From NCBI GenBank assembly GCA_947568835.1, contig OX387609.1, forward strand, positions 315,001-379,000: 64,000 nucleotides of DNA, read 5' to 3'. The notes under the pieces are model-generated. The model was not told the origin of the DNA. It did no database searches and was given only the letters and a program-made list of their open reading frames with translations. The position numbers and the translations under genes are program-made. This stretch comes from Protonemura montana. Taxonomy: Eukaryota > Arthropoda > Insecta > Plecoptera > Nemouridae. Shown piece by piece: positions 1 through 64,000 of this stretch (its first letter is position 1; each line of letters opens with the position of its first letter).

Positions 1-177
1 CATGTTTTTACGAACTCATGCATTTGGCACAATTTATTGTAAAACTGATGAAGCCATCAAATGAACAGTATCAATGAAAAGCGTAGCTAACAACTGTATA
101 TAATTCTGAAGCAAAAATTAGGGAGTAACTATCAAGTAAATGTGTATCACAATGTAATCCTCGTGATTACTCTCATT

Positions 178-393
178 TCACAACCACCTCCATGCAATCA
201 TAGATTGCATCCTTGTTGAGCCTGTACACCGGCCAAATTCCTGAACACAATGGTTAGCTACCCTGAACTTCATTAGCATAGGAATCCACCCTTGCCCTTC
301 TAGAACACCACCTTTATCATGAAGACCAGAGTGCAACATGTGATCTCTTGTCTTAACTGCAATAGCATATAAATCACCACGGTCAACACCCAC
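178..393 (-). other. Possible exon fragment next to the 104-bp array (unrecognised)
   Basis: On the minus strand the outermost array unit reads on into unique sequence as an open frame containing VKTRDHMLHSGLHDKGG and then FRVANHCVQEFGRCTG, ending at a stop near 178. A pyrimidine-poor but usable acceptor (TATTGCAG) lies just before VKTRD. The 104-bp units inside the array cannot continue this frame because 104 is not a multiple of three. This could therefore be the original exon from which the array grew. I do not recognise the protein; chance openness is a real alternative. Confidence 0.2.
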
Positions 394-1276
394 CCTTGAC
401 TTTCTAGAACACCACCTTTATCATGAAGACCAGAGTGCAACATGAGATCTCTTGTCTTAACTGCAATAGCATATAAATCACCACGGTCAACAGCCACCCT
501 TGACTTTCTAGAACACCACCTTTATCATGAAGACCAGAGTGCAACATGAGATCTCTTGTCTTAACTGCAATAGCATATAAATCACCACGGTCAACAGCCA
601 CCCTTGACTTTCTAGAACACCACCTTTATCATGAAGACCAGAGTGCAACATGACATCTCTTGTCTTAACTGCAATAGCATATAAATCACCACGGTCAACA
701 GCCACCCTTGACTTTCTAGAACACCACCTTTATCATGAAGACCAGAGTGCAACATGAGATCTCTTGTCTTAACTGCAATAGCATATAAATCACCACGGTC
801 AACAGCCACCCTTGACTTTCTAGAACACCACCTTTATCATGAAGACCAGAATGCAACATGAGATCTCTTGTCTTAACTGCAATAGCATATAAATCACCAC
901 GGTCAACAGCCACCCTTGACTTTCTAGAACACCACCTTTATCATGAAGACCAGAGTGCAACATGAGATCTCTTGTCTTAACTGCAATAGCATATAAATCA
1001 CCACGGTCAACAGCCACCCTTGACTTTCTAGAACACCACCTTTATCATGAAGACCAGAGTGCAACATGAGATCTCTTGTCTTAACTGCAATAGCATATAA
1101 ATCACCACGGTCAACAGCCACCCTTGACTTTCTAGAACACCACCTTTATCATGAAGACCAGAGTGCAACATGAGATCTCTTGTCTTAACTGCAATAGCAT
1201 ATAAATCACCACGGTCAACAGCCACCCTTGACTTTCTAGAACACCACCTTTATCATGAAGACCAGAGTGCAACATG
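297..1276. repeat. 104-bp tandem array, about 9.4 copies
   Basis: The TTTCTAGAACACCACC landmark recurs every 104 bp from about 300 to 1236. Internal units are almost identical; the outer copies at both ends carry more differences, for example GTGATC instead of GAGATC. The 65-residue reading frames seen on the minus strand in every unit are a by-product of the repeat: each runs through one unit, shifts frame and stops in the next. Confidence 0.95.
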
Positions 1277-1914
1277 TGATTTCTTATTAACTTAAGAAGG
1301 GTGGTTTTCCAGATATCCGCATTCCAACATATGTGTTCCCACCCTTGGTCGACTGCAGCCGAACACTTGCCAGTATATATAGTCCAGTTTTTGAAAGCAG
1401 TAGCAAGAGAGTAGCCAGTAATAAGCCAGTAAGAACACCTCCACGTCAGTCGTCGTCAAAAAGTAACATCTTGTAAAATCACGTTTAGACTTGTAATTCT
1501 GATTGATAGAAATACACAGAAACTTATTCAATTTGCCAATTTCCCAACAAGTCTAGTTTTTCAACTAAAGTCTGATTTCAAACTGAGCAAGTGCGACGCT
1601 GCAAGAATCCATTCCCCTGGTGAGTTACTTGATAATAATATATACTTGTAAAATCTCATGCATAAATTCAGTGATTGTCTGTAACCACTTTTATACCTCT
1701 TTTCAATTCTTTACCACTGTATCATTTACTAAACTTGTCATCTGTTCCAATTTTTCATCACCTATGTTTCTAAATAAAATCCATTGATAAATTCCACGTA
1801 ACGTTTGTAAGTCACTGTAAAAATCGGGATACCGCCCGTCGAACCCTCGTATTGCTTTCCTCCGAACTTTCGGTTTTCATTGAAATATCAAAAGGGAAAA
1901 CCCATGATACAAGG
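1277..1914. other. Unassigned sequence
   Basis: AT-rich single-copy sequence. An 80-codon open frame on the minus strand (1292-1531) has no recognisable motif and no splice context. Nothing else supportable is seen. Confidence 0.4.
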
Positions 1915-2031
1915 ATCTAAAAAACAGCAGAATTATCGTCTGTCGGGACTAAAGACTGTCTAGACTTTAGGTCTGGAAGGACATGCAGATGTCACGCCAT
2001 TGACGCAGGGAGTTCGCGGTCGACCGGGAAG
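1915..2031 (+). repeat. Dispersed repeat, inverted partner at 54.7 kb
   Basis: About 115 bp here matches the reverse complement of 54723-54838 at roughly 93% identity by eye. Shared stretches include AACAGCAGAATTATCGTCTG and GACTTTAGGTCTGGAAGG. The two copies lie about 53 kb apart in opposite orientation. No terminal repeat or tail is obvious, so the element class is unknown. Confidence 0.8.
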
Positions 2032-2613
2032 CAGAGGTTATCAAGGCGTCGAGATAACTAAGAGAGAAGTGTGATTAACGACATTTCACAACCACCGCTT
2101 TCCAACTGTTTGGTTAATATTGTCACTTTCATTTGTAAAATTCAATGAAAGTCTTCAAGTTGTTTACAAATTGGTAGCATCGAGTTTACAGGTAGACCCG
2201 AGAAACTCTATGGTGGTAAAGTTGTATCATTCCCAGGATTACAACATGTAGGAAAATATGGCTGATCTCACAGCCATCTAGCGACATTACCCCAAGCTGT
2301 CACGTGCTCATGTTGCCACAATTTCTGCATCTGATTGGCCATTATCATTGACAGTTTGGTCCCTGGAAATACTATGTATAGTAAAGTAACTATCACTTGT
2401 TCCTGAACCCAATGTTGTTACACTGATCTCATGACCACAGTGTTAACTAGCACCAACGTAACACCTGCCTACCAGGATCCCTGCTCACTAACTTTTTCCA
2501 AAGCAATAGCCGCTGCACTGGCTGCGAAAGCCGCAATGTCACACAATAGGGAAATCTCATTTAGATTATTATTTAATTAATATCATTGTCTTCAAATACG
2601 CATTCAAAATAAA
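2032..2613. other. Unassigned sequence
   Basis: No convincing open frame, RNA gene or repeat is seen between the dispersed repeat and the isolated 5S-SINE monomer. Confidence 0.4.
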
Positions 2614-2704
2614 ATGATGGTCACCCATCCAATACCTGACCCAGCGCAGTGTTGCTTAACTTTCATCCCTCCAACCTCTCTCCTGAACAGAACTGGTCAT
2701 GTGT
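2614..2704 (-). repeat. Single 91-bp monomer of the 5S-derived SINE
   Basis: One complete monomer of the unit that makes up the large arrays elsewhere. Reverse-complemented it holds GTTAAGCAACACTGCGCTGG, corresponding to 5S rRNA box A and the intermediate element. ATTGGATGGGTGACCATCAT, corresponding to box C, follows, and then the non-5S linker. No SINE head or body flanks it, so it is an orphan piece. Confidence 0.85.
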
Positions 2705-2775
2705 CATATTTCAGGGAAAAGGTAACCGTGATATATCGATAAACAGTCATTACATTGTGTACATGAAGAGCACGC

Positions 2776-3941
2776 GAGACAGTCAGCAGATAGCCACTCT
2801 AGCGAGACAGTCAGCAGATAGCCACTCTAGCGAGACAGTCAGCAGATAGCCACTCTAGCGAGACAGTCAGCAGATAGCCACTCTAGCGAGACAGTCAGCA
2901 GATAGCCACTCTAGCGAGACAGTCAGCAGATAGCCACTCTAGCGAGACAGTCAGCAGATAGCCACTCTAGCGAGACAGTCAGCAGATAGCCACTCTAGCG
3001 AGACAGTCAGCAGATAGCCACTCTAGCGAGACAGTCAGCAGATAGCCACTCTAGCGAGACAGTCAGCAGATAGCCACTCTAGCGAGACAGTCAGCAGATA
3101 GCCACTCTAGCGAGACAGTCAGCAGATAGCCACTCTAGCGAGACAGTCAGCAGATAGCCACTCTAGCGAGACAGTCAGCAGATAGCCACTCTAGCGAGAC
3201 AGTCAGCAGATAGCCACTCTAGCGAGACAGTCAGCAGATAGCCACTCTAGCGAGACGGTCAGCAGATAGCCACTCTAGCGAGACAGTCAGCAGATAGCCA
3301 CTCTAGCGAGACAGTCAGCAGATAGTCACTCTAGCGAGACAGTCAGCAGATAGCCACTCTAGCGAGACAGTCAGCAGATAGCCACTCTAGCGAGACAGTC
3401 AGCAGATAGCCACTCTAGCGAGACAGTCAGCAGATAGCCACTCTAGCGAGACAGTCAGCAGATAGCCACTCTAGCGAGACAGTCAGCAGATAGCCACTCT
3501 AGCGAGACAGTCAGCAGATAGCCACTCTAGCGAGACAGTCAGCAGATAGCCACTCTAGCGAGACAGTCAGCAGATAGCCACTCTAGCGAGACAGTCAGCA
3601 GATAGCCACTCTAGCGAGACAGTCAGCAGATAGCCACTCTAGCGAGACAGTCAGCTGATAGCCACTCTAGCGAGACAGTCAGCAGATAGCCCCTCTAGCG
3701 AGACAGTCAGCAGATAGCCACTCTAGCGAGACAGTCAGCAGATAGCCACTCTAGCGAGACAGTCAGCAGATAGCCACTCTAGCGAGACAGTCAGCAGATA
3801 GCCACTCTAGCGAGACAGTCAGCAGATAGTCACTCTAGCGAGACAGTCAGCAGATAGTCACTCTAGCGAGACAGTCAGCAGATAGCCACTCTAGCGAGAC
3901 AGTCAGCAGTTAGCCACTCTAGCGCGACAGTCAGCAGATAG
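2776..3941. repeat. 28-bp minisatellite, about 41 copies
   Basis: The unit CGAGACAGTCAGCAGATAGC plus CACTCTAG repeats every 28 bp with very few substitutions, for example GACGGTC near 3255 and AGTCACT near 3325 and 3830. The high homogeneity suggests recent expansion. Confidence 0.97.
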
Positions 3942-3954
3942 ATAGAACACACAT

Positions 3955-4232
3955 GGATAGAGCATAGGATCCAGCCAGCTGATCTCAAATAACCTGAATA
4001 GAGCATAGGATCCAGTCAGCTGATCTCAAATAACTTGAATAGAGCATAGGATCCAGCCAGCTGATCTCAAATAACCTGGATAGAGCATAGGATCCAGCCA
4101 GCTGATCTCAAATAACCTGAATAGAGCATAGGATCCAGTCAGCTGATCTCAAATATCCTGGATAGAGCATAGGATCTAGCCAGCTGATCTCAAATAACCT
4201 GAATAGAGCATAGGATCCAGTCAGCTGATCTC
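3955..4232. repeat. 41-bp minisatellite, about 6.7 copies
   Basis: The unit begins GATAGAGCATAGGATCCAG and ends CTGATCTCAAATAACCT. Alternate monomers differ as GCCAGCTG/GTCAGCTG and GGATAG/GAATAG, giving a two-monomer superperiod. The last monomer runs directly into the next array at CTGATCTCGCC. Confidence 0.93.
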
Positions 4233-4805
4233 GCCAAATCTCGTCTAAATCTCGCCAAATCTCGCCTAATCTCGTCTAAATTTTGCGAAATCTCGCTCAT
4301 CTCGCCAAATCTCGCCATCTCGTCTAAATCTCGCCAAATCTCGTCTATATCTCGCTCATCTCGCCAAATCTCGCCAAATCTCGTCTAAATCTCGCCAAAT
4401 CTCGTCTAAATCTCGTCAAATCTCGCCAAATCTTGCCAAATCTCGCCAAATCTCGCCAAATCTCGTCTTAATCTCGCCAAATCTCACCATCTCGTCTAAA
4501 TCTCGCCAAATCTCACCATAACTCGCCAAATCTCGCCAAATCTCGTCTAAATCTCGACAAATCTCGCCAAATCTCGCCAAATCTCGCCAAATCTCGTCTT
4601 AATCTCGCCAAATCTCGCCAAATCTCGCCAAATCTCGCCAAACCTCCTCTAAATCTCGCCAAATCTCCTCTAAATCTCGTCAAATCTCGACTAAATCTCG
4701 CCAAATCTCGTCTTAATCTCGCCACATCTCGTCTAAATCTCGCCAAATCTCGTCATATTCTCGTCTAATACTGGACTTATTCTCGTCTAATTCTCGTCTA
4801 ATTCT
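4233..4805. repeat. Degenerate TCTCGCCAAA / TCTCGTCTAAA short-period array
   Basis: A low-complexity array built from 10-12-bp words such as AATCTCGCCAA and AATCTCGTCT in irregular order. On the minus strand it reads as Arg/Asp/Leu-rich peptide; that is composition, not a gene. Confidence 0.92.
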
Positions 4806-4811
4806 CGTCTA

Positions 4812-4948
4812 CCGTTTTCCGGTCTTCCGGTCTTCCGGTCTCCCGGTCTTCCGGTCTTCCGGTCTTCCGGTCTTCCGGTCTTCCGGTCTTCCGGTCTTCC
4901 GGTCTTCTGGTCTTCCGGTCTTCCGGTCTTCCGGTCTTCCGGTCTTCG
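4812..4948. repeat. 8-bp TTCCGGTC minisatellite, about 17 copies
   Basis: Perfect or near-perfect repeats of TTCCGGTC with a few single-base variants (TCCCGGTC, TTCTGGTC). The minus-strand reading is a Glu-Asp-Arg-Lys-Thr-Gly-Arg-Pro periodic peptide, explained by the repeat. Confidence 0.95.
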
Positions 4949-4957
4949 TCTTCGACT

Positions 4958-4996
<39 letters not shown>

Positions 4997-4999
4997 TCG
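4949..4999. repeat. TCG trinucleotide microsatellite
   Basis: About twelve tandem TCG triplets after a TTCG-rich lead-in, with one CATCG interruption near the right end. It abuts the 8-bp array on the left and the 47-bp satellite on the right. Confidence 0.95.
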
Positions 5000-5024
5000 T
5001 CAACATTTGACTCATTTGACTGAC

Positions 5025-8000
5025 TTAACGTTCTGTCTCTACCTAGAACCTGCACACTCAACGGTTTAACATTAACGTTCTGTCTCTACCTAGAACCTGC
5101 ACACTCAACGGTTTAACATTAACGTTCTGTCTCTACCTAGAACCTGCACACTCAACGGTTTAACATTAACGTTCTGTCTCTACCTAGAACCTGCACACTC
5201 AACGGTTTAACATTAACGTTCTGTCTCTACCTAGAACCTGCACACTCAACGGTTTAACATTAACGTTCTGTCTCTACCTAGAACCTGCACACTCAACGGT
5301 TTAACATTAACGTTCTGTCTCTACCTAGAACCAGCACACTCAACGGTTTAACATTAACGTTCTGTCTCTACCTAGAACCAGCACACTCAACGGTTTAACA
5401 TTAACGTTCTGTCTCTACCTAGAACCAGCACACTCAACGGTTTAACATTAACGTTCTGTCTCTACCTAGAACCTGCACACCCAACGGTTTAACATTAACG
5501 TTCTGTCTCTACCTAGAGCCTGCACACTCAACGGTTTAACATTGACGTTCTGTCTCTAACTAGAACCAGCACACTCAACAGTTTAACATTAACGTTCTGT
5601 CTCTACCTAGAACCTGCACACTCAACGGTTTAACATTAACGTTCTGTCTCTACCTAGAACCTGCACACTCAACGGTTTAACATTAACATTCTGTCTCTAG
5701 CTAGAACCTACACACTCAACGGTTTAACATTAACGTTCTGTCTCTACCTAGAACCAGCACACTCAAGGGTTTAACATTAACGTTCTGTCTCTACCTAGAA
5801 CCAGCACACTCAACGGTTTAACATTAACGTTCTGTCTCTACCTAGAACCAGCACACTCAACGGTTTAACATCAACGTTCTGTCTCTACCTAGAACCTGCA
5901 CACTCAACGGTTTAGCATTAACGTTCTGTCTCTACCTAGAACCAGCACACTCAACGGTTTAACATTAACGTTCTGTCTCTACCTAGAACCTACACCATCA
6001 ACAGTTTAACATTAACGTTCTGTCTCTGCCTAGAACCTGCACACTCAACGGTTTAACATTAACGTTCTGTCTCTACCTAGAACCAGCACACTCAACGGTT
6101 TAACATTAACGTTCTGTCTCTACCTAGAACCTGCACACTCAACGGTTTAACATTAACGTTCTGTCTCTACCTAGAACCAGCACACTCAACGGTTTAACAT
6201 TAACGTTCTGTCTCTACCTAGAACCTGCACACTCAACGATTTAACATTAACGTTCTGTCTCTACCTAGAACCTGCACACTCAACGGTTTAACATCAACGT
6301 TCTGTCTCTACCTAGAACCTGCACACTCAACGGTTTAACATTAACGTTCTGTCTCTACCTAGAACCTGCACACTCAACGGTTTAACATTAACGTTCTGTC
6401 TCTACCTAGAACCAGCACACTTAACGGTTTAACATTAACGTTCTGTCTCTACCTAGAACCAGCACACTCAACGGTTTAACATTAACGTTCTGTCTCTACC
6501 TAGAACCTGCACACTCAACGATTTAACATTAACGTTCTGTCTCTACCTAGAACCTGCACACTCAACGGTTTAACATTAACGTTCTGTCTCTACCTAGAAC
6601 CTGCACACTCAACAATTTAACATTAACGTTCTGTCTCTACCTAGAACCTGCACACTCAACGGTTTAACATCAACGTTCTGTCTCTACCTAGAACCTGCAC
6701 AATCAACGGTTTAACATTAACGTTCTGTCTCTACCTAGAACCTATACACCAACGGTTTAATATTAATGTTCTGTCTCTACCTAGAACCTGCACACACAAC
6801 GGTTTAACCTTAAATGTTCTGTCTCTACCTAGAACCTGCACACTCAACGGTTTAACATCAACGTTCTGTCTTTACCTAGAACCTGCACACTCAACGCTAT
6901 AACATTAACGTTGTGTTTTTATTTAGAACCTGCACACTCAACGGTTTAACATTAACGTTCTGTCTCTCCCTAGAACCTGCACACTCAACGGTTTAACATT
7001 AACGTTCTGTCTCTACCTAGAACCTGCACACTCAACGGTTTAACATTAATGTTCTGTCTCTACCTAGAACCTGCACACTTAACGGTTTAACATTAACGTT
7101 CTGTCTCTACCTAGAACCAGCACACTCAACGGTTTAATATTAATGTTCTGTCTCTACCTAGAACCAGCACACTCAACGGTTTAACATTAACGTTCTGTCT
7201 CTACCTAGAACCTGCACACTCAACGATTTAACATTAACGTTCTGTCTCTACCTAGAGCCTGCACACTCAACGGTTTAACATTAATGTTCTGTCTCTACCT
7301 AGAACCTGCACACTCAAGGGTTTAACATTAACGTTCTGTCTCTACCTAGAACCTGCACACTCAACGGTTTAATATTAATGTTCTGTCTCTACCTAGAACC
7401 AGCACACTCAACGGTTTAACATTAACGTTCTGTCTCTACCTAGAACCTGCACACTCAACGATTTAACATTAACGTTCTGTCTCTACCTAGAACCTGCACA
7501 CACAACGGTTTAATATTAATGGTCTGTCTCTACCTAGAACCTGCACACTCAACGGTTTAACATTAACGTTCTGTCTCTACCTAGAACTTGCACACACAAC
7601 GGTTTAACCTTAAATGTTCTGTCTCTACCTAGAACCTGCACACACAACGGTTTAACCTTAAATGTTCTGTCTCTACCTAGAACCTGCACACTCAACGGTT
7701 TAACATTAACGTTCTGTCTCTACCTAGAACCTGCACACTCAACGGTTTAACATTAAGGTTCTGTCTCTACCTAGAACCTGCACACTCAACGGTTTAACAT
7801 TAACATTCTGTCCCTACCTAGAACCTGCACACTCAACGGTTTAACATTAAGGTTCTGTCTCTACCTAGATCCTGCACACTCAACGGTTTAACATTAACTT
7901 TCTGTCTCTACCTAGAACCTGCACACTCAACGGTTTAACATTAAGGTTCTGTCTCTACCTTGAACCTGCACACTCAACGGTTTAACATTAACGTTCTGTC

Positions 8001-10803
8001 TCTACCTAGAACCTGCACACTCAACGGTTTAACATTAACGTTCTGCCTCTACCTAGAACCTTCACACTCAACGGTTTAACATTAACGTTCTGTCTCTACC
8101 TAGAACCTGCACACTCAACGGTTTAACATTAACGTTCTGTCTCTACCTAGAACCTGCACACTCAACGGTTTAACATTAACGTTCTGTCTCTACCTAGAAC
8201 CTGCACACTCAACGGTTTAACATTAAGGTTCTGTCTCTACCTAGAACCTGCACACTCAACGGTTTAACATTAACGTTCTGTCTCTACCTAGAACCTGCAC
8301 ACTCAACGGTTTAACATTAACGATCTGTCTCTACCTAGAACCTGCACACTCAACGGTTTAACATTAAGGTTCTGTCTTTACCTAGAACCTGCACACTCAA
8401 CGGTTTAACATTAACGTTCTGTCTCTACCTAGAACCTGCACACTCAACGGTTTAACATTAACGTTCTGTCTCTACCTAGAACCTGCACACTCAACGGTTT
8501 AACATTAACGTTCTGTCTCTACCTAGAACCTGCACACTCAACAATTTAACATTAACGTTCTGTCTCTACCTAGAACCTGCACACTCAACGGTTTAACATC
8601 AACGTTCTGTCTCTACCTAGAACCTGCACAATCAACGGTTTAACATTAACGTTCTGTCTCTACCTAGAACCTATACACCAACGGTTTAATATTAATGTTC
8701 TGTCTCTACCTAGAACCTGCACACACAACGGTTTAACCTTAAATGTTCTGTCTCTACCTAGAACCTGCACACTCAACGGTTTAACATCAACGTTCTGTCT
8801 TTACCTAGAACCTGCACACTCAACGCTATAACATTAACGTTGTGTTTTTATTTAGAACCTGCACACTCAACGGTTTAACATTAACGTTCTGTCTCTCCCT
8901 AGAACCTGCACACTCAACGGTTTAACATTAACGTTCTGTCTCTACCTAGAACCTGCACACTCAACGGTTTAACATTAATGTTCTGTCTCTACCTAGAACC
9001 TGCACACTTAACGGTTTAACATTAACGTTCTGTCTCTACCTAGAACCAGCACACTCAACGGTTTAATATTAATGTTCTGTCTCTACCTAGAACCAGCACA
9101 CTCAACGGTTTAACATTAACGTTCTGTCTCTACCTAGAACCTGCACACTCAACGATTTAACATTAACGTTCTGTCTCTACCTAGAGCCTGCACACTCAAC
9201 GGTTTAACATTAATGTTCTGTCTCTACCTAGAACCTGCACACTCAAGGGTTTAACATTAACGTTCTGTCTCTACCTAGAACCTGCACACTCAACGGTTTA
9301 ATATTAATGTTCTGTCTCTACCTAGAACCAGCACACTCAACGGTTTAACATTAACGTTCTGTCTCTACCTAGAACCTGCACACTCAACGATTTAACATTA
9401 ACGTTCTGTCTCTACCTAGAACCTGCACACACAACGGTTTAATATTAATGGTCTGTCTCTACCTAGAACCTGCACACTCAACGGTTTAACATTAACGTTC
9501 TGTCTCTACCTAGAACTTGCACACACAACGGTTTAACCTTAAATGTTCTGTCTCTACCTAGAACCTGCACACACAACGGTTTAACCTTAAATGTTCTGTC
9601 TCTACCTAGAACCTGCACACTCAACGGTTTAACATTAACGTTCTGTCTCTACCTAGAACCTGCACACTCAACGGTTTAACATTAAGGTTCTGTCTCTACC
9701 TAGAACCTGCACACTCAACGGTTTAACATTAACATTCTGTCCCTACCTAGAACCTGCACACTCAACGGTTTAACATTAAGGTTCTGTCTCTACCTAGATC
9801 CTGCACACTCAACGGTTTAACATTAACTTTCTGTCTCTACCTAGAACCTGCACACTCAACGGTTTAACATTAAGGTTCTGTCTCTACCTTGAACCTGCAC
9901 ACTCAACGGTTTAACATTAACGTTCTGTCTCTACCTAGAACCTGCACACTCAACGGTTTAACATTAACGTTCTGCCTCTACCTAGAACCTTCACACTCAA
10001 CGGTTTAACATTAACGTTCTGTCTCTACCTAGAACCTGCACACTCAACGGTTTAACATTAACGTTCTGTCTCTACCTAGAACCTGCACACTCAACGGTTT
10101 AACATTAACGTTCTGTCTCTACCTAGAACCTGCACACTTAACGGTTTAACATTAAGGTTCTGTCTCTACCTAGAACCTGCACACTCAACGGTTTAACATT
10201 AACGTTCTGTCTCTACCTAGAACCTGCACACTCAACGGTTTAACATTAACGATCTGTCTCTACCTAGAACCTGCACACTCAACGGTTTAACATTAAGGTT
10301 CTGTCTCTACCTAGAACCTGCACACTCAACGGTTTAACATTAACGTTCTGTCTCTACCTAGAACCTGCACACTCAACGGTTTAACATTAACGTTCTGTCT
10401 CTACCTAGAACCTGCACACTCAACGGTTTAACATTAACGTTCTGTCTCTACCTAGAACCTGCACACTCAACAATTTAACATTAACGTTCTGTCTCTACCT
10501 AGAACCTGCACACTCAACGGTTTAACATCAACGTTCTGTCTCTACCTAGAACCTGCACAATTAACGGTTTAACATTAACGTTCTGTCTCTACCTAGAACC
10601 TATACACCAACGGTTTAATATTAATGTTCTGTCTCTACCTAGAACCTGCACACACAACGGTTTAACCTTAAATGTTCTGTCTCTACCTAGAACCTGCACA
10701 CTCAACGGTTTAACATCAACGTTCTGTCTTTACCTAGAACCTGCACACTCAACGCTATAACATTAACGTTGTGTTTTTATTTAGAACCTGCACACTCAAC
10801 GGT
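5025..10803. repeat. 47-bp satellite, about 123 monomers
   Basis: The monomer is AACATTAACGTTCTGTCTCT followed by ACCTAGAACCTGCACACTCA and ACGGTTT (47 bp). It repeats from just after the TCG run to 10803 with no interruption. Diagnostic variants include CCTGCAC/CCAGCAC, CGGTTT/CGATTT and a longer form with CCTTAAATG. The left half is fairly homogeneous; the right part has a longer period described separately. No coding potential or polymerase III motif is seen. Confidence 0.97.
6590..10803. repeat. 1,929-bp higher-order repeat inside the 47-bp satellite, about 2.2 copies
   Basis: Rare variant monomers recur at an exact spacing. AACAATTT occurs at 6611, 8540 and 10469, and GTGTTTTTATTTAGAACC at about 6912, 8841 and 10770. 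Both give 1,929 bp, about 41 monomers. The copies differ at only a few bases (for example near 8204 versus 10139), so the block was duplicated recently, or partly by assembly. Confidence 0.93.
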
Positions 10804-11406
10804 CAAATTAACAAACATATGCGAGAAATCTCGATTGTTTAGTGCGATGCTCATTACATTCAAACTATTGAACTCGCTACCCCGCTTTGCCCGGCACAGA
10901 ATTTGAGCACTCTTCAAGAAAGTTTCATTGACATGAGAAACGTTTGATCCTGAGCCCGTTAGTCATTTGTGTATTTTATAGTTTTTATTGAATTGTTGAG
11001 TAAAGTCATAGGCAACTTGATTCTAAATATCGAGTGGCTAAGCATTTCATCGCAGGCAGAAGCAGCCTGCGATGAAATTAATGAATTTGGTTAGGAAATA
11101 GAAAAATTGAAAAAATAAATAGCCAGTTGAATGTATTGAAAATGTCTGGGTTGGCACTGCCTACCGTTGACTGCATGCCCCTGTGAACACCTCATCCTGG
11201 TGGCAGTGACAGGAAGCTTTCTTCAATAAGCCATCTTGACTTGAAGCGTAGTGCCCGTCGCATTGCGATTGGTCGAGAAGGTTGCGTTGAGGTTGGTCCA
11301 TCCAGCAGGAGTCTGAGGAAGTTAAGATGCTGCGTTAGAGTCCGCGGCAAGATAATGTCAACCTCCCTTTAAAGCAAGACAAGTATCTAGTGTTCAGCTC
11401 ATACTT
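10804..11406. other. Unassigned sequence with a perfect short hairpin
   Basis: No gene is recognised. At 11045-11077 there is a 13-bp perfect inverted repeat, TTTCATCGCAGGC and its complement, around a 7-base loop. The rest of the interval shows nothing supportable. Confidence 0.5.
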
Positions 11407-11565
11407 TGTAAGACCAGAGATTGATATTCTGAATGGTTGTTCGAGTGCACGGGCTTTTAAATGTAATATTATAATAACACCAAGAAATGCAGGCTTCTTT
11501 GCTAATCAGAGGTTAACAAATGTATTCCAGGAAATTGAATTCAAGCTGTTCATGTTGATTGACTT
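11407..11565 (-). repeat. 159-bp segment attached to the 3' side of a 5S-SINE, copy 1
   Basis: This segment is the reverse complement of 20422-20580 with near-identity. In both places it directly follows the SINE sequence GTCAAAACAGTGC, where two other copies have the short tail GTCGTTAAACACCAC instead. It is therefore either an alternative 3' end of the SINE or flanking DNA carried with it. It reads as an open frame on the plus strand but has no recognised motif. Confidence 0.8.
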
Positions 11566-12835
11566 GCACTGTTTTGACATCTGTCTATGTGGCACTGGTC
11601 TAATGGCGTCGGTGAATGAGTGGATGATGATGAACCTAACCTAGCCTAGAAGGGAGGAGGTGAAACCCGGTGCCGGCTCGTAGCCTACTCCTGTCGAAGA
11701 GCACCAAGGGGACCACCGGCTTAACGTCCCTTCCGAAGGACGGTACAACGCGAACAACAGGATTCCTCCACAAATCCATGCTGTCGAGAGGTTGATAAGC
11801 AAGGCGAGTGAAGTTGCTGAACTAACTTTCATCCCTCTAGCCTCTTTCACGAACAGAACTGGTCATGTGCATGATAGGCAACCATTCAATACCCGACCCA
11901 GCGCAGTGTTGCTTAACTTTCATCCCTCCAACGTCTCTCCCGAACAGAACTGGTCATGTGTATGGTCACCCATCCAATACCTGACCCAGCGCAGTGTTGC
12001 TTAACTTTCATGCATCTAACCTCTCTCCCGAACAGAACTGGTCATGTGTATGATGGTCACCCATCCAATACCTGACCCAGCGCAGTGTTGCTTAACTTTC
12101 ATCCCTCCAACCTCTCTCCCGAACAGAACTGGTCATGTGTATGATGGTCACCCATCCAATACCTGACCCAGCGCAGTGTTACTTAACTTTCAACCCTCTA
12201 ACCTCTCTCCCGAACAGAACTGGTCAAGTGTATGATGGTCACCCATGCAATACCTGACCCAGCGCAGTGTTGCTTAACTTTCATCCCTCCAACCTCTCTC
12301 CCGAACAGAACTGGTCATGTGTATGATGGTCACCCATCCAATACCTGACCCAGCGCAGTGTTGCTTAACTTTCATCCCTCCAACCTCTCTCCCGAACAGA
12401 AGTGGTCATGTGTATGATGGTCACCCATCCAATACCTGACCCAGCGCAGTGTTGCTTAACTTTCATCCCTCCAACCTCTCTCCCGAACAGAACTGGTCAT
12501 GTGTATGATGGTCACCCATCCAATACCTGACACAGCGCAGTGTTGCTTAACTTTCATCCCTCCAACCTCTCTCCCGAACAGAACTGGTCATGTGTATAAT
12601 GGTCACACATCCAAAACCTGACCCAGCGCAGTGTTGCTTAACTTTCATCCCTCCAACCTCTCTCCTAACAGAACTGGTCATGTGTACGATGATCACCCAT
12701 CCAATACCTGACCCAGCGCAGTGTTGCTTAACTTTCATCCCTCCAACCTCTCTCCTGAACAGAACTGGTCATGTGTATGATGGTCACCCATCCAATACCT
12801 GATTCAGCGCAGTGTTGTTTAACTTCGGTGACTTG
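11566..12835 (-). mobile_element. 5S-rRNA-derived SINE with 11 promoter monomers
   Basis: Read on the minus strand, the right end keeps a 5S-like start (GTCACCGAAGTTAA). About eleven 91-bp monomers with box A, intermediate element and box C follow. Next comes the SINE body with CGACAGCATGGATTTGTGG, GGGACGTTAAGCCGGTGG and GCCGGCACCGGGTTT, then GGTTAGGTTCATCATC and the 3' part. The conserved body resembles central domains shared among metazoan SINE families, though I cannot name which. Classification as SINE3 type (5S head) follows from the internal promoter. Confidence 0.88.
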
Positions 12836-13024
12836 GTAGCTAAGTCATACCTATGTGGGTATCCTATGTATCTCCATATGTATTTTTAAGTATTATATTG
12901 TATTTTGAAATGTCTTTTTAACACTGACCTGTCTGCCCTGCTGAAAATTCTTAGCAAGATCTTGCAAGATCTTGCAAGATCTTGCCAATTTCTTGGCAAT
13001 TTGTGATGGTCTTAACGCATGAAA

Positions 13025-13712
13025 GCAAATAAAGACAACATTAAATTTTTCACAGATAATAGAACACGTGATAGGATTTCGATCTGTAATGGTCTAAATT
13101 TTTGGCCCAGCTCTGGACAAAAAAAGGCTAATCTCAACCAAAATTTTGTTATCAATTATTTGCGAGAAAATGAAGTTGGGGTACTCCCTTGAAATTTTCA
13201 CAGATGAATGAGTACGTGATGGGCTTTTGATCTGTGATGGTCTTAACTTTTGGCCCAGCCCAGGACAAAAAAAGGCTAACTTTTACAAAATTTTGGTTAT
13301 CAATTTTTTGCGAGAAAATGAAGAGGGGGTACTCCCTTGAAATTTTTACAGATGATAGAGTACGTGATGGGCTTTCGATCAGTGATGGTCTTAAATTTTG
13401 GGTCAGCCCTGGACAAAAAAAGGCTAACTTTAACCAAAATTTTGTTATCAATTATTTGCGAGAAAATGAAGTGGGGGTACTCCCTTAAAAATTTCACAGA
13501 TGATAGAGTTCGTGATGGGCTTTCGATTCGTGATGGTCTTAATTTTTGGCCCAGCCCTGGACAAAAAAGGCTAACTTTTACAAAATTTTGGTTATCATTT
13601 TTTTGCGAGAAAATGAAGGGGGGGTTCTCCCTTGAAATTTTCACAGATGATAGAGTACGTGATGGGCTTTCGATCTGTGATGGTCTTAATTTTTGGCCCA
13701 GCCCTGGACAGA
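13025..13712. repeat. 148-bp tandem array, about 4.6 copies
   Basis: GGACAAAAAAAGGCTAA recurs at 13115, 13263, 13411, 13559 and 13706, giving periods of 148, 148, 148 and 147 bp. Units include TTTGCGAGAAAATGAAG and GTGATGGGCTTTCGATC. Long open frames on both strands (up to 126 codons) arise because the unit contains few stops. No protein family is recognised, and copy-to-copy changes show no codon pattern. Confidence 0.93.
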
Positions 13713-13841
13713 AATGAGAATAAGCCTTGAAAACTCATAAACGCTAGCCTTCAAAAATACGTGATGTACTGAACGAAACAGGCTTATCACGTAGGCCATC
13801 ACGTACATCAGGCCATCACGTACTCAATATACGTACTCAAA

Positions 13842-14078
13842 TACACAATACATTAGTTTTTAAGTTATTGACCCTGATTATTTTGTTTAGATGCATTTAG
13901 GAAGCTTGAACTTGGTAATTGTTATAATTTTATGTGGTTCTTTTGTTATTGGAAAATTGTCAGGACTGCTCAAACCTCTGAAGAAGTAACTAGTATATGT
14001 TACGAAACGTTGGGAAATTTAGTAGCCCTTTACTTAGCATTCAAAACCCAGTTCAAATAGTTTTTCTAAAAATCTTAT
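13842..14078 (+). mobile_element. Penelope-like element 3' end fragment
   Basis: About 237 bp nearly identical to the 3' ends of the two larger PLE copies (50,985-51,217 and 60,745-60,981). It starts at TACACAATACATTA and ends with GTTTTTCTAAAA. It carries the hammerhead-like motif but none of the coding region, so it is a strongly 5'-truncated or solo terminal copy. It sits between the 148-bp array and the right TIR of the surrounding element. Confidence 0.88.
13951..14013 (+). ncRNA. Hammerhead ribozyme-like motif in PLE 3' end
   Basis: The conserved core is present in the right order. A GTC cleavage triplet is at 13959-13961, followed by a short stem I (AGG...CCT). CTGAAGA at 13978-13984 fits CUGANGA, and stem II is GTAAC/GTTAC around TAGTATAT. 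GAAA at 14004-14007 is followed by C that can pair with the G of GTC. Stem III is only 1-2 bp, as is known for PLE hammerheads, which may need dimers to act. The assignment rests on motif and element family; activity is not shown. Confidence 0.7.
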
Positions 14079-14201
14079 AAGAACTTGGCAAGATCTTAAA
14101 CAATCGTGGCAAGTTCTTGGCAAGATCTTGCAAGTTCTTGGCAAGATCTTACAAGATCTTGTAAGATCTTACAAGATCTTACGTAAGATTTTTCAGCAGG
14201 G

Positions 14202-14540
14202 TGTTTAATCAAACAAATTTTAAGAACATTACAAGCAAACAAAAAAAGTGTAGAATTTTGCTCTGATGAAACTGTTTTTTTCCTAAAAAAAAGCTTGGCG
14301 TAATTCAACATAAGATGTGTTACAATTGTCGACAATGATTTCTGCAAAGGTGATGTTTGTGACCTCTTTCCGACAGACTTCCTCATCACTGCGTCAATTT
14401 AACCGAGCTAAGCCGACGTCAACTTTGTCGTAAGGCCGCGACAATTCAGATAAATCTTAATCATATCAAGCCTAACGAAGAGTTAACGATGAGAATCCAA
14501 ACCAACGAACCTTTCCGAGACCGACGGAAAGCAGACAGCC
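14202..14540 (-). other. Unassigned, with a possible terminal exon at 14283-14388
   Basis: On the minus strand an acceptor-like TTGACGCAG is followed by an open frame reading DEEVCRKEVTNITFAEII, then a Cys-containing stretch, to a stop at 14283. Composition looks protein-like, but the segment is short (about 34 codons) and no upstream exon was found. The rest of the interval shows nothing. Confidence 0.22.
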
Positions 14541-15461
14541 AAACGGTCTACACCGAACGGTTTGGCGTGTTGGAAACACCGGTTCTCGTTAGATCACCAA
14601 AGTTAAGCAACATTGCGCTGAGTCAGGTATTGAATGGGTGACCATCATACACACGACCAGTTCTGTTCGGGAGAGAGGTTGGAGGGATGGAAGTTAAGCA
14701 ACACTGCGCTGGGTCAGGTATTGGATGGGTGACCATCATACACATGACCAGTTCTGTCCGGGAGAGAGGTTGGAGGGATGAAAGTTAACCAACACTGCAC
14801 TGGGTCAGGTATTGAATGGGTGACCATCATACACATGACCAGTTCTGTTCGGGAGAGAGGTTGGAGGGATGAAAGTTAAGCAACAGTGCGCTGGGTCAGG
14901 TATTGAATGGGTGACCATCATACACATGACCAGTTCTGTTCGGGAGAGAGGTTGGAGGGATGAAAGTTAAGCAACACTGCGCTGGGTCAGGTATTGGATG
15001 GGTGACCATCATACACATGACCAGTTCTGTTCGGGAAAGAGGTTGGAGGGATGAAAGTTAAGCAACACTGCGCTGAGTCAGGTATTTGATGGGTGGCCAT
15101 CATACACATGACCAGTTCTGTTCGGGAGAGAGGTTGGAGGGATGAAAGTTAGTACAGCAACTTCACTCGCCTTGCTTATCAACCTCTCGACAGCATGGAT
15201 TTGTGGAGGAATCCTGCTGTTCGAGTTGTACCGTCCTTCGGAAGGGACGTTAAGCCGGTGGTCCCCTTGGTGCTTTTCGACAGGAGTAGGCTACGTGCCG
15301 GCACCGGGTTTCCCCTCCTCCCTTCTAGGCTAGGTTAGGTTCATCATCATCCTCATCATCATCCACTCATTCACCGACGCCATTAGACCAGTGCCGCAGG
15401 GCCAGTTGTCAAAACAGTGCGTCGTTAAACACCACAAATAATAATAACAAACGGTCTACAC
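14541..15461 (+). mobile_element. Complete 5S-derived SINE with 13-bp target-site duplications
   Basis: AAACGGTCTACAC occurs immediately before (14541-14553) and after (15449-15461) the element, a perfect 13-bp target-site duplication. The element starts CGAACGGTTTGGCGTG. It continues with a 5S-like head (TTCTCGTTAGATCACC), six 91-bp monomers, the SINE body at about 15147-15335 and a CATCATC stretch. It ends GTCGTTAAACACCAC followed by an AATAAT tail. This locus defines the ends of the family and indicates LINE-mediated insertion. The monomer array lies wholly within the duplicated target. Confidence 0.92.
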
Positions 15462-15635
15462 ACACCGATCGCCACGGTAATGTGAGACCTCACCGCCCGA
15501 TGTCACGACCGTAACCAATCCCGCCAAGCGTTGCTCGGTCTTCGAGCCTGATGAACGACTGGCCAATCACAGGCTCGATTGGGCTTCGACCTTACGCTTA
15601 TCCTGACCACCCAGTACTGAACAGAAAACAGCTGT

Positions 15636-15760
15636 CAAGGTGTTTTATTATTAACAACACTATAACCGTCTCAAAAATTGATGCCCAAACGCAGACTCAA
15701 CCCCGATCTCCACCTGTCGCGGGTGTTGCTCTAACCAATTGAGCTACTTGGACACTGGAT
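15636..15760 (-). mobile_element. tRNA-derived SINE (short), minus orientation
   Basis: Reading leftward from 15760: GTCCAAGTAGCTCAATTGG (box A region TAGCTCAATTGG), GACAGGTGGAGATCGGGG and a weakened box B. Then comes CATCAATTTTTGAGACGG and an ATAATAAAA tail. It has the same head as the 52-bp arrays at 33.7 and 35.2 kb. Length about 120 bp. Confidence 0.8.
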
Positions 15761-15765
15761 TGTTT

Positions 15766-15875
15766 TTAGATAGCTCAATGGTTCAGAGCAACTCCCGCGA
15801 CAGGTTCGAGTCCCCATTTGGCCATCAATTTTTGAGACGGTTATTGTGTTGATAATAATAAAATACCCCGCGCAT
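15766..15875 (+). mobile_element. tRNA-derived SINE (short), plus orientation, head-to-head with its neighbour
   Basis: Starts TAGCTCAATGGTTCAGAGC (box A), then CGACAGGTTCGAGTCCCC (good box B, GGTTCGAGTCC), then CATCAATTTTTGAGACGG and a GATAATAATAAAA tail. Its head is separated from the inverted copy by about 10 bp, so both promoters face outward from a shared centre. Confidence 0.82.
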
Positions 15876-17539
15876 TGCAAGCGTTTGCAATTAAAATCAG
15901 ATTTCATCCTAAGCTGTCTAGGTGGCTTATAAGCTGCGACTACCAGCTGTTTTCGCAGTATGAAAGATGACCAAGACAAGGCGGTGGAAACGTTGGTTTA
16001 AGCTTAAACAATTTTGACAGAACTGCAAGCTTGACCAACGTCAGCCAGTGGCTCCAAACCACTCCTTGCCGCACTCATCTGTTTCCATCAAGTATCCTTC
16101 TTAGGTGCAGACAAGTGCAACAATTGGTTATTAAACAGCTGAGAATGGACGACGCTCACGTGCTTACTGGGTCATTCACCGATCGCTATCAATTCTTGTT
16201 AACAAAACTTACCTTCCAGTGACGGGAGCTTTTGTTTGCAGGTCCCTTGCGTTCACAATCGGGTGTCGTTGTATCGGATTGCCGACGTCAATTGTTATAT
16301 CAGTCACTTGTTCTCCTCGGCACTCGACTGATCCCTTGCGAAGCGTGGTGTGCGGTCAGTTGTCCCAAGTTTCCCCGATCTGCAATTATACATCAGTGTT
16401 AAAGCTTCCTGGAGCGCGTTTAGTCTTTCCTGAAGTTCCTGAAGGCTTAGAGAAACAAGTTCTGCTAGAAGTGTGAAAGTCATTTTATTTTTATGAGTAT
16501 CAAAGAGTCGATATGATCTCCAAATTTGGAAAAGTAGCGGGAAAATTGTTGAAATGTGTCTGCGGTGTAGCAGCACACGTAAGTTCAGGGCGATATGATG
16601 ATGAGTTTAATTGTGAAGTATTGTGATGGGATTGGATGGTCGCATGGGACGGCAGCGGAAAGTTTGTATCTGTAACATTACAAAGCTTGTGGCTGCTGTC
16701 GAACTGGTCTGGACATTTGAAATAGCGGCAAGGGAGGCTGGGATTGGGCCGAGCTGACAGAGCAAAGTGGGCACAATTTAGGAGCGGTACTTGAGATTGT
16801 TATTGAAAATATTATTTGCTAGTTACTAGCAAGCAGAAAAACGTGTAATTAATTTGAAACTATAAAAATGGATTTAAAATTGTCCATACAAAATCAGTAT
16901 TTGGCCAGAAGGATTTTAGATATTCTGTAAAATGCCAAATATAGCAATTAAAAATCTGAAAAAATAATTCACGTTTGATCACAGAAAGTAGCATTATGAA
17001 TTTAAAAAGAATGAATCAACATGATGCAGAAATGTGGGATCAGACATGTGAACAAGCCTTGCAATCATCTGGATCAGTTTGCTTTCATTACAATGTATGT
17101 ATGGAAAGAAAGCAATGAAACAGAAGACTATCATAAAAATGTAGTTGTAAATAATTAATCTCGTAGGTCACCCGAAGTTTTCCAAGAGCTGAGACAGGGA
17201 ACTGGATGTTGGAAAATTATGCTAACAGATTTTCTATTGCCGAGCGAAAAACGAATCAATTTATTCGATCAAGTGTGTGGTTAAATGAAACAAGTGTTTT
17301 AGGTGAAAATGGCGAGATAACAGTTGGAAACCTGTTGCTAAGTAAAGCCATCTATAAACCTACCCTGAGCACGGCCCCCAAGTAACTTTCAATGCACAAT
17401 TATCTTGCAGTTATTCGGTTTAATAATAGTGCGTAGCTCTCTAATTATTAACTAATATTATATTGGAGAGTTTTGTCTCACAAACAGAACTGGTTGTGTC
17501 AGGATTTGTACATTTATAACGCAATAAATCAAGTTGTCT
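15876..17539. other. Unassigned single-copy sequence
   Basis: Apart from the small minus-strand frame at 16304-16483, listed separately, no repeat or gene is recognised. The portion after 16,800 is AT-rich. Confidence 0.4.
16304..16483 (-). CDS. Hypothetical 59-residue protein, helical N-terminus
   Basis: The frame begins MTFTLLAELVSLSLQELQER and continues as a leucine/glutamate-rich amphipathic stretch to about residue 33, compatible with a short coiled coil. A charged tail ends AEENK. The open frame extends upstream of this methionine, so the start is uncertain. No family is recognised and no clear splice sites bound it. It could be one exon of a larger gene or chance; the helical periodicity is the only positive evidence. 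Confidence 0.25.
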   Translation of the reverse strand: MTFTLLAELVSLSLQELQERLNALQEALTLMYNCRSGKLGTTDRTPRFARDQSSAEENK

Positions 17540-17559
17540 TATCACCCAGCTAGCGGGTC

Positions 17560-17720
17560 GACCAGGCGTCCACTCAACGGTTTCCCGGCTCAAAATGGCG
17601 GAGCTAGGTAATATTTCCGAGTGCCCCGCCTAACGAAGACTATGGACGGCGCGTGCCGTCAAACCAATGGTAGAACAATGTCAACCAATGACGACCGACT
17701 TCACAGTAATATTTGAAATG
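17560..17720 (+). promoter_or_regulatory. Possible promoter and first-exon start
   Basis: A locally CG-richer patch contains CAAAATGGCGGAGCTAG followed by GTAATATT. This could be a start codon (M-A-E-L) spliced at once, and the AAAATGGCGG core also resembles a YY1-type initiator site. Two CCAAT words follow, at 17665 and 17689. No downstream exon could be tied to it. Confidence 0.25.
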
Positions 17721-19479
17721 TGAAAATCACAAATAAATTCGATAAAATTAAAGGCCAATGAAAGAATGATGAGAAAAGTGGAGATAATTATAGAAAATAA
17801 ATATAATCGTCAAGTTTCCCACGTGTACCACCCGGTATAAGTTTATAAATTATTTATCGATGAGGGTAATAATTTGAATATTGTGTTCTAGCCAGCCCTG
17901 GCTTTCAGGCAATCTTGAGCCGGCAAAACTAATTTCATAGCACGAGACGAAACTAAAGTATCAGGATTGTTCAATTATTGGCAAAATCAAAGAAAAACAA
18001 ATTGTGAAACTTACGGGACGGCGTTGATCGCGGTTAGAGGAACGATTACACTTATTTTTTAAGATTTTAATCGAATGTTTTTAGGACGAGTTCACGTTCA
18101 TTGGCGGGAAACAGAGGGGGAAGATGTCGCGTCTCTTTGACCCAAGTCAAAAGTCATACTGGAGTGTAATAAAAATATGTGTAATAAAATATCAGCGGGT
18201 TTCATGGTGATGTTTAGATGACAAATATCTGCATGGGAGAAACTTGAGATGGGTTGGGCATCAAACGAAATTAAATTAGATGGGTTAATAATATCAGAGA
18301 AAATACTCTCCAGTCTTCATTTGTCTCTTGCAGTGACGTGCGACTACGGAGTCAAAATGTTGTCCACGTATAAGCGTGAACTCAAATAAACAGTAAATAA
18401 TATCTTAGTTGATAATTAGCGCTAGAGAACAAAAAGAAATCACTCACGGAATGACACCGACGCGGTGGAAATGAGTTGGTAGATTTATTTGCAAGACAAT
18501 GTCTGGGTCGACAAGTTCACCAAGAGTCCAGCTGATCTCGATGTCACCAACCAATCTCCACTCATCACAGTTCGTGTCGTAGTTCGTGAGAGGAATTCAT
18601 CGTCCGTTCGATCGTTGCCCAAACATCAAAAGTAACAAAATCAAGCAATACATGCAATAACAGCTGCTAGCAGACTTGACACGAGATCACGAGAGTAAAA
18701 TAAACCGACGTCGGCAAGGTACGTATTTGTTTTAAATTTCAGTAACCCATCTAAATTGTAGTCACACAACAAATCGGTCCTACTCGTCTCGTCCCATTTA
18801 TTAGAGTCTCAAGCAAAGACCATAGACAATGTTCTTTTAGTATCTTAGTTAAACTGTCCCAAATGACAACAAAACGCCTCTGAATTTTCTGCAGCTGTTC
18901 TGGTCGCTGTTTTTGAAATCTCTGGCAAATCGTTGGTCGGGTTGTAAATCTTACTTCGCTGCTAGGATCGGTCTGCTCGTAAACGTCGAGTCGGTGACAT
19001 TCCAACCTCAGGGATATGGGATAATATCGAATCAAATCGCAATACCTTCTAAACAGTCTAGTTGACACTGAAACATACGTTGGTATTCGGGTAGTTAGTC
19101 GACATGTCTCCAAGATCTGCTTCCTTCCTTCCTTGAGATTGTATGTCTCAATTACTCACGGTTTAATTAACAATTAGTAATCCCTTGGAGTTATTTCTCT
19201 GTAAATGCACTGCCGATCAGCGAGAGCCAAATCCGCGCTGTTTTGAAAAGCACTCGTATTTGCTTCCACAACACTCGCCAATGTTTGGCAGACTGACCTA
19301 CTAACATGCGCTCTGTGACTTCTGCACATGGTCCCCCGAGGAGGGGTGGATCATACCGCCCCTACTCTGACCACAGCTCCCACGTCTCACGCGTAGTACT
19401 TATAAATCTTTCCTGATTTATTCTTACCCAATCAAATTGTTGAATACTAACCAACATTCCTTTATTATCCACTCACCCC
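17721..19479. other. Unassigned sequence with a 120-codon minus-strand open frame
   Basis: The minus-strand frame 18751-19113 (starts METCRLTTRIPTYVS, contains QRFQKQRPEQLQKIQRRF) is long for this AT content and free of tandem repeats. I recognise no domain. It may be an exon or a remnant of a repeat. Nothing else in the interval is supportable. Confidence 0.3.
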
Positions 19480-20421
19480 ACGGTTTGGCGTGTTGGAAAC
19501 ACTGGTTCTCATAAAATCACCTAAGTTAAGCAACACTGCGCTGGGTCAGGTATTGCATGGGTGACCATCATACACATGACCAGTTCTGTTCAGGAGAGAG
19601 GTTGGAGGGATGAAAGTTAAGCAACACTGCGCTGGGTCAGGTATTGGATGGGTGACCATCATACACATGACCAGTTCTGTTCGGGAGAGAGGTTGGAGGG
19701 ATGAAAGTTAAGCAACACTGCGCTGGGTCTGGTTTGGATGGGTGACCATCATACACATGACCAGTTCTGTTCGTGAGAGAGGTTGGAGGGATGAAAGTTA
19801 AGCAACACTGCGCTGGGTCAGGTATTGCATGGGTAACCATCATACACATGACCAGCTCTGTTCGTGAGAGAGGTTGGAGGGATGAAAGTTAAGCAACACT
19901 GCGCTGGGTCAGGTATTGGATGGGTGACCATCATACACATGACCAGTTCTGTTTGGGAGAGAGGTTGGAGGGATGAAAGTTAAGCAACACTGCGCTGAGT
20001 CAGGTATTGGATGGGTGACCATCATACACATGACCAGTTCTGTTCGGGAGAGAGGTTGGAGGGATGAAAGTTAAGCAACACTGCGCTGAGTCAGGTATTG
20101 GATGGGTGACCATCATACACATGACCAGTTCTGTTCGGGAGAGAGGTTGGAGGGATGAAAGTTAGTACAGCAACTTCACTCGCCTTGCTTATCAACCTCT
20201 CGACAGCATGGATTTGTGGAGGAATCCTGTTGTTCGCGTTGTACCGTCCTTCGGAAGGGACGTTAAGCCGGTGGTCCCCTTGGTGCTCTTCGACAGGAGT
20301 AGGCTACGTGCCGGCACCGGGTTTCACCTCCTCCCTTCTAGGCTAGGTTAGGTTGATCATCATCCACTCATTCACCGACGCCATTAGACCAGTGCCACAT
20401 AGACAGATGTCAAAACAGTGC
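19480..20421 (+). mobile_element. 5S-derived SINE with 7 promoter monomers
   Basis: Starts ACGGTTTGGCGTGTTGGAAA, followed by a 5S-like head and seven 91-bp monomers at about 19523-20155. The same body as the other loci follows (GGGACGTTAAGCCGGTGG, GCCGGCACCGGGTTT) up to GTCAAAACAGTGC. The short tail seen at 15.4 kb is replaced by the 159-bp segment shared with the 11.4-kb locus. Confidence 0.9.
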
Positions 20422-20580
20422 AAGTCAATCAACATGAACAGCTTGAATTCAATTTCCTGGAATACATTTGTTAACCTCTGATTAGCAAAGAAGCCTGCAT
20501 TTCTTGGTGTTATTATAATATTACATTTAAAAGCCCGTGCACTCGAACAACCATTCAGAATATCAATCTCTGGTCTTACA
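20422..20580 (+). repeat. 159-bp segment attached to the 3' side of a 5S-SINE, copy 2
   Basis: Near-identical inverted partner of 11407-11565. The match ends abruptly at TGTAAGACCAGAGATTGA on both sides, so the two loci share one sequence of SINE plus extension. Confidence 0.8.
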
Positions 20581-21050
20581 TTGCCTGGCGTTGATCTTAC
20601 AGCATTCGTTTCTCTCTTGAAACTAACATGCGTTTTGTGATTTCAGTTGTGTAAAGCTTCGCTGTTCACTTTTACTCTCTGGGAGCACATTAATTTTATT
20701 GAGCAATTATTATTAATTATTATGTCGAACTATTAGTGCAGTGATTGAACTCGGTGAACTATCATCGGTATGACCAACAGATCAGCTCGGTAGGAGATCT
20801 AGCAATGCACGGCTCTCTGATTCAAGTTACATTACAGTTTCCTGGGATGAAAGTCAAGAACGAATGACTGGAATTAATGTGTGTTTGTCTAGGTTTAAAA
20901 GTGAGGGTAGTTGACTGGAGATGTTACCAACTCTTGCTGATCTATGTGGGTCAGACAGAGACAGACTCTAGCCCCGTCTGTGTTGTGCAAGTGAGAGAGA
21001 AGATACTGTCATGTTATGCTTCTCTCATGAACCAGCCTCGTACACATTCC
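20581..21050. other. Unassigned sequence
   Basis: No convincing exon, repeat or RNA gene. A 66-codon frame at 20877-21077 has no recognisable content. Confidence 0.4.
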
Positions 21051-21240
21051 ATGAAGCCAATGCTCGGACAGAACTAGTATGAAATGTTGCATGAAATGTC
21101 TCCAGATATTACCAATCATCAGCCCACGCTATGACCCGGAGGTCATGCTTTCATTCACCGAGACCCAGACCCCTCTTACACATCCCACCCTGTTGTAATA
21201 ACTTGCGTCGTCAAACACTAAAAATCAATAAATAAATTGT
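21051..21240 (+). repeat. SINE-like repeat, copy upstream of the Myb/SANT gene
   Basis: Shares CATTCCATGAAGCCAATGCT, CATTCACCGAG, CCCAGACCCCTCTT and the tail TAACTTGCGTCGTCAAACAC with 23085-23385. The tail resembles that of the 5S-SINE (GTCGTTAAACACCA), so a common LINE partner may mobilise both. It ends in an ATAAATAAAT stretch. Confidence 0.7.
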
Positions 21241-21370
21241 ATACGTAGCTGATAACAATAATAATAATAATAGTAAGATTATTGTCGATTTTGATCAATA
21301 CATTTGATCAACACAGACAGTCATTATTTAATTAAAAAATACAGAATGTTCAGTGTGACAATGTCCTTTT

Positions 21371-21599
21371 AAACCTCCTATTAACCTCCTATTAGCTATT
21401 CACCCATTAAGCTAAAAGGAGGTTGTAAAACGGTGGGTGTATTACCACGCCAGTTAGACCTCCTATTAAACTAATCGTCGAATAGCGGCAAATCGCGCCG
21501 GAGCAATTTTTGTTTTTGAAATTGGTACCCCTAATCGCATATCTCGTGACGATTCGACGGCGCCTACTTCACATTAATAGCATTCGACTGTCAACAAAG
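21371..21599 (+). promoter_or_regulatory. Upstream region of the Myb/SANT gene with repeated ACCTCCTATTA words
   Basis: ACCTCCTATTA occurs near 21374, 21385 and 21459, and an inverted AAAGGAGGTT lies near 21416. The first and inverted copies can pair around ATTCACCCATTAAGC. Position directly upstream of the first exon suggests a promoter or 5' leader role, which is inference. Confidence 0.3.
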
Positions 21600-22839
21600 A
21601 TGGCGAACGCAGGCAAGCGAGTTCGGAATTTTAACTTCAATAGCGAAGAATGCGAGAAGTTATTAGCCGTGGCAAAAGATTACGCAAGCATAATAGAATG
21701 CAAAAAAACAGACGCCACGACTTGGCGTGAAAAGGTAAGTTACTTATTTTTGTATTTTTTAGTTATTGAACAATATTTGCCTTTGAGCACTAGGTTAGGC
21801 TGCATGGCTAGTTGTTCGGCCGACTCACTAGACATTCTTGCCAATGATATGCTCATATTTGTTTTACCTACAGTTGCGAGCATGGGACAAAATTGCCGAA
21901 AAGGTCAACAGCGGGACGCTGAATAAACGGACTGCAGTATCGCTAAGGCTGAAGTTCGATACTCTGAAGCGCCGTGCCAGAAAAATGCACAGCGAGCGAA
22001 GGCAGTACCAGCTGCAGACTGGGGGCGGGCCATTCACTCCTCCAAAAGAGAAGGACGAGGAAGTTTTGGAGGGAGTCCTCGGAATGATATCTCTGTCAGC
22101 CAAAGGCTTGCCTGCATGCTTCGACAGCGATCTAGGTAAATAATTGCTTGTTGTAGCAAACTTATATGGCAGGCACCATCCTATGCATCCAGGCACTTGG
22201 ACTTGGTCTCACCGACTGTGCCAGGAAGCACTCGAAGAATATTATAACATATTATTTATTATTATGCAGGATTTATCGAGCCACGTAAATACTAATCAAG
22301 GACTTGGCATTTTTTGCAGCGTCAAGCAGTAGGCAAGCCCTGGTGGACAGGGATATGCATTCCGAGGAGGAAGACGAGGGAGCTCTTTTAAACGAAGATG
22401 AAGTAAGATTTTAGCGTACATACACTATTCACCTTATTTTCTGCATCTAATTATTCCCTAAAATGTATTTCGAACTTGAATATCTCCATTGCTTTATTCA
22501 CTGTTTTATTTGTCACGGAAACTGTACTTTCCAGTTCAGGGCTTACTACAGGCTTAATTTTCAGGTCTTACTATTTATTTAAAAATACAATGTCCTGAAA
22601 GTTTGTGTAGTATCATGCAAATTTTCAATTTATTGACATCCAAATGGTTATTATTTCAGTTGATGATGGGTGATCTTCACTTAAAAGTGCCAGAAGCAGG
22701 GGTCGAAGATCCAGAACCAACCGTTCTGGAGGAAGAAACTGTACAATGGACAAAAGATTATGGTCCTTCCATGCTTCGACGCGCGAAGCATCCATCGCTG
22801 TCAAGCAGTGGCCGAGGTAGGCATGGTCATACTGGGTGA
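21600..22839 (+). CDS. Myb/SANT-like DNA-binding domain protein (four exons)
   Basis: Exons 21600-21734, 21874-22135, 22320-22402 and 22660-22839 join in matching phases and give about 220 residues. Introns are GT-AG (GTAAGT, GTAAAT and GTAAGA donors; CTACAG, TTGCAG and TTTCAG acceptors). The start MANAGKRVRNFNF lies at the end of a CG-rich leader. Residues about 10-115 form a trihelical Myb/SANT-like domain of the Myb_DNA-bind_5 kind, with conserved W in AWDKIAEKVN, the LRLKFDTLKRRARK helix and the characteristic TGGGP. The remainder is acidic (SEEEDEGALL, EPTVLEEET). Proteins of this family bind DNA in the nucleus, and some come from PIF/Harbinger transposons; which this is cannot be told. 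The last exon may instead splice at GAG/GTAGGC near 22816. Confidence 0.82.
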
Positions 22840-23084
22840 TGCATTGCGAATTGACCTACAGGTTTTTATGTTGCAAACATTTTGCGCTTTAGTGTTTCAA
22901 CATTTGCTTTCTACACTAATGTAGCGTTAATAATGGGTCTTCAGCAGCGTGAAAACAGCTAATTTTTTTTTAGAAAATATTATCAGCAGCTAGGCTCTAC
23001 TAACATTCTACTGACTAAATGGTGAAGCGTGGCACTTCATTTTTTTAACATCAATATTTAAAAAAATATTTCAGTTTAGGACAG
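22840..23084. other. 3' flank of the Myb/SANT gene
   Basis: AT-rich sequence with a poly-T run near 22963 and no recognised exon. It would hold the 3' untranslated region if the fourth exon is terminal. Confidence 0.35.
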
Positions 23085-23385
23085 ATAGACATTCCATGAA
23101 GCCAATGCTCGGACCGAACTAGCGAACTAGACCAGAGTTTTTTTTGCGTGCCACAATTTATTATGATATGTTGCTCTAAAGACCCGTAAGTCTCCAGCGA
23201 ATCCTGACAGCTCCTATGATTGTTTCTCAGGTTTCTTCCCATAATATCAGTCCAAGCTATAATTCGAAGATCATGCTAGTATCGGAGCTGTCAATCTTTC
23301 ATTCACCGAGGCCCAGACCCCTCTTTCACGCCCAGTTGTAATAACTTGCGTCGTCAAACACCAATACTCAATCAATTAATTGCAT
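23085..23385 (+). repeat. SINE-like repeat, copy downstream of the Myb/SANT gene
   Basis: Diverged partner of 21051-21240, sharing the beginning, CATTCACCGAGGCCCAGACC and the GTCGTCAAACACCAAT tail with ATCAATCAATT ending. It carries about 110 bp of additional internal sequence. The two copies bracket the gene in the same orientation. Confidence 0.7.
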
Positions 23386-23504
23386 CAGTAGCTAATTGCT
23401 TTCCTAAACTAATCCGTGGGATCTGAAGTTCAACGAAGAATCTGACGATTTATTATCTGCGACAAAACGCAGCAATAAAACAATGCATGGTTTTTTTCCT
23501 GAAG

Positions 23505-23756
23505 ATCGCTATGATGAATTGAGAACTGCCCCATGGAGGCAACAGTTCTTTCAGAGACAAGTTGGTCCAGTGGCTGAACAGCTGTTCTAACTAATAACAT
23601 TACACAATTATTGAAGGGGGTGAAGGCTATGATGAATTGAGAACTGCCCCATGGAGGCAACAGTTCTTTCAGAGACAAGTTGGTCCAGTGGCTGAACAGC
23701 TGTTCTAACTAATAACATTACACAATTATTGAAGGGGGGGGGGGGGGGGGGGGGGG
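23505..23756. repeat. 118-bp tandem duplication ending in a 23-base G run
   Basis: ATGATGAATTGAGAACTGCC recurs 118 bp apart (23511 and 23629), and the two copies are essentially identical. The first ends in a short G run before TGAAGG. The second runs into 23 consecutive Gs (23734-23756), then CGG. Confidence 0.93.
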
Positions 23757-23844
23757 CGGCAGGGTCTTAATTGTCAACCGTAGAATATTGAACTCGGTGC
23801 ATTCTCAATAAGTATCAGTAATAATTACATGTTAGTGGGCCCTT

Positions 23845-24028
23845 CGCTGGGATCACCGAAGTTAAGCAACACTGCGCTGCGTCAGGTGTTGGATGGGTGA
23901 CCATCATACACATGACCAGTTCTGTTCGGGAGAGAGGTTGGCGGGATGAAAGTTAAGCAACACTGCGTTGGGTCAGGTGTTGGATGGGTGACCACCGAAC
24001 GGTTCGGCGTGTTGGAAATCTTGGGTCG
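23845..24028 (+). mobile_element. 5S-derived SINE fragment, two monomers
   Basis: GGGATCACCGAAGTTAAGC is the closest match in the window to real 5S rRNA. Two promoter monomers follow, the second breaking off at GGGTGACCACCGAACGG, which then continues as a SINE 5' start (TTCGGCGTGTTGGAAA). The piece thus looks like the end of one element or monomer joined to the start of another. The body and tail are missing. Confidence 0.75.
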
Positions 24029-25085
24029 AAGTCGTTGATGGAGAAGGCATCATCGAGCAGTCAGGAGGTTTTGTTTCTTTGCCGGCATATGGTTACTCTT
24101 CCCTCTTAATTCAGATGCTAGAGGTGTTAGAGAAGTTAGAGGTGCTGAAGGTGTTGAGTCCCTGACCTGCCGCTGAAACAGCGCCAACCGGAAACTAGGC
24201 AAGCAGTGGACAAAAGTCGTGACTATGGTGACTTCTAAGATATTTAATAGAAAATTAGGGAACCCTAATATAGGACCGTAGCGAATATGACAAACAAATA
24301 AAGACTAATCGGCGTCTATAGAAGCTGGTTACCACCAACTTAGTTTCCCTCAGATAACTGGTGCCCGACTGATATCCAGTATGAAGTTGCCACTAGCATG
24401 TCATCGCGATCATGACTAGAGGCATTGAGGACGCAACGGCCTCAACCTATTCTCAAACGTATTGTTACGTCAGGCTTTGTTGTAGATTACATTTTTATAA
24501 TTTTATAATTTTTAAATTGAAGAACCGAAATATTCAAACAGTTTTTCAACATATTGTCAGCCACCATGCGTCACGATGGTGAGCGTAGAAGTGTTGGCCG
24601 CATGAAGCCGCCGTCGGTACCCGCGAAGGGTTTCGACGTCGGCACGCCAACTACGACGACTAACGGACTTACCGAGACAAATAAGAAAATACAGCAAACA
24701 AGGGCGCCAGGCTTCAGAAACCCGGCAGCCGTCGGTTATTGGACTGGTACATTTATTGATATTTTCGGATCGGGCAACAGTACCGAGCGGCGGCAGTAAA
24801 TACAAAAGACTCGCTGGCCGAAGGCACAACCGGCATAAATTACACGCGTGACGACGAACATCAAAAACTGGTTCACTCCCGCGTTGACAGGGGATGGTTC
24901 CTAGGTCGGTGTGTTCATAGCAAGGGTTGCCGTCGTCCAGAGCGAGGCAGGAAGACAGGTGAAGGCACCGTCCGGCCTTCGAGTCCGGTAGTAACAACAA
25001 TAAATTATTCACTTGCTTCATATCAATGTTTAGATCTGTTTAGTTTTCATCCTTACCGAGGATCGAAATCTTACTCTAGGTAGCG
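24029..25085. other. Unassigned, GC-richer block at 24,545-25,010
   Basis: The block from TCAGCCACCATGCG to CCTTCGAGTCCGGTAGTAAC is clearly GC-richer than its surroundings. It has open frames on both strands (82 codons plus, 154 codons minus), as expected from base composition. The AGTAACAACAATAAA end suggests a retroposed sequence tail. No protein is recognised. Confidence 0.4.
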
Positions 25086-26104
25086 ATAGCCAGTATCGGG
25101 CGGCATGCATCGAGTGTCAAAGGCATCTTTGGACGCGTCGCCGAGGCTAATGCAACATACATATCGTCATTTCTGGGTACCTATGCGATTTCATTGTTTA
25201 TGTTCGGGAAACCACACGAGGCAGAGAATGTGTTTGCTTATCCGAGGCTTAGTGCCAGCGAGTGTGGTTATAGCGAAATACTCCCAATAAGTCCATGCAA
25301 TGAATCCAGACAGAGTATGTTTAGCCGCATTTTTTAAAAAGATACCGTCGAGGCTATCGATGCGACTTGGTTAATCAAAACATCCACATCAAACATGCAC
25401 TCTCATATCATATCATATCATTGTAGGCATAGTAGCATTCCCCATCACACCTGCATTATTGCATAGGTCGGTGCACCCAATTCCATTCCTACTGCACGTG
25501 TAAGTGGAGTTTACGCTGCAGGATTACTTTGATTTGATTGAAATTTTTCAACATTTCCATGGCTGTTAGACCCTCGAAGTACACAAGCGAGACGAAATTT
25601 CTGCCCAGGCTCTGACACCAGCCACTTTCTTTGGGACCTATCACCACAAATAATAAAAAGAAGAAGAAGAAAAAAATGGAGACGGCATTTAAATTCAAGT
25701 TCAAAAAAGTCTTGAATTGCTTTGAATATTACTTTGGCAAACTTACGCCATATTTTTGGAAATTGCACGTGCGAGTTTACCCAAGTGCTACATTGTCATG
25801 CAGCTCGTGTCACGTGCTGATGAACTGCCCATTCTCTCGGGGGTATTTTGGCAATTGAGATAGGTCGCGACACTGCTATCTTAAAACGCAGCGCATTTAG
25901 CGAGTAATGAAACTTTCGGAATTCCTTGTTTGTATCGTACAATTTAACCACCAAACTTCGATCGGTGCGCACCATTTCCAAAATGTCTTGGTCTGCCAAT
26001 TTGGCCAAATGTGACAACTCGTCACATTTAATTCAGTTGACGCCAGATCCTTTATTTACCGATTCCGAAAACCGAACAAAACAGTGTCACAGCCGGACAG
26101 TGCA
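25086..26104. other. Unassigned sequence
   Basis: Contains a short ATCAT repeat near 25405 and a GAA-rich purine run near 25660. Several 60-85 codon frames overlap on both strands without recognisable content. Confidence 0.4.
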
Positions 26105-26185
26105 TGCTCATTCACCGTCACCATAAGACCAGTGCTGCATGACCAGATGTCAAAACCCCAATAATCAATTATTCAATCAATAGGT
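26105..26185 (+). repeat. 3' end fragment of a SINE related to the 5S-SINE
   Basis: CTCATTCACCGTCACCATAA and GACCAGTGCTGCATGACC match the 3' part of the 5S-SINE body. The fragment ends in CCAATAATCAATTATTCAATC instead of the usual AATAAT tail. Head and monomers are absent. Confidence 0.72.
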
Positions 26186-27946
26186 TTTCGTTCGGTAGTT
26201 GAAGCCGGGTTTAGTTACTCAAGATAACAAGAAATCGTGTCGTGGATAATTTTAAACCCATTTAGAACATTCGGGCTCAAAATTTCTTCTACCTCAAGAA
26301 ACCTCATTATGCTGTCATCATTTTACAAGATGTTTCAATTCGACAATCTCAATGGGCTGCTTATTGGGGTCAGGCTCAACCAGCGGCACATCCTGATAAA
26401 ACATGGCTGACATTTAAATACCCCTTAGGAGGCTACAATCATGCCCGCTAAGCCAATCAGGAACTCAGCAATGGACCATGGGAAAAAAGACCATACGCGC
26501 AAATTCGAACATAAAGAAATTAAAAATATTGCGAATAATTCAAAGATATACAAAAACGACTTCAATCTATGCACAAAATTAAATAAATCACATAAAATGA
26601 CATAAGAATGACTTATATACTAAGAATGCACTAAAAGGACACAATTACGACTAAAATAATAAACTTACCAGACAAGCGTGAATGTCTAAACCTGCTGTAA
26701 TTACCAGACGAAAACCCAGTCCAACTACAAAATCTTGTACATTAATAAGAACATACAGACGTGCCTTAAGGCGGAAGGAAAATTTAGGCCTGATTTTCTG
26801 CAGGGGTTAAACGGCGTCCACATCCCAACACACATACGATTCCTTGCTACCTTGAGTAACTAAACCGGCCGTTACTATCAAACAAAAACCCGGCTGAACT
26901 CAAAAATCTTGTACAATAATAATATCATACTGAGGTACCTTAAGGCGGAAGGAAAATTTGGAAGTGGAAGTTACAGGGATTCCAGTTTTACAAGCACCGC
27001 AAACTCGTGACATTCCTTTTCATCCAGGGATCCCAATTAAAAGGCTATAGGGTTGTAAATTTTTATATCACAACACAATATATATATAATGACATTAACA
27101 TCACCATCAAATACAATTCAAATGTTTTAACAATATCTGAATTACTACTCACGTGTTTGTGTTCACGTAAATCTTGCTAACTGTGAGAGTGATTTATTTG
27201 ATATTTCCAAGCGTTTGTTCCGTGAGGTCAGTGGTCATGGCCGATTATAATCTGTGATTTGTGAAGATTATAATCAATCGCCCAGCATTAGCTTAACTTA
27301 AGACGCGCGAAAACCATGAAAAACGAACGTCCGAGGCGGGCCTCACGGGTGCAAACGGGAACATTATGCAGGCGAGCGATAAAGTCCTATGGCTTGTAAA
27401 TTTGGTCACATGAATCTCAAAGCATCTGAGGAAACTCTACTCTCCCTTATGACTCTATCTGCTATGATTTTACGTTAACTTAATTGATCACAATATTACA
27501 TATTCTAGGCGTAAGGCAAACTAAGATAAAAAAACACAACATGAGAGAAGACAAAAAAAATTGGACATGAAAACTAGAAGATCAAATTAACCTAATTCCA
27601 GCGACCCTCAACGATGGACAAAGTGACAAAGAAACGACCATTCTACACCAAAACCGAACAAATCTAACAAATCTAACAAACCTAACAAACCTAACAAACC
27701 TACTACGGTTCGGTACCGAACCAATCTAACTGTGAAAAACGAAACAGCCTCTAGCAAGAACCTACAACAATCCAAAACTTGGACAGGAAGTCTAACAACA
27801 ATGGCCTTGTCCCCAAATTTTTCTCGACTTCTCTCATGTCACACAAATGAATCAAGAATTATGAATATTTCCCGAACTCGAGACTTGAACAGCCTCTGAA
27901 CTGACGTGACGTTAAGCCCCACAAAGCAAGCAATTAAATATGTTAT
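26186..27946. other. Unassigned, with two small repeats
   Basis: Two diverged direct copies of about 90 bp lie at 26,712-26,795 and 26,868-26,962, sharing CCTTAAGGCGGAAGGAAAAT and CAAAATCTTGTACA. A 9-bp minisatellite (AAATCTAAC/AAACCTAAC, five copies) lies at about 27,655-27,705. No gene is recognised. Confidence 0.5.
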
Positions 27947-28094
27947 CTATCTAACAAAAGTTGCCCCATGTTTCCTCAGACGCCTGATAAAACTCTCACA
28001 GAGCGTACTTGCTACAATTTCCAGGGCTTGAAGCAAGGTCTCGTCGGAGGAAGCCAAGATGCATCGGCTTCCAGCAGCGACTAGTGGAGTCCAC
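27947..28094 (-). CDS. Candidate terminal exon, unrecognised protein
   Basis: On the minus strand CTGTTGTCTTCAG is a good acceptor. It is followed by an open frame WTPLVAAGSRCILASSDETL, then a helical stretch LLQALEIVASTLCESF and RRLRKHG, to a TAG stop. The segment is 148 nt and would need a preceding exon ending two bases into a codon. The candidate at 35735-35824 has that phase; the nearer candidates do not. I recognise no family. The acceptor strength and amino-acid composition are the support. Confidence 0.35.
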
Positions 28095-28165
28095 CTGAAG
28101 ACAACAGAATAAAGTGACATTAGATTCATTGCCAGGTACATGACGACTCTTGCACTCAGTAAAAC

Positions 28166-28830
28166 ATGCTCCGGACAGCTACGTTTACTCGGGGAAAAGT
28201 GCAAATCCAGCTTTTGAACGAAATGAAACATGGGCTTTATTTTACTTGTCATGAACCTTTGATTGGGTTTAGTTTTGTCAGCTGTTTTCTAGTGTTCACG
28301 ACGGGTCGAAAGTCAGTGCAAAATGCAAACAAACTGTTGTGGAGATCAAGAACTAGTTTTTGCTAACATTGCACTGCTTCATTGAATGTGGAAAATGTGT
28401 GGAAAAAGTGAAGAACTGGCAAACAAAGAACTATTTTCTTGTGGACTTGAGAACTTGGATAAAGCTTGCGCTGATATTTCATTGTTGGGGACGAAGGATT
28501 AACATAATATATTTGTGCCAGCATTGTTGGGATCTGTCAATAGAGTGCGTTTACCATTGCGGTAAGTGAATCAGTCATATATTATCAGATGTATGTGAAG
28601 GCTCGTGCCAACTTACATCTATCGACGCTGCAGTAGCGACGTCTCGATGACGCAGGTAGGAGATCGGATTCTGTCCCACCGCGACCAGCAATCAGATCAC
28701 GGACAACGTTCCATGTAAACCAAGGCTTGAGTGGAAACCTGCGTGAAAAGGAAGGCCACGGATTAGTCGACACATTCAATTAGTTTCCGCTAGACGGTCG
28801 CTAGCAACAACTTTTCGAGGTCAATTCCAA
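28166..28830 (+). repeat. Duplicated segment, left copy
   Basis: Matches 30060-30645 in the same orientation. The segment around the candidate exon (28592-28800) is nearly identical to its partner, while 28166-28510 is much more diverged. A 5S-SINE separates the copies. Confidence 0.85.
28617..28738 (-). CDS. Candidate exon, duplicated (left copy), unrecognised protein
   Basis: Minus-strand acceptor TTTTCACGCAG, 122 nt with one open frame beginning FPLKPWFTWNVVRDLIAGRG and ending SSRRRYCSVDR, then a textbook donor GTAAGT. The right copy at 30426-30547 differs at two bases, and both fall at third positions and are silent in this frame (Arg and Thr codons). That pattern favours real coding sequence, though two sites are few. 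The neighbouring exons are not established because phases with nearby candidates do not match. Confidence 0.45.
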
Positions 28831-28844
28831 GTATGTGCCACTTA

Positions 28845-30052
28845 TTATTATTTGTGGTGTTTAACTTAGCACTGTTATACAACTGGCCATGCGGTACTGG
28901 TCTAATGGCGTCGGTGAATGAGTGGATGATGATGAGGATGATGATGAACCTAACCTAGTCTAGAAGGGAGGAGGGGAAACCCGGTGCCGGCACGTAGCCT
29001 ACTTCTGTCGAAGACCAAGGGGACCACCGGCATCACGTCCCTTCCAAAGGACGGTACAACGCGAACAACAGGATTCCTCCACAAATCCATGCTGTCGAGA
29101 GGCTGATAAGCAAGGCGAGTGAAGTTGCTGTACTGACTTTTATCCCTCCAACCTCTCTCCCGAACAGAACTGGTCATGTGTATGATGGTCACCCATTCAA
29201 TACCTGACTCAGCACAGTGTTGCTTAACTTTCATCCCTCCAACCTCTCACCCGAACAGAACTGGTCATGTGTATGATGGGCAACCATCAAATACCTGACC
29301 CAGCGCAGTGTTGCTTAACTTTCATCCCTCCAACCTCTCTCCCGAACAGAACTGGTCATGTGTATGATGGTCACCCATCCAATACCTGACCCAGCGCAGT
29401 GTTGCTTAACTTTCATCCCTCCAACCTCTCTCCAGAACAGAACTGGTCATGTGTATGATGGTCACCCATCCAATACCTGACCCAGCGCAGTGTTGCTTAA
29501 CTTTCATCCCTCCAACCTCTCTCCCGAACAGAACTGGTCACGTGTATGATGGTCACCCATCCAATACCTGACCCAGCGCAGTGTTGCTTAACTTTCATCC
29601 CTCCAACCTCTATCCCGAACAGAACTGGTCATGTGTATGATGGTCACCCATCCAATACCTGACCCAGCGCAGTGTTGCTTAACTTTCATCCCTCCCACCT
29701 TTCTCCCGAACAGAACTGGTCATGTGTATGATGGTCACCCATCCAATACCTGACCCAGCGCAGTGTTGCTTAACTTTCATCCCTCCAACCTCTCTCCCGA
29801 ACAGAACTGGTCATGTGTATGATGGTCACCCATCCCATACCTGACCCAGCGCAGTGTTGCTTAACTTCCATCCCTCCAACCTCTCTCCCGAACAGAACTG
29901 GTCATGTGTATGATGGTCACCCATCCAATACCTGACTCAGCGCAGTGTTGCTTAACTTCCATCCCTCCAACCTCTCTCCCGAACAGAACTGGTCATGTGT
30001 ATGATGGTCACCCATCCAATACCTGACTCAGCGCAGTGTTGCTTAACTCTGG
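28845..30052 (-). mobile_element. 5S-derived SINE with about 10 promoter monomers
   Basis: On the minus strand: about ten 91-bp monomers at 29140-30050, then the body (GGGACGTGATGCCGGTGG here, GCCGGCACCGGGTTTCC). The tail is GTTAAACACCACAAATAAT, ending near 28845. The 5' head is missing; the array ends at AGTTAAGC. It lies exactly between the two duplicated segments. Confidence 0.9.
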
Positions 30053-30117
30053 GGACGTGCTTCGGCCAACTACGTTTACTTGGGACAAAGTGCAAATCCA
30101 ATTTTTGAACGAAACGC

Positions 30118-30232
30118 AACATTAGCTTTTTTTTAACAAAAACTATTTGAAATGGGTTTTGAATGCTAAGTAAAGGACAATTAAATTTCCCGACTTTTCG
30201 TAACTTGTACTAGTTACTTCTTCAATGGTTAG
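30118..30232 (-). mobile_element. Old Penelope-like 3' end fragment
   Basis: The reverse complement contains GAAGAAGTAACTAGTA, GTTACGAAAAGTCGGGAAAT and TTTACTTAGCATTCAAAACC. These match the PLE 3' ends elsewhere with more divergence. The hammerhead core is only partly kept. It is inserted in the right copy of the duplicated segment. Confidence 0.78.
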
Positions 30233-30425
30233 GGGATCATGAAGTAGTTATTGCTAGCATTGCACTGCTTCATTGACATTGTAAAATGCGGTGATAAAGT
30301 GCAGAGCTGGCAAACAGAACTATTTTCTCTTGGACTCGAGAACTTGGATAAATAACTTGGATAAAGCTTGCGCATATGCTCCATTCTTGGTACATTCTTG
30401 TATGTGAAGGCTCGTGCCAACTTAC

Positions 30426-30547
30426 ATCTATCGACGCTGCAGTAGCGACGTCTCGATGACGCAGGTAGGAGATCGGATTCAGTCCCACCGCGACCAGCAA
30501 TCAGATCGCGGACAACGTTCCATGTAAACCAAGGCTTGAGTGGAAAC
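30426..30547 (-). CDS. Candidate exon, duplicated (right copy), unrecognised protein
   Basis: Same 122-nt exon as 28617-28738 with identical acceptor and donor. The encoded peptide is identical to the left copy within the splice sites, whereas a base change just outside the acceptor would alter the read-through peptide (Trp to Arg). Two copies in tandem could be alternative exons of one gene or remnants of a gene duplication. Confidence 0.45.
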
Positions 30548-30845
30548 CTGCGTGAAAAGGAAGGCCGCGGATTAGTCGACACATTCAATTAGTTTCCGCT
30601 AGACGGTCGCTAGCAACAACTTTTTCAGGTGAAGTTCAAGTATGTACCACGTGAGTTAAAGAGGCTGGGGGTCGATTTCACGAATTGGAACAGATTCTTT
30701 GAGAGGGTAGTTGTGCACGCTATCAGTTTATTTCTAATTGTTAGCATTTTGAAATGAAATGTCATCTTGCAATGAAAGCTTTAGTTTGGAGCAGGGAGCT
30801 TGACATCCATGCAGTACTACTGAAGTAAGATGGTTCAAAGCGTAC

Positions 30846-30957
30846 CTCTAGTTTTGTGGTCCGGCACATTCCATCGTAAGTCTCTTGTCTGAGGGAAGTC
30901 GTATCGCTCTGGTTCCTCGATGTCTTCACGATCACTTTCCTTGATCGTGACCAAAAA
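30846..30957 (-). CDS. Candidate internal exon, unrecognised protein
   Basis: The minus-strand acceptor TTTGTCTGCAG is strong and the donor GTACGC is acceptable. In one frame the 112-nt exon reads FLVTIKESDREDIEEPERYD and then FPQTRDLRWNVPDHKTR, rich in charged residues and without stops. A second frame is also open. The phase-0 start of the first frame fits the phase-0 end of one of the two open frames of the 69-bp-repeat exon upstream. I do not recognise a domain. Confidence 0.42.
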
Positions 30958-31404
30958 CTGCAGACAAAACAAAAAATACGTTAGTCACGAGTACCAGCAG
31001 TTGGCAACGCCACTGGGACGGGGAGATGCGACATTTAAACAAGCAAACGATGGACGGACTCGTTTAGTGCAAGGAAAGTTGGAAGAAACGATTCTTTGCA
31101 GGGGATTTATTGTGGAAAATGCTGATCGAATCCTGGCTTACCATTGGTCAGTCGAGCAGCGTATCCATCTTCATTCTTAACCAGGGTCTCGGGAGACGAA
31201 GATTTACGGGCGCCGATTCTGTAGCCTCGCGGTCAGCTGGGAATCAAAGGACTTAAATGAAACAAACTTTATGCGGAAAAATTTCATTGGGCGCAGATAT
31301 GCACCATGTTTGACAGTTATTATGTTAATCTAGTCAAGAGTCGACGATTCATCGGTCTCTACTCAACTTGTTAAATAATTTGTAATATTTATTTGTTGGC
31401 TCAC
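30958..31404. other. Putative intron between two candidate minus-strand exons
   Basis: Runs from the acceptor of the 30846-30957 exon to the donor GTGAGC of the 31405-32066 exon. An 86-codon plus-strand frame (30920-31180) has no recognisable content and overlaps the exon antisense. Confidence 0.35.
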
Positions 31405-31966
31405 CTTTGTTGCCACGGCGACTGGCCAGGTACTGGGAGTCGAACCAGAACCCTCTTCTAAACTGCGTTCCATCTTTGTTGCCACGGCGACTGGCCAGGT
31501 ACTGGGAGTCGAACCAGAACCCTCTTCTAAACTGCGTTCCATCTTTGTTGCCACGGCGACTGGCCAGGTACTGGGAGTCGAACCAGAACCCTCTTCTAAA
31601 CTGCGTTCCATCTTTGTTGCCACGGCGACTGGCCAGGTACTGGGAGTCGAACCAGAACCCTCTTCTAAACTGCGTTCCATCTTTGTTGCCACGGCGACTG
31701 GCTAGGTACTGGGAGTCGAACCAGAACCCTCTTCTAAACTGCGTTCCATCTTTGTTGCCACGGCGACTGGCCAGGTACTGGGAGTCGAACCAGAACCCTC
31801 TTCTAAACTGCGTTCCATCTTTGTTGCCACGGCGACTGGCCAGGTACTGGGAGTCCAACCAGAACCCTCTTCTAAACTGCGTTCCATCTTTGTTGCCACG
31901 GCGACTGGCCAGGTACTGGGAGTCGAACCAGAACCCTCTTCTAAACTGCGTTCCATCTTTGTTGCC
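31405..31966. repeat. 69-bp tandem array, 8 copies plus a partial
   Basis: CTTTGTTGCCACGGCGACTG starts each unit at 31405 and every 69 bp to 31957. Copies differ by single bases only (for example GGCTAGG in unit 5 and GAGTCCAACC in unit 7). Seven units carry GGTTCGACTCC on the minus strand, a perfect match to the polymerase III box B consensus. Confidence 0.96.
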
Positions 31967-32066
31967 GAGATGATGATCAAGTTGGTAGCCATGGAGCTGA
32001 TGCAACAATTGGCCAGTCGAGTTGGTAGCATTGTTCACGTTGCAACTTGAAGACGCCGCTGTCAGA
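31405..32066 (-). CDS. Candidate exon containing eight in-phase 69-bp repeats
   Basis: Minus-strand acceptor GTCCGCAG at 32067 and donor AAAG/GTGAGC at 31404 bound 662 nt. The 69-bp unit equals 23 codons, so the frame is kept through all eight copies. Two frames are open: one repeats NKDGTQFRRGFWFDSQYLAS plus RRG, the other ATKMERSLEEGSGSTPSTWP plus VAV. The first frame's entry phase fits the exit phase of the 35735-35824 exon. The second has an ATG in this exon (MLPTRLANCC) and its exit phase fits the 30846-30957 exon. Which is used cannot be decided. The last unit ends exactly at the donor. No family recognised. Confidence 0.45.
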
Positions 32067-32454
32067 CTGCGGACTTTACGTTCGCAACAATGAAATCAAA
32101 AAAAAAAACTGTGTTATTGCCTGGCAGTTGATTATTAGACGCTGAAAGATGAAGGTGTCCGTCATTAGGTTCCTGTGACGTGGATTAAACATGGACATAA
32201 GTTAGTGATAGAGAAAAGCAAGTAGAAATAACATCAAACGCAATTAGTACAGTCAGGTACAAAATCAAAAACATAGTCGCGAACAGGTACATTTATAAAC
32301 ATTAACACAAACATTAACACAAACAGGAACATTTAAAGCCACAACATTTGTTACAATCTTACACTTGACAACCACAACAGTTCCTGATTCCAAACTCTCG
32401 TTCCCACCACGATTCCTCCAGTTCAGATCGTGCCAGCTATACAGGCCGGCAGCA
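32067..32454. other. Unassigned sequence
   Basis: Holds a short A run near 32099 and an AACATTAACACA repeat near 32295. No gene recognised; it would be intronic if the minus-strand exon chain is real. Confidence 0.4.
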
Positions 32455-32684
32455 TAAACGCAGTAAAAACGCAGTAAAATCGCATCAAAAACGCAGAATA
32501 AACGCAGAATAAACGCAGAATAAACGCAGAATAAACGCAGAATAAACGCAGAATAAACGCAGAATAAACGCAGTAAAAACGCAGAATAAACGCAGAATAA
32601 ACGCAGAATAAACGCAGAATAAACGCAGAATAAACGCAGAATAAACGCAGAATAAACGCAGAATAAACGCAGTAAAAACGCAAG
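32455..32684. repeat. 11-bp AATAAACGCAG minisatellite, about 20 copies
   Basis: AATAAACGCAG repeats with occasional AGTAAAAACGC variants at both ends and near 32573. The 142-codon minus-strand frames of the FILRLFCVYSA type are products of the array. Confidence 0.95.
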
Positions 32685-32861
32685 ACTTATCACGGTACCG
32701 AAGCGAAATTGTAATGAACGCTGAGGAAAGAGGTCGTAGTATTAGCGCTTCGAGTGGAGTGTGCATCATGCGGTGCCCACATGCCATGCAGAAGATGAAG
32801 ACTCGTCGGCTCGTGGACCCGTTGGCTCGTGGATGACTGCTACCTGTAGATACCTGTTGCC
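32685..32861. other. Unassigned sequence between minisatellite and MITE
   Basis: A GTTGGCTCGTGGA duplication lies near 32815. Open frames exist on the minus strand, but no splice pair is convincing. Confidence 0.35.
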
Positions 32862-33032
32862 TAAAGCCTGAATTACACGGTTCAACTCTTCTTTCAATTC
32901 TTGAATTCAACACTTGAATTCAATAAAGATTGAACGAAAAATTGAAGAAAAAGATTGAATAAAAATTCAAAAAATTTCTTGAAAAAAATTCAAGAATTGA
33001 AAGAAGAGTTGAACCGTGTAATTCAGGCTTAA
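32862..33032. mobile_element. MITE with 43-bp perfect inverted arms and TAA target duplication
   Basis: The element (32865-33029, 165 bp) starts AGCCTGAATTACACGGTTC, and its right end is the exact reverse complement for 43 bp. The centre is A-rich and partly self-complementary. TAA flanks both sides (32862-32864 and 33030-33032), the 3-bp TWA type of duplication known for PIF/Harbinger elements. There is no coding sequence. The perfect arms suggest a young insertion. Confidence 0.88.
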
Positions 33033-33127
33033 CTGGTTGTGTTTGTGTGAGGCCTTGAAGCGCTAACCCAAGACCACTTAGCTGATGTTGAACGCAAACA
33101 TCCCGGCCGGCCGAGGTAACAGATTAC

Positions 33128-33234
33128 GCGCCCGTGTCCCGATTCCGATGACGACGAGAACCGCGGGCGAGTCTCGGCGTCGAAGCCTCGGCGTCGAAGT
33201 CTCGGCGTCGAAGTAGACTCAATCTTGGCGGGGC
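33128..33234 (-). CDS. Weak candidate exon, Arg/Ser-rich
   Basis: Minus-strand acceptor TTCGTTGCAG, then an open frame PAKIESTSTPRLRRRGFDAE, with three copies of a 12-bp TCGACGCCGAGR-type word, to a possible donor GTAATC. Two frames are open and neither phase fits the better candidate exons nearby. Could be a repeat-rich intron. Confidence 0.22.
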
Positions 33235-33370
33235 CTGCAACGAACAGAGATATACTCGAATCAATAACCAGCTTCAGTTTTAATTTCATTGTTGAATTTT
33301 AAATTGATGCAATCGCTCGCAATTACTAGGGTAGTTTATTGTTAGGAACATAATTAACCCACCATAAATT

Positions 33371-33445
33371 GGTGGCTAGTCGGGGTCTCGAACCCGGTCC
33401 GTCCAGTCATGGTTTTGCTCAAACATCCAACTGAGCTAATAGGAC
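33371..33445 (-). repeat. tRNA-like SINE head or tRNA pseudogene
   Basis: On the minus strand: GTCCTATTAGCTCAGTTGG (box A TAGCTCAGTTGG) and, about 45 bases on, CCGGGTTCGAGACCCCG (box B and T-arm). The first and last seven bases cannot form an acceptor stem, so it is not a working tRNA gene. It is a different tRNA-derived head from the 52-bp arrays. Confidence 0.7.
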
Positions 33446-33649
33446 AAGAGCTTTTCGGGTGGATTTTAAAGCGTCGAATACGAATGACGGGTGAATGACC
33501 AAGAGGCCGTGCATGGTCACAGTCACTCTGATTCTATCCACATCCATTCAACCTCGGTGACTCAATGCTTGCGATGGGCAAAGTATTTTTTTATTAAGAA
33601 CACAAATACCCTCTAAAATATAGATGATTCAACGAGGACTGGAATCTCG

Positions 33650-34272
33650 TTCTCCACCTGTCACGAGTATTGCTCTAACCAATTGAACTACTTGGACCCC
33701 GATCTCCACCTGTCGCGGGTGTTGCTCTAACCAATTGAGCTACTTGGACCCCGATCTCCACCTGTCGCGGGTGTTGCTCTGACCAATTGAGCTACTTGGA
33801 CCCCGATCTCCACCTGTCGCGGGTGTTGCTCTAACCAATTGAACTACTTGGACCCCGATCTCCACCTAGGTCGCGGGTGTTGCTCTAACCAATTGAGCTA
33901 CTTGGACCCCGATCTCCACCTGTCGCGGGTGTTGCTCTAACCAATTGAGCTACTTGGACCCCGATCTCCACCTGTCGCGGGTGTTGCTCTAACCAATTGA
34001 GCTACTTGAACCCCGATATCCACCTGTCACGGGTGTTGCTCTAACCAATTGAGCTACTTGGACCCCGATCTCCACCTGTCGCGGGTGTTGCTCTAACCAA
34101 TTGAACTACTTGGACCCCGATCTCTACCTGTCGCGGGTGTTGCTCTAACCAATTGAGCTACTTGGACCCCGATCTCCACCTGTCGCGGGTGTTGCTCTAG
34201 CCAATTGAGCTACTTGGACCCCGATCTCCACCTGTCGCGGGTGTTGCTCTACCCAATTGAGCTACTTGAACA
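33650..34272 (-). repeat. 52-bp array of tRNA-SINE promoter heads, minus orientation, about 12 copies
   Basis: Read on the minus strand each unit is GTCCAAGTAGCTCAATTGGT, TAGAGCAACACCCGCGACAG and GTGGAGATCGGG. The first part holds a perfect box A (TAGCTCAATTGG). Box B is degenerate because the unit ends where the T-arm would begin and restarts at GTCCAAG. One unit near 33868 has a 4-bp insertion. Flanks show no complete SINE tail. Confidence 0.95.
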
Positions 34273-35146
34273 GGAGACTTACTTTGGAGAGGATTTTAGT
34301 GAATTTAATGAGAACGACGAATCTTCAAGGACCAAGATCACCAATTTCTGAAAGGTTTTTAGTGTTTCTAACAATAAAACATATGCAATCGTGAAATGTT
34401 GTTCGGCAATATGAAAGGAGAAAACACAATTTAAATTTTGTCAAATTCAGTGGTCGATTGGGGCAGCCCCAGGAATTGAAATGTGACTAAATCATGACAA
34501 AAAAGCACGCTGGGTCTCGGACTACCTCAACGATACAAACAAGGAGGAGACTGGCAAAGTACTGGAGAGCAAGGCAACAGGTGATGAAGGATGATGGAAT
34601 CTCAATTCATGGAACGAGAGTTCTCAATTGAAAAAAACCTTTCCAAAAATCGCGTCCAAGTCTTGGCTTTTAGGTGCTGTTTCCTTACGATGGTAAAAGA
34701 TACAAGGTCGTGTGTTCAATTGAAATAAGAAATCAAATCTGTTGAAACAGATAGTAAGCCCGGGATGATGCTTAAGGTTTGGCATTACGTGACGAATTGT
34801 TGTTTTTTAAAACCAAGCATCGAAACAAACTGAACGTTTGCACTCTCAAAAACAAGTAACTTGGGGAAAAACTTCACGGCAAGGGAGGGAAGTTCTTTAT
34901 GAAGCAAAAAAATGCTTTTTTCTTATTAGGAACTCTATAGCCGTCTCAAAATTGATGCAAGTTAAATAATATTTTAACTAAATAAAACGCGTCCAACGTC
35001 AAATTGAAGTTACTCGAGTTTGACAGGTTGTGACGTGATATAGCGTCACTGGAATCAGAGTGACTGCGAGTATTCACAGCCTCTTGGTTCTACTCCTTGG
35101 AGATCCGTCATTCTCATCAAATACACTAAAATCATCTCAAAAAGCC
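34273..35146. other. Spacer between the two opposed tRNA-head arrays
   Basis: About 870 bp without a gene. CGTCTCAAAATTGATGC near 34944 is a piece of the tRNA-SINE body. A GGAATCAGAGTGACT stretch near 35050 is the inverse of one near 33528. Confidence 0.5.
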
Positions 35147-35620
35147 AGTGTCCAAGTAGCTCAATTGGTTAGAGCAACACCCGTGACAGGTGGAGATCGG
35201 GGTCCAAGTAGCTCAATTGGTTAGAGCAACACCCGCGACAGGTGGAGATCGGGGTTCAAGTAGCTCAATTGGTTAGAGCAACACCCGCGACAGGTGGAGA
35301 TCGGGGTCCAAGTAGCTCAATTGGTTAGAGCAACACCCGCGACAGGTGGAGATCGGGGTCCAAGTAGCTCAATTGGTTAGAGCAACACCCGCGACAGGTG
35401 GAGATCGGGGTCCAAGTAGCTCAATTGGTTAGAGCAACACCCGCGACAGGTGGAGATCGGGGTCCAAGTAGCTCAATTGGTTAGATCAACACCCGTGACA
35501 GGTGGAGATCGGGGTCCAAGTAGCTCAATTGGTCAGAGCAACACCCGCGACAGGTGGAGATCGGGGTTCAAGTAGCTCAATTGGTTAGAGCAACACCCGC
35601 GACAGGTGGAGATCGGATTG
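35147..35620 (+). repeat. 52-bp array of tRNA-SINE promoter heads, plus orientation, 9 copies
   Basis: Same unit as 33650-34272 in opposite orientation, each copy with box A TAGCTCAATTGG. Variants include GGGGTTCAAG (closer to a real box B) at three junctions. Together the two arrays are complementary over about 470 bp. Confidence 0.95.
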
Positions 35621-35734
35621 AAACGCAGGTAACCAGAAATTAAATAAACTAGGCAACACGCGAGGGTTATAAAACCAATGTTTGTAGCAGGTTTTGTGAA
35701 ATGAAGAGGAATGACAAAGCATTGAAAGACTCAC

Positions 35735-35824
35735 CCAAACAATGAAGCGACGACTCCATCTTGTCTTTCATGGGCGGTCAATGTTCGTCCATGTTGCTGC
35801 TCTTGGGTTGAAGGCGTCCCATGT
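35735..35824 (-). CDS. Candidate internal exon, unrecognised protein
   Basis: Minus-strand acceptor TCTGTTTTTCAG and donor TTTGG/GTGAGT are both strong. Only one frame is open across the 90 nt: HGTPSTQEQQHGRTLTAHER and then QDGVVASLF. It ends two bases into a codon, which fits the one-base start of the first frame of the 31405-32066 exon. Gln/Thr/His-rich composition suggests a linker region. No family recognised. Confidence 0.42.
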
Positions 35825-37302
35825 CTGAAAAACAGACGCCATTATTAGACAATTAAACACATTCTAACCACGACTCCTCGTTGCCTGCAACAAGTGCAAT
35901 TGTACGCCATTCGTTCAGCAAAGCTACAACAGCGTTTTGAAGTTAATTGCAAAAATAATGTCAAAATGAAGTGGATATTGAAATAAACGATAGCAGTAAA
36001 TCTAATAATGATTGTAATAGCGCCTCTGATATTGCATCCCCGTATTTTCTCTGCTGTTAAAGTTGAAGCCAAATAGATTATTTATAATTAAAAATGCTGG
36101 GTTAAATGTCCTCGGGTGGATTCTAATTCATACTAATAACATTAATGTACACGATGTGGCGACCGAGAGTCGAGCTGCGACGATTGAATTATTTAGTTGA
36201 ATTGTAAAAAACGTAAAATGTCAAGTTACCGAAATAATTTGAGAGACATTTCGAGTCAACAGCAAGCAAGTTGATCTTCCACAGAGTTGTCTTGGCCAAG
36301 AGACGAGAAGACAGCACAACGTTCTCGTCGGAGAGTTCAGAAGCGAATGCCCGAGCTCCGCTAAAAACAGCCAGTAAACGGTTGGTGCGTGTTGGCGGGA
36401 AGTGAACTACCTGCTAATTGAACGACGCCACCTGGCTGCATGCAGTGGTACTTAGCCGAACTGCTTGGAAAATATGAACACATTCAAGAGAAAACATATT
36501 CCTCGGCACAAATTTTTCTTGCACTTACGAAACAAATTGATTTACCGTACAATTTCACAAAATAAATATAGTTTGGTAAATATATGTGTACCCTAGCTAC
36601 TTCCCCAGTTGCATGCATAGATGGATAGCTCGCTAGGTACATAAATGATGGCGTTTTAATAGCAGTGTTTTATGCAGTTGATCTTTATAATTACAAGAGC
36701 ATAGCGCTAGATTTTATTAGAATCGTAGTGTTTAATGTCATTGTCAACGGTCTTTAAAATTTACAAAAACTGCGTCAAATCTCCTAAAAATCCGTCAATT
36801 AAAGATAAAAATATGAAAATTAGGAATTCCATTTCTCAAAATACTTTTGGTAGCTCTGAAAAAGGCTCGAAGCCTAAGATAAGTGAATATTTGTTGAGTT
36901 TTCTTGCTCACTTTCCTAATCTAGTGCATTTATTTGATCGTGTAGCATTTTGTTAGTTTGCATAAAACTTTGATACCGACGGCACACATATCTAATTGAG
37001 TGGTGATTAATATACATCGACAAAAAGTCTACCTAAACGAGGCAGTTATTTTCTATAAATAGCTGAACAACGTTTAATGCGTACCCCAACTATTACCTAA
37101 TCACATACCTGTCCTTTGTGTGGTAAAAATTCGCTGAGAAATATGTGACCCTCTCCGCAGAGAGGTATGCCAATATGTCAAATGTGATTGAAAGCGGTCA
37201 AAGTTATTTAAAGCTCAATTCGTCATTTGATCGTGTATCTGCAGTGTACAGGACTTTAGCTCGTCGAAAGATAAAACCAAGAAAGACAAACAAAATGTGA
37301 AA
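35825..37302. other. Unassigned AT-rich sequence
   Basis: No recognisable exon or repeat. Frames at 35845-36072 (minus) and 36735-36956 (plus, Lys/Ser-rich) have no supporting signals. Confidence 0.4.
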
Positions 37303-37929
37303 AGGGTGACCATCATACACATGACCAGTTCTGTTTGGGAGAGAGGTTGGAGAGATGAAAGTTAAGCAACACTGCGCTGGGTCAGGTATTGGATGGGTGA
37401 CCATCATACACATGACCAGTTCTGTTCGGGAGAGAGGTTGGAGAGATGAAAGTTAAGCAACACTGCGCTGGGTCAGGTATTGGATGGGTTACCATCATAC
37501 AAATGACCAGTTCTGTTGGGGAGAGAGGTTGGAGGGATGAAAGTTAAGCAACACTGCGCTGGGTCAGGTATTGGATGGGTTACCATCATACACATGACCA
37601 GTTCTGTTGGGGAGAGAGGTTGGAGAGATGAAAGTTAAGCAACACTGCGCTGGGTCAGGTATTGGATGGGTTACCATCATACACATGACCAGTTCTGTTG
37701 GGGAGAGAGGTTGGAGAGATGAAAGTTAAGCAACACTGCGCTGGGTCAGGTATTGGATGGGTGACCATCATACACATGACCAGTTCTGGTCGGGAGAGAG
37801 GTTGGAGAGATGAAAGTTAAGCAACACTGCGCTGGGTCAGGTATTGGATGGGTGACCATCATACACATGACCAGTTCTGTTCGGGAGAGAGGTTGGAGAG
37901 ATGAAAGTTAAGCAACACTGCGCTGGGTC

Positions 37930-40900
37930 AGGTATTGGATGGGTTACCATCATACACATGACCAGTTCTGTTCGGGAGAGAGGTTGGAGGGATGAAAGTT
38001 AAGCAACACTGCGCTGGGTCAGGTATTGGATGGGTTACCATCATACACATGACCAGTTCTGTTGGGGAGAGAGGTTGGAGAGATGAAAGTTAAGCAACAC
38101 TGCGCTGGGTCAGGTATTGGATGGGTGACCATCATACACATGACCAGTTCTGTTCGGGAGAGAGGTTGGAGAGATGAAAGTTAAGCAACACTGCGCTGGG
38201 TCAGGTATTGGATGGGTGACCATCATACACATGACCAGTTCTGTTCGGGAGAGAGGTTGGAGAGATGAAAGTTAAGCAACACTGCGCTGGGTCAGGTATT
38301 GGATGGGTTACCATCATACACATGACCAGTTCTGTTCGGGAGAGAGGTTGGAGAGATGAAAGTTAAGCAACACTGCGCTGGGTCAGGTATTGGATGGGTG
38401 ACCATCATACACATGACCAGTTCTGTTCGGGAGAGAGGTTGGAGAGATGAAAGTTAAGCAACACTGCGCTGGGTCAGGTATTGGATGGGTTACCATCATA
38501 CACATGACCAGTTCTGTTCGGGAGAGAGGTTGGAGGGATGAAAGTTAAGCAACACTGCGCTGGGTCAGGTATTGGATGGGTGACCATCATACACATGACC
38601 AGTTCTGTTCGGGAGAGAGGTTGGAGGGATGAAAGTTAAGCAACACTGCGCTGGGTCAGGTATTGGATGGGTGACCATCATACACATGACCAGTTCTGTT
38701 CGGGAGAAAGGTTGGAGGGATGGAAGTTAAGCAACACTGCGCTGAGTCAGGTATTGGATGGGTGACCATCATACACATGACCAGTTCTGTTCGAGAGAGA
38801 GGTTGGAGGGATGGAAGTTAAGCAACACTGCGCTGAGTCAGGTATTGGATGGGTGACCATCATACACATGACCAGTTCTGTTCGGGAGAGAGGTTGGAGG
38901 GATGAAAGTTAAGCAACACTGCACTGGGTCAGGTATTGGATGGGTGACCATCATACACATGACCAGTTCTCTTAGGGAGAGAGGTTGGAGGGATGAAAGT
39001 TAAGCAACACTGCGCTGGGTCAGGTATTGGATGGGTGACCATCATACCCATGACCAGTTCTGTTCGGGAGAGAGGTTGGAGGGATGAAAGTTAAGCAACA
39101 CTGCACTAGGTCAGGTATTGGATGGGTGACAATCATACACATGACCAGTTCTGTTGGGAGAGAGGTTGGAGGGATGAAAGTTAAGCAACACTGCGCTGGG
39201 TCAGGTATTGGATGGGTGACCTTCATACACATGACCAGTTCTGTTCGGGAGAGAGGTTGGAGGAATGAAAGTTAAGCAACACTGCACTGGGTCAGGTATT
39301 GGATGGGTGACCATCATATACATGACCAGTTCTGTTCGGGAGAGAGGTTGGAGGGATAAAAGTTAAGCAACACTGCACTGGGTCAGGTATTGGATGGGTG
39401 ACCATCATATACATGACCAGTTCTGTTCGGGAGAGAGGTTGGAGGGATGAAAGTTAAGCAACACTGCGCTGGGTCAGGTATTGGATGGGTTACCATCATA
39501 CACATGACCAGTTCTGTTGGGGAGAGAGGTTGGAGAGATGAAAGTTAAGCAACACTGCGCTGGGTCAGGTATTGGATGGGTTACCATCATACACATGACC
39601 AGTTCTGTTGGGGAGAGAGGTTGGAGGGATGAAAGTTAAGCAACACTGCGCTGGGTCAGGTATTGGATGGGTTACCATCATACACATGACCAGTTCTGTT
39701 GGGGAGAGAGGTTGGAGAGATGAAAGTTAAGCAACACTGCGCTGGGTCAGGTATTGGATGGGTTACCATCATACACATGACCAGTTCTGTTGGGGAGAGA
39801 GGTTGGAGAGATGAAAGTTAAGCAACACTGCGCTGGGTCAGGTATTGGATGGGTGACCATCATACACATGACCAGTTCTGTTCGGGAGAGAGGTTGGAGA
39901 GATGAAAGTTAAGCAACACTGCGCTGGGTCAGGTATTGGATGGGTGACCATCATACACATGACCAGTTCTGTTCGGGAGAGAGGTTGGAGAGATGAAAGT
40001 TAAGCAACACTGCGCTGGGTCAGGTATTGGATGGGTTACCATCATACACATGACCAGTTCTGTTCGGGAGAGAGGTTGGAGGGATGAAAGTTAAGCAACA
40101 CTGCGCTGGGTCAGGTATTGGATGGGTTACCATCATACACATGACCAGTTCTGTTGGGGAGAGAGGTTGGAGAGATGAAAGTTAAGCAACACTGCGCTGG
40201 GTCAGGTATTGGATGGGTGACCATCATACACATGACCAGTTCTGTTCGGGAGAGAGGTTGGAGAGATGAAAGTTAAGCAACACTGCGCTGGGTCAGGTAT
40301 TGGATGGGTGACCATCATACACATGACCAGTTCTGTTCGGGAGAGAGGTTGGAGAGATGAAAGTTAAGCAACACTGCGCTGGGTCAGGTATTGGATGGGT
40401 TACCATCATACACATGACCAGTTCTGTTCGGGAGAGAGGTTGGAGAGATGAAAGTTAAGCAACACTGCGCTGGGTCAGGTATTGGATGGGTGACCATCAT
40501 ACACATGACCAGTTCTGTTCGGGAGAGAGGTTGGAGAGATGAAAGTTAAGCAACACTGCGCTGGGTCAGGTATTGGATGGGTTACCATCATACACATGAC
40601 CAGTTCTGTTCGGGAGAGAGGTTGGAGGGATGAAAGTTAAGCAACACTGCGCTGGGTCAGGTATTGGATGGGTGACCATCATACACATGACCAGTTCTGT
40701 TCGGGAGAGAGGTTGGAGGGATGAAAGTTAAGCAACACTGCGCTGGGTCAGGTATTGGATGGGTGACCATCATACACATGACCAGTTCTGTTCGGGAGAA
40801 AGGTTGGAGGGATGGAAGTTAAGCAACACTGCGCTGAGTCAGGTATTGGATGGGTGACCATCATACACATGACCAGTTCTGTTCGAGAGAGAGGTTGGAG

Positions 40901-43900
40901 GGATGGAAGTTAAGCAACACTGCGCTGAGTCAGGTATTGGATGGGTGACCATCAGACACATGACCAGTTCTGTTCGGGAGAGAGGTTGGAGGGATGAAAG
41001 TTAAGCAACACTGCACTGGGTCAGGTATTGGATGGGTGACCATCATACACATGACCAGTTCTCTTAGGGAGAGAGGTTGGAGGGATGAAAGTTAAGCAAC
41101 ACTGCGCTGGGTCAGGTATTGGATGGGTGACCATCATACCCATGACCAGTTCTGTTCGGGAGAGAGGTTGGAGGGATGAAAGTTAAGCAACACTGCACTA
41201 GGTCAGGTATTGGATGGGTGACCATCATACACATGACCAGTTCTGTTGGGAGAGAGGTTGGAGGGATGAAAGTTAAGCAACACTGCGCTGGGTCAGGTAT
41301 TGGATGGGTGACCATCATACACATGACCAGTTCTGTTCGGGAGAGAGGTTGGAGGGATGAAAGTTAAGCAACACTGCACTGGGTCAGGTATTGGATGGGT
41401 GACCATCATATACATGACCAGTTCTGTTCGGGAGAGAGGTTGGAGGGATAAAAGTTAAGCAACACTGCACTGGGTCAGGTATTGGATGGGTGACCATCAT
41501 ATACATGACCAGTTCTGTTCGGGAGAGAGGTTGGAGGGATGAAAGTTAAGCAACACTGCACTGGGTCAGGTATTGGATGGGTGACCATCATACACATGAC
41601 CAGTACTGTTTGGGAGAGAGGTTGGAGGGATGAAAGTTAAGCAACACTGCACTGGGTCAGGTATTAGATGGGTGACCATCATACACATGACCAGTTCTGT
41701 TTGGGAGAGAGGTTGGAGGGATGAAAGTTAAGCAACACTGCACTGGGTCAGGTATTGGATGGGTGACCATCATACACATGACCACTTCTGTTCGGGAGAG
41801 AGGTTGGAGGGATGAAAGTTAAGCAACACTGCACTGGGTCAGGTATTGGATGGGTGACCATCATACACATGACCAGTTCTGTTTGGGAGAGAGGTTGGAG
41901 GGATGAAAGTTAAGCAACACTGCACTGGGTCAGGTATTGGATGGGTGACCATCATACACATGACCAGTTCTGTTTGGGAGAGAGGTTGGAGGGATGAAAG
42001 TTAAGCAACACTGCACTGGGTTAGGTATTGGATGGGTGACCATCATACACATGACCAGTTCTGTTCGGGAGAGAGGTTGGAGGGATGAAAGTTAAGCAAC
42101 ACTGCACTAGGTCAGGTATTGGATGGGTGACCATCATACACATGCCCAGTTCTGTTCGGGAGAGAGGTTGGAGGGATGAAAGTTAAGCAACACTGAACTG
42201 GGTCTGGTATTGGATGGGTGACCATCATACACATGACCAGTTCTGTTTGGGAGAGAGGTTGGAGGGATGAAAGTTAAGCAACACTGCGCTGGGTCAGGTA
42301 TTGGATGGGTTACCATCATACACATGACCAGTTCTGTTCGGGAGAGAGGTTGGAGGGATGAAAGTTAAGCAACACTGCGCTGGGTCAGGTATTGGATGGG
42401 TTACCATCATACACATGACCAGTTCTGTTGGGGAGAGAGGTTGGAGAGATGAAAGTTAAGCAACACTGCGCTGGGTCAGGTATTGGATGGGTGACCATCA
42501 TACACATGACCAGTTCTGTTCGGGAGAGAGGTTGGAGAGATGAAAGTTAAGCAACACTGCGCTGGGTCAGGTATTGGATGGGTGACCATCATACACATGA
42601 CCAGTTCTGTTCGGGAGAGAGGTTGGAGAGATGAAAGTTAAGCAACACTGCGCTGGGTCAGGTATTGGATGGGTTACCATCATACACATGACCAGTTCTG
42701 TTCGGGAGAGAGGTTGGAGAGATGAAAGTTAAGCAACACTGCGCTGGGTCAGGTATTGGATGGGTGACCATCATACACATGACCAGTTCTGTTCGGGAGA
42801 GAGGTTGGAGAGATGAAAGTTAAGCAACACTGCGCTGGGTCAGGTATTGGATGGGTTACCATCATACACATGACCAGTTCTGTTCGGGAGAGAGGTTGGA
42901 GGGATGAAAGTTAAGCAACACTGCGCTGGGTCAGGTATTGGATGGGTGACCATCATACACATGACCAGTTCTGTTCGGGAGAGAGGTTGGAGGGATGAAA
43001 GTTAAGCAACACTGCGCTGGGTCAGGTATTGGATGGGTGACCATCATACACATGACCAGTTCTGTTCGGGAGAAAGGTTGGAGGGATGGAAGTTAAGCAA
43101 CACTGCGCTGAGTCAGGTATTGGATGGGTGACCATCATACACATGACCAGTTCTGTTCGAGAGAGAGGTTGGAGGGATGGAAGTTAAGCAACACTGCGCT
43201 GAGTCAGGTATTGGATGGGTGACCATCATACACATGACCAGTTCTGTTCGGGAGAGAGGTTGGAGGGATGAAAGTTAAGCAACACTGCACTGGGTCAGGT
43301 ATTGGATGGGTGACCATCATACACATGACCAGTTCTCTTAGGGAGAGAGGTTGGAGGGATGAAAGTTAAGCAACACTGCGCTGGGTCAGGTATTGGATGG
43401 GTGACCATCATACCCATGACCAGTTCTGTTCGGGAGAGAGGTTGGAGGGATGAAAGTTAAGCAACACTGCACTAGGTCAGGTATTGGATGGGTGACAATC
43501 ATACACATGACCAGTTCTGTTGGGAGAGAGGTTGGAGGGATGAAAGTTAAGCAACACTGCGCTGGGTCAGGTATTGGATGGGTGACCTTCATACACATGA
43601 CCAGTTCTGTTCGGGAGAGAGGTTGGAGGGATGAAAGTTAAGCAACACTGCACTGGGTCAGGTATTGGATGGGTGACCATCATATACATGACCAGTTCTG
43701 TTCGGGAGAGAGGTTGGAGGGATAAAAGTTAAGCAACACTGCACTGGGTCAGGTATTGGATGGGTGACCATCATATACATGACCAGTTCTGTTCGGGAGA
43801 GAGGTTGGAGGGATGAAAGTTAAGCAACACTGCGCTGGGTCAGGTATTGGATGGGTTACCATCATACACATGACCAGTTCTGTTGGGGAGAGAGGTTGGA

Positions 43901-46662
43901 GAGATGAAAGTTAAGCAACACTGCGCTGGGTCAGGTATTGGATGGGTTACCATCATACACATGACCAGTTCTGTTGGGGAGAGAGGTTGGAGGGATGAAA
44001 GTTAAGCAACACTGCGCTGGGTCAGGTATTGGATGGGTTACCATCATACACATGACCAGTTCTGTTGGGGAGAGAGGTTGGAGAGATGAAAGTTAAGCAA
44101 CACTGCGCTGGGTCAGGTATTGGATGGGTTACCATCATACACATGACCAGTTCTGTTGGGGAGAGAGGTTGGAGAGATGAAAGTTAAGCAACACTGCGCT
44201 GGGTCAGGTATTGGATGGGTGACCATCATACACATGACCAGTTCTGTTCGGGAGAGAGGTTGGAGAGATGAAAGTTAAGCAACACTGCGCTGGGTCAGGT
44301 ATTGGATGGGTGACCATCATACACATGACCAGTTCTGTTCGGGAGAGAGGTTGGAGAGATGAAAGTTAAGCAACACTGCGCTGGGTCAGGTATTGGATGG
44401 GTTACCATCATACACATGACCAGTTCTGTTCGGGAGAGAGGTTGGAGGGATGAAAGTTAAGCAACACTGCGCTGGGTCAGGTATTGGATGGGTTACCATC
44501 ATACACATGACCAGTTCTGTTGGGGAGAGAGGTTGGAGAGATGAAAGTTAAGCAACACTGCGCTGGGTCAGGTATTGGATGGGTGACCATCATACACATG
44601 ACCAGTTCTGTTCGGGAGAGAGGTTGGAGAGATGAAAGTTAAGCAACACTGCGCTGGGTCAGGTATTGGATGGGTGACCATCATACACATGACCAGTTCT
44701 GTTCGGGAGAGAGGTTGGAGAGATGAAAGTTAAGCAACACTGCGCTGGGTCAGGTATTGGATGGGTTACCATCATACACATGACCAGTTCTGTTCGGGAG
44801 AGAGGTTGGAGAGATGAAAGTTAAGCAACACTGCGCTGGGTCAGGTATTGGATGGGTGACCATCATACACATGACCAGTTCTGTTCGGGAGAGAGGTTGG
44901 AGAGATGAAAGTTAAGCAACACTGCGCTGGGTCAGGTATTGGATGGGTTACCATCATACACATGACCAGTTCTGTTCGGGAGAGAGGTTGGAGGGATGAA
45001 AGTTAAGCAACACTGCGCTGGGTCAGGTATTGGATGGGTGACCATCATACACATGACCAGTTCTGTTCGGGAGAGAGGTTGGAGGGATGAAAGTTAAGCA
45101 ACACTGCGCTGGGTCAGGTATTGGATGGGTGACCATCATACACATGACCAGTTCTGTTCGGGAGAAAGGTTGGAGGGATGGAAGTTAAGCAACACTGCGC
45201 TGAGTCAGGTATTGGATGGGTGACCATCATACACATGACCAGTTCTGTTCGAGAGAGAGGTTGGAGGGATGGAAGTTAAGCAACACTGCGCTGAGTCAGG
45301 TATTGGATGGGTGACCATCATACACATGACCAGTTCTGTTCGGGAGAGAGGTTGGAGGGATGAAAGTTAAGCAACACTGCACTGGGTCAGGTATTGGATG
45401 GGTGACCATCATACACATGACCAGTTCTCTTAGGGAGAGAGGTTGGAGGGATGAAAGTTAAGCAACACTGCGCTGGGTCAGGTATTGGATGGGTGACCAT
45501 CATACCCATGACCAGTTCTGTTCGGGAGAGAGGTTGGAGGGATGAAAGTTAAGCAACACTGCACTAGGTCAGGTATTGGATGGGTGACCATCATACACAT
45601 GACCAGTTCTGTTGGGAGAGAGGTTGGAGGGATGAAAGTTAAGCAACACTGCGCTGGGTCAGGTATTGGATGGGTGACCATCATACACATGACCAGTTCT
45701 GTTCGGGAGAGAGGTTGGAGGGATGAAAGTTAAGCAACACTGCACTGGGTCAGGTATTGGATGGGTGACCATCATATACATGACCAGTTCTGTTCGGGAG
45801 AGAGGTTGGAGGGATAAAAGTTAAGCAACACTGCACTGGGTCAGGTATTGGATGGGTGACCATCATATACATGACCAGTTCTGTTCGGGAGAGAGGTTGG
45901 AGGGATGAAAGTTAAGCAACACTGCACTGGGTCAGGTATTGGATGGGTGACCATCATACACATGACCAGTACTGTTTGGGAGAGAGGTTGGAGGGATGAA
46001 AGTTAAGCAACACTGCACTGGGTCAGGTATTAGATGGGTGACCATCATACACATGACCAGTTCTGTTTGGGAGAGAGGTTGGAGGGATGAAAGTTAAGCA
46101 ACACTGCACTGGGTCAGGTATTGGATGGGTGACCATCATACACATGACCACTTCTGTTCGGGAGAGAGGTTGGAGGGATGAAAGTTAAGCAACACTGCAC
46201 TGGGTCAGGTATTGGATGGGTGACCATCATACACATGACCAGTTCTGTTTGGGAGAGAGGTTGGAGGGATGAAAGTTAAGCAACACTGCACTGGGTCAGG
46301 TATTGGATGGGTGACCATCATACACATGACCAGTTCTGTTTGGGAGAGAGGTTGGAGGGATGAAAGTTAAGCAACACTGCACTGGGTTAGGTATTGGATG
46401 GGTGACCATCATACACATGACCAGTTCTGTTCGGGAGAGAGGTTGGAGGGATGAAAGTTAAGCAACACTGCACTAGGTCAGGTATTGGATGGGTGACCAT
46501 CATACACATGCCCAGTTCTGTTCGGGAGAGAGGTTGGAGGGATGAAAGTTAAGCAACACTGAACTGGGTCTGGTATTGGATGGGTGACCATCATACACAT
46601 GACCAGTTCTGTTTGGGAGAGAGGTTGGAGGGATGAAAGTTAAGCAACACTGCGCTGGGTCA
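37930..46662 (+). repeat. 4,366-bp higher-order repeat of the 5S monomer array, two copies
   Basis: Marker monomers recur at exact distances. One marker is CATACCCATGACC at about 39,046, 41,138, 43,412 and 45,504: steps 2,092, 2,274 and 2,092. The combined period of 4,366 bp is about 48 monomers. The CATGCCCAG and AACTGGGTCTGG markers at about 42,140-42,205 and 46,507-46,570 show the same period. Copies are almost identical. Confidence 0.9.
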
Positions 46663-47229
46663 GGTATTGGATGGGTGACCATCATACACACGATCAGTTC
46701 TGTTTGGGAGAGAGGTTGGAGGGATGAAAGTTAAGCAACACTGCGCTGGGTCAGGTATTGGATGGGCGACCATCATACACATGACCAGTTCTGCTCGGGA
46801 GAGAGGTTGGAGGGATGAAAGTTAAGCAACACTGTGCTGGGTCAGGTATTGGATGGGTGACCATCATACACATGACCAGTTCTGTTCGGGAGAGAGGTTG
46901 GAGGGATGAAAGTTAAGCAACACTGCGCTGGGTCAGGTATTGGATGGAAGACCATCATACACATGACCAGTTCTGTTCGGGAGAGAGGTTGGAGGGATGA
47001 AAGTTAAGCAACACTGCGCTGGGTCAGGTATTGGATGGGTGACCATCATACACATGACCAGTTCTGTTCGGGAGAGAGGTTGGAGGGATGAAAGTTAAGC
47101 AACACTGCGCTGGGTCAGGTATTGAATGGGTGACCATCATACACATGCCCAGTTCTGTTCGGGAGAGAGGTTGGAGAGATGAAAGTTAAGCAACACTGAA
47201 CTGGGTCAGGTATTGGATGGGTGACCATC

Positions 47230-48360
47230 ATACACATGACCAGTTCTGTTCGGGAGAGAGGTTGGGGGGATGAAAGTTAAGCAACACTGCACTGGGTCAG
47301 GTATTGGATGGGTGACCATCACACACATGACCAGTTCTGTTCGGGAGAGAGGTTGGAGGGATGAAAGTTAAGCAACACTGCACTGGGTCAGGTATTGGAT
47401 GGGTGACCATCACACACATGACCAGTTCTGTTCGGGAGAGAGGTTGGAGGGATGAAAGTTAAGCAACACTGCGCTGGGTCAGGTATTGGATGGGTGACCA
47501 TCATACACATGACCAGTTCTGTTCGGGAGAGAGGTTGGAGGGATGAAAGTTAACCAACACTGGGCTGGGTCAGGTATTGGATTGGTGACCATCTTACACA
47601 TGACCAGTTCTGTTGGGAGAGAGGTTGGAGGGATGAAAGTTAAGCAACACTGCGCTGGGTCAGGTATTGGATGGGTGACTATCATACACATGACCAGTTC
47701 TGTTCGGGAGAGAGGTTGGAGGGATGAAAGTTAAGCAACACTGCACTGGGTCAGGTATTGGATGGGTGACCATCATACAAATGACCAGTTCTGCTCGGGA
47801 GAGAGGTTGGAGGGATGAAAGTTAAGCAACACTGCGCTGGGTCAGGTATTGGATGGGCGACCATCATACACATGACCAGTTCTGTTCGGGAGAGAGGTTG
47901 GGGGGATGAAAGTTAAGCAACACTGCACTGGGTCAGGTATTGGATGGGTGACCATCACACACATGACCAGTTCTGTTCGGGAGAGAGGTTGGAGGGATGA
48001 AAGTTAAGCAACACTGCACTGGGTCAGGTATTGGATGGGTGACCATCACACACATGACCAGTTCTGTTCGGGAGAGAGGTTGGAGGGATGAAAGTTAAGC
48101 AACACTGCGCTGGGTCAGGTATTGGATGGGTGACCATCATACACATGACCAGTTCTGTTCGGGAGAGAGGTTGGAGGGATGAAAGTTAACCAACACTGGG
48201 CTGGGTCAGGTATTGGATTGGTGACCATCTTACACATGACCAGTTCTGTTGGGAGAGAGGTTGGAGGGATGAAAGTTAAGCAACACTGCGCTGGGTCAGG
48301 TATTGGATGGGTGACTATCATACACATGACCAGTTCTGTTCGGGAGAGAGGTTGGAGGGA
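47230..48360 (+). repeat. 636-bp (7-monomer) duplication within the 5S monomer array
   Basis: GGTTGGGGGGATGAAAG occurs near 47,263 and 47,899, and the variant monomers AACCAACACTGGGCTGG and CCATCTTACACATG follow both times at the same spacing. Confidence 0.88.
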
Positions 48361-48842
48361 TGAAAGTTAAGCAACACTGCACTGGGTCAGGTATTGGATG
48401 GGCGACCATCATACACATGACCAGTTCTGTTCGGGAGAGAGGTTGGAGGGATGAAAGTTTAGCAACACTGTGCTGGGTCAGGTATTGGATGGGTGACCAT
48501 CATACACATGACCAGTTCTGTTCGGGAGAGAGGTTGGAGGGATGAAAGTTAGTTCAGCAACTTCACTCGCCTTGCTTATCAACCTCTCGACAGCATGGAT
48601 TTGTGGAGGAATCCTGTTGTTCGAGTTGTACCGTCCTTCGGAAGGGACGTTAAGCCGGTGGTCCCCTTGGTGCTCTTCGACAGGAGTAGGCTACGTGCCG
48701 GCACCGGGTTTCCCCTCCTCCCTTCTAATCTAGGTTAGGTTCATCATCATCCTCATCATCATCCACTCATTCACCGACGCCATTAGACCAGTGCCGCAGG
48801 GCCAGTTGTCAAAACAGTGCGTCGTTAAACACCACAAATAAT

Positions 48843-49186
48843 AAATAATCGAGTTGAGGAATTCCACGCAGCGAGCATGCGCAGTCAGGACTTGTGGCGA
48901 AGAACAATAACAAGAACAAAATGTAGAAATGTTACGATTTGGTATTTTTCGAAGCTATATTGGCTTTTAAACGGGGAAATACGATAGTTAGGCGAATGTC
49001 ACCGTCTACATCTTTCGATTGGTTTTTTCCAACAAATCGATTCGAAGAGGTTTCAAAGCTCTCCGACATACAGAAGCTATAGTTTTAAGATCGTGCTGTG
49101 ACGTCACGAAGTTCGTTCTTGTAATCCTTAGAGAGTCCATACAGCCGTCAATGAAGACGTCTGAGTGATGGCCATCACTTAGAATA
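48843..49186. other. Unassigned sequence
   Basis: Between the SINE tail and the first PLE. It contains a perfect TGACGTCA word near 49,100 (cAMP-response-element type) and GCATGCGCAG near 48,877. Promoter function is only a possibility. Confidence 0.4.
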
Positions 49187-51217
49187 AAGACCCCACAACA
49201 AAATTTAAGAAGAGATTAACAGAATGAGTAGAGAAAGTGCCAATAGAAGAAAAGTTAATCAGAGAATTAGTTCCAAAAGTTTATGGGTTACCAAAAATTC
49301 ACAAAATAGATTGGGAAAAGCAGAGGATAGTTGAGAAGAGATACAAGTGCTAATGCAACTAGTAATCAGTGTGATAGGTGCACCAGCACATGAAATAGCT
49401 AGAACCATAGGAAAGACCTTGAGAGAACTAGTGGTGAAGGCTAAATAATTTGCAAAGAATTCTCAAGACTTTTTATCAAAGGTAAAACAGGTACATTTGT
49501 AGAAGGAGATATGCTGGTTAGTTTAGATGTTGTTGGACTCTTTAGTAACATTCCATTTAACAAAACAATAAGAATTTTGAAGACAAATAATAGAAAGTTT
49601 AGGCTACGTTAATCAATTTGATAGAAGAATGTTTAAAGTGCAATTATTTCTTATGGGACGGTCATATTTATCAGCAGAAAGAAGGAATAGCAATGGAGTC
49701 AACTTTATCTCCAGCATTAGCAAATATCTTCATGGATAATCTAGAGACAATAGCGTTGAATAGTGCAGAACTCAAGTCCAGATGCTTCTTCAGATATGTA
49801 GATGACACTTTGTTGGTTTGGCAACATGAGAGAGAATATTTGAATACATTATTAGAACACATGAATAGACAGCATGATAGGATAAAATTCACTATGGAAG
49901 GTAGAAGAGAATAGATGTTCAGCTTTTCTTGATGTTTTGGTTATTAGAAAAGAAGATGGCTCATTAGGGCACAAAGTCTACAAAAATAAAACAAACACAA
50001 CCAGGGTTTTACACGCAGATTCATGTCATCATCCTCGGCAAGAACACGGGGTACTTAACACATTAGCGACAAGATCAGCGAGATTAACAGATGAGGAACA
50101 CTTCGAGGCAGAAAAAGAAACATTTAGGACAATTTTTCAACAGAATGATTATAAAACCAAAGAAATAAGAAGAGTACTTGAAAAAATGAACCGATTAAAA
50201 AATAAAGAAAGTAGGAAAGTCAATTCTGAGACAGTTGAAAAGGGAATTAGTGAAAACAGTTTAGATGAAATCAAATCCATCGCAGTTTTACCATATGTAC
50301 CTAAGATAGGAGAGAAAATTGAAAAAGTACTGTCAAAAAAGCAGATTTTTACAGCATTTAGGGCAGATAGAAAAATAAGTACAATGGTAAGACCAGTGAA
50401 GGATCAGATTCCATTAGAATGCAAAGGCATCTATGAGGCAAGTTGTGAGTGTGGAAAAGTTTACAAAGGAGAAACAGGTTGGAAAATTAGCACAAGAATC
50501 AAGGAACATGAAAGACACATAAGATTAGCAAAACAATCTTGCATTGTTGGGGAAAAACAAAGCCAGTTGAATCAATCAGCTTGTGCAGAACAGGGGAATG
50601 AGTTTCAACATCACATTGAAATAGACATGGTGAGGATTTTATGTCGAGATGATAGGAAATTCACTAGAAAAGTCAGAGAAGCAATAGAAATTAAAAAACA
50701 GCCCAATAACTTCAATAGAGATGATAGTTTTCAACTTGATAGAGCTTGGGGAACAATTTTACAACAGAATAATAGAATAGAGAATATCAGTGAGGAGACA
50801 GAAGAAATCAGCACAAAGAATCCAGAAGAAAATATTTGGACGAGGAGATTAAGGACTAAATGTAATGAATAAGGAAATTTTGATTGTATTACATAACGTT
50901 AGGACAACCTCGAAAAATTGGCGTTTTTTCCATAGACATAATTAGTTAGTTAAAAAACACCAATGTGTTCGAGTTCTTATTTCAGAAAATACACAATACA
51001 TTATTTTTTAAGTTATTGACCCTGATTATTTTATTTAGTTGCATTTAGGAAGCTTGAACTTGGTAATTGTTATAATTTTATGTGGTTCTTTTGTTATTGG
51101 AAAATTGTCAGGACTGCTCAAACCTCTGAAGAAGTAACTAGTATATGTTACGAAACGTTGGGAAATAAAGTAGCCCTTTACTTAGCATTCAAAACCCAGT
51201 TGAAATAGTTTTTCTAA
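49187..51217 (+). mobile_element. Penelope-like element, copy A (5'-truncated, broken)
   Basis: A PLE identified by its reverse transcriptase and GIY-YIG endonuclease. From left to right: VYGLPKIHKI (PLE RT signature) and DMLVSLDVVGLFSNIP (motif A). Then QQKEGIAMESTLSPALANIF (motif B) and FRYVDDTLLVW (motif C). A 311-codon frame at 49937-50872 covers the linker and the endonuclease (GIYEASCECGKVYKGETG, REAIEIKKQPNNFNRDD). The 3' end carries a hammerhead-like motif and stops at GTTTTTCTAAAA. The N-terminal part of the protein is missing and the coding region has several disruptions, so it is inactive. It continues directly into a 3-kb segment shared with copy B. Confidence 0.92.
51095..51158 (+). 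ncRNA. Hammerhead ribozyme-like motif, PLE copy A
   Basis: Same core as at 13951-14013: GTC, short stem I, CTGAAGA, GTAAC/GTTAC stem II with TAGTATAT loop, GAAAC. No change in the core compared with the fragment at 14 kb. Confidence 0.7.
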
Positions 51218-51558
51218 AAACGTTCCAATATTATTTCTTTTATTGTATTTATTTCTCTTACAAATGTGTATTTGCTGCACTGTGGTAAATTACATACATA
51301 ATAGGTACACATGGAATATTTATTTACAACTTAAGTACATAGACCAACAAATAATTATAATTATGCATACTTAAAAATCTAATATATAATTACAAATATA
51401 GGAACGCAAAATATAATTGGTCGAGTTTTATTTTCTAGCTCGGTGTAATGATTGATTGTAGAAAGTAACTCCCAAGTGTTATCCAAACATAATTATTGTT
51501 TGCCGTCTTAAACACACAGTGATTTACAACATTTTTGTAACATTCTTCTTACTAACAG

Positions 51559-51661
51559 AAAACTATGCGAACGAGCATCGAACCAGGGTCCAGCTACGTC
51601 CTGAAACTAGGCACGAGAGAGATATTTGTATGCTGCCGAACTGGCGGGGTAAAGGATGAAG
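51559..51661 (+). pseudogene. Exon-like segment in duplicated block (copy at 61,322-61,424)
   Basis: Acceptor CTTACTAACAG and donor AAG/GTAATA bound 103 nt with an open frame MRTSIEPGSSYVLKLGTR. Between the two copies most changes alter amino acids (E to T, V to A, C to G), so at least one copy is unconstrained. It could be a fossil exon or chance splice signals. Confidence 0.25.
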
Positions 51662-52907
51662 GTAATACAAATATTAATATCATCATGAATTACTTTGATC
51701 TCAATTACTTTAATTATTTTCTATATTTTATTGAACCTTTGCTTGTTGGTTATAAAACTGGGTGTAAATTAATTATTTTGTATGGTAATATTTATTAATG
51801 AGCCCTGATCGTGTTCAAGCTGAAATAGTTAACCTTTAGTCAACAGTGAAATAGTAAAATATCAACTACTATCGATGTCGTTGTACAATCATCGTTTGAC
51901 AAATAATATACATCATCATCTTTATATTTTCGAAGTTTACCGCGTGAATTGGATACGACATTTATTTTTTATCAGTTGGAAGCCCTGCAGAATAGCCTGG
52001 AAAGAGCTACCTTCACGCGGCATTGCAAGCGTGCTGGCTAGTTTTATTTAACTCCAATATTCTTCTAAATTACGGTACTTTGTCATTGAGAGTATTCCTG
52101 GACTGATTCTGCAAAGTTTCTCAGCCTATGAGATTGACTATTTTAAACTTGTTTGGGTAAGTCTCCTGACATTGTTGTTATTCAATCTAGTAGGGTTACG
52201 CCTAGGTTATGTCAGAGATAAAGGATAGCTTATGGCCTACATCGCCGTTTTACGTGTAGAAATAAATTCCTTGCCAGGCGATGGTGTCCTATAGCTTTCT
52301 GTAAGAATCGGAACCTTTGCTGCGATGCCGTTGAACAATCGGAGCATGGGTACCGGATCATCTAATTGAACGCTTAATTTCTCTTCACCAACCGTTGCGA
52401 TGCTTTCCATGTTTTAAGGGTGGGTTTGTTTTGCTTCTTGGATACCGCTGATGTCGATTGAAGTGCGAGCTAACGAGATCACAAGGTTGTTCACAATATT
52501 GCTGCCAAGAGACCTGAACTCCGTAATGGAGCAAGTCATCTTTATGACTGGCAATACTTGCGATTGCAATTCAGGCAATAGACTATGGAACTGCAATCCT
52601 CTATAGGTGACTCTTTATGCTATTCCTGACTATTCTGTCTGTAATTTCTGTCTGCTGAAGTTTTCAACTGCCTTCCTGGAAGACTTAATGTTGAATCGTG
52701 TTGCTGACATAGTTGCTGGCTGACAAGCTTCAGATTGCAGCTTCATCTGGGTGAACTGTTCATATTTTGCCCAATTGAAGCAATATTGATATATTTTGTA
52801 TACAATAATTTTTTATCCAGCTTTGTTTCCCTACTCTGGTTGGTGGTTATCCTATTGTTTTATGGGCACTGAGCCCAATACTAATATTGTTTCAATCATT
52901 TTTGCAG

Positions 52908-53002
52908 CACCAGTACTCAGTCAAACAGCTGGCATGAAACCTGGTTTGGAAAACCTACTCCAGACTGAGAATGAGTTCATAAAAAAACTCAAAAATGTTT
53001 AA
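52908..53002 (+). CDS. Candidate terminal exon in duplicated block (copy at 62,661-62,755)
   Basis: Acceptor ATCATTTTTGCAG, then a frame reading QTAGMKPGLENLLQTENEFI followed by KKLKNV and a stop. The two copies share the stop and most residues, with two replacements near the start and one silent change. Function unknown. Confidence 0.33.
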
Positions 53003-53661
53003 AATAAGCAAACATCCACGCAAACATCACCTCGAGAAGACTTCATCTAGTAGTCACTGTCTATATACTCAGACCCAATTTCTCTCTAAACATCTGTGGT
53101 GAGTCCTCTATAATTAACTCTATTTCAACTCTGTATTTATATTCAATTTAAATAACTCTAAACTATTTTCAATCTCTGTATTATCTCGGCAACACTGATG
53201 GAACCTAAAAAGAACCTAAAAAGTAGATGTTTGTCTACATTTTAGGTTCCTTGTCAAGACTGCAGTCAATTAAAATACCTTTTCACACAACCCCATCTAC
53301 CCACGACTGTGAACCACTTCACCAATCCATATATTTGTTTATTTTTAACTGTTTTTGTAATAGTTTCTTAACATGGTAGCATTTTAGATCTTAGAATATA
53401 TCTTTTAACTTCCTAAAACTATAAACATTCTTTATCACCTGTTTCCAATCACTTAAACCCATTCCACTCATAACTTCTATCTAAAATTCCAATCACTTTC
53501 CCAATTAGTCTTACCATTAGTCTCCCCATTAGCTTTTATTCATGTCCATTTTACTATATGTCTGCCAAATAAACAATTTTTTTATGTTTGATTGTTAGGC
53601 CTGGAATTTACTCAATGCAGTTTATGTTTAGGTATTAATTGGTTCTTTGTTTCTGTTCCAG

Positions 53662-53767
53662 CAAGCCCAGCTCAAGGATGGCTACTAGCACCAGCAACAC
53701 TGCATGCATTAGAGATTCAAGAACCACCAACTCACTTGCTACTGCTATCAATACAACTTAACACAAG
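53662..53767 (+). CDS. Candidate internal exon in duplicated block (copy at 63,416-63,521)
   Basis: Acceptor TTGTTTCTGTTCCAG is strong and the donor AAG/GTTAGT is good. The 106-nt exon has an open frame SPAQGWLLAPATLHALEIQE followed by PPTHLLLLSIQLNTR. The single base that differs between the two copies is silent in this frame. The protein is not recognised. Confidence 0.38.
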
Positions 53768-54417
53768 GTTAGTTGAAGTTCATACAATTGCTCTGATGAG
53801 AAACCAACACAAAGCTATCGATGTCTGAGTCATGAATTCTTTCTTCTAGATTGCTGTCAACGGCTGCTGGAGACCTGCTCTTGTGAAAGACCAACAACAG
53901 CGACTGTCCCCAAGGTTCCTTTAAAAAAGCATGTCCTGTCTACTGAAGGGGAGAAATTCAGAGCAATGCTAGATATCAATATTTTAACAATTGTCACTAT
54001 TGTTTACCTCAATTGAATAAGAATTTCAAGAGCACTCATTTTACAACTAATTCTAGACAAAGACAGTTTGACCTTAATTTAGTAAACAAATCTTTCTGTA
54101 TTTACCTATAAGAGTGCCTTTTCTAGATACTGCCTAAGAGAGTGCATGCCAGGCATGTTTGAACCAGCCTTTAGCCAGTTTTAACCAGACGATGAGCATG
54201 TCATGACATTTGCAAAGGGATTTTTGAAAAATGAACCAGATATAAGCCCTGCGACACATTTTTTTATCGCTAATTTTGTTAAATTTTCTGTTCTAGGCTA
54301 GGTTAGATTCATCATCATCCACTCATTCACTGACGCATTCACTCATTCTCCTTCAGAGTTGCCAGTCTGGCACAGTTGGCTATCCTGACTTGTCTTAATG
54401 TTTTCCTTATTTTGCAG

Positions 54418-54558
54418 GTTGGTGTTCCCTCCCCTCTTGGTCGTGAAAGTCGACCCGCTGCCCCAGCGGAAGGAGAACTTGACTGGGGAAACATGGATCT
54501 ACATTTACTCAAGACCAGCAACTTTGTCTACTTTCTGTCCCTCGGGGAGAAAAGCAAG
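54418..54558 (+). CDS. Candidate internal exon, unrecognised protein
   Basis: Acceptor CCTTATTTTGCAG, then exactly 47 codons (VGVPSPLGRESRPAAPAEGE, LDWGNMDLHLLKTSNFVYFL, SLGEKSK), then a weak donor GTTTTT. A multiple of three with an amphipathic, low-stop composition favours coding. A second frame is open across it, however, and no partner exon is assigned. Confidence 0.33.
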
Positions 54559-54722
54559 GTTTTTATTTGACAACCGTGTTCGATTCTCGGCATCGGAAGA
54601 AAAAGGCGTAGTTATATACGACAATATAAGCGTTGTTAGGAATTTAACAATCGCAGGATAAGAAGCAAAAGGTCACTGGGATAGAGATCTCTGGAAACTG
54701 TCAGCTGACTACTTTCATTGAA

Positions 54723-54838
54723 TTTTTGATCGACCGCGAACTCCCTGCGTCAATGGCGTGGCATCTGCATGGCCTTCCAGACCTAAAGTCTAGACAGTCT
54801 TTAGTTAAGACAGACGATAATTCTGCTGTTTTTTAGCT
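54723..54838 (-). repeat. Dispersed repeat, inverted partner of 1915-2031
   Basis: Reverse complement of the segment near the window start; see that entry. Shared words include GACCTAAAGTCTAGACAGTC and AACTCCCTGCGTCAATGGCG. Confidence 0.8.
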
Positions 54839-55739
54839 CCTTGCGTCATCAGACTCTTGATAACCCAGAGTGACCCTAGAGCAACGGCAATAATGAAGCC
54901 AAGCGAAAACACCACTGAATTTTACTGCACAAAAATTTCGGCAGCGATTGTTGTTCTTGCATGATCTAGGTAATGGCTTACGTTTAATTAGTTCTGGCTT
55001 TGCATCCATTACAGGCAGTTACCTGATTGCTACTTTGCAATCACTATAAAAATATAAGTATATATCCATGTTTCAAATACCAATATCTCTTTTGTTTGCA
55101 CAGGTTCAGGTTTGAAGGTAAAAAATTCCACTGTCTTCTTTAGACAATTATACAGAGTTAATGCACATTCAAGTAAATCCCTGAAGTCTTTATTATTTCT
55201 GACAGTGACAGCTTATAAAAATATCAGATTTGTTATTTATTACGTAGAAATCGAAAGCCACCTCAACAATCTGACCTTACTTCTGAAACGTTATCAATCA
55301 TTAAAACAAACAACACAATACAAGTGGAGATTTAAAAAAAAAGTTAGCCATAAGTAAATTCTTTGTCGATAACATGCTCGATTTGTCGAATTCCAACTTC
55401 AATAAAAATCCAGAAAAAATAGTTTCCATACGAGACTTTCCCCGTAATCACAGGAAGTTGTTTTATTTAATAAAATAAATTTACTTCACCAGGACACCTG
55501 CTTCTGTCTTAGCGTTCAACGAGGAAGCAGCATTGGGTCTGACCAACCTTGTAGCAAAGACGACTCTGGGCTGAATGTTCGATGTCAACATTAGGAAGAT
55601 GATTCGATCCAACCTCGAGTGGCTTGTTTAGCTTCATTCCATGATATCATCCTTCGAAAGGTTGCTATGCAAGAGAAAAATATGAAGCTCGCAGACACCA
55701 CAAGTAAAACACAGGAAATTGACAAAACTCTGCAATATG

Positions 55740-57422
55740 TAATTATAATAATTGAATGCATTTAAGGCTTGAGAGGATTGCGTTGTTGGCTTGTTTTGAA
55801 TTTAATGAGTATGGTCTTCGAGGCATTTAGGGCCAGGTAATTTTTGAGACTCCACTCTTCCATTTGTTTAATGGCAGTTTTGCTAGTGTTTAAAATTGAA
55901 TTGAGATGATCGCATACTAATTGGGTCGTGTCGTCTGCAAAGGTGATAAGGGGCCATGTTTTCACTGTCAGGTTTAGGTTGTTTGTGTAAATAATGAATA
56001 ATATCGGAGATATTGATGCTCCCTGGGGGACACCTGCATTTCCTGTGCATGCATTGGAGTAGATGCATCCCATCTGATGTCAGATTTTTACTTTCTGTTT
56101 CCTGTTGTGAAGGAAGGATCCTATCCATTTATTTGCCACCCCACGGACTCCCATATAATTTAGTTTTGCTAATAACACATCATGATTTACTGTATCGAAA
56201 GCTTTGGTATAATCATAAAATATACCATAGGAGTTCTTGTTGGTTTGCGAATGAGAAGTTAGCTCGTTTATAAAGTTTGTAATTGCTGTTGTGGTGGAGC
56301 GTGTTTTTCTGAATCCATGTTGATGGTCATCTAGTAGGGAATTGTTTTCTAGAAATGCAACCAATCGTGTGCAATATGCATTTTCGATAAGCTTTGAGAA
56401 GACTGATAATAGGGTTATTGGTCTATAGTTAGTCACCGAAGTTTTGTCATCTTTCTTGTGAAATGGGCATATGATGGACGTCTTTAGTTCTTCTGGAAAT
56501 ACAATGGTGATTTTTTCCATAATATTATAGTATTCCTTTCCAAGTAGAGGGTATAAAAACATGTTTTGTTTGGAATTAGTTGTGGCTATCTCGATTGATT
56601 TAGTAGTGTAATTGTAAGGTATCGCATTTACGAAGTATTCGTTGAATATATTAGCAACTTGATTAGGGGTTGAGATGTCCTTATTTCCGTGTTTTAATGT
56701 TGTTGTCTCATTTCGGTCTTTTTTCCTTTATTGTTATCTATAATTGTCCAGGCCGCCCTTGATTTCTTGCTCGATTTACTTATAATTTTGCTGTTATGGT
56801 CTTTGATTGCTTTGTCAATTTCTCTGCCATACATTTTTTGCAAGTAAGTATACATGCGTTTGTCTAAAGGATTGGCGCCTAGATCTTTGGTGCAGATGTT
56901 TCACCTCTCTACTTCTTTTCAAGAGCTCAGGAGTGAACCACTCTTTGTTCCCTAATGACCTGCTTCCTCTCTTTCCAGATTTTAAACAAGGAAATGCTCT
57001 ATCAAAACAATCTTTCAACTTATTGCTAAATATTTTGAACGCTTCAATGACCTCTTCTGAATTGATAGCCGTGTCCCAGGACACCTCACTGAGTAGTAAT
57101 AAAAACATTGCAATATTAGCTTGTTTAAACGACCTCTTGGCGACCTTAGGTTCCTTGTTGTTGGTAACGATTACCTGGTCCCTTTGTATGCTTATTAATT
57201 GTCCTAGATGATCAGATAGTCCTAGGTCTAGATTGGCAATGAATGTCACTTGTTTACAGTTTGTGATTATATTGTCAATTACAGTAGAAGTGGCATACGA
57301 TTTGGTTTTAGCTATTCTAGTTGGACAGACATAAAGAATCTTGTCATTTACTAGAGCAGCTGCTTCTTTAAATGCATTGCCATTATTTTTGTCGTTAAGG
57401 TCAAGATTGAAGTCTCCGCCAT
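55740..57422 (-). mobile_element. 5'-truncated LINE, CR1/Jockey group
   Basis: Minus strand, starting inside the APE-type endonuclease: GDFNLDL near 57,410 and LGLSDHLGQLI near 57,200. Then the RT follows: SVTNYRPITLLSVFSKLIEN, HGFRKTRSTTTA, YDYTKAFDTVNHDVLL (motif A) and GVPQGASISPILF (motif B). FADDTTQLV (motif C) and the thumb region ending NPLKP with a stop near 55,764 complete it. A short AT-rich 3' end follows. The open frame is broken: pieces 56815-57249, 56080-56562 and 55762-56073 lie in different frames, with a run between about 56560 and 56815 that does not read through. Truncation within the endonuclease is typical of incomplete target-primed reverse transcription. Confidence 0.9.
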
Positions 57423-57512
57423 GTCATAGTCTAAGTCTTGAATTCTTTCCTTCTAGATTGCTGCCAATGGTTGCTGGTGACCTGCACTAGGCAAGAACCA
57501 ACTACAGAAATC
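57423..57512 (+). repeat. Third, diverged copy of the 53.82-kb exon-like segment
   Basis: CTTGAATTCTTTCCTTCTAG followed by ATTGCTGCCAATGGTTGCTG matches 53,832-53,912, where an acceptor-like TTCTTCTAG precedes ATTGCTGTCAACGGCTGCTG. It ends where PLE B begins. It shows that an older duplication of this region preceded the PLE-containing one. Confidence 0.7.
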
Positions 57513-59029
57513 TTTTAGAAAAACTAATTGAACTGGGTTTTGACTGTTAAGTAAATACTAAGTAAAGTAAACTGAACAAAGACCCCACAACAAAATTTGA
57601 GAAGAGATTAACAGAATGCTTAGAGAAAGTGCCAATAGAAGAAAAGTTAATCAGAGAATTAGTTCCAAAAGCTTATGGGTTACCAAAAATTCATAAAATA
57701 GATTAGGAAAAGCAGAAGTATAGTTGAGAAGAGATACAAGTGCTAATGCAACTAGTAATCAGTGTGATAGGTGCACCAGCACATAAAATAGCTAGAACCA
57801 TAGGAAAGACCTTGAGAGAACCAGTAATGAAGGCTAAATAATTTGCAAAGAATTCTCAAGACTTTTTATCAAGGGTAAAACAGGTACATTTGGAAGAAGG
57901 AGATATGCTGGTTAGTTTTTAATGTTGTTGGACTATTTAGTAACATTCCATTTAACAAAACAATAAGAATTTTGAAGACAAATAATAGAAAGTTTAGGCT
58001 ACGTTAATCAATTTGATAGAAGAATGTTTAAAGTGCAATTATTTCTTATGGGACGGTCATATTTATCAGCAGAAAGAAGGAATAGCAATGGAGTCAACTT
58101 TATCTCCAGCATTAGCAAATATCTTCATGGATAATCTAGAGACAATAGCGTTGAATAGTGCAGAACTCAAGTCCAGATGCTTCTTCAGATATGTAGATGA
58201 CACTTTGTTGGTTTGGCAACATGAGAGAGAATATTTGAATACATTATTAGAACACATAAATAGACAGCATGATAGGATAAAATTCACTATGGAAGGTTGA
58301 AGAGAATAGATGTTTAGCTTTTCTTGATGTTTTGGTTATTAGAAAAGAAGATGGCTCATTAGGGCACAAAGTCTACAAAAATAAAACAAACACAACCAGG
58401 GTTTTACACGCAGATTCATGTCATCATCCTCGGAAAAAACAGGGGGTACTAAACACATTAGCGACAAGATCAGCGAGATTAACAGATGAGGAACACTTCG
58501 AGGCAGAAAAAGAAACACTTAGGACAATTTTTCAACAGAATGATTATAAAACCAAAGAAATAAGAAGAGTACTTGAAAAAATGAACCGATTATAAAATAA
58601 AGAAAGTAGGAAAGTAAACTCTTGAGACAGTTGAAAAGGTAATTAGTGAAAACAGTTTAGATGAAATCAAATCCATTGCAGTTTTACCATATGTACCTAA
58701 GATAGGAGAGAAAATTGAAAAAGTACTGTTGAAAAAGCAGATTTTTACAGCATTTAGGGCAGATAGAAAAATAAGTACAATGGTAAGACCAGTGAAGGAT
58801 CAGGTTCCATTAGAATGCAAAGGCGACTATGAGGCAAGTTGTGAGTGTGGAAAAGTTTACAAAGGAGAAACAGGTTGGAAAATTAGCACAAGAATCAAGG
58901 AACATGAAAGACACATAAGATTAGCAAAACAATCTTGCATTGTTGGGGAAAAACAAAGCCAGTTGAATCAATCAGCTTGTGCAGAACACGGGAATGAGTT
59001 TCAACATCACATTCAAATAAACACGGTTC

Positions 59030-60392
59030 AATTCAATTCAAAGTGTGTGTTTATTGTTGCAAGCTTCGTTAGCTTAGGTACAATACATTTAAATACTATT
59101 TACATCTCTTTCATATAATTACACAATATTATTTTAATTTATTTGATATAAATTTAATCTATTAGTTAACTCCTCCACTGAGTCCGGCCATGGGTTTAGC
59201 ACCTCAACGCTCAGCTGGTTCCATTCAGGGATAGCAGTACCAAGGAAGGAGAATTTACCAATATTCATATGGTAGCCCTTTATGTCTAGCTTCAGGGGAT
59301 GACTTCCTTTACCAAAGAATGAGGCCCTTTGCACGTATTTCCCTAGGTCCTTCCAGGCCGCTTGTTCAGATACAATCTTGTACATTGCCACCAGTGTTGC
59401 GTGTAGCCTTCGGATTTCCAACGTTTGCCAGCCTAGACCATGCCGCATCTCCGTGGGACTATGTCTTCTCCCGTACTTGCAGAGGACCTTCCTTACTGCT
59501 TTCCACTGTACTTTTTCTAGCAGGTCTTTTAAGATTTGTTGATGCGGATCCCATATCAAGCTGGCATATTCAAGTGCTGGACGAACTATGGTCTTTTATG
59601 CCATTTCCTTTACTTTGGTACAACTGCTTAGGAGATTTCTCATAATAAAGTTAAGATTATTCATTCCCTTTTTTGCCACCTCTGTTTGATATTTCCAATC
59701 AAGCTTACTGTTTATAGTTAATCCTAGATATTTTCAGTTTTCTGCATAGTCTATTCATACACTATTTATCATATAGTTGTAAGTACATTGACTTGCTGGT
59801 CTCTTAGATGTAAACTTAATCAGTTGGCTTTTATGCTCGTTCAGTCTCATTTCATTAATGTTGACCCAATTACAAATTGCATCAATATCATGCTGGAGCC
59901 TATCACAGTCGTTCACATCTTTTATTTCCGAGTAAATCATGCAATCATCTGCAAATAGGCGTAGTTTGCAAGATACATTATTTCCTATATCTTTTAAGAA
60001 AATACGCTCCCTTGTGGGACGCCTGAGGTAACTGCTAGTTCCAATGACAGCTCTTTAGCAACTCGTACTCTTTGGGATCTGTCAATTAACCATTCTGTTA
60101 TCCATTTAGCAACTCTAGCGTCCAGATTGAGCTTTATCAATTTCCAAATCAAGATGTGATGAGGGACTAAGTCGAATGCTTTAGCAAAATCTAATAAGAT
60201 TGTGTCAACCTCTCCATGTCCATCAACTATTTCTGATCTTGTATAAGGCTACTTAAGTTGAGAGTTACATGAATGTCCCCCTCTAAAGCCATGTTGAGCA
60301 GCTACTAGTTCATTTGTTTCATTTAAGCAACTCTTCATGTATAAGGATATTAAGGTTTCAAACACTTTGTAGACACTGCAAAATAAGGATAC
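59030..60392 (-). mobile_element. 5'-truncated LINE inserted in PLE copy B
   Basis: Minus strand RT remnant: QHGFRGGHSC, TILLDFAKAFDLVPHHILI (motif A), SGVPQGSVF (motif B), LRLFADDCMIY (motif C) and WVNINEMRLNEHKSQLIKF. The C-terminal domain common in CR1/Jockey-type elements follows (59134-59559, TLVAMYKIVS and IPEWNQLSVEVLNPWPDSV). The 3' end has a short ATTGAATTGAA tail near 59,030. The frame is interrupted by stops and a small deletion after motif B. It differs in sequence from the LINE at 55.7-57.4 kb. A target duplication is not clear. Confidence 0.88.
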
Positions 60393-60861
60393 ATAAGGAT
60401 TTTATGTCGAGATGATAGGAAATTCCCTAGAAAAGTCAGAGAAGCAATTGAAATTAAAAAACAACCCAATAACTTCAATAGAGATGATAGTTTTCAACTT
60501 GATAGAGCTTGGGGAACAATTTTACAACAAAATAATGGAATAGAGAATATCAGTGAGGAGACAGAAGAAATCAGCACAAAGAATCCAGAAGAAAATATTT
60601 GGACGAGTAGATTAAGAACTAAACGTAATAAATAAGGAAATTTTGATTGTATCACATAACGTTAGGACAACCTCGAAAAATTGGCGTTTTTTCCATACAC
60701 ATAATTAGTTAGTTAAAAAACACCAATGTGTTCGAGTTCTTATTTCAGAAAATACACAATACATTATTTTTTAAGTTATTGACCCTGATTATTTTATTTA
60801 GATGCATTTAGGAAGCTTGAACTTGGTAATTGTTATAATTTTATATGGTTCTTTTGTTATT

Positions 60862-60925
60862 GGAAAATTGTCAGGACTGCTCAAACCTCTGAAGAAGTAA
60901 CTAGTATATGTTACGAAACGTCGAG
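60862..60925 (+). ncRNA. Hammerhead ribozyme-like motif, PLE copy B
   Basis: GTC, CTGAAGA, GTAAC/GTTAC stem II and GAAAC are all kept. The sequence after GAAACG differs from the other copies (TCGAG instead of TTGGG), which would affect the already minimal stem III. Confidence 0.68.
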
Positions 60926-60981
60926 AAATTTAGTAGCCCTTTACTTAGCATTCAAAACCCAGTTGAAATAGTTTTTCTAAA

Positions 60982-63900
60982 AACGTTCAAATATTATTTC
61001 TTTTATTGTATTTATTTCTCTTACAAATGTGTATTTGCTGCACTGTGGTAAATTACATACATAATAGGTACACATGGAATATTTATTTACAACTTAAGTC
61101 CATAGACCAACAAATAATTATAATTATGCGTACTTAAAAATCTAATATATAATTACAAATATAGGAACGCAAAATATAATTGGTTGAGTTTTATTTTCTA
61201 GCTCGGTGTAATGATTGATTGTAGAAAGTAACTCCCAAGTGTTATCCAAACATAATTATTGTTTGCCGTCTTAAACACACAGTGATTTACAACATTTTTG
61301 TAACATTCTTCTTACTAACAGAAAACTATGCGAACGAGCATCGAACCAGGGTCCAGCTACGTCCTGAAACTAGGCACGAGAACGATATTTGCAGGCTGCC
61401 GAACTGGCGGGGTAAAGGATGAAGGTAATATAAATATTAATATCATCATGAATTACTTTGATCTCAATTACTTTAATTATTTTCTATATTTTATTGAACC
61501 TTTGCTTGTTGGTTATAAAACTGGGTGTAAGTTAATTATTTTGTATGGTAATATTTATTAATGAGCCCTGATCGTGTTCAAGCTGAAATAGTTAACCTTT
61601 AGTAAACAGTGAAATAGTAAAATATCAACTACTACCGATGTCGTTGTACAATCATCGTCTGACAAATAATATAGATCATTATCATTATATTTCGAAATTT
61701 ACCGCAAATTTACGGCGTGAATTGGACTCGAAATTTATTTTTTATCAGTTGGAAGCCCTGCAGAATAGCAGGAAAGAGCCACCTAGCCGGCATTGCGAGC
61801 ATGCTGGCTAGTTTTATTTAACTCCAATATTCTTCTAAGTTACGGTACTTTGTCATTGAGAGTATTCCCGTACTGATTCTGCAAGGTTTCTCAGCCTATG
61901 AGATTGATTATTTTAAACTTGTTTGGGTAAGTCTCCTGACATTGTTGTTATTCAATCTAGTAGGGTTACGCCTAGGTTATGTCAGAGATAAAGGATAGCT
62001 TATGGCCTGCATCCCCTTTTTACGTGTAGAAATAAATTCCTTGCCAGGCGATGGTGTCCTATAGCTTTCTGTAAGAATCGGAACCTTTGCTGCGATGCCG
62101 TTGAACAATCGGAGCATGGGTACCAGATCATCTAATTGAACGCTTAATTTCTCTTCACCAACCGTTGCGATGCTTTCCATGTTTTAAGGGTGGGTTTGTT
62201 TTGCTTCTAGGATACCGCTGATGTCGATTGAAGTGCGAGCTAACGAGATCACAAGGTTGTTCACAATATTGCTGCCAAGAGACCTGAACTCCGTAATGGA
62301 GCAAGTCATCGTTATGACTGGCAATACTTGCGATTGCAATTCAGGCAATAGACTATGGAACTGCAATCCTCTATAGGTGACTCTTAATGCTATTCCTGAC
62401 TATTCTGTCTGTAATTTCTGTCTGTTGAAGTTTTCAACTGCCTTCCTATAAGACTTAATGTTGAATTGTGTTGCTGACAAGCTTCAGATTGCAGCTTCAT
62501 CTGGGTGAACTGTTCATATTTTGCCCAATTGAAGCAATATTGATATATATTGTATACAATATTTTTTTTCCAGCTTTGTTTCCCTACTGTGGTTGGTGGT
62601 TATCCTATTGTTTTATGGGCACTGAGCCCAATACTAATATTGTTTCAATCATTTTTGCAGCACCAGAACCCAGTCAAACAGCTGGCATGAAACCTGGCTT
62701 GGAAAACCTACTCCAGACTGAGAATGAGTTCATAAAAAAACTCAAAAATGTTTAAAATAAGCAAACACCCACGCAAACATCACCTCGAGAAGACTTCATC
62801 TAGTAGTCACTGTCTATATACTCAGACCCAATTTCTCTCTAAACATCTGTGGTGAGTCCTCTATAATTAACTCTATTTCAACTCTGTATTTATATTCAAT
62901 TTAAATAACTCTGAACTATTTTCAATCTCTGTATTATCTCGGCAACGCTGATGGAACCTAAAAAGAACCTAAAAAGTAGATGTTTGTCTACATTTTAGGT
63001 TCCTTTTCAAGACTGCAAGTCAATTAAAATACCTTTTCACACAACCCCATCTACCCACGACTGTGAACCACTTCACCAATCCATATATTTGTTTATTTTA
63101 AACTGTTTTTTTAATAGTTTCTTAACATGGTAGCATTTTAGATCTTAGAATATATCTTTTAACTTCCTAAAACTATAAACATTCTTCATCACCTGTTTCC
63201 AATCACTTAAACCCATTCCACTCATAACTTCTATCTAAAATTCCAATCACTTTCCCAATTAGTCTTACCATTAGTCTCCCCATTAGCTTTTATTCATGTC
63301 CATTTTACTATATGTCTGCCAAATAAACAATTTTTTTATGTTTGATTGTTAGGCCTGGAATGTACTCGATGCAGTTTATGTTTAGGTATTAATTGGTTCT
63401 TTGTTTCTGTTCCAGCAAGCCCAGCTCAAGGATGGCTACTAGCACCAGCAACACTGCATGCATTAGAGATTCAAGAACCACCAACTCACTTGCTACTGCT
63501 TTCAATACAACTTAACACAAGGTTAGTTGAAGTTCATACAATTGCTCTGATGAGAAACCAACACAAAGCTATCGATGTCTGAGTCATGAATTCTTTCTTC
63601 TAGATTGCTGTCAACGGCTGCTGGAGACCTGCTCTTGTGAAAGACCAACAACAGCGACTGTCCCCAAGGTTCCTTTAAAAAAGCATGTCATGTCTACTGA
63701 AGGGGAGAAATTCAGAGCAATGCTAGATATCAATATTTTAACAATTGTCACTATTGTTTACCTCAATTGAATAAGAATTTCAAGAGCACTCATTTTACAA
63801 CTAATTCTAGACAAAGACAGTTTGACCTTAATTTAGTAAACAAATCTTTCTGTATTTACCTATAAGAGTGCCTTTTCTAGATACTGCCTAAGAGAGTGCA

Positions 63901-64000
63901 TGCCAGGCATGTTTGAACCAGCCTTTAGCCAGTTTTAACCAGACGATGAGCATGTCATGACATTTGCAAAGGGATTTTTGAAAAATGAACCAGATATAAG
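60982..64000 (+). repeat. 3-kb segment downstream of PLE B, second copy of 51,218-54,246
   Basis: Co-linear with the first copy right up to the window edge, so the duplication may extend beyond. The offset changes from about 9,763 to 9,754 because of small indels near 61,690, 61,790, 62,480 and 63,020. It contains the second copies of the exon-like segments at 61,322, 62,661 and 63,416. Confidence 0.93.

Follow-up and report, generated by a model that had tools for sequence, protein, structure and literature searches.

Satellite arrays built from a tandemly repeated segment of a SINE are known from scaled reptiles (PMC10702118): snake arrays reach 320 and nearly 950 units, and one lizard locus exceeds 1,200. 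As described in that source, the parent SINEs are tRNA-related, the snake unit is 67 nt long and includes box B, and in a minor gecko variant, found mostly at short loci, the unit matches the whole tRNA portion of the SINE. The reptile arrays usually end in a longer terminal unit reaching the SINE terminus, and alternating multi-unit patterns are reported for some long loci (PMC10702118).

A second related group comprises the 5S-derived SINEs (SINE3; HaSE3, PxSE4/5), in which a 5S-like head containing boxes A, IE, and C is followed by a body and a 3' tail (PMC3272025, PMC8010984). The word "tandem" is absent from the main text of both papers. The type 1 promoter of such elements is thought to need upstream signals (Kapitonov and Jurka, cited in PMC3272025), and a retroposed copy of a 5S-derived SINE should therefore be silent or weak.

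Promoters made of tandem units are represented by the 5'UTR monomers of mouse L1, which vary in number between copies and within which 5' truncation occurs (PMC9022269). A satellite unit related to 5S is found in frogs: the ~190-bp unit of PcP190 includes a 120-bp region similar to 5S, and PcP190 transcripts are reported (PMC11675491). For the German cockroach, the passages of PMC9191728 that a term search brought up describe one dimeric SINE family and no tandem 5S heads.

Comparison of the locus with described systems

The whole stretch of DNA analyzed here, a 64-kb window, contains an array of about 124 units of 91 bp that runs into a SINE body and tail. Like the reptile satellites, this array is a reiterated SINE segment, and it also has higher-order repeats. 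Unlike the tRNA-related reptile arrays described in PMC10702118, it originates from a 5S-derived head, its unit carries boxes A, IE, and C, and arrays are present in 5/5 bodies of the family found in the window. The plan of 5S-like head, body, and 3' tail is that of the 5S-derived SINEs, from which the locus is set apart by the consensus lengths of the latter (294–389 bp in the 5S rows of PMC8010984). The tandem promoter units, their variable number, and truncation within them recall mouse L1, but the L1 monomers are Pol II units of ~210 bp in a LINE, with subfamily means of 1.5–3.7 and seven loci above 10 (PMC9022269), and no sequence relation is claimed. PcP190 likewise differs in its longer unit, and neither a SINE body nor retrotransposition is mentioned in the abstract of PMC11675491.

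The original prediction that no described SINE has its promoter amplified to this degree does not survive comparison with the reptile arrays, whose sizes are given above and whose snake unit contains box B. About 124 units is no size record, since the reptile satellites are larger, and a reiterated SINE head is not wholly new, given the gecko unit that matches the tRNA portion (PMC10702118). Among the literature matches listed, none concerned a 5S-derived SINE whose control region is reiterated; most subscription journals lay outside this search, which makes it weak evidence of novelty. What looks new here is a 5S-type SINE-derived array present in every body found in the window.

Structure of the 91-bp array and its family

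Tandem Repeats Finder detected a 91-bp period at 37304–48551 on the plus strand, with 123.7 copies, 97% matches, and 0% indels, in agreement with the predicted number of about 124 units. Our own segmentation cut this region into 125 pieces, with 123 whole units, 6 with small gaps. The unit consists of 5S rRNA nt 50–120, including boxes A, IE, and C, and a linker of ~20 nt. The SINE body and tail expected at the end of the array were found directly 3' of it at 48552–48849 (plus strand; final letters AATAATAAATAA), and the tandem array of a SINE segment thus runs at its end into the SINE, as in SINE-derived satellites.

The array was predicted to lie inside one SINE. It does have a SINE body and tail at its 3' end, but it is not single: a BLAST search with 48552–48860 as the query identified five bodies in the window, and a 91-bp array precedes all of them (5/5), with ~11, 6, 7, ~10, and ~124 units. 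The copy at 14554–15447 (plus strand) consists of a 5S-like head with an RF00001 match, 6 units at 14600–15151, a body, and a AATAATAA tail, and is flanked by a target site duplication (TSD). The copy at 19480–20580 (plus strand) has a 5S-like head, also matching RF00001, 7 units at 19523–20164, and a body with an extra 3' stretch. On the minus strand, the copy at 11407–12831 contains ~11 units (11829–12825) and an extra 3' stretch, its head being cut ~6 nt before box A, and the copy at 28842–30056 has ~10 units (29142–30048), its head being largely or wholly missing upstream of box A and its exact 5' limit uncertain by ~7 nt. Two fragments were also found: one at 23851–23994 (plus strand), with one whole unit and part of a second, runs into 5S-head-like sequence in another context, and the other, at 2614–2704 (minus strand), is about one unit long.

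The bodies are ~94–99% alike, with 3 to 15 differences over 253 gap-free columns. Their junction with the array reads GGATGAAAGTTAGTAC- or GTTC-AGCAAC in the five copies, with two changes in the copy with the array at 29142, and corresponds to the start of the unit, AAAGTTAAGCAAC, with four extra bases. A comparison aimed at the 3' end that SINE3 elements share with a partner LINE yielded pieces of the body or tail 28–68 bp long at 21189, 23299, 26107, and 54291–54342, and no proven LINE end.

The window also contains tRNA-like arrays with units of 52 bp and 69 bp, for which neither ARAGORN nor the Rfam tRNA model gave a match. Over the whole window, the box B pattern occurred 16 times (shuffle mean 10.8; reached by 8/100 shuffles) and the box A pattern 33 times (shuffle mean 21.8; reached by 1/100 shuffles), both modest excesses.

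Similarity of the unit to 5S rRNA

An internal monomer (39906–39996) aligned with positions 50–120 of the Rfam RF00001 model, with the 5' end cut, at 17.3 bits and E = 0.12. The covariance comparison upholds the predicted 5S relationship in register but not in score, since a lone monomer falls below the RF00001 gathering score of 38 bits. A 5S scan of 31000–48900 found no match even with E allowed up to 5, which we attribute to the lack of 5S nt 1–49 in the units. The units are not complete 120-nt 5S genes: they start at 5S nt 50, and the array at 37304 gave no match at the RF00001 gathering score. In two sister copies, the head taken together with the first monomer exceeded this score, with 61.7 bits (14552) and 44.2 bits (19480). 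These two copies contain the 5' half of 5S, and since they reach the gathering level, the 5S homology of the family is sound; their scores together with the 50–120 register identify a 5S-derived head carrying boxes A, IE, and C, as in the SINE3 class.

The best ungapped identity between the monomer consensus and the RF00001 consensus was 34/49, compared with a shuffle maximum of 28 (n = 300). As a yardstick we used the real 5S gene of contig L001, a genome contig with U1, U2, a histone stem-loop, and one ordinary 5S match; the local score of the consensus against it was 31, with a shuffle maximum of 30 (n = 2000). The register of the monomer and a consensus above all shuffles support the presence of 5S control elements in the unit. 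By box, the consensus unit agreed with RF00001 at 10/15 positions of box A, 5/6 of IE, and 14/18 of box C, and with the L001 gene at 11/15, 4/6, and 15/18, respectively. The limits of the three boxes in the 5S register are those we take to apply.

The unit starts with AAGTTAAGC, the 9-nt box A core, and includes GGATGGGTGACC, the 12-nt box C core. Among the whole units of the 124-unit array, the box A core is exact in 120/123, the box C core in 83/123, and both in 82/123, leaving 41/123 with one or the other altered. In the TSD-flanked 14554 copy both cores are exact in 2/6 units.

An exact 25-mer of the unit had no match in viral contigs, and one of the body had none in genome contigs. The pattern of tandem control regions was likewise without a match in viral contigs; its sole genome-contig match, on L001, was rejected as a relative: its second half falls downstream of the 5S there, which is read as chance.

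Mobility and the ends of the copies

The copy at 14554–15447 is flanked by a perfect 14-bp TSD, CAAACGGTCTACAC, at 14540–14553 and 15448–15461. Only 1/1000 random flank pairs outside repeats reaches the score of 14. No clear TSD was found for the remaining four of the five copies.

The 5' ends of the copies are diverse. The head before box A is longest in the 14554 copy (46 nt) and measures 43 nt in the 19480 copy, which is only a few nucleotides short. The copies with 5' ends at 12831 and 30056 start ~6–7 nt before box A, and the 37304 copy starts within a unit. The 5S head is thus nearly all gone in the former two and all gone in the latter, while their arrays are retained with ~11, 10, and 124 units. 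A transcript initiated inside the array was considered as the origin of the 37304 copy, whose 5' end precedes the next box A by 55 nt; this distance is 46 nt in the 14554 copy and 48 nt in the 5S gene of L001. For a 91-nt unit, a miss of 7–9 nt would occur about 1 time in 5, and the idea was rejected on this ground.

The copies at 11407–12831 and 19480–20580 are 99.3% identical over 416 bp of body and extra 3' sequence and differ in their 5' ends and arrays despite the common 3' stretch. Aligned in the register of the 3' end, their arrays show 35 differences per 637 bases, versus 3 per 416 outside the array (P = 1e-5). Other registers gave 24–26 differences, and even 24 exceeds the level outside (P = 0.002). 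The array therefore evolves more rapidly than the body, through either exchange or a higher turnover.

Conservation and transcription potential

Conservation at the non-CpG sites of the control region does not exceed that in the rest of the unit (1.34 vs 1.20 variants per site, P = 0.71). Only box A has few variants (0.53 vs 1.19 per site, P = 0.023), a value picked post hoc, and selection on the control region was rejected as not found. The RNA fold of the unit is unremarkable (z = -1.19).

Neither the array, over its 11,248 bp, nor its body contains a run of at least 4 T, and the first such run past the 124-unit copy is located at 48945, so Pol III could in principle transcribe from any unit to that position. 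Since the consensus unit itself has no T run, the absence from the big array carries little weight and is not evidence of selection. In two other copies TTTT interrupts the element, at 15274 in the 14554 copy and once within the 12831 array.

Origin and growth of the arrays

To the explanation that best accounts for the five copies we assign a probability of about 0.6: short arrays of ~6–11 units would travel with the SINE and be reshuffled by recombination, and the 37304 copy would have expanded locally to ~124 units. The first duplication would have occurred at a repeated AAAGTTA..AGCAAC stretch, where box A resembles the body junction. The retrotransposing SINE would then take short arrays along, recombination would reshuffle them, and unequal exchange would later have enlarged the 37304 copy where it lies, in the fashion of a satellite.

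The transfer of ready-made arrays is suggested by the lack of local homogenization in the short ones. In the four short arrays, units differ by 4.62 positions within and 4.37 between arrays (P = 0.88), and without the most divergent array by 3.44 and 3.62, respectively (P = 0.16). Pooled array substitutions (75/3099) are in excess of private body substitutions (12/1012, P = 0.009), as expected if the arrays are older than the insertions. By copy, the excess comes chiefly from the array at 11829 (P = 0.006) and less from 14600 (P = 0.059) and 19523 (P = 0.105), neither of which is significant by itself, and the test failed for the 28842 copy (array at 29142), where the direction was opposite (P = 0.91). 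The non-CpG variant G22A is common to 5/5 arrays, for which a random model gives P = 0.0018. Overall variant sharing among the arrays is at chance level (P = 0.48), and sharing was rejected as proof of inheritance on this ground. Taken from the sequences, there is moderate support for retrotransposition carrying the arrays along.

The 124-unit array has a different structure. Its units 56–103 duplicate units 8–55, forming two consecutive 48-unit blocks of 4,366 bp on the plus strand, at 37905–42270 and 42271–46636, with 2 differences between them. Repeated runs occur at lags of 23, 25, and 48 units, and only 40 distinct sequences were counted among the 123 whole units. Higher-order units and a homogenization that increases with array length are features of SINE-derived satellites, alongside a subtelomeric preference; the short arrays here lack homogenization. 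The block repeat and the lags of 23 and 25 units point to growth on site by segment duplication through unequal exchange, and a satellite-type expansion by unequal exchange is most likely the origin of this copy.

The strongest competing explanation, a passive SINE-derived satellite, is in our view unlikely but deserves serious consideration. It holds that one-unit insertions were multiplied later at each site by slippage or unequal exchange, with neither promoter function nor selection involved. The higher-order duplication evident in the 124-unit copy and the lack of overall excess conservation of the control region fit this explanation, the window is prone to arrays (a 28-bp unit repeated 42 times and a 47-bp unit repeated 123 times), and the reptile satellites are discussed in these terms in PMC10702118. 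However, all five bodies (5/5) share both the array unit and the type of junction, and the units of short arrays are no more alike within than between arrays. In the 14554 copy, moreover, the TSD is perfect and the body has 2 private changes, yet the units differ by 4.4 positions on average.

An assembly fault that produced or lengthened the 124-unit array or its 48-unit duplication is improbable. Near-identical blocks of 4.37 kb are where assemblers fail, but the repeated blocks contain a few private differences, both flanks and the body are present, and shorter arrays of the same 91-bp unit exist at four other sites.

5S DNA is reported to be able to influence nuclear position in mouse cells (PMC3261910), and insulator, factor-sink, or many-start roles of the 124-unit array would be possible in principle. 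A functional cluster of TFIIIA/TFIIIC sites at 37304–48551, serving as a factor sink, insulator, or nucleolar tether, would nevertheless be the least probable of the explanations: the box A and box C cores are kept in the consensus unit and occur together in exact form in two-thirds of the whole units (82/123), but a lone unit reaches just 17.3 bits, the control region has no overall excess conservation, and derived unit classes frequent in the big array alter box C (G41T) or IE (G18A).

Possible role of the arrays

Under the preferred explanation, in which short arrays travel with the SINE, the most likely use of an array, if it has any, may be that of a modular promoter tolerant of 5' truncation; we propose this tentatively, by analogy with the mouse L1 monomers (PMC9022269), and put the odds against it. 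Since the start site is upstream of the control region, a 5'-truncated copy keeps whole control regions, and the 5' ends of the five copies together with the L1 analogy make promoter redundancy the favored use.

A broader and more speculative version, absent from the literature consulted, is that SINEs might travel with a tandem array of whole Pol III control regions, variable in number, so that truncated daughters would keep a promoter and the type 1 promoter would bring its upstream context along. Several families, namely the 5S-type with the 91-bp unit and the tRNA-like ones with 52-bp and 69-bp units, might then have converged on this organization, with runaway growth at one locus. If true, a mobile array of control regions would provide a way round the need of the type 1 promoter for upstream signals and would be a Pol III parallel to the mouse L1 monomers. 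The window clearly illustrates how part of a retrotransposon becomes a satellite: its 64 kb contain both short arrays, which appear to be inherited, and a long one that expanded on site.

Ends and surroundings of the SINE copies

Three pieces of the 5S-derived SINE family had 5' ends (positions 12831, 23851, and 30056) lying about 6-8 nt upstream of box A, with the starting letters TCACCG, GATCACCG, and GTCCCCA, respectively. This common start just ahead of box A looks non-random. The 10-unit SINE copy is enclosed by two copies of one flanking sequence (28164-28841 and 30055-30650), which matched each other over 252 bp at 96% identity and over 306 aligned bp at 72%. In two SINE copies the 3' end ran on past the usual tail for a further 150 bp or so that both have in common (11407-11566 and 20421-20580), which looks like the product of a 3' transduction or the mark of a new tail subfamily.

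Further along, the stretches 49182-54246 and 57574-64000 shared repeats of 1,454 and 3,626 bp, 97% alike, with a reading frame that we take to be Penelope-like by resemblance; a Pfam search of 49886-50872 gave no match. An A-T-rich hairpin-like stretch at 32854-33040 appeared MITE-like by eye, and the plant miRNA models of Rfam that matched there all scored under their gathering thresholds.

Tandem arrays

Two tRNA-like arrays are built of a common 52-bp unit, with about 12 copies at 33651-34268 (minus strand) and about 9 at 35150-35616 (plus strand). Upstream of the two arrays, a 49-bp stretch of flank is common to both with 86% identity. Each array contained nine exact sites of the box-A-like TAGCTCAATTGG, and the next box A is entered directly from a box-B-like stretch (GGTCCAAGT/GGTTCAAGT). 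No tRNA model in ARAGORN or Rfam matched either array. The 69-bp array at 31405-31966 (minus strand) carried the box-B-like GGTTCGACTCC exactly in seven of its eight units. The 91-bp SINE unit and the 52-bp and 69-bp units represent three apparently unrelated Pol-III-like tandem units within 64 kb.

Pol III boxes were not seen in the 28-bp (2774-3941, 42 copies) or 47-bp (5025-10803, 123 copies) arrays. With these long arrays, the region as a whole seems inclined to tandem expansion.
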